From NCBI GenBank assembly GCA_949775045.1, contig OX459102.1:11612201-11676200 (forward strand): a stretch of 64,000 bases of DNA, given 5' to 3'. Made by a program: the position numbers and the translations under genes. Positions 1 to 64,000 of the stretch are shown in pieces (the first letter of the stretch is position 1; every line of letters starts with the position of its first letter). The notes under the pieces were generated by a model. That model had not been told where the DNA came from and did not search any database. It worked only from the letters and a program-made list of their open reading frames with translations. This stretch comes from Metridium senile (taxonomy: Eukaryota; Cnidaria; Anthozoa; Actiniaria; Metridiidae).

Positions 1-246
1 GACCTATTATACAAACTCCTCATCATACAAGAAAAACTATTGGATCAAAACCCAGAAACTAGAAAAACACTGTACCCTAGCGCTAGCAATGGGGTTAAAA
101 AAGACAATAAAAATGATGATGATGAGATACCAAGCGACAGTGAAAACGAAGAGAAAGATGATGATGATGACGATGATAATGGTGATAAAATGGAGACTGA
201 AGAAAATAGCTTGAAGCTACAACCATTAAAGAGAAAAGCAGGCTTT
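1..246 (+). CDS. AATF: AATF exon (5'-most in window, partial)
   Basis: The frame is open from base 1, so the exon or its acceptor lies to the left. It encodes a leucine-rich helix ([16 protein letters not shown]) that matches the end of the AATF N-terminal domain, then an acidic low-complexity stretch built on GAT codons (bases 115-185), then KRKAGF. It ends in phase 0 at a GTAAGT donor. There is no ATG at base 40, where the codon is TTG, so this is not a start. Confidence 0.9.
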
Positions 247-3200
247 GTAAGTAATGGGATTCTAACAAGTCTTTTGTATATTATAAATTATATATACAGC
301 TATCTAAAAAAATGACCAAAGGTTATCTGATTAATTTGAAAAATAGATATACAGCGATATTTATTCCCCATATTAACTAGTTCATATATTTATTTTACTT
401 TAAACAATATTGCATTCATGACCAAAAAGGTATTTCAGTCTTGGCATGCACTATTCAATATGCAGTATTCAGTATTCTACCTCTTTTTTTGAAATAGCTA
501 TAATTATATGTCGACTATTAGAAATCATATTTTCTGATTGGTCGAGGTGCATGGTTTATGAGAGCACACAGCACTCAGGCTTGTGTGTTGATCAAATATG
601 TCCGGCATGTGTATTTATAAAAGAAATAGAAAACCTATTTGTTATACTGTATGCAGCCACATTATACATACATGTACATACATTTTTTTATTCTCGTCCT
701 TAAAAGGCTTTTCAGAGAACACAAATTACATATAACATATATCAATAAGGGAAAAAAAATAATAATATATCCTATAAATTACATAAATTAAATTAAGTGT
801 TTATAAATTTGTGAAGCATATTTGTTTTAAGTTTCTTTTTAAACTCTATTACTGTTTGACTTAATTTCAAGTCTTTGTCTAGACCGTTCCCTAAAGCACT
901 TGAGGATTGTTATAACACTCAAGAAGTGTATAGAAATGCTCCACCTCATGTTTTGCTTGTCTTAACACTTCTCTTGTGTTCTGCCAATCCCACTCTCCTT
1001 TGCAGCGGTTTTTAGTGTCTGGCTTATTGTGTCCAACGGCTGTCAGGAAGTCTATACCAATCCATGCTTTATATCTGCAAAAAGCACACACACACACATT
1101 TTATTCTATTTTTTCATGTCTGACTATAATTACAGTAGTTAAAATATGCTTCTGTTTTCACAAACTTTGTTTGTTATTCTGTAGACTTAAGAAGAATTCT
1201 GCGAATGTATAACAAAACAACATGCATCATTTCTGTTTTCACAAACTTTGTTATTTTCTAGACTCAAGAAGAATTCTGTGAATGTATAACAAAACAACAT
1301 GCATCATTTCCGTTTTCACAAACTTTGTTATTTTCTAGACTCAAGAAGAATTCTGTAAATGTATAACAAAACGACATGCATCATTTCTGTTTTCACAAAC
1401 TTTGTTACTTTGTTATTCTCTAGACTCAAGACGAATTTTGTGAATGCATAACAAAACGACATGCATCATTTCAAGGTGTAAGAGACTCAATCATATCCAA
1501 ATGGAGTGAGAAAACAAGACTGGCATCAGGAAAACTAAGTAGCAAGGTAAAATCTACAAGTATTGCTCATTAAATCAATAAATGTACCAAGTAATCAACT
1601 TTGAATGACCTTTAATTTAAATATTTTATAGTACTGACTTAAAAACAAATTGGTGAATGAATGAATTAACAATATACAGTTGCCATTTTTCGAGGAATTC
1701 TTTGTATGAAATGAAAATGATTAACTATCTGCTGTTTTACTTGGGGTGGAATGGTTGATTTGCATACTGCCAAGACCAGAATGCTTTGCCTACTTTCTTG
1801 TGTGAAACAGTTACGGTAGTGCCAATAATTTATTGTTAAACTTTTCACAAAGAGGTTTTAAAATTTGAAAAACAAAGTTGTAAAGCCTTCTTGTACTGGT
1901 AATAAAAGTGGTCTATTGGTAAAGCTGTGTGCAAATAGATCTATAATTTATTTGTAGTCAAGCACCAGTATTGATTTATATATACTTGTTTTCTTTTTCA
2001 GTCATTTAGTGCATTTGATAGATCAGCACTGTCGCAAATCAAGCAGGTAAATGCTTTTGTGTTTATTTTCATCTTAAACTTTATTATTAAATAAATATAA
2101 GGCGTTGAGCACATCCTTGATTCTGAAGAAGCTTCTCACCAAGCCAGAGCTTTTAGATATGGAGTTACTATTAAATGTACACTGTAAAAATTAGTCCAAA
2201 ATAAGTGATTTTGTGGACCTTAACCCCTATTCAATGCCCAAAACATTGGGTAAAAGCTCTTTTGATCTCCTTTAATTATTGCCCTGTTTATATTTAATTA
2301 AAAATGATTTAAAATATATAGTACACGTATATGCATGCAAAAATCAACATGTGAGCAGATTTGTGTGCTAAAATATATAACGTAGAGGTAATGAGTGTGA
2401 GTCTCCCCAATTAGTCACTGGCTAAATACATTCAGATGTCAAAAAAGTGATTTATTAATTATTATTTATTATTATTCTACAGGTTATGAATGATAAACAA
2501 AGACTGATAAAAAGATCACAACTAAAGAGAAGTTCTTACAAAGTTTTAGGGAAAACAGAAAAATCTGATGATGTAGAAGCTGAGGTAACATTAAAATTTA
2601 ATCCTTTTTCAGGCAAATCAAAGAAGGACACAAATATAATGGAAACCAAGTCTCATTCTAGGTGTCTCCCCTGTCCACACTCACACACATACTCCATACA
2701 CATTCAATAATATTCTAATCATACACTCAACTCACTTATTGATTTTTATGGAGAGAAGAAAACCTGGCTAAAACCCTTGTGGCATAAGAGAGAACAACAC
2801 ATTATACACACCCTGTTCACATGTTGCCCAAGCTGGGAATTGAACCCAGGTCATAGTGGTGAAAGACCAGTGCTTTCATCGCTAGGCCAACCATGTCGGC
2901 TACTTAAATAATTAGATGGTTGTGATAATGGCGGTGATGATGCTGTGATGATGATGATAACAGTGATAGTGCTCATGATAACAATGATCGTGCTGTTGGT
3001 GATAACCCTGTTGATGATGACAATGATGAATTACATGTATGATGGTAAGGTGACAGTGGTTATGATAATGATGATAATAATAATAAAGATGATGGTGTTG
3101 GAAGTTAAGATGATAACAATGGTGACAATAAAAGTAACCACTGATAAAAAAAATAAATATTAAATTTTGATTTACATACACATCATGTACGTATCAGATA

Positions 3201-4979
3201 TTTCTAGATACACAACATAACAAGCCAGACCCAGTTCATATTTGTATGGCACCCTTATACCAAACAATAGGTTGTGGTTAGATATCCTGTAATTAAACAC
3301 AGGTCGGAACATCAACTATCTGTCACTTTTGAGAATAAATCTGAAACAGACCTGGAGCCCATCACATTGAATTCAATAAAACATTTTCGATTATTGAAAA
3401 ATCAAATGTGAATGCACAGATTAAAATCACACATGCTTTAAACAGCTGAGAAGAATCTCTTATCTATGTCTAAACTGACCAAGTTTTGACTGGTCAGAAA
3501 AAATTTAATGACCTCTAATCCCCAACACTTGTGCATGGTCAAGAAACCACAATAATCTTAAATACGCCAGAAGAATATCGGGAATTTACAAAAATGAACT
3601 ACATGTAGGTCCAGCTTCTTATGGTAATTGGAAGCTCAAGATTTGCTTGCTGTCAATACTAACATATGCTATCACATTTGATTATTTTTGTTTTTGTTTT
3701 TTTGTTTACAGGGAGAAGCAAATGCTCATCTTAAAGACTATGACACAGAGATATTTGATGATGATGACTTTTACCACCAGGTATAACAAATCAAAATGAA
3801 AAAAAAAATAATTAAACTATGAAAACCCAAAATGAACACTATAATTAATAAAGATTGTGAAAGTAGGTCACCCAATATTTTTGAGATCAAACAAATATCT
3901 TGCGGAAGGTTTTCCCAGGCAAACATACACCTAATTCAAAAAGGTTTGATGGGGCGAACGGCGATTGTTGATTGGCAATTGCATGGCAGAAAGGAACGAA
4001 TTGGTAATGCAAATTCCTTCTCATTCTTTCTAAATTACCCAAACAATGCCTCCACCGTTCAGCAAAACCTTTGAGACACCCATCTAAGGTCATCACTGAA
4101 CAATGTTTGTGTAATTTAGAATGGGATAAGAAGAAATTTGTATTACCCACAGTACCTTTCAGTCATGCAATCGCCAATCACCATTCGCCCATCAACCTTT
4201 TTTGAATTAGGTGTATTTCTTGTTAAATTATAGGCATTTTAACCTAAAAAAACAAGCATTTGTAGATATTTTATTGTTCAAATTTTCGATGGTGATTGGA
4301 TAATTTTGTGCTGGTGGCCTCGGTAGAAGTCGTTGCACTAATAAATACAAAATTATAAATTCCAATTCTTCTGCTAGTGCATAACCATTATTTAGTTTCT
4401 CAGTCTGCATTGGCAAAAAAATACTTGACTGCAATGTATATGTATGACTTTCATGTATTTGCTTATTGATATTTCCTTGATAATTTCGATTTTCCTTGGT
4501 TAGTAATATATAATACATCTTTTTCTACTACTTTATAAAAAAAAATATGTATACAAATGTATAGATTGTAGGTAGATTAACGACAAGACATCACTTTTTC
4601 TGTTACTCAGAGTTTCACACTTTCGCAATCTTCAGACAGACTATATATATATTAACGATAGAAAAAACAAATAGACTAAACTTTCATCCCGACAAGCCTG
4701 TTTCGTGATTACTCACTCTTCAGGGGATTTTAATGACAAGAATATTCATAACCATCTATTATATACTATAAATTTGCATAATTAATGTAGCGGTAAATTT
4801 AAAGGTAGTGTTCAGCTGTTGCGTAGCAATGCTTTGCTTCTATATATATATATATATATATACATGTATATATATATATATACATGTATATATATATATG
4901 CATGTATATATATATATACATGTATATGTATATATACAGGTATATATATATATACATGTATATATATAAATATATATAC

Positions 4980-5013
<34 letters not shown>

Positions 5014-5198
5014 ACATACATATATATATATACATGTATATATATATATACATGTATATATATATATACATGTATATATATATATACATGTATATATATA
5101 TATACATGTATATATATATATACATGTATATATATATATACATGTATATATATATATACATGTATATATATATATACATGTATATATATATATACATG

Positions 5199-5279
<81 letters not shown>

Positions 5280-5491
5280 CGATTTGCAAAAACTTTGACT
5301 CATTTGTACATATATAAATATATATCAAAATAATATAAGAAATTATGGGATATGATAACTGATATTTTTTTCAAGTTGCCTATGACTTGGGTTATCTGGA
5401 AAAAATATCAGTTATCATATCCCATAATTTCTTATATTATTTTGATATATATTTATATATGTTCAAATGAGTCAAAGTTTTTGCAAATCGC

Positions 5492-5526
<35 letters not shown>

Positions 5527-8500
5527 TATATATGCATGAAATTACTTGAACAAACATTATCATTGTAAATTATTCTAATATTAATAAAATGATATTTGTT
5601 CTAGCTTCTTCGTGAGTTTATTGAAAGGCAGACCAGTTCAAATTCAGACGACCCCATTGAAATGGGCAGGTAAGAACAAAAAAAACAAAAAAAAAACAGA
5701 TTCAAACCAATAAAATTTGCTATACGTACAGTATGTGTGTGCAATTCCGGATGGTTTTTAAATAAATTGCCATATCATTCGTTAAATGCATTGTTTAGAA
5801 AATATATTTTCCCTGGAGATGAGGTAACATCTGATAAAGATTTAAATAAAGTATTGGTCAATTTTAGTGATTTTTAAAAATGTTATGGATATATTTGTAA
5901 AGTAGTTTGAGTGGTGCAATTCCGGACAGTTGTTTGCAAAGCCGGACACTATTAAAGTAGGTTCTGTTTAATCAATTCTTTGAAGTTATTTCCTAATTTT
6001 CGAATGCTTATGATAGATTTTCCATTTCCACAGTCAAATTTGAGATTAAAGCATAAATTTGTGTTAATTAAATCATGAATTACGTTGCTTGATTAATACG
6101 TTTGAGCACTAAAGTATTTCACACATGAGTAATTGCTTTCGTGCACTGGATTCTGCAAATGAATATAAATGTCCTACTAAATGAATAGTGCATGGTGATT
6201 AAACTATCCAAAAGATAACTTTTGTTTGCAAAATCAACCTGCAGTTGAATTGTATATTTTTAAGCGACATTTTAACTTACAATTCAAAGTTATGGGTGAT
6301 TGCTAATCTTGTATATTTTATCGTCCGGAATTGCACATACCTTAGTGGATTTTAGTAGTATTTATAAAACCGTCTCCTACACTTATTTAAAACTATTAAA
6401 AGCTCTTCTTTTCACACAAGATAAACCATTGTTTGCAATTGAAAACGTACTAATTATTTTGGTGTTATCATTTGAATCTGCAGAAAAATCACCATTTTAA
6501 GTTTAACATGTAATTCGGAGTGCGTTAAAAACTGACTTATTGCGAATTTGCATATTCACATGCGATGACAAATCGCTCTTTTTCCTAGCTGAAAATATCT
6601 CGATTGTCACAAAAACTTCTTAAACAATAGAATACATACAAATGCTTAATTCTATAATGTTGTTTTCATTTTTAAACAAATTCGATCTCTTTTTTAACGC
6701 TTAAATGCCAAAGTGTCAGGATTTGCACACTGTCCGGATTTGTACACACATACTGTAGTCACTATTAATAGTGTCTGATAAGTTTTTCATTTGTTACAAA
6801 TAGGAAATGGCTTGAACTACAAAAATTAAGACGTAAAATCAAGAAGAAAGTCGACACAAAAGCAAGTAAAGGAAGAAAGTTAAGGTAAGGTGGATTAACA
6901 ATATACTTAATAAGGGGATCCATTTTAAGAAGACTAGTGAAGAAATAGAAAAAGAGGCAGCATGCTCTATTGAGTTATAGAGTATGCAGGAATTATAATA
7001 ACATGAGAGAAGTGTTAGGAGAAGCACGACGCGTTACAAATCGGCGCTCCGTGCACTGTTGAGTTATAGAGAACGCATCTCAGCCAATCAGAGAGCGCAA
7101 TATAAATCAAATATTTTTTTAATGAATAATATTGCTCAGTGAGTAGTCCCCTTCCCAGTTCCCTTCATTATTTTGAAAGGTTGCCGGCTTTTGTATTGAA
7201 GCAAGATGAACGTTGAGTTTGCAATGATAGAGACACGTAAATAATTGTCAAGCAAGGTGTTAAAGGGTCTCTATTATTGTAAGCTCAACATTGGTCTTGC
7301 AAAGGCCCAGCTAACTTTTGGGATGGTGCATGGAACTATTATGGAAAATTACATTTTTTGGGAATGCTGCAATTACTCAATAATATTATGATAATGTCAA
7401 ATCATTCACCGACAGAATATCGAATGTAATTTCCCCTAGTATTCATTGAGGTTATTTTCTGTCTTGCTTTGGTGTTTTAAAATCTGACCAAAATTGTGTC
7501 AAATTTCATCCAATCCAAACTCAAACTTTTCAACCTGGCAATGATATTGGAAGTCCAGGGTCAAGTCCTGACCCTACATGTATGCTTCTGATTGACTTTG
7601 CAAATTCAAAACACAAGGCTCATGTGGCCAGAGGGTTTATCTTGAGTTGACTTTTGACAGACAGAAATTACAAACAATGCTAAATATATTATAGTCAAAT
7701 AAATACAGATTGAAGGTTATTTTCATGTATTGTATTATTATTCCTTCTTCATTTAATGGATGTTTGTTCTTCTCTCTTGTAGATATAATATCCTTAGCAA
7801 GCTAGTTAGCTATATGCCTCCTATTGACAGAGGTTCTATGCCAGATTCATCAAGGTTAGTAATGTAGACTGCATTTAACAGTATATCACATGGAAATTTA
7901 ATAAGTAATACTATACTATTAATAGAGTAATTTTTTGCTAATTTAAAAAAAGTACATACACCTGTTTTCAAAAACGTTGTCCTATTAAAAAAAGCAAATA
8001 GCAATTAGTAATTTGAAAATAGTGAAATAGGAATTAATGAATTTGCATTGCATTCAAGCGTAAATAAATGCATTTGGCATGCTACACATGTTGGCATTAT
8101 CAGAAGACTGCGTCTGTTTTTGGTTCACTTCTTAATTCCTATTTCTCTATTAACAAATTACTAAATGACTGATTACTAATTTCAAATAAGATAACGTTTT
8201 TGAAAACAGGTGTACACTGAAAGGGTGCAACATAAAATGTAAAAAGTATTCAATATACAGTAGTGATATTTTATGCAAATTCTGATGTTTTCTACTATCT
8301 ACTGTTTAATTGAACACTATTTAGTACTAAATAGTGACTAGTTTTGCACACTGCTGGGGTGCAAAATAATAAATAAACGGTCTGTGAAACAAATAGTGCT
8401 AATCAAACAATAGAATTAGCATAAAATTGCACTAAATAGTCAGCTAACTATTTCACGGGTTTATTATTTGGACTCTAGTGTTTTTACTTGGTAAATATTT

Positions 8501-9284
8501 TGTTATCTAGTAAGTTAACATTTATTCATACTATTGTTCTTGAATGGCAAGAATCGTGCTCGCATTGGAACACAATAAAGTTTTCAAATGCGTTTCAACT
8601 TATGGCTGCCATATGTAAATCCATGTGTGTGGGTGTGTATAGATAATTTAGTCATCATGATCTGGGTATTGTTACGTCAGTATTAAGTTTTCCAACTCGT
8701 TGCTCAGATGTTAATTTTATGGCGGCGGAAAGAGGAGCGAAAGAACGTCTCGGTGTTTTCTCAGGCTAAAATGAGTGGCTTGCCAGTCAATAACAATACC
8801 AACGGTAGTTATTCAAATTGTTCACATCTTTACAATTGAGTGTATATTTGTGCATGCATGCCAGTACATGTATATGCAATATTGACTCAGCCAAACGTAA
8901 GAATGTTGTTATTGCCAGCCACCCTATTTATTGCATTCACACTAAATTTAAATACTACATTGGACTTTTTAGGGTAAATTCAATATATAATTTTATATAT
9001 TATCACACTAAATATAAATAATAATTTTGTAAAATCTTAATTATAGGTATAAGAATTAATAACTATGAATTATTACTGGTAATAATTTATAATGAATTTG
9101 TAAATTTTAATTCAAACCTTTTTTAATTTTAATAATTATTTATTGTTAAATTTTGAATAATTTTGATTATTATTAACAAATAATAATTGTTATTATTTTT
9201 ATTAATTATTTTCTTTCTTTTTTTTTCAGAAATGAACTATTTTCTTCTTTGTTTGGTCAAAGTAAAGCCCAGTCAGAAACGTGA
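1..9284 (+). CDS. AATF: AATF/Che-1 (TRAUB-domain nucleolar protein), 3' nine coding exons
   Basis: AATF is a nucleolar factor of small-subunit ribosome biogenesis (Bfr2 in yeast) and a transcription cofactor known as Che-1. The coding exons are 1-246, 1424-1546, 2002-2046, 2483-2584, 3712-3780, 5605-5669, 6804-6884, 7783-7854 and 9230-9284. All have GT/AG borders and compatible phases, and together they give 285 residues plus TGA. The 5' half lies left of the window; the human protein is about 560 residues. Visible in order are the end of the AATF/Che-1 domain (QEKLL...PETR), an acidic Asp/Glu run, a [12 protein letters not shown] motif, [39 protein letters not shown], and the TRAUB domain with [22 protein letters not shown] and SSLFGQ close to the stop. 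These blocks match vertebrate AATF from memory. Introns are long and full of repeats. No clear polyadenylation signal was identified. Confidence 0.95.
247..898 (+). other. AATF intron 1, 5' part
   Basis: This is AT-rich intron sequence with no ORF or repeat I can support. Confidence 0.5.
899..1081 (-). CDS. Exon-like ORF antisense in AATF intron 1, unknown product
   Basis: Read on the minus strand, a TG-rich and T-rich tract plus TTTTTGCAG is followed by an open frame of about 60 codons ending in TAG. The composition looks coding ([32 protein letters not shown]). It resembles a 3'-terminal exon but I do not recognise the family. It may be a relic of a mobile element or retrocopy, or the last exon of a gene transcribed against AATF. 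Confidence 0.3.
1150..1470 (+). repeat. Four tandem copies of an AATF intron/exon boundary
   Basis: A unit of about 77-87 bp occurs four times. Each copy holds a TTTTCACAAACTTTG pyrimidine-rich tract, a TAG acceptor (ending near 1184, 1261, 1338 and 1423) and the first codons of the AATF exon (ACTCAAGAAGAATTCTG). Only the last copy continues in frame into the remaining exon. Copy 1 meets TAA at its second codon and copies 2 and 3 run into stops inside the next copy. Confidence 0.85.
1424..1546 (+). CDS. AATF: AATF exon, [12 protein letters not shown] motif
   Basis: The acceptor is TTCTCTAG at 1416-1423 and the donor is AAG|GTAAAA. The exon has 41 codons, phase 0 at both ends. Its first 15 codons are also present upstream in three degenerate copies that include the acceptor (1150-1423). 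Confidence 0.85.
2002..2046 (+). CDS. AATF: AATF exon, 15 codons
   Basis: The acceptor TTTTTCAG is preceded by a strong pyrimidine tract, and the donor is CAG|GTAAAT. It encodes [15 protein letters not shown], equivalent to the FGAFERSILTQI block of vertebrate AATF. Too short for ordinary ORF scans. Confidence 0.9.
2483..2584 (+). CDS. AATF: AATF exon, [17 protein letters not shown] block
   Basis: The acceptor is TTCTACAG and the donor is GAG|GTAACA. The exon has 34 codons in phase 0. It holds the basic block with the conserved YKVLGK (YRVLGK in vertebrates). Confidence 0.92.
2640..2905 (-). mobile_element. tRNA-derived SINE in AATF intron 4
   Basis: On the minus strand a tRNA-like head begins near 2900. 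It has an A-box-like segment (2889-2872, TGGCCTAGCGATGAAAGC) and a B-box match (2847-2835, GGGTTCAATTCCC). A non-tRNA body continues to about 2640. The folded head is imperfect and it sits in an intron, so this is a SINE rather than a tRNA gene. Confidence 0.7.
2917..3165. repeat. Degenerate GAT/AAT trinucleotide repeat
   Basis: Runs of GATGAT, GATAAC and AATAAT units give open frames on both strands (Met/Ile-rich and His-rich). These are simple-repeat artefacts, not genes. Confidence 0.75.
3712..3780 (+). CDS. AATF: AATF exon, [11 protein letters not shown] block
   Basis: The acceptor TTTACAG follows a T-rich tract, and the donor is CAG|GTATAA. It encodes [20 protein letters not shown], the most conserved AATF signature, at the entry to the TRAUB domain. 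Phase 0 at both ends. Confidence 0.95.
3925..4217. mobile_element. MITE in AATF intron 5
   Basis: The terminal inverted repeats share ACACCTAATTCAAAAAGG and the following GATGGGCGAA. Further inverted similarity runs inward (CGCCAATCAC, AATTTAGAATG). There is no coding capacity. Confidence 0.75.
4218..4838. other. AATF intron 5, middle part
   Basis: Intron sequence with no recognisable gene or structured repeat. Confidence 0.45.
4839..5277. repeat. (TA)n / TACATG microsatellite
   Basis: About 440 bp of alternating TA is interrupted at regular 18-bp steps by CATG, then becomes pure TA. Lack of stops gives long Tyr/Ile/Met/Cys frames in several registers on both strands, none of them real. Confidence 0.95.
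5278..5492. mobile_element. Foldback MITE inserted in the TA microsatellite
   Basis: The arms of about 100 bp are nearly perfect inverted copies, starting AGCGATTTGCAAAAAC at the left and ending with its complement at the right. TA repeats continue on both sides, so the element inserted into the microsatellite. Confidence 0.85.
5605..5669 (+). CDS. AATF: AATF exon, [12 protein letters not shown] block
   Basis: The acceptor is TTCTAG and the donor is CAG|GTAAGA. The 65-bp exon ends in phase 2 within the arginine codon of MGR. It encodes [12 protein letters not shown] followed by DDPIEMGR. Confidence 0.93.
5729..6755. mobile_element. Tc1/mariner-type TIR element in AATF intron 6
   Basis: The termini read CAGTATGTGTGTGCAA and its inverted match (TTGTACACACATACTG), each flanked by TA (5727-5728 and 6756-6757), which fits a TA target duplication. 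The internal motif GTGCAATTCCGG recurs near 5915 and, inverted, near 6325. No transposase frame survives, so this is a non-autonomous element of about 1.03 kb. Confidence 0.75.
6804..6884 (+). CDS. AATF: AATF exon, [17 protein letters not shown] block
   Basis: It starts with the G that completes the split arginine codon. It holds the lysine/arginine-rich part of the TRAUB domain with KASKGRKLR and ends in phase 2 at AAG|GTAAGG. Confidence 0.94.
7198..7300. mobile_element. Small MITE, family shared with 34253-34356
   Basis: A short inverted-repeat element starts GCAAGATGAACGTTGAG and contains CAATGATAGAGAC facing GTCTCTATTATTG. A second copy lies in the HBP1 gene. Confidence 0.7.
7301..7782 (+). 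other. AATF intron 7, 3' part
   Basis: Nothing recognisable apart from the acceptor of the next exon. Confidence 0.4.
7783..7854 (+). CDS. AATF: AATF exon, [15 protein letters not shown] block
   Basis: The acceptor is TCTCTTGTAG and the donor is AAG|GTTAGT. It encodes [17 protein letters not shown], matching the LSKLLSFMAPIDH block of vertebrate AATF. It ends in phase 2. Confidence 0.94.
7952..8217. mobile_element. MITE in AATF intron 8
   Basis: The terminal inverted repeats contain CACCTGTTTTCAAAAACG. Inner inverted similarity includes CAATTAGTAATTTGAAA-type segments. Confidence 0.75.
8366..8470. repeat. Imperfect palindrome of about 105 bp
   Basis: The two halves (AATAATAAATAAACGG... and its complement ...CCGTGAAATAG in reverse) fold on each other around 8415. 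Probably a small MITE. Confidence 0.6.
8471..9229 (+). other. AATF intron 8, 3' part
   Basis: AT-rich. It contains a short GC-richer patch near 8720-8770 (ATGGCGGCGGAAAG) of unknown meaning, then very A/T-rich sequence up to the acceptor. Confidence 0.4.
9230..9284 (+). CDS. AATF: AATF terminal exon
   Basis: A long T-rich tract and TTTCAG precede the exon. It completes the arginine codon and encodes [10 protein letters not shown] plus a short tail ending in TGA at 9282-9284. SLFGQ is the conserved end of the TRAUB domain. Confidence 0.93.
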
Positions 9285-11090
9285 TATTGACTTGTTTAGG
9301 TGACAAGCAAATTATTAATTTAATTTCAAAGATAAATTAAAAATATATTCATAGAAGATATACCACTGATTGTTTTTATTGCCTTTATTTATAAGAATTA
9401 CTATGATTATTAGAATTATTATAAAAACATTAGTTTTATAATGATAGTTATTTTATTTAATAATCTATGATGCTATTATTTTTAACTAACTAAATGAATG
9501 ACAATTTTTTAGTCTTTGCTTCAAGCGACAATAGAAACATGCCCAGGCATGCTCAAAGATATGTTTTTATTAAACAATGTATTTAAAGACTAATTTAGTA
9601 CTTTATTCTTAATGCCGCACTATAAACGCTCAAAGTTTCAACCACTTCGATATCAAGGTAAATTACGAAAAAAATTACAAAAATTATCACAACAAGGAAA
9701 AAATGTATGATAGCGATACCGCAATTCTAGCCGTTTGGCGCCTTTTTTATTTCGAAACCAGATTTCGGCAAAGTAATTGGCTATTTTGGATACACAAATC
9801 AGAAGGCGTTGATGATTTTTCGTGTTGTGATTGGTTATAACCTAATTATGTTAACCCATTTACCAGTGGAGTCATTTAGGTCTTGCATGATCTAGTTCCA
9901 TGTGGCGACCAGATTCTTCTTTACTCTGAATCCAATTTATTTTTCAATCAAGAGCATTTTATTATAATCAAGAGCACAGACGCTTTGAAAGGAAAGGCGA
10001 AATCATTAACGGACAAACGCTGTGAAGAAAAATCAGGTAAACTGAAAAAAGTAAACCATGTGCTTTGCAAATTTTGTTACTGAACTTCTCAAATTTACAA
10101 CCATCTACCATTTTTATACGAAAGCAAGACTTTGAAAACATTCTTTATTGCTCTAATAAGATTTGTTAATTCTTATAAAAATATAAACGGATTCATTCAA
10201 ACTGCATATGGCGCTCAAATCGATTTTTTCTAACGAATAGACCAGTTCAGTGTTCTTCGTTGACCAATCTTACCATTAATTATAAAAAATTAGTCAATAA
10301 GTAGAGACGATTTCAACATGCAGTAGTTTTGTTAATTGTCATTACATGTATTCACCGTCACGAACTGTGCTAGATATGAAAAAATATATACAAAACACAT
10401 GGTATTGACACTGAGGTCGCACGAACATGAACTACAAACTTTGCGTCCATATGCTGTTCCCTTAGCTTAGTTGATGAAAATCTCCTAAGTTAAGTTTAAA
10501 TATGCTGGATTAATCAACGTTTTTACCGTTATTGAAATTACATAGAATGCTTTCAAGAAATACTAGTAAAGTTCTTCAACGAACATATTTTGCGGAAACA
10601 AAGTACTTGCGAGAAAGTGCAACCACGTGCTCTTACAAGTACTACAAAAAATATTCTTATTAGCGTTAAATTCCAATGTATTTTTACATTTAAGGTATCC
10701 AATTTGCTTTCTTAGAAGCTGTGTTAATACTGTTTTGTTTATCTCAGGATAAATAACAGGGAAATTCCCTTGCGGCAAAAAACATTTAGTGATACTTTAC
10801 ATTGTGAAAGCTTTCCCCTCGTGTATTACTGAGAATATATTCAGATATTATTATCAACAAATTAAATTTCATCTTGTTTTAATTAACTTTAAATTGGTTT
10901 GTTAAACTTGCTAACTAATTTTATGTCAATTTGTGTAGTGTAGTGTATTTCGGAATCATCATTTACACGACACCGGACTAGACAAAGCACCATTTTGTTT
11001 TGTTCGATATTAGCATAAATTATGTGTAGTGCCCGGTGTTGTCCACATGTCGTGCTGTAGAACAAAAGTGAAACTTCATTACATCAAGCA
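9285..11090. other. Intergenic, downstream of AATF
   Basis: This covers the AATF 3' UTR of unknown length and AT-rich intergenic DNA. The open frames here are short, without family features or splice context. Confidence 0.45.
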
Positions 11091-11109
11091 ACTAGCTGTG
11101 GCGGAAGTG

Positions 11110-11650
11110 AAAGTTATAATATACACTTCCAAATATGGAAAACGCTTTCATAAATTGCATATATTGATTTCAGAATTTATTTCAAACTGCAGGAATTCAG
11201 AATTTCGTTCTTATGCACTTTTTATCCTATGATTCAGCTAGGTTAGTACTGTTTTTTAATTTATATTTATGTTTGATTTATTATTTTTAAGTTACAGTTT
11301 ACACTTCAAATATGGAAAAGGCTTCCATAAGTTACATATTATTACTGTGTTGATTTCAGAATTCATTTTAAACTGCAGGAATTTAGAATTTCGTTCTTAT
11401 GTAATTTTTACCTTATGATTCAGCTAGGATATTACTGTTTTTTAATTTTGTTACAAGTTACAATTTACATGAAAAAAAAAATTAACTTGAAAAACTAAAA
11501 AAAAAATTTAAAAAAAGTTACATATCACTGTTGATTTGAGAATTTTTTTTAAAATTGTTGGAAGTTAGAATTTTGTTCTGGTTTGATTGATGTATTTTTA
11601 TCTTATACTACGGTTAGGATATCATTGTATTTTTCATTTTTGGTTTATAA
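11110..11650. repeat. Three diverged tandem copies, about 170-180 bp each
   Basis: Copies start near 11110, 11290 and 11455. They share TACACTTCAAATATGG, GTTGATTTCAGAAT, AACTGCAGGAATT and TTATGATTCAGCTAGG. The third is heavily decayed. Confidence 0.7.
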
Positions 11651-13260
11651 TTGTTATATTTACATTTTTTTGTTTTTTTGTATAATGAATTTTATATAAC
11701 CTACAATGACATTGTCATAACAACAGCTTTACATTGTTAAACTTTGTAGTTCAATGTAGTATCATAAATAGAGTAAACTAGTATATCAGGCTTTGATATA
11801 TGTGATATAATCAAATTTGGAATCAATGGAATCATATTGGTAACATTGTAAATAATAATAGTATAATAATCCGGCTGAGTTGATTGCCTTCCCCGAAAGG
11901 AATTATGGGTCACTATTTTTGGTTAGCAATTTTTGAGCATTTTCCGAGTATACTTTTCTTGTTGATTGAAATATAAACCCACCATGAGTTTGACTAGCGT
12001 TTACAATTAATTTAAAGAAGGAAGAACTTGTATTTTAATAATTGGAAATGCTAATCAAAATATGATGTTGAATCCTCAATTCTGATTGGTTGACCTTGTG
12101 TTTGTTCTGAAGGTCAACTCAGCTGGTAGTAATAATAATAACAGTAGTAATTATCAATAGCTTTAAGTCAATGTTATTTTCTTCGGATTTTCAGTAATAG
12201 ATACAATATGAGTGGCCAATCTGTATAGAATATACAACAGCGAGTCAAAGATGAGCCATTGTATATCTCATACAGATCGGACGGGAATATTATATATTAT
12301 GTACAATATGCGCAGCTGTTCTGTATGGGAATTTACAAAAACCAAGTAGATGTTATATTTAATGTTAAATTGTATTTTATCATATCATTTATTATTATTA
12401 TTATTATTGCTGATTTTTTTTATATTTTATTAGTAATTTGCATCAATATTATCATTTAGATAGATAAGATAACTTTATTTAACATGGTCGGGTACACTTA
12501 GCTCTATTATAAAAATGTTGCTAATTTACAGGTTACTATTGTCACAAATCCAAAATACACAAAAAAAAGATATTATTATATTATTATTATTATTATCATC
12601 ATTATTATCATCTTTATAATTGATATACTTGTTACTTAATTTTTTATATCATTACTTTCAATATTACTAGCATGATTGCAATTATCATTATAACAAATAT
12701 TATTATGTTGTTTTTACAATGACAGAGGTAGTTTTTCTCTTTTTGTATAGATTTGCATTCATTTGTACTGTGGTCATTAAATTATGATATAAAAATGATC
12801 TTTGCAGTAATTTTTGATGTTATTTTTTTCTTTTTAGAATTTTATATACATGACATATATATCTCAATATTTGTTTTTTAATGGCATAAATATATATAAC
12901 TTATTGTATGAATAAATTTAGTGTATAGTAATTATATTATATTAATTCTATTTTTTATGCCTATTTAACTTTTGGACATTTTTATTTACATACATTTATT
13001 ATTTGTAAACCATTCGTTTATTCTCCAGTTTGTTGTTATAAAAGCTATTGTTATATTTTTATAATCATTAACTTATTGCTTTATAATATACATGTATATA
13101 TAATTTGCCAATATTATCATTATTTGTAGGTAAATATTTATTATTATTGTGATTATCAGTATTAGCATATAAATATCATAAGAATTAGCATTTTCAATTA
13201 TTTGTTTAAAAATATTTTGTACATAAAATATTTTGTACATTGAAATTTGTGGGCACTGTA
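11651..13260. other. Very AT-rich intergenic DNA
   Basis: There are runs of ATT/ATA simple sequence (for example 12385-12410 and 12570-12620) and no gene. Confidence 0.5.
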
Positions 13261-13599
13261 CAGGAAAGTGCGAACGACAAAGGTCACAATTTCTAATTAT
13301 TGCTTCAAGATTAGAAACAATAAACTTAACTCATCAAATTGTCAACCAAATTTGCATTTAGCTTTGCCATTTAGCTGACAAAACAAACTAATTTCTTTCA
13401 AATGCCAACGGTTGCAAGTCAACGACTTTTAGTTTCAAATGCAAACAAAACACACTTTGAACAAAAAAATACTTACAAAATTCACGTTTTCGTACGTTGA
13501 ATTTAGTACTTTCATGGATAATAGAATATAATCCATGATATTTTCAAAAGTTATTCGACATCCAAAGGTAAAAAGGTCGTTTTTTCTGTGAATGTTTAC

Positions 13600-13966
13600 C
13601 GCCGTTTTGTGTTTTGGCAGGACGAGTCTCAACAAGTCCCGCGCGCGCGCTTTCTTATCAGATCACGTGATTGTGTTTTGATTGACAGCTCTGAATGAAT
13701 GAAATATATTTCAGACGCTAATGTCAGGGTTAACCAATCGGAAGGCGCCGTTTTAGTTGATATAGCAACATTTGGGGGAAAAAAGAAAAGGGCAATGGCG
13801 TCGTTTGTTGGACGTAGTAAACATTTTCACCGAGGGAGCAAAGTTTAGAGATTTCACTCGTAGAACGTCTGCGACACCATAAACCTTGCAAAATCACTCA
13901 AATCTCAGACGCCGATCGGCTGGAGCGAGCACTGGCTAATTAGATAATTGTTTGAGCAGTTCTGAG
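13600..13966 (+). promoter_or_regulatory. Promoter-like block with putative 5' UTR exon
   Basis: Base composition shifts to CpG-containing sequence (GCGCGCGCGC at 13631-13640). It contains an E-box inside TCACGTGA (13663-13670) and an inverted-CCAAT-type site, AACCAATCGG (13732-13741). From about 13790 the sequence looks like a transcribed leader with a 19-codon upstream ORF, and it ends at the strong donor GAG|GTGAGT (13967). The only + strand gene downstream is HBP1, so this may be its first non-coding exon, giving a 19-kb intron. A separate non-coding transcript is the alternative. Confidence 0.4.
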
Positions 13967-15480
13967 GTGAGTTTATCGTTTTGTTCATTCAATGAAGTGC
14001 AGGAATTTTTACGATTGAATCAATCACTAACGATCACGGTAAACAGCTGGGTTGATTGAGTTGTTTTTACAACTCAATTCACAAAGGCGCCTTGGACATT
14101 CATTACAGAGCGAAAAGCCTCAGCTCTCAGCGTACAAAACTTGAATATTTCCGAGTCAGAGAGCCTAACGTAGTTTGTATTTTCGATTTGTGAGCAATCA
14201 TGTATTAACAATAGGGACGTGTGGAAGAATATAAACAATGAAATGACCGCAGGGCTAGACGAACACAAATTGCTTGCAATTTAGATACTTGTCTAGAACA
14301 ATACTCCACCAAGAAATCGACATACTGGTGTTTATTAAAAGTTGATAAATTTCTTTGGGGTTTTCCCTAGTATTGGAAGTTGTATTACCAATGTTTGATT
14401 TGTAGTGAATGATCGACCCAAAATGAAATATATAATTAAAATTTCGCACTTGATGAATAGACTTCCGTTGATAAACATCATTTTAAGTTCTTGTACAATT
14501 GCAATATGTTTATTCTTTGATGTGTTATATTACCGTAACTTTGGGGTTTTTCTTTGCGAAGGGAATTTTTTGTGCAATTCAATGGCATTCCTATACACGT
14601 ATACTGGTTATCGTTACAACCAACGTCAAATTTCAAGGTGAAAACCCTTCAACTTATCCTAAAAAAATCAGGCTTTGAAAATGTGGAAACGATATGAATT
14701 TCAATAGTTTTTTCGCTTCTGTGACTTTTAATGTTTCTTTGAGTCCTTTTATCGGCAAGTCATTTGGTTGAGTAATTAGATGCAAGTCAAACGTACGGCA
14801 TTATGATGCAAATTTCGATGAGGTGATCCATTGTTCGATTGTTTTCAGATTAATACAATGTTTTCTTTCATTGGAAAAGAAAAGACTTTCTATCCAGTGG
14901 AAAAAAAACACAGCTTGACTCAAACGTACTCCCCGTTGAATGTAATCCTCGTTGTCAATAAGCTCAAATTCCCTATTATATCTACTCTAAGCTCGAAATT
15001 GTAATTTACACATAGCTCTGCATTCTATAATCTCCCAGTTGGGCTTTCAAAACCAACGAAAGCTACTCCGTGACTTTTACCAACTTGTTGATTGCACTTT
15101 TCCCGCGCTATTTCGCAAAGAAAACAATGAAATCGCGTCAACACTTGCATAAGACTTGGACATTACTCACTAAAAAGCACAGTTAGTGCATCTAGCCTAA
15201 CTACAGTTAACCAACGTATAATGTTTCGTTTTGTAGTTTGTTTTAATAGATTGACCTCTCGTGGAAACGCCGCTTTGGTAAAAAACTTTGATTTACGGCC
15301 ATTTTGAATTTATCTTGCTGAGGTGAAGACAGATTTGATAAAACAAAAGCAAGAATTAAGATGACTCAATAATAATACTTCCTGCAGGGTAACAACCGCC
15401 ACGCGCGGGCTGCCCTTTTGCTCTCCCTCAAAGTTTCGCTGACACTGATCTGTTGTGAGTTAACCTTGAACGTGCTGTGT
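13967..15480. other. Non-coding stretch after the candidate leader exon
   Basis: Unique-looking sequence of moderate AT content with no supported gene. Confidence 0.4.
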
Positions 15481-15484
15481 TCGT

Positions 15485-16400
15485 TCGAGTGCAACTAGAC
15501 GTTGAAATGGCTTGATTGGCGTGCGCTTGACACAAGACCAGCTCAAATAATCAAACATAAGTTTTATTGTGAAAAATGTCAACTGGTTGTGTTATTCGTC
15601 CCCTGGCACTAATCTACTCGAATTATTATTACTTTTTTTTTCATTTTATTTGTATTCATTTCCATTAAACATTTGTGTGTATTCATTGAAGTGCATCTAG
15701 ACGTTGAAATGGCTTGATTGGCAATTGATTGGCGTACGTTTGGCACAAGTTCAGTAAAAGTTTTATTGCGAAAAAAACTCAATTGATTTGTTTTATTATT
15801 CATTTTTCATTCATTCTCATTCAATCCTGCTATTTTCTCATCAAGTCTTTAGATTCATTTAATCATATCGCATTTATTTTTCTATCTTTTGTGTGTATTC
15901 ATTCGGGTGTATCTAGACGCCGAAATTGCTTGATTGGAGCACGCTTGATACAATTACAACTGACTGTTTAAAAAGCGTTTATTCCCTTAATGATCCATTC
16001 CTTTGCAATATACCTTAGAACTTTTTTCAAATGTAATCTAGCTACAATATTATTCGCATTCGCATTCGAGCTATTCATACGAGTGAAACTAGAATTTGAA
16101 ATGGCTTGGTTGATATACGTCCAATATACAACACAAGTATAACGAAGAGAGTATACTAGCTCTCTTGTACAACTTAACTGAGTTTTATTGCGAAACAAAT
16201 CTGCCATTTTCTCTATCATTTCTCTCATTACCTCTTCATTTGCTTTAGGTGATATTTAATCAGTGTATTTAAATGTTTCTTAACTTTCTTCTGATTGATT
16301 GTATGCATTCAAGGGCAACCAGTCGTTGAAGAGGGTTGTTTGACGTATGTGTTAGGCACAAGAACAACGCCCAGTTTTACTGCTTCAAAGCTCAACAATT
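15485..16400. repeat. Five diverged copies of a roughly 200-bp repeat
   Basis: The core CTAGACGTTGAAATGG plus CTTGATTGG recurs near 15497, 15697, 15913, 16088 and 16320 with growing divergence. In most copies it is followed by a CACAAG...AGTTTTATTGCGAAA segment. Confidence 0.7.
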
Positions 16401-17578
16401 TTTTTCATCGCTTCTTATACAAAATAAATTTTCCGATTTTATTTTGTTAACAGTTCAGTTTAATCTATCAACAATATATTTGCGAAGTAAAGCTCTACTC
16501 GTTCATTTGAAACATTTGTGGGGTATTTTGTATGAGAAAAAATATGACAATTCCCATAATAAAAAACGTGCACGGTCAAAGCGCCAAAAAAAATCCTGCT
16601 CAGAGCCAAGCTAAAAAAAAAAGAAAAAAAACCTTGGAGAGTTCTAGAAATATATCAGCTTATATATTTACTGTATTTAAAAATTCGCAAAAAAAAACCC
16701 TTGAATAAAATATTGCCAAAAATATTGCCACCCCCCTCCCCCAACTTCTAATGGTCCACCCTTTAGATGAACAAATTTTACGGACGTTTATATACCCGTC
16801 CCCTAGTGTGAAATGGGCCAATGTGTCAAAACGTCCTTTTTGTTGCAGACTGATATGTTAATACACCTTTAATCTGTTTGTGTAATTTGGGTTTTGATCT
16901 TTTACCGTTGCATGGGTTCAATGACGTCCACATTACATAAAGACGCTTTTGGCCACTAAAATATTCATTTCGTTGGGACAAAGGAAGCCCGACATTAAAA
17001 CGGCTGCAAAGGAGACTATTTTGTTATCAATCCTTGTAAAGGGATATTTCAAATGTAATTTATTTTTCGGGGAAACGTAGAGGAAGTAGAGGAGATAACT
17101 TTATGTATAGAGTGTTTTCATTGACGTCAAAAAAGTTATTAATCCAGAGACCTGAATAAATAAAAGTACATACACGTGAGAGACTGAGTAAAACTATGTA
17201 ATTTTGTAACATTTAAAGCCAAATCTAGTTTTTGTTGCCATAATATGAACAACTTTATTTGCAGTTTTTCGGTACGAATGTATTGAGCCACAAAGTGGTA
17301 TACCATTAAGACGGACAAAAGCCCAAGGGTAAAAATCATTATGTTATTACCAATAAATAACTTTAGAGACAAAAACCTTCTTTCAGTACCTGCTAGAGAG
17401 AGTTGCGTTATATTTGGAAAGACAACATAAGATTTTGACACCCCCCCCCCCCCCATACACTAATAAATGAAAGCCCCCTAACAAAATAAACGAGTTCGAC
17501 TGTCTCACTAATGGAAAACACTTGTTGTTCGCTATTCTTTTCATTTTTTAAAAACATTTTTTAAAGAATTTTCTTTTT
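16401..17578. other. Non-coding, decayed repeats
   Basis: Includes a partial GGTCCACCCTTTAGAT segment near 16753 reminiscent of the TIR family at 21013, A-rich runs, and a 14-15 base C run near 17442-17455. No gene. Confidence 0.4.
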
Positions 17579-17590
17579 GGGTCAAAACAC

Positions 17591-17677
17591 AACCTCGTTC
17601 CCAGGGCCCTCTCCCTTCGCTTTTGGGTGTTCCCGCCCCACCCAAAAGCGAAGGGAGAGGGCCCTGGGAACGAGGTT
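17591..17677. mobile_element. Hairpin MITE with 12-bp flanking direct repeat
   Basis: Two 38-bp perfect arms (beginning AACCTCGTTCCCAGGG) surround an 11-base loop. GGGTCAAAACAC is directly repeated on both sides (17579-17590 and 17678-17689), consistent with a target duplication. Confidence 0.85.
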
Positions 17678-17891
17678 GGGTCAAAACACGGTATTTTGGT
17701 TCTCTGTTCCCCTCCGTAACACTTGACATTAATATTTTGTTATTGTGACGAAGATACAGATGTTTGTATATTTTTTACTCTCATGTGCCTGTAGTATGAT
17801 CATATACAAACATCTGTATCTTTGTCACAATAACAAATGTCAAGTGTTATGGAGGGGTATAATAGAGAACCAAAATACCGTGTTTTGACCC
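17678..17891. mobile_element. Foldback element, arms of about 92 bp
   Basis: The left arm (17678-17770) and right arm (17800-17891) are near-perfect inverted copies including AAAATACCGTGTTTTGAC and ACAGATGTTTGTATA. The hairpin MITE at 17591 sits at or inside its left end. Confidence 0.8.
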
Positions 17892-18383
17892 TTTTATCAA
17901 TGGTTTTGTTTGTTTTCGAACACCACAAAAATATAGTATTTTCAATCTTGCGGCCCCTTAATTATCGTCATATTAACACTACAATTAAAAGGATGTTATT
18001 ATACATAAATGATAATAATTAATTATTTCAATATTTCTAAAAAAATATATATAAAATAATGTAATAGACACACGAGATTAATGCCAGCTTTATTTTATTG
18101 ATCTAATTTTCCAACTTTAAGCATTGTTCAAAACTTTACCCATGCAAGGCTAATATCTATTAACAATTCAGATTTAATGAACTAAAGAACAATTTTATAT
18201 AAGCAATTTAATTAAGGAAAGTGTGACCAAAATTAACTGAAAAATAAAATTGCTACCGTAGAGTAGGGTGCAAACACTATCGGGTTTACCAGGGTGGCGT
18301 GCATATTTTTGTTCCGCGATCACGTACCCCTCCGTCTAGTTCTTCCGCAATACATTGGATACGAGTAACAGTTTCTGCATTGA
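17892..18383. other. Non-coding
   Basis: AT-rich sequence without a recognisable feature. Confidence 0.4.
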
Positions 18384-18392
18384 CTTGATTTG

Positions 18393-18500
18393 TAGCCTGA
18401 TTTTCAGAGCGGGCCTGGGTCCTACGCTATCGCTTTCTCCCCAAAAGTTTGGGGAGAAAGCGATAGCGTAGGACCCAGGCCCGCTCTGAAAATCAGGCTA
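18393..18500. mobile_element. 108-bp hairpin MITE with 9-bp target duplication
   Basis: The arms are perfect for about 50 bp (TAGCCTGATTTTCAGAGC at the end) around a short TTTGG/CCAAA-type loop. CTTGATTTG is duplicated exactly at 18384-18392 and 18501-18509. Confidence 0.92.
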
Positions 18501-18509
18501 CTTGATTTG

Positions 18510-19414
18510 GTGCAAACTTTATTCTTGTCTAAGCACTCATACATTTCCTAATAAGAAAACAACAAATATAAGCTATGATGATTTTGTATGTGAGGACAAA
18601 AAATTGTAATAAGGTCATATTTAATAAGTCAAATTCGGTCCATAATCATGCGAAGGGCACAAAAAACGTGCACGTAGAGATAGTCTAAATAATGATTTTT
18701 TGAAGTGGGTGTATAAGATAATATTATAATATATAATAATATGCCTCATTTATATAACGCTATATCTCTCGATTAGTTCATAGCGTTTTACAATCTACTA
18801 ATGTGTATATGGAGGACTTATCGGACTGCTGAAAATCAGCAGTTTACAATCATGTGCGTGCTCTTAAAGTGCATGCGACTACTGAAACCGGGGCCTCCCA
18901 AACAAATGTCAAAAAAATAGTTTTTGAGATCAAACAAAAAACTTGTAGAGGGTTCTCACAGGCTAGGATGTTTCTTATTCAATCTTGATCTATTCCGTTC
19001 ACTAATAATGAAAATGACTAGTTAAGTTGTACAATGAGTGATTTACTGACCCAATACACCGTACGTTAACTATAGGTGGATATACAGAAATATCCGAACC
19101 CAAGGCGAAGCCGAGGGCTGATGTATCTCATATCCACCGAGTCAAAGGTGTATAACCATGCACCTTATATCATCATTGGAAAATTTTCGTAAGCACAGGG
19201 TTGATAACTAAATGTCCCTCTCATCGGGAGGTTGATCACAGACTATAGATATCAACCTGGATCAGCTCCTTTGTTATTTAGTTGGATGAATATGTAGGAG
19301 TAAGATCGCTAATGAACAAAAGAAACTGATTCAATGATGATACTAACGTACTCTATTAATCTCCTACAAAAACATTTTGTGTTTTCCCCTTGCAAACCCA
19401 AAATTAAAAGAGAC
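18510..19414. other. Non-coding with decayed repeat pieces
   Basis: A fragment near 18920-18990 (GAGATCAAAC...CACAGGC...TATTCAA) resembles the left end of the MITE at 3880-3950. A weak inverted repeat on GTGGATAT lies at 19077-19138. No gene. Confidence 0.4.
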
Positions 19415-19416
19415 TA

Positions 19417-19607
19417 CAGTGGAGCCCCGCCTTACGGTCACCCGCTTAATACGGCCACCCCATTATTCCGGCCAGTTTTTTAGGTCCCGACAAAATGCAT
19501 GCCCATACATTTTCTATAAAATTTACCCGCTTACTACGGCCACCCCGTTAATACGGCCACGTACTTTGGGCTGTCCCTTCGGTGACCGGACTAACGGGGT
19601 TTCACTG
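19417..19607. mobile_element. Pogo/Tigger-like MITE
   Basis: The ends read CAGTGGAGCCCCG and CGGGGTTTCACTG (inverted), each flanked by TA, as in the pogo/Tigger branch of Tc1/mariner. The body has repeated ACGGCCACCCCGTTA segments. There is no transposase. Confidence 0.85.
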
Positions 19608-19609
19608 TA

Positions 19610-20205
19610 CACATTTTAGCAGCACAATAATTTTAAAGTGAAATATTTGCACTGCATGAAATATTATCAACAGAAATTACTCTAAATTTTCATTATATAT
19701 CTACTAAAAAGGTCATGTATAATTACTGTATTTAAACCCCATTACTAGGCTGGCGTAAGTCTCTAAAAGCTTGTTTGAAAAGCTTTTTGATGTTTTGAGA
19801 GTCCAGTGAGAACACTCGAACCGTTGTCTTTTTTCAGGTCAGTTATAATTTTCTTTCTTTTTTTGAAACCTCTTTAATATGAAATATTGAGCTTAAATGC
19901 AATGAGTATTCATGAGAAATCTCATTTCTAATCTATTTACTCAAGAAAATGTGAGTTTAAAAAAGCAGTACTCTCGTGTAATATTTATTCACTATATATA
20001 TTTCGCGCTATGACTCGTGATAATTTTGATGACTGACCTAAATTCACTCCATTTCGAATTCATTATTGAAGTTTTGCTGATATTTCCTTCGTTCGGATGT
20101 CAAACGATTTACTAAGTTTCATTTAAAGTGGTTCTAAACCTTCATAAAAACTCTTTCAATGTACTAAGTGCGGGCTGTTTATATGAAGGCGAGTTGTCCT
20201 TACCG
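19610..20205. other. Non-coding
   Basis: No supported feature. Confidence 0.4.
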
Positions 20206-20209
20206 AGCC

Positions 20210-20264
20210 AGGATAACTCTATTGTTTTATATTCCCCTGGGGACACAAAACAATAGAGTTATCC
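20210..20264. repeat. Hairpin, about 20-bp arms
   Basis: GGATAACTCTATTGTTTT faces AAAACAATAGAGTTATCC across a CCCCTGGGG loop. Probably the core of a small MITE. Confidence 0.75.
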
Positions 20265-21012
20265 CGGCTAGCAGCCCCTCAGTCAAACTTTTAAAACTCT
20301 TTTAAGGAACTAGTTTCGTCTTTTATTAGATCATATCAATCCTTGAATTTTGATAGACATTTTCGCTGTCTCGTAATATTCATTAAAAACGTCTGCGGAT
20401 TTCCGATGCGCGTGTATGTCTGGAACAACGGAAATGTGTAACTGTTTATAATAGAACCCAGCCCATTTCAAGACTTAGTTTATACTCGGATCATAATAAC
20501 ACAGCGGTCAGACGACTTCGCATGCGTGGCAAAATTTTCACAGCGGTAAATTTACCATTGTAAACATTAAGGATTGCGGACTACAGCGTTCAGTTGAAGT
20601 CGATTTATAAGAAATTCCCTGAATATATAAGCTTGAAGTTCCGTGTACATAACCGATTGACCGCTGCTGTGTTTATCATAGTAATAATCATTTATCACAG
20701 CCTAAGTTACTGTCAACAAGACTTTAAAGGATGTCGGTAATGTCATACATGTAATGAATTATTTTATTTGGAGCAATTTATTAATTACTGCTTCGGTTCA
20801 AGTACTACCACTTCAATAGCTTGCATGATAAAATGTCTTAAACACAAACAACCCATATATCACTATGAATTAATTGATGATAGGAGAAAAACACGGACAC
20901 ATCTGTATATTATATCTTTTTTCTATTTTCACTTTCTGTTAAAGTTTTTATATTTAATGAAACCTGGTATGACGTCACAGTCATTAACATATTGGAAATA
21001 TAAACCCTTATA
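20265..21012. other. Non-coding
   Basis: No supported gene. Short frames only. Confidence 0.4.
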
Positions 21013-21246
21013 AGGGACGGACCATTAGATTTTTGAAGGGGGGGTGGGCAATTTTTTTTTGCACGATATTGTTTTCCCACTCTAAGTATGTGCACGAATT
21101 TTTTTTTCACCTTGCACGATCTTTTTTTTCAGAATATTTGATGTGCTCGAAGTTTTTTTTCCACTTTTAGGCTGTGTTTGAATTTTTTTTTGGTATTTGC
21201 CCATCCCCCCCCCCCCCCCCCCTCAAAAATCTAATGGTCCGTCCCT
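21013..21246. mobile_element. MITE with AGGGACGGACCATTAG ends
   Basis: A perfect TIR of about 22 bp begins AGGGACGGACCATTAGAT at the left and is complemented at the right. The interior has a G run near the left end and an 18-base C run near the right end, with several long T runs. Confidence 0.88.
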
Positions 21247-21308
21247 AACTTAAAAACGCATCACTCAAATCAAAAAATATTTCACTATTCAACTATTCAC
21301 TTCATGTA

Positions 21309-21908
21309 GAATCGATACAGAAAGAATTGTATTAGGGGTGAGATGCACTTTAAAATAGTTGTATATGTGATCGTTATTGATATTAATATTTTGCTTGCGT
21401 GAACATTTCTTTTTACGACCTGAAGGTCTTCAAAGGCTAAAATGTCTTATGCTTTGGAGAATCGATACAGAAAGTATTGTATTAGGGGTGAAATGCACTT
21501 TAAAATAGTTGTATATGTGATCGTTATTGATATTAATATTTTGCTTGCGTGAACATTTCTTTTTACGACCTGAAGGTCTTCAAAGGCTAAAATGTCTTAT
21601 GCTTTGGAGAATCGATACAGAAAGTATTGTATTAGGGGTGAGATGCACTTTAAAATAGTTGTATATGTGATCGTTATTGATATTAATATTTTGCTTGCGT
21701 GAACATTTCTTTTTACGACCTGAAGGTCTTCAAAGGCTAAAATGTCTTATGCTTTGGAGAATCGATACAGAAAGTATTGTATTAGGGGTGAAATGCACTT
21801 TAAAATAGTTGTATATGTGATATCGTTATTGATATTAATATTTTGCTTGCGTGAACATTTCTTTTTACGACCTGAAGGTCTTCAAAGGCTAAAATGTCTT
21901 TTGCTTTA
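21309..21908. repeat. Four tandem copies of a 150-bp unit
   Basis: Copies start at 21311, 21461, 21611 and 21761 (ATCGATACAGAAAG). Copies differ by only a few substitutions and one 2-bp insertion, so the array is young. Confidence 0.95.
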
Positions 21909-22295
21909 GAGACTAGTCAATGGAAACCGATAGTGGCCATCTATTAACACTTCATTACATGAGATAGATTCATTAATAATGATAGAAACAAAAAGCTGCA
22001 TTCAAATTCAAATTGGCTGCAGGGGGTGGCCGAGGGAATAGGCCTTTTGCAGGACTTGGTCACGTGCCTGGATACCGCATAGCAACGGGATTTTGGATAG
22101 AGGGCAATTTGCGAAAGAACATGAATTAGAATAATATTGCTATATGTATGTTTGGTTAGAGGGAAATTAAATTTAAATTTTAAAAACGGTCCAATAATCC
22201 AAGTCCAAGGTACATAGTTTCATGAGCTGAATATAAAATGTTATTAAAGCGGATTTTTTTGGTTTTCTTCACACGTCAAAAGCTTATTCAGTTGA
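21909..22295. other. Non-coding
   Basis: It contains a GGTCACGTGCC site near 22059 within a segment (AGGCCTTTTGCAGGAC) that recurs diverged near 23325, probably pieces of one repeat family. No gene. Confidence 0.4.
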
Positions 22296-22710
22296 TACGT
22301 TCGTTCGTTCATTTAGCCATTCATTTGTTCATTCATTTTTGGTTTTTCATTCATTTAGGGAATCGTTTGGTGTTCGTCACACACTGTCACAAGCTATAAT
22401 TTAGTTCATGCGTTCGTTCGTTCGTTCATTTAGCCATTCATTTGTTCATTCATTTTTTGTTCTTTCATTCATTTAGGGAATCGTTTGGTGTTCTTCACAC
22501 ACTATCACAAGATTATTTAGTTCATGCGTTCGTTCGTTCGCTCATTTAGCCATTCATTTGTTCATTCATTTTTTGTTTATTCATTCATTTAGGGAATCGT
22601 TTGGTGTTCGTCACACACTATCACAAGCTAATTAAGTTCATGCGTTCGTTCGTTCATTTATTCATTTACTCATTCAATTATTCATTCATTTATTTTTCCA
22701 TCCATCCAAG
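22290..22710. repeat. Tandem array of a roughly 120-bp unit rich in TTCA/TTCG
   Basis: Three to four copies share CATTTAGCCATTCATTTG, AGGGAATCGTTTGGTG and TTCACACACT segments. The unit is built on the tetranucleotide ATTC. Confidence 0.85.
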
Positions 22711-24044
22711 TTTCCCTTTGAATTGTTTTTAAACAAAAATAGAAATACTTAAAATTAATTATATCAGTATATATTATTATCTATATATTTATTAATTATT
22801 GTTACGTATTTTTTTCATAATATTAAACACACATCGCAACCGTTGCTATGTGCATCTTCATTAATAACCATAAAACCACTAAGTATATTAACAATCAGAG
22901 CAAAGAATTCTATAAACACATTTCACCATGTAATTTGTCAGGTTTTATATCTGTATCCGGCACTTTAGACTGCCATTTTATAAATGTCTTCAGCCACTTG
23001 ACCTCGACATCGCGTCTCTTGTCTGCCATAATTATGATTGATGACTAGTAAAGCACGACCTTGTACATTCAGTGTTAATCCGTCAAGCGATTTGTCATGT
23101 TGCACTGAAAATAATAACCTTCCTTTGGCGAAAGGTAACTTCCGAAACATATGTGTTGTTCAATTGCGTTCTCCAGAAAATAAGAAGCATCCTTAATCTT
23201 AGGCGGGTCAAAGTCAGGAACGTCTGTGGTATTCAATAACTTTTAGTGTGACTTTTTAATCAGGCTTATTGAAACCGCTTCGCGCTAAAACTCTTGATAA
23301 TTTTGAAGACTGACCTATTAAGATAGGCCTTTTCAGGACCTGATCACGTGATCTTCGAAGTAAAAAACTTAAGGCGTAGCACAAAATGAATTTCAGATTT
23401 TAATGACTTGATATCACATAAGTAAGGGCATATATCAGAGGAGGAGTGATGACTATCCCAAACTGCTTTGCGAGACTCAATTTCAAGATGGCGGCTCGTT
23501 TTCACAGATTCAGAACTCGTTTGAAAACGGCTTTTTTCCCCCCGAGTTACATAATTGTTTGGAGGAAGTTACTCTGGTCAAGCCTCTCCCAGGGCTTTAG
23601 GGAACAAGGGAAACGAAGCATTTATTTTCAGGAAACAGGGATCAGTATCTAATTATTTTCAGGGAACAAGACCACAACAAAACAGATGATAAAGCAATGT
23701 TTCTGGGGAATTAGAATTTAATTAAAAGCACCCCCCTCTTGACGCAAGCTAATGGATAGTTTACAGACTACACTTCACTGTTTATACTTTATTTATTACT
23801 TAAGATACTAATGGATAGTTATAAATATTTTTCAAGTGCTGCAATAGTAATGTGTCTTGTGCTAATCTCTTGATCGGATATCCATGTATTATCGATTACT
23901 ATGTATTAAAACTGTCGGGCGACAGTAAAAGTGTAAGCTAATCGTCTTAGACTGGACCGCAAGACTTTACACATCCGTCCTGGATTAGTGGTTACCAAGT
24001 TATTCATCCTTTGTGCTTCAGTTGTACTATTAATAACACCATTA
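22711..24044. other. Non-coding
   Basis: Includes a CAAGATGGCGGC patch near 23466 and a TGATCACGTGATC palindrome near 23340. No ORF with a recognisable product. Confidence 0.4.
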
Positions 24045-24455
24045 ATCTATCCCATTTATTAATCCATTCATCCATTCGTTCGTTCATCCATTCGCTCATT
24101 CATTCATGTAACTATTTATTCATCAAGTTATTCATTTATTCATTTATTTCATCATTTTTACAGTTATCTATGAACTCATTCACTCGTCTATCGACCCATT
24201 TCTCGATTCATTCATTCAATAATTATTTGGGGATTTTTTCGTCCCTTTATTTGCACCAATCGTTCATTCGCTCATTCATCAATTCTTTTCATTCGTTCGT
24301 TCATTCATTCATTCACCCATTCATTCGTTCGTTCATTTATGTTTCTATTTAATTGTTCATTTATTTATTCATTCAACCATTCATTCTTTCATTCATCCAT
24401 TCTTGCATCCATTCATTCATCCATTCATTCATTCATTCATTCATTCATTTAATGT
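24045..24455. repeat. Degenerate (ATTC)n simple repeat
   Basis: About 400 bp of ATTC/GTTC/ATCC tetranucleotides, ending in a pure ATTC run near 24426-24449. Ser/Phe/Ile/His frames here are artefacts. Confidence 0.9.
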
Positions 24456-24960
24456 CTTCAAATTGTTCTTTTCAATCAATAACATTCAACGTTTTAAAAA
24501 CTACCAGGACACCACCCTCCCCCTCAAACCGCCATATACCTTTTAACCTAGTACCCTCTTCTGCTCTTAGATACTGTATCACAATACATATTTATGCTTT
24601 TTATAGATGACACCACGCTATTTTAATTCAGAATTGCCCTGAGGGACAATGTCCTAATGACAGACATGGTCTGTTAAGTTCTGCACAGCGGGCGATTGAC
24701 TTTTCTTTGTTATACACTCAGAGTCCTCCATTCAAAGTGAAACTGACAAACGACTAATATCCTGTCTTTCTCAACATCAAATATCCAACCAGCTAGTCAT
24801 AGATATAAAGTAAAAATATCCTCGGACTGGATCGAGTCGATCGAGTAACAATTGACCCAGCTATATTTTTACTCGTCTATGACAAGCCTTTCAAGTAAAA
24901 CACGTTTTGCTTTATAAAAAAAAAAAAAACTTTCTTTTTTCTCTTATGGTTGGATAATAA
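24456..24960. other. Non-coding
   Basis: A weak inverted repeat (TAGTCATAGATATAAAGTAAAAATA versus its diverged complement) spans about 24795-24885. No gene. Confidence 0.4.
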
Positions 24961-24961
24961 A

Positions 24962-25106
24962 CAACTTATTATGCAGTTTGATGTGTAGTATGGCTGGGTG
25001 TTTTACTCATTTACTTGCATTTTGACTCGCCTTAAGGGTCGTCAAAATACAGCGTCTCACTCATAAAATATCCAGCCATGTTACACATCAAACTGTCTTA
25101 TAAGAT
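24962..25106. mobile_element. Foldback MITE
   Basis: Arms at 24964-25001 and 25069-25104 are inverted copies (GCAGTTTGATGTGTAGTA side). Confidence 0.7.
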
Positions 25107-25632
25107 ATAGATATTGTCATATATGTCATATAAATTAAATTCTCCGGCTTCAGATAGGAAAACTTTGCGCACTATTAATCATCAATTCTGTAATAAACTG
25201 CTTCTATTTTTGGCTCTAAAGTTTAGACACATGCGATGAACTGATTGAACTACAAGTAAGACCATAGGTTACGTATAGCAAAATCGTATAGTTGTTATTT
25301 TCGTTTTTCACTTGTTTTCTAAACGTTTTCAGTGTACACTAACTTAAGGATAACATACTGAGTAGCTTACGGCGGACGTAGACTGCAAAACAGCCCATCT
25401 TTAACACAAAACTCTTTGATAAAATAGTTCATCCATATGTATCCCGAGTTGTTTTCTTTATTGGTTGGTTGGTTTGTTTGTCTGTTTGTTTATGATAGAC
25501 AAAATATTGTCCGCAGACAGGCTAGAGCTCACCCGTTCATCCTCATTCTCTCTCGGCCAAAACTAAACTCGATCGAACCTCAACTCGATTCCTTGGAACC
25601 TGAATTAAAGTTAAACTCTCTTGTTTTAATAC
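25107..25632. other. Non-coding
   Basis: No supported feature. Confidence 0.4.
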
Positions 25633-25807
25633 GATAGGTAATATGATGAAATTTGTAACGCCGTAAAAAATGTTGATTTAACTTTACTGACGTTTCGAGC
25701 TTTAGCCTTTCGTCAGAATAAGAACGACGAAGAGCTAAAGCTCGAAATGTCAGTAAAGTTAAGTCAACATTTTTTACGGTGTTGCAAATTTCATTATATA
25801 ACCTATC
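25633..25807. mobile_element. MITE with GACGTTTCGAGCTTTAG arms
   Basis: Inverted arms share AAATTTGTAACGCCGTAAA-type and TTTACTGACGTTTCGAGC segments around a central CGTCAGAATAAGAACGACG. A decayed half copy lies near 30085-30160. Confidence 0.85.
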
Positions 25808-26535
25808 ATTTATATCAAACACCGACGCAGCCTATACTAGTTTACTCGCTAGTTCTCTTTTTACAATACGGTTTTTTCGTTAAAAGACTGACGCATTATC
25901 TACACGGCTAATTCTACAGCCATTAAATTAATTTAAGATCCGACAATACTGACTGCAACCTCATTGAAGTAACCACATCTCAAGCGTTTCTGTGATGTAT
26001 GTGTGTATTACAGCGTCCCGTAAATGTTTCGCAACCATGGCCTGAAGCCATATTGAATGCGGTTGAACAGTTCAGAATCGGCACGCGTCAACTTCCGAAA
26101 AAGCACATTTCATTTATTAGTTTATACTACTATTGTGAACCCGCATTTAATTGATAAATGATTACATGTGTGTTCGATAGAGTTGCACAAACTGTGTTGC
26201 TTTGTCAAAGTATTTTGGGAATGTTTCATTTTTAAAGAAATTTTAACGGAAGTTTTAGTCAATTGTGAAACGGACAAAAAGTGGTTTTGTTGGAGAAGTA
26301 CAATTTTTTCCTTTTACAACAACTTCCTTTTTACAGACAAAAGAAAATTACTTACAAAGTGGAAACAAACCTATAACTACTTTGAGACGCGTGTATTAAT
26401 AACAGTATAGAGGATATTGATGCCAAAATCTGTCTACTCGCAAAAGGTATTTAATCTAAGTTCGTAAGATTATTCCAGTTCTACACTTTGCCTGCTCCCC
26501 TGGGTGAGGGGGGTACTCCCATATATTAGCTATAC
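25808..26535. other. Non-coding
   Basis: No supported feature. Confidence 0.4.
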
Positions 26536-26539
26536 TATT

Positions 26540-28258
26540 ATAGTCTAATATGTATTTCACTGGTTTAGTGCCTTCACTCTACTAAGGTGTATTAGTCAAA
26601 TATCTATTTCACTGGTTTAGTGCCTTCATTCTACTAAAGTGTATTAGTCTAATATTTATTTCACTGGTTTAGTGCCTTCATTCTACTATGGTGTATAAGT
26701 ATAATATCTATTTCACTGGTTTAGTGCCTTCACTCTACTAAGGTGTATAAGTCTAATATCTATTACACTGGTTTAGTGCCTTCACTCTACTAAGGTGTAT
26801 TAGTCTAATTAGGGATCTATTTCACTGGTTTAGTGCCTTCACTCTACTAAGGTGTATTAGTCTAATATCTATTTCACTGGTTTAGTGCCTTCACTCTACC
26901 AAGGTGTATTAGTCTAATATCTATTACACTGGTTTAGTGCCTTCACTCTACTAAAGTGTATTAGTCTAATATTTATTTCACTGGTTTAGTGCCTTCATTC
27001 TAACCATGGTGTATAAGTATAATATCTATTTCACTGGTTTAGTGCCTTCACTCTACTAAGGTGTATAAGTCTAATATCTATTACACTGGTTTAGTGCCTT
27101 CACTCTACTAAGGTGTATTAGTCTAATATCTATTTCACTGGTTTAGTGCCTTCACTCTACTAAGGTGTATTAGTCTAATTAGGGATCTATTTCACTGGTT
27201 TAGTGCCTTCACTCTACAAGGTGTATAAGTCTAATATCTATTTCACTGGTTTAGTGCCTTCACTCTACTAAGGTGTATTAGTCTAATATCTATTTCACTG
27301 GTTTAGTGCCTTCACTCTACTAAGGTGTATTAGTCTAATATCTATTTCACTGGTTTAGTGCCTTCACTCTACCATGGTGTATTAGTCTAATATCTATTTC
27401 ACTGGTTTAGTGCCTTCACTCTACTAAGGTGTATTAGTCTAATATCTATTTCACTGGTTTAGTGCCTTCACTCTACTAAGGTGTATTAGTCTAATATCTA
27501 TTTCACTGGTTTAGTGCCTTCACTCTACCAAGGTGTATTAGTCTAATATCTATTACACTGGTTTAGTGCCTTCACTCTACTAAAGTGTATTAGTCTAATA
27601 TTTATTTCACTGGTTTAGTGCCTTCATTCTAACCATGGTGTATAAGTATAATATCTATTTCACTGGTTTAGTGCCTTCACTCTACTAAGGTGTATAAGTC
27701 TAATATCTATTACACTGGTTTAGTGCCTTCACTCTACTAAGGTGTATTAGTCTAATTAGGGATCTATTTCACTGGTTTAGTGCCTTCACTCTACTAAGGT
27801 GTATTAGTCTAATATCTATTTCACTGGTTTAGTGCCTTCACTCTACTAAGGTGTATTAGTCTAATATCTATTTCACTGGTTTAGTGCCTTCACTCTACTA
27901 AGGTGTATTAGTCTAATATCTATTTCACTGGTTTAGTGCCTTCACTCTACTAAGGTGTATTAGTCTAATATCTATTACACTGGTTTAGTGCCTTCACTCT
28001 ACTAAGGTGTATTAGTCTAATTAGGGATCTATTTCACTGGTTTAGTGCCTTCACTCTACTAAGGTGTATTAGTCTAATATCTATTTCACTGGTTTAGTGC
28101 CTTCACTCTACTAAGGTGTATTAGTCTAATATCTATTTCACTGGTTTAGTGCCTTCACTCTACTAAGGTGTATTAGTCTAATATTTATTTCACTGGTTTA
28201 GTGCCTTCATTCTACCATGGTGTATTAGTCTAATATCTATTTCACTGGTTTGGTGCCT
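26540..28258. repeat. 52-bp minisatellite, about 32 copies
   Basis: The unit contains CTATTTCACTGGTTTAGTGC and CTAAGGTGTATTAGTC. Variant units (an AATTAGGGATCT insertion at about 26812, 27180, 27757 and 28020; TAACCATGG variants at about 27000 and 27632) recur in blocks, showing amplification of multi-unit segments. Confidence 0.95.
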
Positions 28259-28799
28259 TTACACTTCTTAATTTCAATGACGTCATAGTGCGGTCAAAAC
28301 GATTAACTTACGTTAGTTCAACGTTTTCGTTTAGCTAAATCTTCTTAAATTTCGAAGTACGTTTGGAACGTTTGTCAGGATATTATTTTTATCTTATTTA
28401 ATGTTTAACTTTATCGAATAAACATTTTGAAGCTTTGAATGTTAACATTTTGAACCGACTTTTTTTAGCGAAGTACGAAAATGTGTACATGTTCAAACTT
28501 GCTTTTTGCCGTTTTGAAACAGATAAATAATTAGCTCATGTTGTACAGTAATGCATTTACTTTTTTCAATAATAATATTAATTTTGATTTGAATATATTA
28601 TTTACAATTCAAAGGTGAAAAATTACACTGTTTTCTAGTTACAACAAAATGTTTAATTCTATTTCCGTCTTCGAAAAATTAAATATTCTAATATTCTAAT
28701 GTACAAAATGTTCGTATTTCTTACACAAATTTAAACTAAGAGATGTTTTCAAGCTTGCCATTTATTGATTAGCATATTACTATTTCAAACATGCCGTTG
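28259..28799. other. Non-coding
   Basis: No supported feature. Confidence 0.4.
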
Positions 28800-29083
28800 C
28801 TTGCTTGATTTGCAAACTGAATCAACCAACCTGATTGGTTGTTTTGATCAGGCATATACTTGTGTTATCACTCGTAGAACAATGTACTGTCTAGCGACGC
28901 TGTTGAGCAACTATAACGCTTACTATCAATGAAAAGAACTGAATATTGCTTGTAGTAACTAAAGGTTGACCAATGAGTGTGTAAGAGGAAAGTTTAGGTG
29001 TAAGAATTGATGTTTTTTGTTGGCCATTTCGGGGGGGAATCGTTACAACTCTGAACAACTTCATCCCGCCAAAAAGTTGCAAG
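28800..29083 (+). promoter_or_regulatory. Second promoter/leader-exon candidate
   Basis: A GATTGGTTG and a GACCAATGAG CCAAT-type site precede a GC-richer segment that ends at the donor CAAG|GTAAGC (29084). No coding frame is open into the donor. It could be a non-coding leader of HBP1, an alternative to 13966, or chance. Confidence 0.2.
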
Positions 29084-30084
29084 GTAAGCGAATTTACATT
29101 ACTGACCACGCGCCGCATCGTTGATTCTTAGTATCTTGTACATATCGCTTTACAACAATAGTAAATCTATGCCAAGTTAAGATAACTTATCAGAAATTAC
29201 AAGATTTGTAGCTACGCGCCTTGTCAATGCCACATACATGAATGAACTTACAATCCCCTTACTCCACTGAATGAACGGCTTTCGATAATTTCAAGCGATG
29301 AAAGCCGGCTATTTCATTGAAACGCTTTCTGCTACTTGAAAGTAATTATATCGGGAACGATGAATAATTTATGTTATTATATTATATATCATAACATTTT
29401 TATTCGTAAACAATTGTTTATTAGCTGAAATTTCTCTTCATGAATTGCGAAAGTTGAAATATTTCCTGTAATTCCGCATTGAAATAAGTTCGTTACGTTG
29501 ATTTCACTGAACGGCGCTGAAATAGCTTCTTACTATAAATGTTCTAGTTTTATGCTTGAAAGAAGTGAAATAATTTTGGTAGATTGATATATCTATTATA
29601 TGGTTTTTATAATCTAAATGAAATGAATAAATGCAATGTATCAACTGAACCTCGACTTTAGTCGCAAATTTCCTAGTTGGATTCAAAAAAGTCGGCGATG
29701 AACTGATCTGATTTACTTGCTATAATCTTTATGACAATATATCAAATATTATTTAGAAATAACTACTGACACTGATGCAGTGAAAACTTCATGTTTATAA
29801 ACCTTTACATGTATTAAACTAACTGTGTTTTCACAATATCTATTTTTGACTGTTTAACTTCAAGGTTTGATATGAATGAATTCAGTAATATAGACTAATG
29901 TCTTGTTCCCCGTATATGTCCGGTGTATGCTTCGAAACGGATCGATGAACTAACGATACAAAGCCTTCATCAGTTCTCTATTAAACGACTTCATGTGGAA
30001 AAAATCAGTAAAATGAATAGAGTTGCTATAGATCAGGAACTAAGTGTAAAAGTATTAAGTTTTTTGATATTTTTATTTTACTCC
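29084..30084. other. Non-coding
   Basis: No supported gene. Confidence 0.4.
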
Positions 30085-30165
30085 TATGAAGGTCTAAAGC
30101 TTGAAACGTCAGTAAAGTTAAATTTTTTTACTATGTTACACTAATTTCATTTTATTGCCTATCGT
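30085..30165. mobile_element. Half copy of the 25633-25807 MITE family
   Basis: It shares GCTTGAAACGTCAGTAAA, then a T run and TAATTTCATT...GCCTATCG, with only one arm retained. Confidence 0.55.
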
Positions 30166-30539
30166 TTATAGTTGCCCTTAAGGTTTGTAGATCTATATAC
30201 AGAAGAAAAATGAATAAATAAATGATATATGAACTTGAACTTGGATTATAATAAACAATTTTGCAAATATTTAAAGACACCATGGACTTTGACGTTTTTA
30301 CAATTGAAAAATATATGTAAAATATAATATAATTCAAGAGGTAGATTGAATATTATTTATATATCTGCAACTACGTGAGGTGATGGAAGATACAACTTAA
30401 TTAGGATAGGATGCAGAGACTGAATGAATGAATGCCGGAAGGGAACCCAATATAATGAGCTCGTTGGTGTATATAGGGTTATTGAATTAATTCATTGATG
30501 CTCCATGATTTAACGTAACTTAGCATTTGGCATTATGTT

Positions 30540-31185
30540 GATTCCAAAACTGGGATTTGTAGCTATTACTCGAGGCCGAGAAATGTTTGAATATAATTAG
30601 GAAGAGAAAGTTGATTCCAAAATGATTCGATATGTTGTTTACTTACAGAGATTGTAAGACAAATGTTTTCAATGCAAAATTATTGATATTCGTTATAACT
30701 TTTTGCAAAGATTTGTAGCTATTACTCGAGGAGAAATGTTTGAATTAGGAAGAGAAAGTTGATTCCAAAATGATTCGATATGTTCATATTTACTTACAGA
30801 GATTGTAAGTCGAATGCTTTTAATGCCAAAGTAGTGGTATTCGCTATAACCTTTTGCAAATATTTGTAGCTATTACTAGAGGAGAAATGTTTGAATTAGG
30901 AAGAGAAAGTTGATTCAAAAATGATTCGATATGTTCATATTTACTTACAGAGATTGTAAGTCGAATGCTTTTAATGCCAAAGTAGTCTGTGGTATTCGCT
31001 ATAACCTTTTGCAAAGATTTGTAGCTATTACTCGAGGAAAATTTGAATTAGGAAGAGAAAGTTGATTCCAAAATGATTCGATATGTTCATATTTACTTAC
31101 AGATATTGTAAGACAAATGCTTTCAATGCAAATTATTGATATTCGTTATAACTTTTTGCAACGATTTGTAGCTATCACATGAGGA
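30540..31185. repeat. Four to five tandem copies, about 150 bp each
   Basis: Copies begin with GATTTGTAGCTATTACTCGAGG near 30553, 30710, 30860, 31015 and (truncated) 31153. They share GGAAGAGAAAGTTGATTC and ACTTACAGAGATTGTAAG. Confidence 0.85.
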
Positions 31186-31825
31186 GCATATAATTATGCT
31201 TGAATTTGCTTGAGAATGTTGATTTGAAAACGATGACAAAAGTTACCTCACTGGATCTACACTTTAAAATTACTGTATACAAATTATTATCAATTTGCTT
31301 TATATAGTATCAGTGATTTATGACATTTTGCTATTAAGTGGGTAAATCAATGCATGAAATGTTTGTACTAGGAAGAGAAAGTTGATTTCAAAACGATATC
31401 ATGATGAAATTTTCCTACTAAGCATGAAATGGATTGTTTACAAATTAATATTAGTATATAGTAGATATCAATTTCTTTCATTGTGTATGACACTTTGATA
31501 CTTGCCGAAACCTATCAAACGATAAATAAGATGAAAAGATAATTTCAATAAAACGAGAAGGAATGTACTGCAGAAAGGGACTATAACAAACCTAAACGGT
31601 AAAATTATAACTATGACTACTTTCATTTTCGTTATGTTCTATTCGCGTGATTGATTACAAACACAACATCAAACATAGTTCAATATATATATATATTCCT
31701 TTTAGATTTTGCATTGAATTCAAGAAGCAAATCAGTAAGAAATATATATATTTTTTATGAAACCCTTCATCAGTGTTCATTTATTGAAATGAAATCATTT
31801 TTATTTCCGTGTAATGAATAGAATG
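31186..31825. other. Non-coding
   Basis: Diverged pieces of the preceding repeat (GGAAGAGAAAGTTGATTTC near 31372). Otherwise nothing. Confidence 0.4.
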
Positions 31826-31829
31826 ATTC

Positions 31830-32335
31830 TATTTCATGCGGTCATTTGTTCGAAATCCTGTTTTGACTTGTTCCAGCTTATGCAGTGATAACTACAGGTT
31901 TCCTTTTATTTGTACGAACTCCTTAAATAATTTATTGATTTCTGACTGTTGATCATTGTGATAAAAAGTTCGATTTCATGCGATCATTTGTTCGAATTCC
32001 TGTTTTGACTTGTTCCATCTTTTGAAGTGGTACCTACAGCTTTTCTTTTATTTGTCATAAACGTACGAATTCTTTAATTTATTGATTTTTCCGCTTTGTG
32101 TTGGTCAGCGTGATTTTATTTCATGCGATCATTTGTTCGAAATCCTGTTCTGACTTGTTCCAGCTTATGTACTATATACCTACAGTTTTTCTTTTATTTC
32201 TACGAACTTTTTAATTATTTTAATGATTTCTGTCTGTTTATCATTGTGATAAAAAGTTCGATTTCATGCGATCGCGATTCGTTCGAAATCCTGTTCTGAC
32301 TTGTCCCAGCTTTTGCACTCTACCTGCAGTTTTAT
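31830..32335. repeat. Four diverged copies, about 140 bp each
   Basis: TTTCATGCGATCATTTGTTCG plus CCTGTTTTGACTTGTTCC recurs near 31835, 31973, 32120 and 32262. Confidence 0.8.
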
Positions 32336-33077
32336 TTTCTATTTGTCAGTCATACACTGTAAGAGAACAATAGATGAACGATCGAGTATTGTGAACTCTT
32401 GCGCTATCAGCAGATGATCACGATATAATCTGTCCCGTTTTGGGAATCTTTGAGATCTTTTGATAAGCTAGCATTGGGGAAACCTTGGCCTTAATTATAG
32501 TAATTTAAAGGGTAAAGAGTATGCTAAATACATGATCACTGAGACAAATTTTGTAAGATGGCGATCAGTGTAGTGCGTAGGTTTTGAGTAAGCAAGGTTG
32601 ATTCTTGAATTGATTCAAGAATTTTGCTCGAAAGTATCCTCTGATCTTTTGTGTTTGTATTCTAGACAATGGGAGTTTTCACTGTTAGTTTAAAAGTTTT
32701 CATAGCTAGGTTTTTGCAGAGAATATTCGAGGTTTTCAAACTGACTTACCCAGATTCACGCTCAAGGTGGTCGTTGATCAATTTTTGGGTGAAAAAACAT
32801 GTTATAGCCCCTAAATAGACAGATCTTGAGAACGTGCAAACTCGTTCAGCTTATTTCTAAGTAGATTAATTTTTTTTAAGTGGCAAATTGTTTTTTGACA
32901 CACATCAGCGAAATTTGCGCGCACATACATAATCGCACTAGCAACTCGTCGCAATTTTGGCCAGAAAAATTGAGAAACCGCCACGAGAGAGATTCTGTTC
33001 TTCGGCCATGTTGGTCCGTTTATTCGAGGCTTAATATTTACTATATGTTTATACTATTTTATTTTCTGTGCCGCCAG
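32336..33077 (+). other. Region immediately upstream of the first HBP1 coding exon
   Basis: Non-coding. It includes GTAAGATGGCGATCAGTG (32552-32569, a YY1-like start-site motif) and a less AT-rich patch at 32880-33010. A promoter here is possible, but no good donor precedes the 33077 acceptor. Confidence 0.3.
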
Positions 33078-33238
33078 GGTTTGCTAGCTGACACAGGAAA
33101 TGTACCCAGAGCATCGTAAACCTTTCAAGTGTTCAAATTGTCCAAAGTCTTTCAAGAGTACGAACGGACTGAAATACCACAACGAAAAAAAACACTCTGA
33201 CGAAGAATACATGAAGATGAGTGGCATTTATACTGACG
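33078..33238 (+). CDS. HBP1: HBP1 first coding exon: C2H2 zinc finger
   Basis: The acceptor is GCCGCCAG (ends 33077), followed by a 22-bp leader with an in-frame TAG, then ATG at 33100. It encodes a finger C-x2-C-x12-H-x4-H (C11, C14, H27, H32) with KSTNGLKYH, which resembles JAZF1-type fingers. It ends in phase 1 at GACG|GTAATA and joins exactly to the next exon (G|TG, valine). Confidence 0.85.
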
Positions 33239-36200
33239 GTAATATTTTATTGTTTGAATTTATCAAGCTTAGGTGGGGACATCCCCAACAAGCTTCGGCG
33301 GGGACATCCCCAACAAGCTTAGGTGGGGACATCCCCAACAAGCTTCGGCGGGGACATCCCCAACAAGCTTAGGTGGGGACATCCCCAACAAGCTTCGGCG
33401 GGGACATCCCCAACAAGCTTCGGCGGGGACATCTCCAACAAGCTTAGGTGGGGACATCCCCAACAACCTTCGGCGGGGACATCCCCAACAAGCTTCGGCG
33501 GGGACAACCCCAACAAGCTTCGGCGGGGACGTCCCCAACAAGCTTAGGTGGGGACATCCCCAACAAGCTTAGGTGGGGACAACCCCAACAAGCTTAGGTG
33601 GGGACATCCCCGACAAGCTTAGGTGGGGACAACCCCAACAAGCTTAGGTGGGGACAACCCCAACAAGCTTCGGCGGGGACGTCCTCAACAAGCTTAGGTG
33701 GGGACATCCCCAACAAGCTTCGGCGGGGACATCCCCAACAAGCTTAGGCGGGGACATCTCCAACAGTTTTATCCATACACTGCAAACACGGCTGAGTAGA
33801 TACACCTCACTATATTGAGTTAATCATGCATTCAGGATGACACTTTATAGTGAGTTAACCCAACTCTATATATAGTGAGTAAAAGTGAAGTTGAACTCAA
33901 TATATTGAGTACATTGTACTCAATGGCCGTCTACATTTATGTTTACTCTTAATAATGAGTTGGGTTAACTCACTATAAAGTGTCATCCTGAATGCATGAT
34001 TAACTCAATATAGTGAGGTGTACCTACACAGCGATTTTTGCAGTTTAGCTCCTGAAAGGTAAAGCCTGGTTCACACTAGCGACATAAGCATAAGCATAAG
34101 CAACATACGCAGACTAAGTGAAGCATTTCTCGACTAGGTGTGAGAAAAGACAAGTGCGGCTAATAAGCAAAGCCCAACTGAGTCTGCGTATGTTGCTTAT
34201 GCTTATGCTTATGTCACTAGTGTGAAACAGGCTTAACCAAACCTTTGCATCGAAGCGAGATGAATGGTGAGTTTCCAATGATAGAGACATGTGAGTAATT
34301 GTCCAAGTTGTTTAAAAAGGTCTCTATCATTGCTAGCTGACCATGCATCTCACTTTGATGAAATGCGGGCACGCAGCTATATATAGGAAACTGTGAAATG
34401 GGCTTTCTATCAAAATTCGAAGAAAGTTTTCCAAACCATGGTGTAAGCGATGTTGATCATGCATGATGTGTTATTGCGGACCGTCTGTGTTTGTGCATTT
34501 AGTTAAAGACCCATGCCTTGATTACCAGCATGCTTTGATTTGAATGTAATAATTCATTCGCATTCAGTCGTATTACGAGAAAACAAAATACTGAACGATT
34601 TAGAAATAACGTAAATATCTACTCACAACAAGTCGTAAAAGATATCAAAATGTCTGAATGTTTGAAATCCATGGTCCACAAAATTCAGTCTTTCACGCGG
34701 TGCATGCTGGTAAGTGACCATGGGTCTTTCATTTTGTGTGTTTGTTTTAAAGTAACAATGTAGAGTGTCTAGGCTTTAAACCTTTCTCTTCGATTTAGCT
34801 TTTAAGTAGTGTAGTATTTAATATTATTAGTAGTATATGTTTCGTCTTACATAAATTACATGCATGTATATTGATATTACAATACACGTTTTCTTAGAAT
34901 TATTACTTACAGAGATTTTTATTGATTTTTTATAAACTTTACTATTTTATTATATATAATATTATCATGGTTTTAACAATTGTAAAGCGCCTTAGTATAT
35001 ATCTCATAATTTAGGTGCATACAAATTATTAATTATTCTATTTTGTTTTCAGTGAGGGGAAAGCCCCCAAAAAGCATCCCACCGGCGCTAGAACTTGGGA
35101 AAAGTGGCGATGAGGACTATTCTCTTGGGATACTCCAAGAGTTTGCATACATCGCCACAGGACCACAAAGTCCCCTGGTACAAGAGGTGAAAGGCTATGG
35201 AACTGACACAGAAAGCCCTGTTGATCCCCGAGATATTGTAAGTTTTATACTTTTGAACTTTGATAAACCGATTTGATATGTTATTGGTTACTGGACCCCT
35301 TCTCCGAGTTTGCTTTGTTACAGATGATTTTATTTGTCTCGATAGTTTCCCAAGACAATCCTCTTGGGAGATAGACCTTATTCACTTGACTCAATGTTTT
35401 CCCAATACAATCCTCTTGGGAGATAGACCTTATTCACTTACCGCAATGTTAGTTTCCAATACAATCCTCTTGGGAGATAGACCTTATTCACTTGCCGCAA
35501 TGTTAGTTTCCAATACAATCCTCTTGGGAGATAGACCTTATTCACTTGCCGCAATGTTAGTTTCCAATACAATCCTCTTGGGAGATAGACCTTATTCACT
35601 TGCCGCAATGTTAGTTTTCAATACACTCCTCCTGTGGAACAAGTTCAGTTCTTCATTTGTGAAAATATCACTTTGTAACTTCCTCATTTTTAAATGAAAT
35701 ACTTATTATTTATTGACCCCAACACAATGGTTTCGGGAAAAAAAATAATGTTTGCATGATTATCTCATACAAAACATCGAGATGTTAGTCAATCAATCAA
35801 CATGTTCCAACTTGATCACGTTCTGTTCAACTATTGAGAATATTGGACCAAAAAACACTGGAGATAATCCAGAAAAAGATATATGACAGAGCTAGGATAG
35901 AGCATGTTCTTAAAGAACGGCGTATTAAATGTTCAATATAGTCCTTTTCACAGTTCCGTTCAGTGACCACGAATAATAGTTCCAAGTCGAGGTTCGAGTT
36001 GCTGCGCATAGCAAAACTATAATTTATCATGCGCAGGAACTTGAACCTCGACTTGGAACTATTATTCGTGCTCACTGAACGGAACTGTGAAAAGGACTAC
36101 TGTAAAATACCCACAACTCCTCTTGGTCGTGCAATCGCTGTTTGCCATATCATACATTCACCGTTCACTCCGTCAACTTTTTCTGAAATATTAAAGTATA

Positions 36201-39200
36201 AATCTATGACCTCATTTTCACTAATCTAAAAGTTAATAGTTTTTTCTTCATATAGTTAATCTTCACCGTTAATCTTCATTTTGGAGTCCTATATTTTTCA
36301 TTATTTTATTATTTCAGGATTACAACATCCCAAGCGTTGAGAGCGACACAAGTGCGACGTCACCTGTCCCATCAAACCCTACAGCATACAGACACGCCAC
36401 CCCTCCCCCGACAGTATGGAGCTGTTTCGTGAATGGCACCAGAATCCAGTTGGCCGGAGAGGATGAGTGGAAGTACGCAGAGGATCTCGGGAATGATGAT
36501 ATTCCTAATATTTGTGATCCTAGTGATGGGTTGCGATTGGCTGGATGTGAAAGGATTGTGCATGTAGTTGATCATCTCGATGACACGGTAAGTTTGAGTC
36601 GTATATGATTATGATAGGCTATTTTTATAATATGGATAATAGTATTTTACTGGAAACTAAAACATGACTCGTGTTTTGCTTATTTTCACTAGTGAAGAAA
36701 TGAAAAATTTATGTACCAAATGTCCCGTATGTACGCGCGCATCCTAAAAAAATGTTTTTTTTTTCTTTTTTGTCCATATAATAAAAAGAACATTACACGT
36801 TGGCTTATCCTCTATATATGCACATCACATCACATCACATCACATCACATCACATCACATCACATCACATCACATCACATCACATCACATCACATCACAT
36901 CACATCACATCACATCACATCACATCACATCACATCACATCACATCACATCACATCACATCACATCACATCACATCACATCACATCACATCACATCACAT
37001 CACATCACATCACATCACATCACATCACATCACATCACATCACATCACATCACATCACATCACATCACATCACATCACATCAAAATATATTCCCATTTAA
37101 TATTATAGGTAAATTCATTGGAGGACGAGGGAATTCCACGTTGAATTTCACGAGAGAAATCAATATCGCATGAATCGCGGAGTCCGCGGAGCGATGAGTG
37201 CGATATTGATTTTTCGAGGGAAATTCAACGTGGAATTCCCGAGTCCAAAAATGAATTTTCCTTGAATCCCATACCGACATGGTTTTTATTGTAATGTGAA
37301 GTTTTTTTTAACAAAAGTAAATTTTATTACGCGCGACTAAAAAGCCATTTTGTAGCTCAGCGTGCGCTTAGCCAATGAGAAAGCGAAAAGAAATCTGCTG
37401 AACGACGAATGAGTGAAACGTACCATCATTTCAATCAACCTTGTGGTGATAAAATTACTTGTTTTTCGATGATCAATTGAAGTCTGTTAGGAAGCACATA
37501 TATACAAATCTAAACAGAGTTCTCTACTAAAGCTATCATAAGAAGTAAGGACTTAAAGTTACACTTGAAATTCGGAATGGATTGGCAATGGATTCAGCTA
37601 CAATGCGACGACGAAGGAAAAAACAAACTGAAGATGTTGTTTCATGAAAGTTAAACCGACAACAAAATCCTCTCAAAAGCCGACTGTTGGCTACAAATCA
37701 TACATGATTAGGTATGTTTTTTTCTTTTAAACGATTTCAGTTAAAACTAAGTTTTGAAGAAAAGGCTAAAACATTACAAATCTTTTTTTAGTAAAGTGTT
37801 TGCTTCATTTCAATCAAAAACGCCGAAGATGAGTAAAATTCTCAAACTTTTACACTGAAACTAGGACTGCAATAAATATTTTCAAAGCTTAGAGTTTTTG
37901 AATCACAAACAATTAGCTATAAGTTTTTTTCTGGCTTATGTTTGTATTGTAATTTAGTGTAAACTTTAGGTTTAAGTTTGCAAACTACCCGTGAAATTGA
38001 AAATAAAGCTCATTAATACCCGTTTTGAAATTGTCTGGCTGTTTAGTTGGTGTTCCACAACTCTAGAAAAGTAATTTGATGATTAAAAATGTTGTCTTTG
38101 ATTGAAAAATTGCCGTTCAAGTCGTGAAAAATAGCGACTAAAAACTAAGTAAGCGAAGCGAAAGAAAATGATCGCTTTTCATGCCGAGCTATAGTCGCAG
38201 GAAAAAGATTTCTTCTTTTTTAATGCAAAATTCGTCTATTAGCAAGTTAATCATTTGCCTCTATACTACTTGCTTGGTTGATTTATCTTTTTCATGCACG
38301 GAAAATAATGAGAAAACCTACATTTATCAAAAATTTATCGAGCGGGATCCCTATATATCGTGGTATTCAGCTTTCTGAGCGTTGAAATCACTCTGAATAC
38401 CCTCTCATCCGGTTTGCGTTTCAGCCAATCAGCGCGCAAGTTTCTAATGTGATATGGGATTCTACAGTAAATCTTAAAGACGGTCTAATGATAAACATAT
38501 CTCTTGAAATGTATAGGAGTTTCTAGTATCGTTCTCGTCAACTTCTGAAAACCTTCCCAGCCTTCGAGCCGAGGTCGCTGGTGACCATCCGTTCTTTGTC
38601 AAGAACAAAGGCTGGAGTTCGATTCTCCCAGCTCGGACCCTAGAGCATTATGGGATGGTTTGTCAGCCTTTAGCACGAGATGATATCTGCCTTCCGTCGT
38701 CACATCCAACTGTCCTGAAGGCCAACCGATTGACCAAAACTAGTACAAATATGTAAGTTATATACAACTCTGGTATTTGAGTAAATCTATGCATTCACAG
38801 TTACTCACTGAATAAACAACTGAGTAGTGGTTACTCAAATAACTGAGTAAATCGATGCATCCACAGTTACTGACTAGATAAACGACTGAGTCGTAGTGCT
38901 TATACTCAAATAGTTACTATTCACCACCCTACCCCATTGTTCTCTCTCTGCACTAAATCACTGATTGCTGAGTACCCGCGTCTGAAAGCAAAGATATTTA
39001 GTTATGTTGCAGTTCGCACTCTGCAATATCAAACATATTGCAGTTCGCACTCTGCAATATCAAACATATTGCAGTGTGTTTTGTTAAGTGTGTATAACTA
39101 ATAATTTCCATTCTAGTAAGCATCATCAGACTTATAATTCATTAAATAATTTACTAGATAGCGATTTTTGGTGAAAAAAGACTTTGAGTACCAATGCCAG

Positions 39201-42200
39201 GATTCGAACCGAGACCTTCTGCATTGCTGTATCCGCGCTTTAAGCCATTATGCTACCCAGGCAACCGATGGAAAACTTGCAACAAAAACACGTTTAATGT
39301 CATCAAGTTCATTAGCATTCCTCTAAATAGAATTGATGAAATTATAACTAATTAGAGTTTGGTAAGCCTATTGTTATTATATTCAAAGAGACAAGAAACC
39401 GCTGATTATTATGCAACAAAGAGAACAATAATGGGACAGGCTATTGAATGATTATTACATTTTCATTGGCTGATAATATTATAACTAATTAAGCGGCGTT
39501 GACACGAGCAATTTTTCCTTGACAAGTATCCTTGACAATTTTCATTGCTCGTGTAGACGATCAGCAAGATTTCCTTGACAATTTTATATTGACAAGGTTT
39601 CCTTGCTCGTGTAGATGATGAACAAGTTTTCCTTGACAAGTTTAAGTTGTGCCCACAATGCCTTGCATTCAGCAGAGTACTAACATAATATTGGTTCCAG
39701 TCCCTTGTCGAGTAAAAAACAAAATGATTTATAGTTAAGTCCGATCAACTTGAAGTTTTACATGTGAAAAGTAAACACCAAAAGAAAAATTTTCTTCTTT
39801 TCACTTTTACAAATGTTACGATTTTTGGCGGGAAAATGACGTCACCAATTTTAGTGGGAAATTGAAATAGAGGGTTATGCAAAATTTTAAAATGCGCATT
39901 TGAAAGAACTCATTGAGATATGTTCAAAACCGAAGAGATAACAGTCAAAGTCAAATTTAATCAAAATATATGATTTTTGAAGTTTAGAAATGTTTTCTAT
40001 TTTACATTCAAAAAATTATAACTTTAGATTAAATTTGACTTTGACTATTATCTCTTCGGTTTTGAACGTATCTCAATGAGTTCTTTCAAATGCGCATTTT
40101 AAAATTTTGCATTACCCTCATTTTAGATTTTCCTCTAAAATTGATGACGTTATTTTCCCGCCAAAAATCGTAACATTTGTAAAAGTGAAAAGAAGAATTA
40201 TTTTCTTTGGGTGTGTACTCTTCACATATAAAATTTGAAGTTGATCGGACCTAACTATAAAAAGTTATTCAAAATCACGCTTAAAAACGCCGATTTCAGT
40301 ACACTGCCAGCCCAGCGTGAAAGTTTGGTAAGCCTATTTTTATTATATTCAAAAACACAAGAAACCGCCGATTACTGTGCAAGAGAGAAAACAATGGGGC
40401 AGGGTGGTGAATAGTAACTATATACGATAGTCACTTCGGCCGGCTAGCAATATTAGATATATTGCAGTCAGCTTCGGGCTGCGCCCTCAGCTGACTGCAA
40501 TATATCTAATATTGCTGCCGGCCTCAGTAACTATCTAATACATAACTGTGTAAATCGATGCTTCCACAGTTATTCACTGCAAAAACGACTGAGTAGTGGT
40601 TACTCAAATGGACTAAGTACATCCAATATCTAATATTTATTATCATTTATTTAGGTTTGACTTCACGGATTTGGACTCCGATGCAGCTTTAACATTGAGC
40701 AGCATGGCAAAGGTATACATGTACCATTATTTGTATTATTTTCGGCTTGCCTCTTAGCATGAACTCTTTTCAAATATTTAAATATTCATCTCCACATGCC
40801 TTTTTGATGGCATTTTTTGTTATTTAGTGTGTGTGTGTGTGCATATACGACGTAGACGTTTTCAAAATTACTTTCTCTGAACGCAATATCGGTATGATTA
40901 TTCATTGACTCTGTCTCAAGCCACGTGTATGTAGTCTGTATCGTTAGGCACATGTATTATATCGCTTCCCGCTTCCCACAATCTCTTTCGGTCATGACTT
41001 GATCTATGATCTATGATTAATGTTTTGCACAAGACTACCTTACTTCAATCTGGTGTATACGATTACTCACATTGATGCATTGATCTTAACAACAGGATCG
41101 ACAGGAGCACAAATCCCGTAAATCAAAGCTGTTCTCGATCCAGCCCCTCGTCGCTGGCCCGGCCTCTGGGATACAGCAACTAAACAAACGACCTATGAAT
41201 GCGTTCATGCTGTTTGCGAAAAAATACCGACTAAAGATAACCAAGGCACACCCTGGGAAAGACAACAGGTAACCAGAGAAAGTTAAACGAACTGAGTTTT
41301 CTAGTGGGTGAGAGGGAAAGGGAATAAGGATAAAGGAAGGAATGAATGAAGGAGGGAAAAATTTAAATCTAGGAAGGCCAGAAGAGAGGAACCAGAGAAA
41401 GGAAGGTGAGAAATAGGCAAGGAAACAAAAGGAAGTAACGAAGGAAAGAAGGAGGGAGGGAAGGGAACAAAAGGAAAGAAGGGAACAAAAGGAAAGAAGG
41501 GAACAAAAGGAAGGAAGGAAGGAAGGAAGGAAGGAAAGAGAGATGAAAGAAAAGGAGAATGGATGAAGGAATAGTAAATCAAGTAGGTGATTGTTTAATT
41601 CAATTTGTGTGATTCTATAAATATGTGAACGAAGGTGGAGCACCTTAAAGAGTTACCCTGTGTAAACAGAACCTACTTTAAATAGCTCTCGGGAGACATG
41701 TCGAGCGCTTAGTAGGTTCTGTTTACGCAGGCTACTCAAAGAGTCTGCTCTAAAGTTATCTAAATATTTGATGTGTTTGTGTTATTCAGAGCTATAAGTG
41801 TAATACTTGGAGATAGGTGGAAGTCAATAAAACCAGATGAAAAAAGCCAGTATATACTGGAGGCCAAGAAGTTGGCAGAAGAACATAAGAAAGTAAATCC
41901 AGACTGCTGGAAACGCAAACGAGGCGCAGGACAGGTGATGAAGGTAATGGAGGGATGCATGGCTAATTGGCCTTTTTCAAAACAGTAAAGGACTGGGTAC
42001 TAGTTTCCCTAATTAATGTAATTAAGAAATGATTATATAGAGCACATCAAGATATGTAAAATTCCTGAGTTTGGTTGCATTTGGTTGTATTCTGACCAAG
42101 ATACAGACTCATAAAAATGCCTAAAATTAGAAGGAAATGTATGGTTTGGAAAGACGCCTGTCATTCCAATCTATACATTCCTTTGTAATTTTGGGCAGTT

Positions 42201-42898
42201 TTGAATGGCTGTACATTTGTAATTCACTCAATATCCAACCAAAAGCACCAAATCTCAGGAATCTTACATATCTTGCTCTTTTGTATCATTAATTAATTAG
42301 GGAAACTAGTACCCAGTCATTTACTCGTATTAAAAAATTTTTTACTCCTTTTATGGGGGAGACAAAAAAGTTGTGATGCATTTTGAGGGGGGATACAAAA
42401 CGTTTTTACCAATCCCTTTTCCCATTTACCGCCCCCCCCCCCTCCCCATAAATAATGAACAGTCCGTAAGTGCGCAAAAGATGATGACAAAGTTTTTTTT
42501 ATATATATATTCTGACAGTAAGGCATTTTAAATTTCAGCCGTTATATCAGTCATCAACTCTCACATAGGGGTCAATTCTAAAGAAAATTAAACCTTCGTG
42601 TAATATAAACCAGTTTCTGATGAAACGATTTGGAAACAAAAGGAGTCATCCTCCCCATAACCATGTTTTCCTTTGATCTCACAAAGATTCACAATTATTG
42701 AGATCCTCCACCCACCCTTTGTCTGTAGGCTAGAGACGTTGCATGGTAATGCATTTTATATTAATTTCTCTCAGTTTCAAAGAGTCGAAATGAAGCTCAC
42801 ATTAACCTAAACCTCCCCCTCTCCCGACCTTTTTACCATATATCAATTGGTTTTCTGTTTTTTCTTAGGGTCGGACTAAAGCGCACAAGAGACTATAG
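33078..42898 (+). CDS. HBP1: HBP1-like transcription factor: C2H2 zinc finger, AXH domain, HMG box
   Basis: HBP1 is an animal HMG-box transcription factor, mainly a repressor, linked to cell-cycle exit and Wnt signalling. Coding exons are 33100-33238, 35053-35237, 36318-36587, 38517-38752, 40655-40712, 41096-41268, 41790-41934 and 42869-42898. All have GT/AG borders and phases that join, giving 411 residues; human HBP1 is about 514. Residues 11-32 form one C2H2 finger. LQEFAYIATGPQSPLVQ (about 78-94) matches the LTELANIATSPQSPLMQ motif of vertebrate HBP1. AXH spans about 142-258 (WSCFVNGTRIQL to DDICLPS, with HPFFVKNKGWSS). The HMG box spans about 326-395 (NKRPMNAFMLFAKKYR to NPDCWKRKR). ATG 33100 has an in-frame TAG upstream in the same exon, so it is the start. 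The finger is absent from human HBP1. Confidence 0.93.
33268..33768 (+). repeat. 25-bp minisatellite with kappaB-like site, about 20 copies
   Basis: The unit is AAGCTT(A/C)GG(T/C)GGGGAC followed by ATCCCCAAC. Every intact copy contains GGGGACATCCCC, which fits the Rel/NF-kappaB consensus GGGRNWYYCC. Two unit types (CTTAGGTG and CTTCGGCG) are interspersed. The array starts 30 bp after the HBP1 donor at 33238. Open frames across it are artefacts. Confidence 0.93.
33779..34044. mobile_element. MITE, family A (also 44440-44644)
   Basis: Long inverted arms start with ACTGCAAA...GGCTGAGTAG (left) and end with the complement. They share AGTTAATCATGCATTCAGG and ACTTTATAGTGAGTTAAC. Confidence 0.9.
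34062..34234. mobile_element. MITE with AAGCCTGGTTCACACTAG ends
   Basis: Arms of about 55 bp are inverted copies and contain a CATAAG hexamer repeated three times. Confidence 0.88.
34253..34356. mobile_element. MITE, second copy of the 7198-7300 family
   Basis: It shares GATGAATGGTGAGTTTCC and CAATGATAGAGACATG with the AATF-intron copy, with the facing GTCTCTATCATTG arm. Confidence 0.75.
34357..35052 (+). other. HBP1 intron, remainder
   Basis: AT-rich intron sequence without further features. Confidence 0.4.
35053..35237 (+). CDS. HBP1: HBP1 exon 2 (coding): conserved ATGPQSP motif
   Basis: The acceptor is TTTTCAG and the donor is ATT|GTAAGT. It encodes a proline/serine-rich linker and EFAYIATGPQSPLVQ, the N-terminal motif shared with vertebrate HBP1. 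This motif is the main evidence that the finger exon belongs to the same gene. Confidence 0.9.
35340..35640 (+). repeat. 54-bp tandem repeat, about five copies, in HBP1 intron
   Basis: The unit contains ATCCTCTTGGGAGATAGACC and CACTTGCCGCAATGTTAG. It begins about 100 bp after an HBP1 donor. Because 54 is divisible by three, it yields a meaningless 145-codon frame. Confidence 0.92.
35938..36100. mobile_element. Foldback MITE in HBP1 intron
   Basis: Arms of about 70 bp (AGTCCTTTTCACAGTTCC) are near-perfect inverted copies around an AT-rich centre at 36017. Confidence 0.9.
36318..36587 (+). CDS. HBP1: HBP1 exon 3 (coding): AXH domain, first half
   Basis: The acceptor is ATTTCAG and the donor is ACG|GTAAGT. 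The exon has 90 codons in phase 0. It encodes a Ser/Thr/Pro linker and the start of AXH (TVWSCFVNGTRIQLAGE, then DGLRLAGCERIVHVVD). Confidence 0.93.
36821..37082. repeat. (CACAT)52 pentanucleotide microsatellite
   Basis: There are about 52 perfect, uninterrupted copies in the HBP1 AXH intron. The array is open in two frames only because of composition. Confidence 0.97.
37109..38464. mobile_element. Composite insertion in the intron splitting the AXH domain
   Basis: A foldback of about 150 bp lies at 37109-37258 (GAATTCCACGTTGAATTTC facing its complement). Next to it, GAATCCCATACCGACATG (37264) is matched inverted at 38444-38461 (CATTAGAAA side), suggesting a TIR element of about 1.2 kb. No transposase frame is visible. 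Boundaries are approximate. Confidence 0.5.
38517..38752 (+). CDS. HBP1: HBP1 exon 4 (coding): AXH domain, second half
   Basis: The acceptor GTATAG (ends 38516) gives phase 0 with the previous exon and reads EFLVSFSSTSENLPSLRAEV and then HPFFVKNKGWSS, as expected for AXH strands. The stronger-looking CCCAG at 38560 would put the frame out and lose AXH residues, so it was not used. It ends in phase 2 at AT|GTAAGT. Confidence 0.9.
38762..38905. repeat. TGAGTAA-rich repeat, two copies
   Basis: ATGCATTCACAGTTACTCACTG-type units recur at about 38789 and 38858, and a third lies at about 40558 beyond the next element. The element at 38905-40420 therefore probably interrupted an older repeat. Confidence 0.55.
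39100..39271 (-). mobile_element. tRNA-derived SINE
   Basis: On the minus strand, the head has an A box (TAGCATAATGG, 39255-39245) and a perfect B box (GGTTCGAATCC, 39210-39200), then an unrelated body. The cloverleaf is poor, so it is not called as a tRNA gene. Confidence 0.7.
39731..40258. mobile_element. Foldback element, about 250-bp arms
   Basis: The left half (ATAGTTAAGTCCGATCAAC) and right half (GTTGATCGGACCTAACTAT) are inverted copies along almost their whole length, meeting near 39995. Confidence 0.88.
40437..40522. mobile_element. Hairpin MITE
   Basis: GGCCGGCTAGCAATATTAG and its complement enclose a palindromic core with a short GCTTCGGGCTGCGCC centre. Confidence 0.8.
40655..40712 (+). 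CDS. HBP1: HBP1 exon 5 (coding): FDFTDLDS...LSSMAK
   Basis: The acceptor is TATTTAG and the donor is AAG|GTATAC. The 58-bp exon encodes FDFTDLDSDAALTLSSMAK, corresponding to the YDFTPMDSSAVYVLSSMAR block between AXH and HMG in vertebrate HBP1. Confidence 0.92.
41096..41268 (+). CDS. HBP1: HBP1 exon 6 (coding): HMG box, first half
   Basis: The acceptor is AACAG and the donor is ACAG|GTAACC. It encodes a basic linker (HKSRKSK) and HMG-box helix 1 and loop, NKRPMNAFMLFAKKYR and HPGKDNR. It ends in phase 2 within arginine. Confidence 0.95.
41280..41570 (+). repeat. GGAA-rich purine tract in HBP1 intron
   Basis: AAGGAAGG / GAACAAAAGGAAA repeats, including a pure GGAA run at 41511-41536, lie between the two HMG-box exons. 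Antisense Ser/Phe/Pro frames are artefacts. Confidence 0.85.
41648..41752. mobile_element. Small MITE
   Basis: The ends share GTAAACAGAACCTACTT and its inverted form near 41710-41727. Confidence 0.65.
41790..41934 (+). CDS. HBP1: HBP1 exon 7 (coding): HMG box, second half
   Basis: The acceptor is ATTCAG. It encodes AISVILGDRWKSIKPDEKS and LAEEHKKVNPDCWKRKR. The donor ACAG|GTGATG joins in phase to the terminal exon. If unspliced, the frame would run 17 more codons to TAA at 41988, a possible alternative C-terminus. Confidence 0.93.
41991..42318. mobile_element. MITE with GACTGGGTACTAGTTTCC ends
   Basis: TIRs of about 25 bp and extended inverted interior (GAAATGTATGGTTTGGAA facing its complement). 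It lies in the last HBP1 intron, just after the alternative stop. Confidence 0.9.
42319..42868 (+). other. Last HBP1 intron, remainder
   Basis: It contains a C-rich run and GTCCGTAAG at 42431-42470, perhaps a decayed relative of the MITE at 21013. Confidence 0.35.
42869..42898 (+). CDS. HBP1: HBP1 terminal coding exon
   Basis: A strong pyrimidine tract and TTCTTAG precede nine codons (GRTKAHKRL) and TAG. This gives a short basic tail like that of vertebrate HBP1. It is inferred from phase and splice-site strength and is less certain than the other exons. Confidence 0.7.
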   Translation, partial: GRTKAHKRL

Positions 42899-43202
42899 CT
42901 GTTGACTAAGAGAAGAGGAAGTACCTTTTATATATGTTGTGTTGATAGATACGGTTAATATATTCAAGTTCGTGACATTCGACTTCAAAACGGTCCCTAT
43001 TTTTACGCGAAAAACTCCTAGGAAACGAATGAACTTTTCGCGCAAAAGTAGAAATGTTTTTCAGTCCTATGCCACATTAGAGGTTATCTTATTTTAAATT
43101 GCGTTTCCCAAGGAAACAGTATAAGTTTATAAAAATGAACTTGGTGTAGCCTCCTCTGCAGGTAAATCGTTTGGGCTTCCTTTGTTATAGTTTTAAACAG
43201 GC
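42899..43202 (+). other. HBP1 3' UTR / downstream flank
   Basis: No clear AATAAA signal seen, so the UTR end is not placed. Confidence 0.4.
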
Positions 43203-43557
43203 TTCTACTGTTCCAGTTTACAAAAGGGCCGCCATCTTGAAAAGCCTGAAAGTGAACACCGAGTCACGAGTCAGTGTTGAATGGCAATGTTTAAACTCTT
43301 TCAACATTGTTTAAACGTGTTGAATCGATGTTGAGCTGATGTTTTTAAGAGTTTAAATGAAGCGTTTAAACATTGCCATTCAACAAAATCAAACGGATGT
43401 TCAAGCAAATGTTGCCGGAAACCGTTTGCACGCCTTTAGAACAGACTGGCTCACTTAGAACCTTGCAATGTGTTTCAAGGCCATAATGTAGCAATATATA
43501 GCAACTCACTGCTCACTTTTCAAGATGGCGCCCTTATTGCTACGCGGAACAGTAGCA
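43203..43557. mobile_element. MITE with inner palindrome
   Basis: The outer arms (GCTTCTACTGTTCC, GGGCCGCCATCTTGAAAAG) are complemented at 43513-43557. An inner palindrome based on AATGGCAATGTTTAAAC spans 43274-43387. Confidence 0.8.
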
Positions 43558-43923
43558 CCATTTTCCCTCTTCCACTTTTCTAAACAGGAAGCCCATGACA
43601 GTGAAGCCTGCAGAGGAGTCTAACCTTGGTTGGTATTGAGCAGAAGAAAGGACAGGATGGAAATATGGCAATCAACTTCTATACATTGTTAACTTATTAC
43701 AATAATGTTCGAGAGAAGGGCTTAGGAAAAAAAAAAAACACACAAAAAAACAAAAAACAAAAAACACAAACACAAACAAGGGTTAAAATAGACAGGGATA
43801 TGTGTGGGGAAAAATTGGATTATACAGGGTAAAGAGAGAGTAAGTTGAAAAAGTATAGAGAAGGGAGAAATACGAGGAGGTAGAGAGAAAGGACATTTAA
43901 ATGTGCAGATCGTCTTCGCTCAT
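43558..43923. other. Non-coding, A-rich patch
   Basis: Includes an A/AAC-rich run at 43729-43775. No gene. Confidence 0.4.
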
Positions 43924-44127
43924 TTACTGTGCGACTCGCCGTACCGTAGTCACTTACAAAAACTTTTGATTCATTTTTGACATTATTTTGACATTTTTTC
44001 ATCTCAAAGTTTCTAAAGTCTCCGCCTGTCGATATAAACTTGTACCTCATTCGTCCATTGAGATGGAAAAATGTCAAAATAATGTCAAAAATTAATGTGT
44101 GACTACGGTACGGCGAGTTGCACAGTA
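43924..44127. mobile_element. Foldback MITE
   Basis: The arms share TTTACTGTGCGACTCGCCGT and TTTTTGACATTATTTTGAC with inverted counterparts at the right. Confidence 0.88.
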
Positions 44128-44439
44128 AAGTTGGTTGTCATGTTTCGATAATTCTGTATGTAGAGATTAGATTTCTACTTTCTACTACACTTTTATAAAT
44201 ATACTTTTCATATCACTTAAACACTCGTCCTCCCCCTGGCTATATTTAGTGTCGTAACGCAACGCTTCTGCGTGACGACACTTAAAACGGCTGCGAGGGA
44301 GATCACTTGTACACTAGTCAAAACTACCTTAGTTTTGCAAGGAGATGACATTTACAGGACTTTACGCGCACTCGCCAACAGGTTCTCAATCATCCAGTCA
44401 GAACTTCTACCTTTTTAAATGCTGAAATATTTTATCCAA
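44128..44439. other. Non-coding
   Basis: No supported feature. Confidence 0.4.
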
Positions 44440-44644
44440 ACTGCAAAAAAGGCTGAGTAGATACAACTCAGTGTATTGAGTTAATCATGCATTCAGGATG
44501 ACACTTTATAGTGAGTAAACCCAACTCATTATTAAGAGTGTACATAAATGTAGATGTGCAATTGATTACTCACTATAAAGTGTCATCCTGAATGCATGAT
44601 TAACTCAATATACTGAGTTGTATCTACTCAGCCGTTTTTGCAGT
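44440..44644. mobile_element. MITE, family A (second copy)
   Basis: Same ends (ACTGCAAAAA...GGCTGAGTAG) and same inner GTTAATCATGCATTCAGG as 33779-34044, with a shorter centre. Confidence 0.9.
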
Positions 44645-45151
44645 GCAAATGCATGTTATCGTTTTAGTTGTGGACAAAATGACTAAAACTTAACACATAG
44701 TAATGCAGTGAAAAACACCTACATGCGTCTTCATGCAATGTGTGCTCGACTTTCTTTTCTACGGTTACTTCTCAAAAATGTTAAATTAGAATCATTAGAT
44801 TGATAGAAGAGTTATTATATTAATAATTTTAATATCATTGTAAATATATTAAATTATAGGCCAGGCCTTCTTATTGAACGTCCTAGGACTGGGAACAATC
44901 ACCTGATTAAAAAAAAAAAAAAATAAAAAATCACGCAGATAGCGAGACTTTAGATGACGTTTGCAGGTTACTCAGTTTTCTGGACGTTTTTAAAAGAAGG
45001 TCAAAAAGCATATTTTTTTCTAAGTTATTTTTGTAGGTATTCATGCATAGGTTTATCTTTAGAAAATGTTGATATTTTTGAAATAAAATAAAATAGCTGG
45101 TTTTATCGTTAGGGGTTGTTTTCTCCCTTGTAAACAATAAGAATTTCCATT
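44645..45151. other. Non-coding
   Basis: AT-rich sequence up to the satellite boundary. Confidence 0.4.
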
Positions 45152-46469
45152 ATCTATAGCCCATGCATTTTGATCAAAAATGACCTATTTTGACGCAATT
45201 GTGTGGCTATAGCCCATGCATTTTGATCAAAAATGACCTATTGTGACGCAATTGTGTGGGTTGTAGTCCATGCATTTTGATCAAAAATGACCTATTTTGA
45301 CACAATTGTGTGGGTTAAAGTCCATGCATTTTGGTCGAAAATGATCAACTTTGACGCATTTTGGTGGGCTATAGTCCATGCATTTTGGTCGAAAATGACC
45401 TATTTTGACGCGTTTTGGTGGGCTCTAGTCTGCATTTTGATCGAAAATGACCTATTTTGACGCATTTTGGTGGGCTATAGTCCATGCATTTTGATCAAAA
45501 ATGACCTATTTTGATATATTTTGGTGGTTTTATAGCCCATCAAAATGCGTCAAAATAGATCATTTTTGACCAAAATGCATGGACTATAGCCCACCAAAAT
45601 GCGTCAAAATAGGCCATTTTCGATCAAAATGCATGGACTATAGCCCACCAAAATGCGTCAAAATAGGTCATTTTCGACCAAAATGCATGGACTATAGCCC
45701 ACCAAAATACGTCATTTTTGACCAAACTGCATGGACTATAGCCCACCAAAATGCGTCAAAATAGATCATTTTTGACCAAAATGCATGGACTATAGCCCAC
45801 CAAAAATGCGTCAAAATAGGTCATTTTCGATCAAAATGCATGGACTATAGCCCACCAAAATGCGTCAAAATACGTCATTTTTGACCAAAGTGCATGGACG
45901 ATAGCCCACCAAAATGCGTCAAAATAGGTCATTTTCGACAAAAATGCATGGACTATAGCCCACCAAAATGCGTCAAAATAGGCCATTTTCAATCAAAATG
46001 CATGGACTAAAGCCCACCAAAATGCGTCAAAATAGGTCATTTTCGATCAAAATGCATGGACTATAGCCCACCAAAATGCGTCAAAATAGGTCATTTTCGA
46101 CCAAAATGCATGGACTATAGCCCACCAAAATACGTCATTTTTGACCAAACTGCATGGACTCTAGCCCACCATAATGCGTCAAAATAGGTCATTTTCGACC
46201 AAAAGGCATGGACTATAGCCCACCAAAATAGGTCATTTTCGATCAAAATGCATGTCTATAGCCCACCAAAATGCGACAAAATACGTCATTTTCGACCAAA
46301 ATGCATGGACTATAGCCCACCAAAATACGTCAAAATACGTCATTTTCGACCAAAATTCAAGGACTATAGCCCACCAAAGTACGTCAAAATAGGTCATTTT
46401 CGATCAAAATGCATCGACTATATCCCACCAAATAGCGTCAAAATACTTCATTTTTGACCAAACTGCATG
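45152..46469. repeat. 54-bp minisatellite, left block with orientation switch
   Basis: Units contain GCATTTTGATCGAAAATGAC and CTATTTTGACGCATTTTGG plus GGGCTATAGTCC. The first six to seven units run in one orientation (45152 to about 45535) and the remainder to the gap in the opposite one. Because 54 is divisible by three, most frames are open (repeating MDYSPPKCVKIGHFRPKC). Confidence 0.95.
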
Positions 46470-46669
46470 NNNNNNNNNNNNNNNNNNNNNNNNNNNNNNN
46501 NNNNNNNNNNNNNNNNNNNNNNNNNNNNNNNNNNNNNNNNNNNNNNNNNNNNNNNNNNNNNNNNNNNNNNNNNNNNNNNNNNNNNNNNNNNNNNNNNNNN
46601 NNNNNNNNNNNNNNNNNNNNNNNNNNNNNNNNNNNNNNNNNNNNNNNNNNNNNNNNNNNNNNNNNNNNN
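46470..46669. other. Assembly gap (200 N)
   Basis: 200 undetermined bases lie inside the minisatellite. The satellite is in opposite orientation on the two sides, so an inversion junction is hidden here. The true length is unknown. Confidence 0.99.
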
Positions 46670-48262
46670 CATTTTGGTGGGCTATAGTCCATGCATTTTG
46701 ATCGAAAATGACCTATTCTGACGCATTTTCGTGTGCTATAGCCCATGCATTTTGGTCAAAAATGACCTATTTTGACGCATTTTGGTGGGCTATAGCCCAT
46801 GCGTTTCGGTCAAAAATGACCTATTTTGACGCATTTTGGTGGTCTATTGTCCATGCATTTTTTCGAAAATGACCTATTTTGACGCATTTTCGTGGGCTGT
46901 AGCCCATGCAGTTTGGTCAAAAATGACGTATTTTGACGCTATTTGGTGGGATATAGTCCATGCATTTTGATCGAAAATGACCAATTTTGACGTATTTTGG
47001 TGGGCTATAGTCCATTCATTTTGGTCGAAAATGACCTATTTTGACGTATTTTGGTGGGCTATAGTCCTTGAATTTTGGTCGAAAATGACGTATTTTGACG
47101 TATTTTGGTGGGCTATAGTCCATGCATTTTGGTCGAAAATGACCTATTTTGACGCATTTTGGTGGGCTAAAGTCCAGGCATTTTCATGCAAATGACGTAT
47201 TTTGACGGATTTTGGTGGGCTATTGTCCATGCATTTTGATCGAAAATGACCTATTTTGACGCATTTTTGTGGGCTGTAGTCCATGCATTTTGGTCGAAAA
47301 TGACCTATTTTGACGCATTTTCGCGGGCTATAGTCCATTCATTTTGATCGAAAATGACCTATTCTGACGCATTTTGGTGGTCTATTGTCCATTGCATTTT
47401 TTCGAAAATGACCTATTTTGACGCATTTTCGTGGGCTGTAGCCCATGCAGTTTGGTCAAAAATGACGTATTTTGACGCTATTTGGTGGGATTAGTCCATG
47501 CATTTTGATCGAAAATGACCAATTTTGACGTATTTTGGTGGGCTATAGTCCATTCATTTTGGTCGAAAATGACGTATTTTGACGTATTTTGGTGGGCTAT
47601 AGTCCTTGAATTTTGGTCGAAATGACGTATTTTGACGTATTTTGGTGGGCTATAGTCCATGCATTTTGGTCGAAAATGACCTATTTTGACGCATTTTGGT
47701 GGGCTAAAGTCCAGGCATTTTCATGCAAAATGACGTATTTTGACGGATTTTGGTGGGCTATTGTCCATGCATTTTGATCGAAAATGACCTATTTTGACGC
47801 ATTTTTGTGGGCTGTAGTCCATGCATTTTGGTCGAAAATGACCTATTTTGACGCATTTTCGCGGGCTATAGTCCATGCATTTTGATCGAAAATGACCTAT
47901 TCTGACGCATTTTGGTGGTCTATTGTCCATGCATTTTTTCGAAAATGACCTATTTTGACGCATTTTCGTGGGCTGTAGCCCATGCAGTTTGGTCAAAAAT
48001 GACGTATTTTGACGCTATTTGGTGGGATTAGTCCATGCATTTTGATCGAAAATGACCAATTTTGACGTATTTTGGTGGGCTATAGTCCATTCATTTTGGT
48101 CGAAAATGACCTATTTTGACGTATTTTGGTGGGCTATAGTCCTTGAATTTTGGTCGAAAATGACGTATTTTGACGTATTTTGGTGGGCTATAGTCCATGC
48201 ATTTTTGTCGAAAATGACCTATTTTGACGCATTTTGGTGGGCTAAAGTCCAGGCATTTTGAT
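46670..48262. repeat. 54-bp minisatellite with higher-order repeat of about 540 bp
   Basis: All units share one orientation. Diagnostic variant units (TTTTTTCGAAAATGACC near 46857, 47398 and 47935; AGTCCAGGCATTTTCATGC near 47171 and 47709) recur every ten units or so, showing a ten-unit higher-order repeat. Confidence 0.93.
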
Positions 48263-48269
48263 GCAAAAT
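48263..48269 (+). repeat. Left target-site duplication GCAAAAT
   Basis: GCAAAAT immediately precedes the left end (CATGGGCAG) and is repeated at 62543-62549 after the right end. Satellite sequence near 47724-47735 shows the unoccupied site with a single GCAAAAT. Confidence 0.9.
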
Positions 48270-48496
48270 CATGGGCAGCAGAGTATCGTTCGCATTTGTA
48301 TTCGCTTGTAATCTCCGTTTATTTATAGCTACCAACGGTCGTTTATTTGTTTGCTTTGTTATTTTATTGACCCTTCGTCATATTTCTAGCTCCTATTTCA
48401 ATCTCGTGATGTTAGTCTATTTGGTATTAAAAGCGATCGTATGTCACTCGGTTACTAATCGGTAACTTCTTTAACTGCCCCCGAAGGTATATAAGA

Positions 48497-49322
48497 TACC
48501 AGGGTACGCAGCTAGCCCTAATCCTATTGTTCTCTATCTGCTCAAATCCGTACTAGGTAAACGTCACTGCTATGGACAGTGATGATAGATTGGCAAGTTC
48601 GGACTCTGTTCGCTTGCTATCCGAAAACACAACTATTCGTTCGGTCGATAATCAGCACTACCCGAAGTGAAGTACCGGTATTCATAACATTAAACCTGCG
48701 TTATAAAATTAATCATTCATTTGAGAACGGTTTCATGATTTTAAGTAAAAGAGATTTAGAAAACGTATTTAAAATAAAAACTAACGCAACGTTTAAAAAA
48801 CTAACGTACGGTGATTTACTATTTTATAATCAGTCGCTACTTTCAAGCTGAAGAAAAGTTTCAAGTAAACAAATAAGTCGCTACTAGCGTTCAAACCGTA
48901 ATGAGTTGCCCATCCTCGGGAACCATCAACTTGTCTCAATCTGTATTTTGGTACATTGGTGAAAACCTTCTTTATAAACTTCCCCAAATCGGTCTTTCGA
49001 CAGCAGTGGTTGCCACCTTGCATTCACATGACAATAAAATTCTTATGCATTGCTCGTTTCTATTAAAGCACAAGGCTTATAATAAAAAATTATTGTGAAT
49101 GCGTTCTCCATGTATCAAAATAACGGCCGAACTAAATTCAAAAACTAATACGGTAACGCAATCTTTATTCCTAGTCAAACGGAGTCGGATAGCAAGCGAA
49201 CAGGGTCCGAACTTGCCAATCTATCATCACTGTCCATAGCAGTGACGTTTACCTGTTTACCTAGTACGGATTTGAGCAGATAGAGAACAATAGGATTAGG
49301 GCTAGCTGCGTACCCTGGTATC
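48497..49322. mobile_element. TIR element nested in the left arm only
   Basis: Inverted ends of about 130-140 bp (CCAGGGTACGCAGCTAGCCC, CAGTGATGATAGATTGGC) bound about 820 bp that are missing from the mirrored position of the right arm (near 62310). The interior has short frames (for example 48579-48851 +, 48793-49023 -) without recognisable domains, so it is a non-autonomous element. Confidence 0.82.
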
Positions 49323-49468
49323 CACTTAAGAAAGCAGTGCTATAGACGTCTATTATCATGATCATATGATAAAAAATGACGTAAAACACGTCGTGTTTCA
49401 TCATGAGCCTGCAGACAAAGTTGGCGGCAATAAACAGTAAAATATGTGCAAGATCATAATTTTACCTC

Positions 49469-49864
49469 TCAAGATTCAAAGTGGCTTAATAATCTCACCA
49501 AAACTTCAGGATAGAACGCAATCCGTTCGAAGGACAAAGTTATGACTTGAGTTTTTAAAGAAATTATTCGAGAGTATTTCTGAGTGCACAAACAAATGGA
49601 TTTATCAGTAAAGTTCTGCAAGACTAGAGATCCAGTTGGCGTTTTAGTTCGTGTAGATCGATGCATGCTCGAGGTTTGAACTTTTTTTAGGAGCTGCGAA
49701 GAGATTTCAGCTATTTGGGCCAGATAATGGGTTCTGATGTTGAACATCACGAAGCTACCATCGATCCACTGGTATGTCGAGTCATTCAAAATGAACTTAG
49801 GCGCTCTGCCGCTTGCTGGACCGTTGTACTTAATAGACAGACAAAGCACAAAGTGTCTTTCCAT
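49469..49864 (-). CDS. Hypothetical ORF in left arm (131 codons)
   Basis: The frame is open for 131 codons and its 122-codon mirror copy in the right arm (61796-62164) is almost identical from KYNG to the shared stop. It reads outward, toward the left end of the element. Features seen: KFILNDSTYQW, FVMFNIRTHYLAQ, a serine/threonine-rich middle and a hydrophobic-aromatic C-terminus (FYPEVLVRLLSHF). I recognise no family. Conservation of the frame may reflect recent arm homogenisation rather than function. Confidence 0.4.
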   Translation of the reverse strand: MERHFVLCLSIKYNGPASGRAPKFILNDSTYQWIDGSFVMFNIRTHYLAQIAEISSQLLKKVQTSSMHRSTRTKTPTGSLVLQNFTDKSICLCTQKYSRIISLKTQVITLSFERIAFYPEVLVRLLSHFES

Positions 49865-51339
49865 CTTATGGGACCGTATTTTAATATATATTGTAAACTT
49901 TGTTTACAGCATGGACTATATTGTTCTTACAATCATCTAATTATCATACTAGTTGTTTCAAGAAAAACCAAGCTTAGAATTTCTTATATGGGACCGTTAA
50001 TATGGAACAAATAAAAAAAATTACAAGTCAATTGCAAAACTATTAATAGATTCAAAAAAATAATTAAAGAAGAACAATTATTAAAATATATCAATGAGAA
50101 TTAAAATATATTTGAAATTATGTAACTCGATTCATTTTAAGTGAAATAGAACATATTTGTTACAATTCATAAATCTTATTACAAATCATAGAGTACAATA
50201 ATCAATTTACTTATGATTATATCAATCGATAATTTGAATATTTTATCCACAATTTGTATTTTAAATCAATGTAGTTTTATATACTCTATAAGCATATGCT
50301 TTTTCTAGACTACTATTCTTAATCATTTTTACACTTACCAAATTATTGTAATTTTAGAAATATTATTTGTAACAATGACTGAGAATGAATAAAAAAAAGC
50401 ATTAAAATGTTTTTCGCTCTACTAGTCCACGCAGATTTATTAGAAGGGATAGAACAGCATTAAGGGACATTCACTAGAGTAGAACTGTAATTTAGAAAGC
50501 TAAGTTTATATAGGGAGGAAAACTGCAACCAAAATGCTAATTTATATGGGTAATAAAGAGGAGACTGTAATAGTGGGCATATGTACATGATTTATTTGTC
50601 TGGGATTGAAATTGAGCCATATGTGTATCTAGAGGAGAGCAGATAATATTGAAAATTGAAATAAAACAAAAAGGCACTTATAGTGCGGTATGGAAAGAAT
50701 AATCATAACAACAGTAATATAACAGTAATAGCATTTTACAATGTCTCAAAGAGGGCAGTGTATTTATTTAAATTCTATATCAATGGATGTATTAAGTAAG
50801 AAGATTGGGTTATTTCATAATTGTAATTGTAATATTTATTGGTGTGACAGGAACGTGTTTAAGTATTGATGATAGCAAATAGGGAAGAGATGTAGGTTAG
50901 AAAAGTGCATGTGAATTGATAATGGGTAATAAAGCATTTAAACTTGAACAAGTGGTTAATGTGAATAATATGGAGCAAGCGGGTTTGAGCTCAAGCAGGA
51001 TGCACGCACCTGGTAACAGCTATAATGGAATTGTATATTATGATGAAAATTATATAAAAGGAAGGTGAAAAGAGATATATTACAAAAAACAGACGTTCAT
51101 CATCAGGTGTTGAGACGGCTGGTAGGGATAAACCAAACATGTTTCAGAACAAGAGCTAGACATCAATTGCTTTTATCTCATTATCTATTATATGTCAAAA
51201 GTTATTGAGAATTAAATGTACCGGGAAATGAGAATTGAGATGTCCCCTTTTTCTTCCATTGCATGACTCTGCCAGTATTGCTTCATCCTTTGATGTAAAA
51301 TCAGTTGCCATTACAGTGTGAATAAAAATATGGTAGGCA
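49865..51339. repeat. Left arm, non-coding segment
   Basis: Inverted counterpart of 59440-61730 with scattered substitutions. AT-rich, with no ORF. Confidence 0.8.
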
Positions 51340-54300
51340 GATCAAAAACCTCATTTCTGTTCTTTTTATTTCATTTACCTTAATGTCTAAACAGTTATTG
51401 AGAATTTAGTGTACTGGGAAATGAAAAATGAGATGGAATGTACAAAGGTTGTTGTCAACTTTATTTTCCATTTCATAACTCTACCAAAAGTGCTTCATCC
51501 TTAGATGTCAAATAAGTTGCCATTAAAAGCTTATAGAAACTCTTACCTATTTTGACAACAATATACAGTCACTGACATTGGAAGTTTGTTGAAAATCATG
51601 AGCTGGTCTATAAAGTATTTTTGTAAAAAGACCCTGTAAGGAGTCATATTCTAACATTTCCTGCATGGTACTATCACACCGGTTCAAAAGATGAACTTTG
51701 TTAGCACATTGACCACACCCTGCACTCACTAGGCCAAAAAAGCAGTGCATGCCGTCAATATTAAAATTGTTTCAAAATTAGACCAAAATTATATTTTCTG
51801 AAAGCTCTTGCTCAAAAAACTCATTTCTGTTCTTTTAATTTCATTTACCTTAATGTGTAAGTTATTGAGAATTTAGTGCACTGGGAAATGAAAAATGAGA
51901 TGGAATATACAAAGTTTGTTTTCAACTTTATTTTCCATTTCATAACTCTACCAAAAGTGCTTCATCCTTAAATGTCAAATAAGTTGCCATTAAAAGCTTA
52001 TAGAAACTCATACCTATTTTGACCAACAATATAAAATGTACATGCAGTCACTGTGGAAGTTTGTTGAAAATCATGAACAGGTCTATAACGTATTTTTGTA
52101 AATAGACCCTGCGAGGAGTCATTCTAACATTTCCTGCATCCAGTACTATCACACCGGTTAAAAAGATGAAATTTGTTTGCACTTGACCACACCCTGCACT
52201 CACTAGGCCAAAAAAGCAGTGCATGCCGTCAATATTAAAATTGTTTCAAAATTAGACCAAAGTTATATTTTCTGAAAGCTTTTGCTCAAAAAACTAATTT
52301 CTGTTCTTTTTATTTCATTTACCTTAATGTCTAAACAGTTATGAGAATTTAGTGTACTGGGAAATGAAAAATGAGATGGAATGTACAAAGTTGGTTGTGC
52401 ACTTTTTTTTCCATTTCATAACTCTACCAAAAGTGCTTCATGCTTAGATGTCAAATAAGTTGCTATTAAAAGCTTATAGAAACTCTTACCTATTTTGACA
52501 ACAATATACAGTCACTGACATTGGAAGTTTGTTGAAAATCATCAACTGGTCTATAAAGTATTTTTGTAAAAAGACCCTGTAAGGAGTCATATTCTAACAT
52601 TTCCTGCATGGTACTATCACACCGGTTCAAAAGATGAACTTTGTTAGCACATTGACCACACCCTGCACTCACTAGGCCAAAAAAGCAGTGCATGCCGTCA
52701 ATATTAAAATTGTTTCAAAATTAGACCAAAGTTATATTTTCTGAAAGCTTTTGCTCAAAAAACTAATTTCTGTTCTTTTTATTTCATTTACCTTAATGTC
52801 TAAACAGTTATTGAGAATTTAGTGTACTGGGAAATGAAAAATGAGATGGAATGTACAAAGGTTGTTGTCAACTTTATTTTCCATTTCATAACTCTACCAA
52901 AAGTGCTTCATCCTTAGATGTCAAATAAGTTGCCATTAAAAGCTTATAGAAACTCTTACCTATTTTGACAACAATATACAGTCACTGACATTGGAAGTTT
53001 GTTGAAAATCATGAGCTGGTCTATAAAGTATTTTTGTAAAAAGACCCTGCGAGGAGTCATATTCTATAACATTTCCTGCATGATACTATCACACCGGTTC
53101 AAAAGATGAACTTTGTTAGCACATTGACCACACCCTGCACTCACTAGGCCAAAAAAGCAGTGCATGCCGTCAATATTAAAATTGTTTCAAAATTAGACCA
53201 AAATTATATTTTCTGAAAGCTCTTGCTCAAAAAACTCATTTCTGTTCTTTTAATTTCATTTACCTTAATGTGTAAGTTATTGAGAATTTAGTGCACTGGG
53301 AAATGAAAAATGAGATGGAATATACAAAGTTTGTTTTCAACTTTATTTTCCATTTCATAACTCTACCAAAAGTGCTTCATCCTTAAATGTCAAATAAGTT
53401 GCCATTAAAAGCTTATAGAAACTCATACCTATTTTGACCAACAATATAAAATGTACATGCAGTCACTGTGGAAGTTTGTTGAAAATCATGAACAGGTCTA
53501 TAACATATTTTTGTAAATAGACCCTGCGAGGAGTCATTCTAACATTTCCTGCATGCAGTACTATCACACCGGTTAAAAAGATGAAATTTGTTTGCACTTG
53601 ACCACACCCTGCACTCACTAGGCCAAAAAAGCAGTGCATGCCGTCAATATTAAAATTGTTTCAAAATTAGACCAAAGTTACATTTTCTGAAAGCTCTTGC
53701 TCAAAAAACTCATTTCTGTTCTTTTTATTTCATTTACCTTAATGTGTAAACATTTATTGAGAATTTAGTGTACTGGGAAATGAAAAATGAGATGGAATGT
53801 AAAAAGGTTGTTGTCAACTTTATTTTCCATTTCATAACTCTATACCAAAAGTGCTTCATCCTTAGATGTCAAATAAGTTGCTATTAAAAGCTTATAGAAA
53901 CTCTTACCTATTTTGACAACAATATACAGTCACTGACATTGGAAGTTTGTTGAAAATCATCAACTGGTCTATAAAGTATTTTTGTAAAAAGACCCTGTAA
54001 GGAGTCATATTCTAACATTTCCTGCATGGTACTATCACACCGGTTCAAAAGATGAACTTTGTTAGCACATTGACCACACCCTGCACTCACTAGGCCAAAA
54101 AAGCAGTGCATGCCGTCAATATTAAAATTGTTTCAAAATTAGACCAAAGTTATATTTTCTGAAAGCTTTTGCTCAAAAAACTAATTTCTGTTCTTTTTAT
54201 TTCATTTACCTTAATGTCTAAACAGTTATTGAGAATTTAGTGTACTGGGAAATGAAAAATGAGATGGAATGTACAAAGGTTGTTGTCAACTTTATTTTCC

Positions 54301-55155
54301 ATTTCATAACTCTACCAAAAGTGCTTCATCCTTAGATGTCAAATAAGTTGCCATTAAAAGCTTATAGAAACTCTTACCTATTTTGACAACAATATACAGT
54401 CACTGACATTGGAAGTTTGTTGAAAATCATGAGCTGGTCTATAAAGTATTTTTGTAAAAAGACCCTGCGAGGAGTCATATTCTATAACATTTCCTGCATG
54501 ATACTATCACACCGGTTCAAAAGATGAACTTTGTTAGCACATTGACCACACCCTGCACTCACTAGGCCAAAAAAGCAGTGCATGCCGTCAAAATTAAAAT
54601 TGTTTCAAAGTTAGACCAAAATTATATTTTCTGAAAGCTCTTGCTCAAAAAACTCATTTCTGTTCTTTTAATTTCATTTACCTTAATGTGTAATTAAGTT
54701 ATTGAGAATTTAGTGCACTGGGAAATGAAAAATGAGATGGAATATACAAAGTTTGTTTTCAACTTTATTTTCCATTTCATAACTCTACCAAAAGTGCTTC
54801 ATCCTTAAATGTCAAATAAGTTGCAATTAAAAGCTTATAGAAACTCATACCTATTTTGACCAACAATATAAAATGTACATGCAGTCACTGTGGAAGTTTG
54901 TTGAAAATCATGAACAGGTCTATAACGTATTTTTGTAAATAGACCCTGCGAGGAGTCATTCTAACATTTCCTGCATGGTACTATCACACCGGTTCAAAAG
55001 ATGAAATTTGTTTGCACTTGACCACACCCTGCACTCACTAGGTCAAAAAAACAGTGCATTTCGTCAATATCAAATTGTTTCAAAATTAGACCAAAGTTAC
55101 ATTTTCTGAAAGCTCTTGCTCAAAAAACTCATTTCTGTTCTTTTTATTTCATTTC
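51340..55155 (-). repeat. Array of about 470-bp units, minus orientation (about 8 copies)
   Basis: On the minus strand each unit carries ATG(CACTGCTTTTTTGG) and a 67-codon frame. It is intact at 51547-51750, 52490-52693 and 53908-54111 and broken by small indels in the other units. The encoded peptide has Cys-rich SAGCGQCANKVHLLNRC and EMLEYDSLQGLFTKILYRP. The frame stops at TAG directly followed by GTAAGAG, a good splice-donor match. Variant types recur every three units (about 1,417 bp). Confidence 0.9.
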
Positions 55156-58100
55156 ATTTAATAAAAAGAACAGAAATGAGTTTTTTGAGCAAGAGCTTTC
55201 AGAAAATGTAACTTTGGTCTAATTTTGAAACAATTTGATATTGACGAAATGCACTGTTTTTTTTACCTAGTGAGTGCAGGGTGTGGTCAAGTGCAAACAA
55301 ATTTCATCTTTTGAACCGGTGTGATAGTACCATGGAGGAAATGTTAGAATGACTCCTCGCAGGGTCTATATTTACAAAAATACCTTATAGACCTAATCAT
55401 GATTTTCAACAAACTTCCACAGTGATTGTTCATTTTATATTGTTGGTCAAAATAGGTATGAGTTTCTATAAGCTTTTAATGGCAACTTATTTGACATTTA
55501 AGGATGAAGCACTTTTGGTAGAGTTATGAAATGGAAAAGAAAGTTGAAAACAAACTTTGTACATTCCATCTCATTTTTCATTTCCCAGTACACTAAATTC
55601 TCAATAACTGTTTAATCATTAAGGTAATTGACATAAAAAGAACAGAAATGAGTTTTTTGAGCAACTCTAGCTTTCAGGAAATGTAACTTTGGTCTAATTT
55701 GGAAACAATTTTAATATTGACGGCATGCATTGCTTTTTTGGCAAAGTGAGTGCAGGGTGTGGTCAATGTGCTAACAAAGTTCATCTTTTGAACCGGTATG
55801 ATAGTACCATGCAGGAAATGTTAGAATATGACTCCTGCCGGGTCTTTTTGCAAAAATACTTTATAGACCAGTTCATGATTTTCAACAAACTTCCAATGCC
55901 AGTGACTGTATATTGTTTGTCAAAAGAGGTAAGAGTTTCTATAAGCTTTTAATGGCAACTTATTTGACATCTAAGGATGAAGCACTTTTGGTAGAGTTAT
56001 GAAATGGAAAAAAAAGTTGACAAACTTTGTACATTCCATCTCATTTTTTATTTCCCAGTACACTAAATTCTCAATAACTGTTGAGACATTAAGGTAAATG
56101 AAATAAAAAGAACAGAAATGAGTTTTTTGAGCAAGAGCTTTCAGAAAATGTAACTTTGGTCTAATTTTGAAACAATTTTAATATTGACCGCATGCACTGC
56201 TTTTTTGGCCTAGTGAGTGCAGGGTGTGGTCAATGTGCTAACAAAGTTCATCTTTTGAACCGGTGTGATAGCTAGTACCATGCAGGAAATGTTAGAATAT
56301 GACTCCTTACAGGGTCTTTTTACAAAAATACTTTATAGATCAGCTCATGATTTTCAACAAACTTCCAATGTCAGTGACTGTATATTGTTGTCAAAATAGG
56401 TAAGAGTTTCTATTAGCTTTTAATGGCAACTTATTTGACATCTAAGGATAAAGTACTTTTGGTAGAGTTATGAAATGGAAAAAAAAGTGCACAACCAACT
56501 TTGTACATTCCATCTCATTTTTCATTCCCAGTACACTAAATTCCCATAACTGTTTAGACATTAAGGTAAATGAAATAAAAAGAACAGAAATGAGTTTTTT
56601 GAGCAAGAGCTTTCAGAAAATGTAACTTTGGTCTAATTTTGAAACAATTTTAATATTGACAGCATGCACTGCTTTTTTGGCCTAGTGAGTGCAGGGTGTG
56701 GTCAATGTGCTAACAAAGTTCATTTTTTGAACCGGTGTGATAGTACCATGCAGGAAATGTTAGAATATGACTCCTTGCAGGGTCTTTTTACAAAAAAACT
56801 TTATAGACCTGTTCAAGATTTTCAACAAACTTCCACAGTGACTGCATGTACATTTTATATTGTTGGTCAAAATAGGTATGAGTTTCTATAAACTTTTAAT
56901 TGCAACTTATTTGACATTTAAGGATGAAGCACTTTTGGTAGAGTTATAAAATGGAAAATAAAGTTGAAAACAAACTTTGTACATTCCATCTCGTTTTTCA
57001 TTTCCCAGTACACTAAATTCTCAATAACTGTTTAGACATTAAGGTAAATGAAATAAAAAGAGCAGAAATGAGTTTTTTGAGCAAGAGCTTTCAGAAAATG
57101 TAACTTTGGTCTAATTTTGAAACAATTTTAATATTGACGGCATGCACTGCTTTTTTGGCCTAGTGAGTGCAGGGTGTGGTCAATGTGCTAACAAAGTTCA
57201 TCTTTTGAACCGGTGTGATAGCTAGTACCATGCAGGAAATGTTAGAATATGACTCCTTATAGGGTCTTTTTACAAAAATACTTTATAGACCAGTTCATGA
57301 TTTTCAACAAACTTCCAATGTCAGTGACTGTATATTGTTGTCAAAATAGGTAAGAGTTTCTATAAGCTTTTAATGGCAACTTATTTGACATCTAAGGATA
57401 AAGTACTTTTGGTAGAGTTATGAAATGGAAAAAAAAGTGCACAACCAACTTTGTACATTCCATCTCATTTTTCATTCCCAGTACACTAAATTCTCATAAC
57501 TGTTTAGACATTAAGGTAAATGAAATAAAAAGAACAGAAATGAGTTTTTTGAGCAAGAGCTTTCAGAAAATATAATTTTGGTCTAATTTTGAAACAATTT
57601 TAATATTGACGGCATGCACTGCTTTTTTGGCCTAGTGAGTGCAGGGTGTGGTCAATGTGCTAACAAAGTTCATCTTTTGAACCGGTGTGATAGTACCATG
57701 CAGGAAATGTTAGAATATGACTCCTTACAGGGTCTTTTTACAAAAATACTTTATAGACCTGTTCATGATTTTCAACAAACTTCCACAGTGACTGCATGTA
57801 CATTTTATATTGTTGGTCAAAATAGGTATGAGTTTCTATAAGCTTTTAATGGCAACTTATTTGACATTTAAGGATAAAGCACTTTTGGTAGAGTTATGAA
57901 ATGGAAAATAAAGTTGAAAACAAACTTTGTACATTCCATCTCATTTTTCATTTTCCAGTACCCTAAATTCTCAATAACTGTTGAGACATTAAGGTAAATG
58001 TAATAAAAAGAACAGAAATGAGTTTTTTGAGCAAGAGCTTTCAGAAAATGTAACTTTGGTCTAATTTGGAAACAATTTTAATATTGACGGCATGCATTGC

Positions 58101-59435
58101 TTTTTTGGCAAAGTGAGTGCAGGGTGTGGTCAATGTGCTAACAAAGTTCATCTTTTGAACCGGTATGATAGTACCATGCAGGAAATGTTAGAATATGACT
58201 CCTGCCGGGTCTTTTTGCAAAAATACTTTATAGACCAGTTCATGATTTTCAACAAACTTCCAATGCCAGTGACTGTATATTGTTTGTCAAAAGAGGTAAG
58301 AGTTTCTATAAGCTTTTAATGGCAACTTATTTGACATCTAAGGATGAAGCACTTTTGGTAGAGTTATGAAATGGAAAAAAAAGTTGACAAACTTTGTACA
58401 TTCCATCTCATTTTTCATTTCCCAGTACACTAAATTCTCAATAACTGTTGAGACATTAAGGTAAATGAAATAAAAAGAACAGAAATGAGTTTTTTGAGCA
58501 AGAGCTTTCAGAAAATGTAACTTTGGTCTAATTTTGAAACAATTTTAATATTGACGGCATGCACTGCTTTTTTGGCCTAGTGAGTGCAGGGTGTGGTCAA
58601 TGTGCTAACAAAGTTCATCTTTTGAACCGGTGTGATAGCTAGTACCATGCAGGAAATGTTAGAATATGACTCCTTACAGGGTCTTTTTACAAAAATACTT
58701 TATAGATCAGCTCATGATTTTCAACAAACTTCCAATGTCAGTGACTGTATATTGTTGTCAAAATAGGTAAGAGTTTCTATTAGCTTTTAATGGCAACTTA
58801 TTTGACATCTAAGGATAAAGTACTTTTGGTAGAGTTATGAAATGGAAAAAAAAGTGCACAACCAACTTTGTACATTCCATCTCATTTTTCATTCCCAGTA
58901 CACTAAATTCCCATAACTGTTTAGACATTAAGGTAAATGAAATAAAAAGAACAGAAATGAGTTTTTTGAGCAAGAGCTTTCAGAAAATATAATTTTGGTC
59001 TAATTTTGAAACAATTTTAATATTGACGGCATGCACTGCTTTTTTGGCCTAGTGAGTGCAGGGTGTGGTCAATGTGCTAACAAAGTTCATCTTTTGAACC
59101 GGTGTGATAGTACCATGCAGGAAATGTTAGAATATGACTCCTCACAGGGTCTTTTTACAAAAATACTTTATAGACCAGTTCATGATTTTCAACAAACTTC
59201 CAATGTCAGTGACTGTATATTGTTGTCAAAATAGGTAAGAGTTTCTATAAGCTTTTAATGGCAACTTATTCGACATCTAAGCATGAAGCACTTTTGGTAG
59301 AGTTATGAAATGGAAAATAAAGTTGACAACAACCTTTGTACATTCCATCTCATTTTTCATTTCCCAGTACACTAAATTCTCAATAACTGTTTAGACATTA
59401 AGGTAAATGAAATAAAAAGAACAGAAATGAGGTTT
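55156..59435 (+). repeat. Array of about 470-bp units, plus orientation (about 9 copies)
   Basis: Mirror of the left array. The 67-75-codon frame is intact at 55725-55952, 56664-56891, 57614-57841, 58092-58319 and 59031-59234. It is broken by a GCTA insertion in units near 56190, 57145 and 58560. Two near-identical units (55725 and 58092, with FFGKVSAGC) lie five units apart, so the amplification pattern differs from the left array. Confidence 0.9.
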
Positions 59436-61795
59436 TTGATCTGCCTACCATATTTTTATTCACACTGTAATGGCAACTGATTTTACATCAAAGGATGAAG
59501 CAATACTGGCAGTCATGCAATGGAAGAAAAAGTGGACTTTAAGTTGTGTACATTCCATCTCAATTCTCATTTCGCGATACACTTAATTCTCAATAACTTT
59601 TGACATATAATAGATAATGAGATAAAAGCAATTGATGTCTAGCTCTTGTTCTGAAACATGTTTGGTTTATCCCTACCAGCCGTCTCAACACCTGATGATG
59701 AACGTCTGTTTTTTGTAATATATCTCTTTTCACCTTCCTTTTATATAATTTTCATCATAATATACAATTCCATTATAGCTGTTACCAGGTGCGTGTATCC
59801 TGCTTGAGCTCAAATCCGCTTGCTCCATTATTCACATTAACCACTTGTTCAAGTTTAAATGCTTTATTACCCATTATCAATTCACATGCACTTTCCTAAC
59901 CTACATCTCTTCCCTATTTGCTATCAATACTTAAACACGTTCCTGTCACACCAATAAATCCCTATATTACAATTACAATTATCAAATAACCTAATCTTCT
60001 TAGTTAATACATCCATTGATATAGAATTTAAATAAATACACTGCCCTCTTTGAGACATTGTAAAATGCTATTACTGTTATATTACTGTTGTTATGATTAT
60101 TCTTTCCATACCGCACTAGAAGTGCCTTTTAGTTTTATTTCAATTTTCAATATATTATCTCCTCTCCTCTATATACACATATGGCCCAATTTCAATCCCA
60201 GACAAATAAATCATGTACATATGCCCACTATTACAGTCTCCTCTTTATTACCCATATAAATTAGCATTTTGGTTGCAGTTTTCCTCCCTATATAAACTTG
60301 GCTTTCTAAATTACAGTTCTACTCTAGTGAATGTCCCTTAATGCAGTTCTATCCCTTCTAATAAATCTGTGTGGACTAGTAGCGCGAAAAACATTTTTAT
60401 ATTGTATCTTAGAACATAAAACATTTTCTAACTTACAGCGCAACGCGTAAAAGTATGGTCACTGATAATGTATTCGCATACTTCTGTCTCGCCATCGATC
60501 CAATCAGCGTTGTAGGATTGTGTTATCTTGTCGCTGATTGGATCGATTGCGAGACAGAAGTATGCGAATACATTATCAGTGGCCATACTTTTACGCGTTG
60601 CGCTGTAATTCCATTACACTAGAACACACATATATAGGCATTGGCATCTCGTTTTATTGACAATTATTGAAGATCAAGGTAATGAAAAAAAGTTTACAAG
60701 TTACACAACGTGGTGTACAGAGAGATACCTTTGAGTATCTACTTTAACAAACTAGCCCTATTTATACAATTACATCTCCCTAGAGTATAATTTACACAAT
60801 AATGCCTTAACATAACAGCACACTAGTATTCATTCCATATCGTTAGAAAATACATTAATGCTTTTTTTTATTCATTCTCAGTCATTGTTACAAATAATAT
60901 TTCTAAAATTACAATAATTAGGTAGTGTAAAAATGATTAAGAATAGAAGTCTAGAAAAAGCATGATATGCTTATAGAGTATAGACCCCTGATATAAAACT
61001 ACATTGATTTAAAATACAAATTGTAGATAAAATATTCAAATTATCGATTGGTATAATAATTAGTAAATTGATAATTGCAACCTATGATTTGTAATTAGAT
61101 TTATGAATTGTAACAAATATAATGTTCTATTTCACTTAAAATGAATCGAGTTACATAATTTCAAATATATTTTAATTCTCATTGATATATTTTAATAATA
61201 GTTCTTCTTTAATTATTATTTTTTAATTCTATTAATAGTGTTGCAATGGACTTGTAATTTTTTTTATTTGTTCCATATTAACGGTCGCATATAAGAAATT
61301 GAAAATTGACTAAGCTTAGTTTTTCTTGAAACAGCTAGTATGATAATTAGATGATTGCCTTGTGTTATGACAATGAATTTCAGAGTTTAGTTTAAAAAAT
61401 GGTCTGAATGTTTCAGATAGCTGAGAAGTATTTAAAAGATACATTTATTTAAGGAAGCATATGTTAAGTGTAGTTATGTCTTCTATTTTGAGAATGGACT
61501 CCTAAGAGTAGAAGAGCGGGATAGTGTGAGCATAATATGATAAATTTGTTATAGTTAATCTTATGACTTTTTTTAAGTTATCTGAAGCGTTTCTCAAGCG
61601 TATATTAACTCTAGCCGAAACAACCCTGCAAGTAGATCAATTATAGTACATATAGTAAGAACATTGTAGTCCATGCTGTAAACAAAGTTTACAATATATA
61701 TTAAAATACGGTCCCATAAGATGGAAAGACACTTTGTGCTTTGTTTTGTCGCTCTATAAAATCAAGATAATTAAGGTACTGTCAATAAAAGATTA
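59436..61795. repeat. Right arm, non-coding segment
   Basis: Inverted counterpart of 49865-51339 with about 760-850 extra bases. Two insertions account for most of these: about 60398-60858 and about 61358-61660. Confidence 0.78.
60434..60607. mobile_element. Hairpin MITE nested in the right arm
   Basis: Near-perfect arms of about 75 bp begin TACAGCGCAACGCGTAAAAG and end with the complement. The whole segment is absent from the left arm. Confidence 0.88.
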
Positions 61796-62164
61796 ATGTC
61801 TATTAAATACAACGGTCCAGGCGGCAGAACGCTCAAGTTCATTTTAAATGACTCGACATACCAGTGGAACGATGGTAGCTTCGTGATGTTCAACATCAGA
61901 ACCCATTATCTGGCCCAAATGGCTGAAATCTCTTCGCAGCTCCTAAAAAAAGTTCAAACCTCGAGCATGCATCGATCTACACGAACTAAAACGCCAACTG
62001 GATCTCTAGTCTTGCAGAACTTTACTGATAAATCCATTTGTTTGTGCACTCAGAAATACTCTCGAATAATTTCTTTAAAAACTCAAGTCATAACTTTGTC
62101 CTTCGAACGGATTGCGTTCTATCCTGAAGTTTTGGTGAGATTATTAAGCCACTTTGAATCTTGA
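61796..62164 (+). CDS. Hypothetical ORF in right arm (122 codons)
   Basis: Mirror copy of 49469-49864, reading outward toward the right end. The N-terminus differs (MSIKYNGPGGRTLKF against the longer left version) because of small indels near the start. From LKFILNDSTY onward it has only a few replacements and ends at the same TGA. Family unknown. Confidence 0.4.
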   Translation: MSIKYNGPGGRTLKFILNDSTYQWNDGSFVMFNIRTHYLAQMAEISSQLLKKVQTSSMHRSTRTKTPTGSLVLQNFTDKSICLCTQKYSRIISLKTQVITLSFERIAFYPEVLVRLLSHFES

Positions 62165-62542
62165 GAGGTAAAATTATGATCTTGCACATATTTTACTGTT
62201 TATTGCCGCCAACTTTGTCTGCAGGCTCATGATGAAACACGACGTATTTTACGTCATTTTTTATCATATGATCATGATAATAGACGTCTATAGCACTGCT
62301 ATTATACCTCTGGTATCTTATATACCTTCGGGGGCAGTTAAAGAAGTTACCGATTAGTAACCGAGTGACATACGATCGCTTTTAATACCAAATAGACTAA
62401 CATCACGAGATTGAAATAGGAGCTAGAAATATGACGAAGGGTCAATGGAATAACAAAGCAAACAAATAAACGACCGTTGGTAGCTATAAATAAACGGAGA
62501 TTACAAGCGAATACAAACGCAAACGATACTCTGCTGCCCATG

Positions 62543-62549
62543 GCAAAAT
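62543..62549 (+). repeat. Right target-site duplication GCAAAAT
   Basis: A perfect copy of 48263-48269, followed by GACGTATTTTGACGG. That is the satellite sequence expected to follow GCAAAAT in the empty site at 47724-47750. Confidence 0.9.
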
Positions 62550-64000
62550 GACGTATTTTGACGGATTTTGGTGGGCTATTGTCCATGCATTTTGATCGAA
62601 AATGACCTATTTTGACGCATTTTTGTGGGCTGTAGTCCATGCATTTTAGTCGAAAATGACCTATTTTGACGCATTTTCGTGGGCTATAGTCCATGCATTT
62701 TGATCGAAAATGACCTATTCTGTCGCATTTTCGTGTGCTATAGCCCATGCATTTTGGTCAAAAATGACCTATTTTGACGCATTTTGGTGGGCTATAGCCC
62801 ATGCGTTTTGGTCAAAAATGACCTATTTTGACGCATTTTGTTGGGCCATAGCCCATGCAGTTTGGTCAAAAATGAACTATTTTGGTGGGCTATAGTCCAT
62901 GCATTTTGGTCGAAAATGACGTATTTTGTCGCATTTTGGTGGGCTATAGTCCATGCATTTTGATCGAAAATGACCTATTTTGGTGGGCTATAGTCGATGC
63001 ATTTTGGTCGAAAATGATATTTCGATCAAAATGCATGGACTACAGTCCACCAAAATGCGTCAAAATAGGTCATTTTCGATCAAAATGCATGGACAATAGC
63101 CCACAAAAATGCGTCAAAATAGGTCATTTTCGATCAAAATGCCTGGACTATAGCCCACCAAAATGCGTCAAAATAGGTCATTTTCGATCAAAATGCATGG
63201 ACTATAGCCCACCGAAATAGGTCATTTTTGATCAAAATGCATGGACTATAGCCCACCAAAATACGTCATTTTTGACCAAACTGCATTGACTCTAACCCAC
63301 CAAAATGCGTCAAAATAGGTCATTTTCGACCAAAAGGCATGGACTATAGCCTACCAAAATACGTCATTTTCGATCAAAATGCATGGACTATAGCCCACCA
63401 AAATACGTCAAAATTGGTCATTTTCGATCAAAATGCATGGACTATATCCCACCAAAATACGTCAAAATAGGTCATTTTCGATCAGAATGCATGGACTATA
63501 GCCCACCAAAATGCGTCAAAATACGTCATTTTTGACCAAAATGCATGGACTATAGCCCAACAAAATTTCGTGGGCTATAGTCCATGCATTTTGGTCGAAA
63601 ATGACCTATTTTGACGCGTTTTGGTGGGCTATAGTCCATGCATTTTGGTCGAAAATGACGTATTTTGACGTATTTTGGTGGGCTATAGTCCATGCATTTT
63701 GTTCGAAAATGACGTATTTTGACGTATTTTGGTGGGCTATAGTCCATGCATTTTGTTCGAAAATGACGTATTTTGACGTATTTTGGTGGGCTATAGTCCA
63801 TGCAGTTTGGTCGAAAATGGCCTATTTTGGTGGGCTATAGTCCATGCATTTTGATCGAAAATGACCTATTTTGGTGGGCTATAGTCCATGCATTTTGGTC
63901 GAAAATGACCTATTTCGTTCAAAATGCATGGACTACAGCCCACCAAAATGCGTCAAAATAATTCATTTTCGATCAAAATGCATGGACAATAGCCCACCAA
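62550..64000. repeat. 54-bp minisatellite, right block with three orientation switches
   Basis: This continues the satellite interrupted by the element. Orientation flips near 63017, 63566 and 63916, with junctions that join two half units (for example GATATTTCGATC, CAAAATTTCGTGG). The window ends inside the array. Confidence 0.94.

What the first reader, a model, noticed from the sequence alone, without database searches (positions are those of the whole stretch)
48270..62542. A 14.3-kb palindromic transposon with exact ends and target duplication
Seen directly: inverted ends starting CATGGGCAG, arms matching over several kb, a perfect 7-bp duplication (GCAAAAT) and a neighbouring copy of the uninterrupted site in the same satellite. 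Known: foldback/TU elements have long inverted repeats, but rarely a clean 14-kb palindrome with internal opposing arrays. Inference: this is an undescribed large non-autonomous (or cryptic autonomous) DNA transposon family.
Basis: partly seen in the sequence, partly recalled or inferred. Interest (0 to 1): 0.87.

Follow-up and report, generated by a model that had tools for sequence, protein, structure and literature searches.

The report
Giant foldback-like DNA transposon insertion
A 14.3-kb mirror-image piece of mobile DNA has jumped cleanly into a satellite repeat; it is built like known foldback-type transposons but is larger than the ones we read about, and we could recognise no gene in it.

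Summary
Window 48270-62542 is an inverted-repeat element. Its ends (CATGGGCAGCAG...) match at 233 of 238 columns, and a perfect 7-bp duplication, GCAAAAT, flanks it. Joining the flanks at one GCAAAAT keeps the 54-bp satellite period and matches an uninterrupted copy 538 bp upstream at 178 of 180 positions; 400 bp match copies at shifts 538 and 1076 at 388 and 387 of 401 columns. This shows insertion of one element with two real ends. Each half is ~3 kb of unique DNA plus a 472-bp array (8 and 9 units), meeting at an 11-bp spacer. Halves are ~95% identical with private blocks, so a simple fold-back artefact is unlikely; a faulty join at the centre alone is not excluded. No transposase was recognised. 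Best reading: a non-autonomous foldback-like cut-and-paste transposon moved in trans, most like Galileo (P superfamily: 7-bp duplications, long arms with tandem repeats). P membership is not established. That it is a family is untested: the own-genome search did not complete in 12 tries. New member of a known kind; moderate interest for size, tiny spacer and separate array expansion in each half.

The parts
46673..48262 (+). left flanking 54-bp satellite block (higher-order period ~538 bp), target DNA
47672..47851 (+). uninterrupted paralogue of the target site (empty site), 178 of 180 identical to the joined flanks
   Evidence: a second paralogue at 46994-47393 matches 387 of 401 columns but lacks one base of the heptamer
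48263..48269 (+). left target-site duplication GCAAAAT
48270..48506 (+). left terminal inverted repeat, starts CATGGGCAGCAGAGTATCG
   Evidence: 233 of 238 columns with the right one
48495..49322 (.). nested inverted repeat present only in the left arm (own arms 48495-48624 and 49185-49322, 129 of 138 columns identical); no direct duplication seen around it by eye
49333..51341 (+). left arm, unique part
51342..55154 (+). left array (TRF limits), 8 units of ~472 bp, period-3 pattern of units
55149..55159 (.). 11-bp centre (TCATTTCATTT) between the two halves
55160..59439 (-). right array (TRF limits), 9 units of ~472 bp in opposite orientation; two of four unit pairs at distance 5 are nearly identical
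59440..62300 (-). right arm, unique part
60398..60856 (.). 459-bp block present only in the right arm, contains a 176-bp palindrome (60433-60608)
61358..61655 (.). 298-bp block present only in the right arm
62305..62542 (-). right terminal inverted repeat
62543..62549 (+). right target-site duplication GCAAAAT
62550..62982 (+). right flanking 54-bp satellite, same strand and phase as the left block

Best explanation
It is one insertion of a non-autonomous, foldback-like (two-arm) cut-and-paste DNA transposon. Shown: matched ends, a 7-bp duplication, an empty site, two long diverged inverted arms each with a tandem array, no recognised transposase. Inferred: a transposase made elsewhere in the genome bound the shared ends, cut the element out and joined it to a 7-bp staggered cut in a satellite unit; host repair filled the gaps to give the two GCAAAAT copies. 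Inferred history: an older element lost its middle or was duplicated head to head, giving two arms about a tiny spacer; a 472-bp stretch of the inner arm then amplified separately in each arm, by unequal exchange or slippage. Most likely source of the transposase: P superfamily, Galileo-like (my estimate ~0.45; hAT or Mutator-like next). The confidence given is for a transposed two-arm foldback-like element, whatever the superfamily.
For: Ends 233 of 238 columns; 7-bp duplication and 54-bp register across the junction; empty-site paralogues 178 of 180, 388 of 401, 387 of 401. Flanks are on the same strand, not mirrored: 200 bp align at 158 of 223 columns directly and 121 of 233 mirrored, so the symmetry stops at the element's ends. 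Arrays have partly separate histories: the five left pairs at distance 3 are 97.9-99.6% alike; on the right R2/R7 is 99.8 and R3/R8 98.3% at distance 5. The outermost pair L1/R1 (99.1%) is the highest cross-arm pair of 72, and the innermost unit R9 is closest to its mirror partner L8 (96.2%). Next to the arrays the arms carry a diverged piece of the unit (79% over 164 columns right; two pieces of 82% left, compared with unit L1), as if the array grew from arm sequence. No Pfam family at E 0.5 in six frames of either unique arm. Galileo has 7-bp TSDs, arms up to 4.7 kb with tandem repeats in its longest D. willistoni copy, and copies without transposase (PMC4168063). Zebrafish Pdre2, of the P superfamily, also starts CAT (CATACCTGTCAAC; PMC10983969 passages).
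Against: No second copy was seen because the genome search did not complete; one insertion does not prove a family. No transposase was found, so the superfamily rests on TSD length, architecture and three end bases. The first 11 bases agree with Pdre2 at only 5 (by eye) and Pdre2 has an 8-bp TSD, so Repbase's rule (same TSD length, at most 1 mismatch in 11; PMC4455052) fails for it. End and 472-bp unit share no more than shuffles do (score 24, shuffle mean 20.8; 32 of 200 shuffles reach it; unit L1). The high similarity of the ends is not special to them: the next arm blocks match at 496 of 507 and 88 of 90, so selection on the ends is not shown. The unit patterns are not clean: on the right R1/R6 (93.6) and R4/R9 (93.8) break the period of 5 and R5 is close to R2 and R7 as well (98.9, 98.7); on the left L1/L6 (98.1) is as close as L3/L6 (97.9). 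The 200 bp beside the spacer are 198 of 200 identical, above the ~95% elsewhere; local conversion would explain it, but so could a faulty join at the centre.
Confidence: 0.86

Rival explanations
1. Assembly artefact: one arm is a false reverse copy (fold-back read or the other haplotype) joined at the centre, or the real element has a middle section that was lost in assembly.
For: Spacer of only 11 bp and 198 of 200 identity beside it; satellite context and a 200-N gap 1.6 kb away.
Against: Arms differ at ~5% and by private blocks of ~826, 298 and 459 bp; array unit orders differ; the right end is followed by satellite in the same strand and phase as the left flank, with the duplication. A fold-back join would run on into mirrored left flank.
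Confidence: 0.1
2. A large inverted duplication (palindrome formed by replication or repair error), not a transposon.
For: Tiny spacer and long arms.
Against: The symmetry ends exactly where a 7-bp duplication begins on both sides, and the target is uninterrupted in paralogues. A duplication of local DNA would carry flanking satellite in mirror orientation.
Confidence: 0.03
3. Nested within the best explanation: the same kind of element, but of another superfamily (Mutator-like as Tm1, or hAT) and moved by such a transposase.
For: Long composite arms with tandem repeats occur in Mutator-like Tm1 (PMC3169594 passages). Repbase's own example command looks for hAT families with a 7-bp TSD (PMC4455052 passages).
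Against: Tm1 TSDs are 8-10 bp, most commonly 9, in 45 of 53 copies; this one is 7 bp. The ends do not begin CAGGG as many hAT ends do (recalled).
Confidence: 0.35

Closest known systems
Galileo copy 112, Drosophila willistoni (P superfamily; PMC4168063: section 6 and passages seen)
   Same: Two very long inverted arms (4246 and 4680 bp), direct tandem repeats in both arms with unequal copy number, fragments of other transposons inside, no transposase segment, identical TSDs; Galileo TSDs are mostly 7 bp.
   Different: 9021 bp against 14,273 bp; ~140-bp against 472-bp repeats; sequence relation not tested (no Galileo sequence compared); the preferred Galileo target there is GTATTAC, here GCAAAAT.
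Tetris, Drosophila virilis (PMC4079207, passages seen)
   Same: Long inverted arms with an outer flanking domain and an array of ~220-bp tandem repeats that shares a 37-bp stretch with the flanking domain; no coding capacity.
   Different: Arms up to 1735 bp, a middle domain between them, TSDs of 8-10 bp; its repeats also form separate satellite-like arrays, not tested here.
Tm1, Meloidogyne (Mutator/Foldback; PMC3169594, passages seen)
   Same: Composite arms with internal tandem repeats; the two arms of one copy are on average 93.15% identical.
   Different: Mostly 9-bp TSDs and repeats of 13-15 bp.
Dada superfamily (PMC3706591, passages seen)
   Same: 6-7 bp TSDs.
   Different: Dada-U6 and Dada-U1 are reported without terminal inverted repeats and target RNA genes; this element has 238-bp ends in a satellite.

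Membership tests
Foldback-like TIR DNA transposons (structural class) | long inverted terminal repeats | tested here: met
Foldback-like TIR DNA transposons (structural class) | tandem repeats inside the arms, varying in number between arms | tested here: met
   8 and 9 units of ~472 bp
Foldback-like TIR DNA transposons (structural class) | target-site duplication and empty site | tested here: met
Foldback-like TIR DNA transposons (structural class) | several dispersed copies with different flanks | not tested
   own-genome search did not complete (12 calls, last)
Galileo / P superfamily | 7-bp (Galileo) or 8-bp (P) duplication | tested here: met
   7 bp; reference lengths from PMC4168063 and PMC7776569 passages
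Galileo / P superfamily | transposase with THAP domain encoded in the element | tested here: not met
   no Pfam hit at E 0.5 in six frames of either unique arm. Copies without transposase are known for Galileo, so this bars a claim of an autonomous P element; the element is not filed as a P-superfamily member here
Galileo / P superfamily | terminal sequence and TSD length shared with a known family (Repbase rule for non-autonomous elements) | tested here: inconclusive
   against zebrafish Pdre2 it fails (5 of 11 bases by eye, TSD 8 bp); Galileo ends were not available as text, so not compared
Dada | no terminal inverted repeats and RNA-gene target (as in Dada-U6, Dada-U1) | tested here: not met
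   238-bp terminal repeats, satellite target, no Rfam match at gathering score in the window
Mutator-like Tm1 foldbacks | 8-10 bp, mostly 9-bp duplication | tested here: not met
   7 bp

The most novel reading that the evidence does not exclude
A foldback lineage in which the whole 14-kb element consists of two arms about an 11-bp spacer, still mobile at that size, whose arms evolve as two separate satellite nurseries (different array patterns left and right) while the unique parts stay alike; the 472-bp arrays may seed satellite elsewhere in the genome.
Probability: 0.3. Interest if true: 0.6.

Novelty: new member of a known kind. Interest (0 to 1): 0.4.

Why it matters
An insertion with a demonstrated empty site suggests that a 14-kb palindrome with almost no spacer can sit in a eukaryote-like genome and probably arrived there whole. 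It would test how large foldback elements can grow, whether arm arrays feed satellite DNA (as proposed for Tetris), and whether P-type foldbacks with 7-bp duplications exist outside the flies in which I saw them described.

Tried and rejected
Hidden transposase: six-frame reads of both unique arms (X at stops) gave no Pfam family at E 0.5. Of the arrays only three frames of 54100-55154 were read through: one chance hit, E 0.1. Short frames gave only hits far below the curated cut-offs: DUF4788 E 0.019 for the recurring array frame, RFX E 0.088 and NodA E 0.17 for a frame in the left-only block. The 131-aa frame kept in both arms (122 aa in the right arm) has no Pfam match at E 1 and no homologue at E 0.01 (2 candidates scored). 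The recurring array frame found no candidate; in unit L1 it is no longer than in 138 of 500 shuffles (the longer frames of R3 and R8 were not tested against shuffles), so it was dropped as a gene.

Secondary transposase sites in the array: the end matches unit L1 no better than shuffles (32 of 200 reach it). The script names that unit a consensus, but it is unit L1.

Other copies: the end pattern has no exact match in viral contigs or genome contigs, nor a unit pattern in viral contigs. These are viral and prokaryote collections, so the nulls say little. Within the window the 12-base end occurs with up to 2 mismatches at the two ends and three times in the satellite (CATGGGCTACAG), taken as satellite similarity. 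Host: no taxon identified. A C2H2-zinc-finger-like frame (33100-33372) scores below every Pfam cut-off (best E 0.0011), and six-frame Pfam of 30000-34999 at E 0.01 gave nothing.

Full report
What is there. Window 48270-62542 (14,273 bp) is bounded by terminal inverted repeats that match at 233 of 238 columns and begin CATGGGCAGCAGAGTATCG. On either side lies GCAAAAT; the next base outward differs, so seven bases are shared. The element sits in a 54-bp satellite with a higher-order period of about 538 bp. Removing the element and one GCAAAAT gives three consecutive 54-bp spacings of the GGTGGGCT landmark, the middle one across the junction. The joined 180 bp match window 47672-47851 at 178 positions without a gap, as the best of 670 shifts tried, the next best being 160 of 180. 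Joined 400-bp flanks match two paralogues, shifted by 538 and 1076 bp, at 388 and 387 of 401 columns; the second lacks one base of the heptamer. In the left satellite block before the duplication GCAAAAT occurs once, at 47725 in the first paralogue, against 21 CGAAAAT, so the duplicated heptamer is a local variant and not the common unit. Random 7-mers from the two flanks agree with frequency 0.00825. This is direct evidence of insertion with a staggered-cut duplication.

Internal anatomy. Unique arm sequence aligns in five BLAST blocks, 2354 of 2475 columns identical (blocks, sum). A global alignment that misplaced the largest gap gave 2094 of 2274. The arms differ by a left-only block of ~826 bp that is itself an inverted repeat (129 of 138 columns), by right-only blocks of 298 and 459 bp and by gaps of 9-51 bp; the 459-bp block holds a 176-bp palindrome. 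Inside the arms are 472-bp arrays in opposite orientation, 8 units left and 9 right. They meet at an 11-bp spacer; identity on either side of it is 198 of 200 over 200 bp, 452 of 476 columns over 470 bp and 3576 of 3818 columns over 3770 bp. The symmetry stops at the element's ends: 200-bp flanks align at 158 of 223 columns directly and 121 of 233 mirrored.

Partly separate evolution of the two arrays. All 17 units were compared. The five left pairs at distance 3 are 97.9-99.6% alike, though L1/L6 (98.1) is as close as L3/L6 (97.9). On the right, two of the four pairs at distance 5 are 98.3 and 99.8%, the other two 93.6 and 93.8%, and R5 is also close to R2 and R7 (98.9, 98.7). L1/R1 (99.1%) is the highest of the 72 cross-arm pairs, and R9 is closest to its mirror partner L8 (96.2%). 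I infer that the arms existed first and that each array was then reshaped on its own. The arms next to the arrays hold a diverged piece of the unit (79% over 164 columns on the right; two pieces of 82% on the left), which suggests that the array grew from arm sequence, as proposed for Tetris (PMC4079207 passages).

Coding content. No Pfam family at E 0.5 in six frames of either unique arm; none at E 1 for the 131-aa and 122-aa frames kept in both arms; no homologue at E 0.01 for the former. The recurring array frame gave one weak Pfam hit far below its cut-off (DUF4788, E 0.019), found no homologue candidate, and in unit L1 is no longer than expected (138 of 500 shuffles). The arrays were not read through in all six frames. 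The element is best called non-autonomous.

Mechanism. Shown: ends, duplication, empty site, two diverged arms. Inferred: cut-and-paste by a transposase supplied in trans. Superfamily: a 7-bp duplication with long, internally repetitive arms and no transposase is the Galileo pattern (P superfamily). Galileo copy 112 of D. willistoni is 9021 bp with 4246- and 4680-bp arms, ~140-bp tandem repeats and fragments of other transposons inside (PMC4168063, section 6; TSD passages). [quoted passage not shown] Against this, I found no sharing between this end and the 472-bp unit beyond shuffles (32 of 200), and the end agrees with zebrafish Pdre2 (sequence) in only 5 of the first 11 bases. P membership therefore stays a lead. 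Mutator-like Tm1 (8-10 bp TSDs) and Dada (Dada-U6 and Dada-U1 without terminal inverted repeats) do not fit; hAT cannot be excluded. The ends are not more alike than the next arm blocks (496 of 507 and 88 of 90), so selection on the ends is not shown.

Artefact question. A fold-back read would give near-identical arms and mirrored flanks. Neither is seen. What remains possible is a faulty join at the centre alone: the 200 bp beside the spacer are more alike (198 of 200) than the rest. Long reads would decide this.

Novelty. In the listings of six literature searches and the passages I opened, I saw no foldback element of this length with so small a spacer. The searches cover open PMC papers only, by keyword, and I opened a small part of what they listed, so this is not proof of absence. 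The kind is known (foldback-like, two-arm, tandem-repeat-bearing transposons); this is a large new member.

Noticed in passing
window 18392-18501: A 110-bp near-perfect palindrome (98%) with TTGATTT on both sides (a 7- to 10-bp duplication depending on where the ends are put): a small MITE-like insertion.
   Followed up: partly
window 33779-34047 and 44440-44644: Two related palindromic repeats (ACTGCAAA...AGGCTGAGTAGATAC ends), 89% alike over 132 bp: probably a MITE family with at least two copies in this window.
   Followed up: no
window 39728-40261: A 534-bp palindrome, 88.5% alike, with only weak 6-bp duplication candidates in A-rich flanks.
   Followed up: no
window 45154-46469 and 63020-63915: The 54-bp satellite switches strand in blocks on both sides of the element; the switches were not explained.
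   Followed up: no
window 54949-55359: The 200 bp on each side of the central spacer are 198 of 200 identical, more than the ~95% of the rest of the arms.
   Followed up: partly
window 33100-33765: A frame with a sub-threshold C2H2 zinc-finger match runs into about twenty copies of a 25-bp minisatellite.
   Followed up: no
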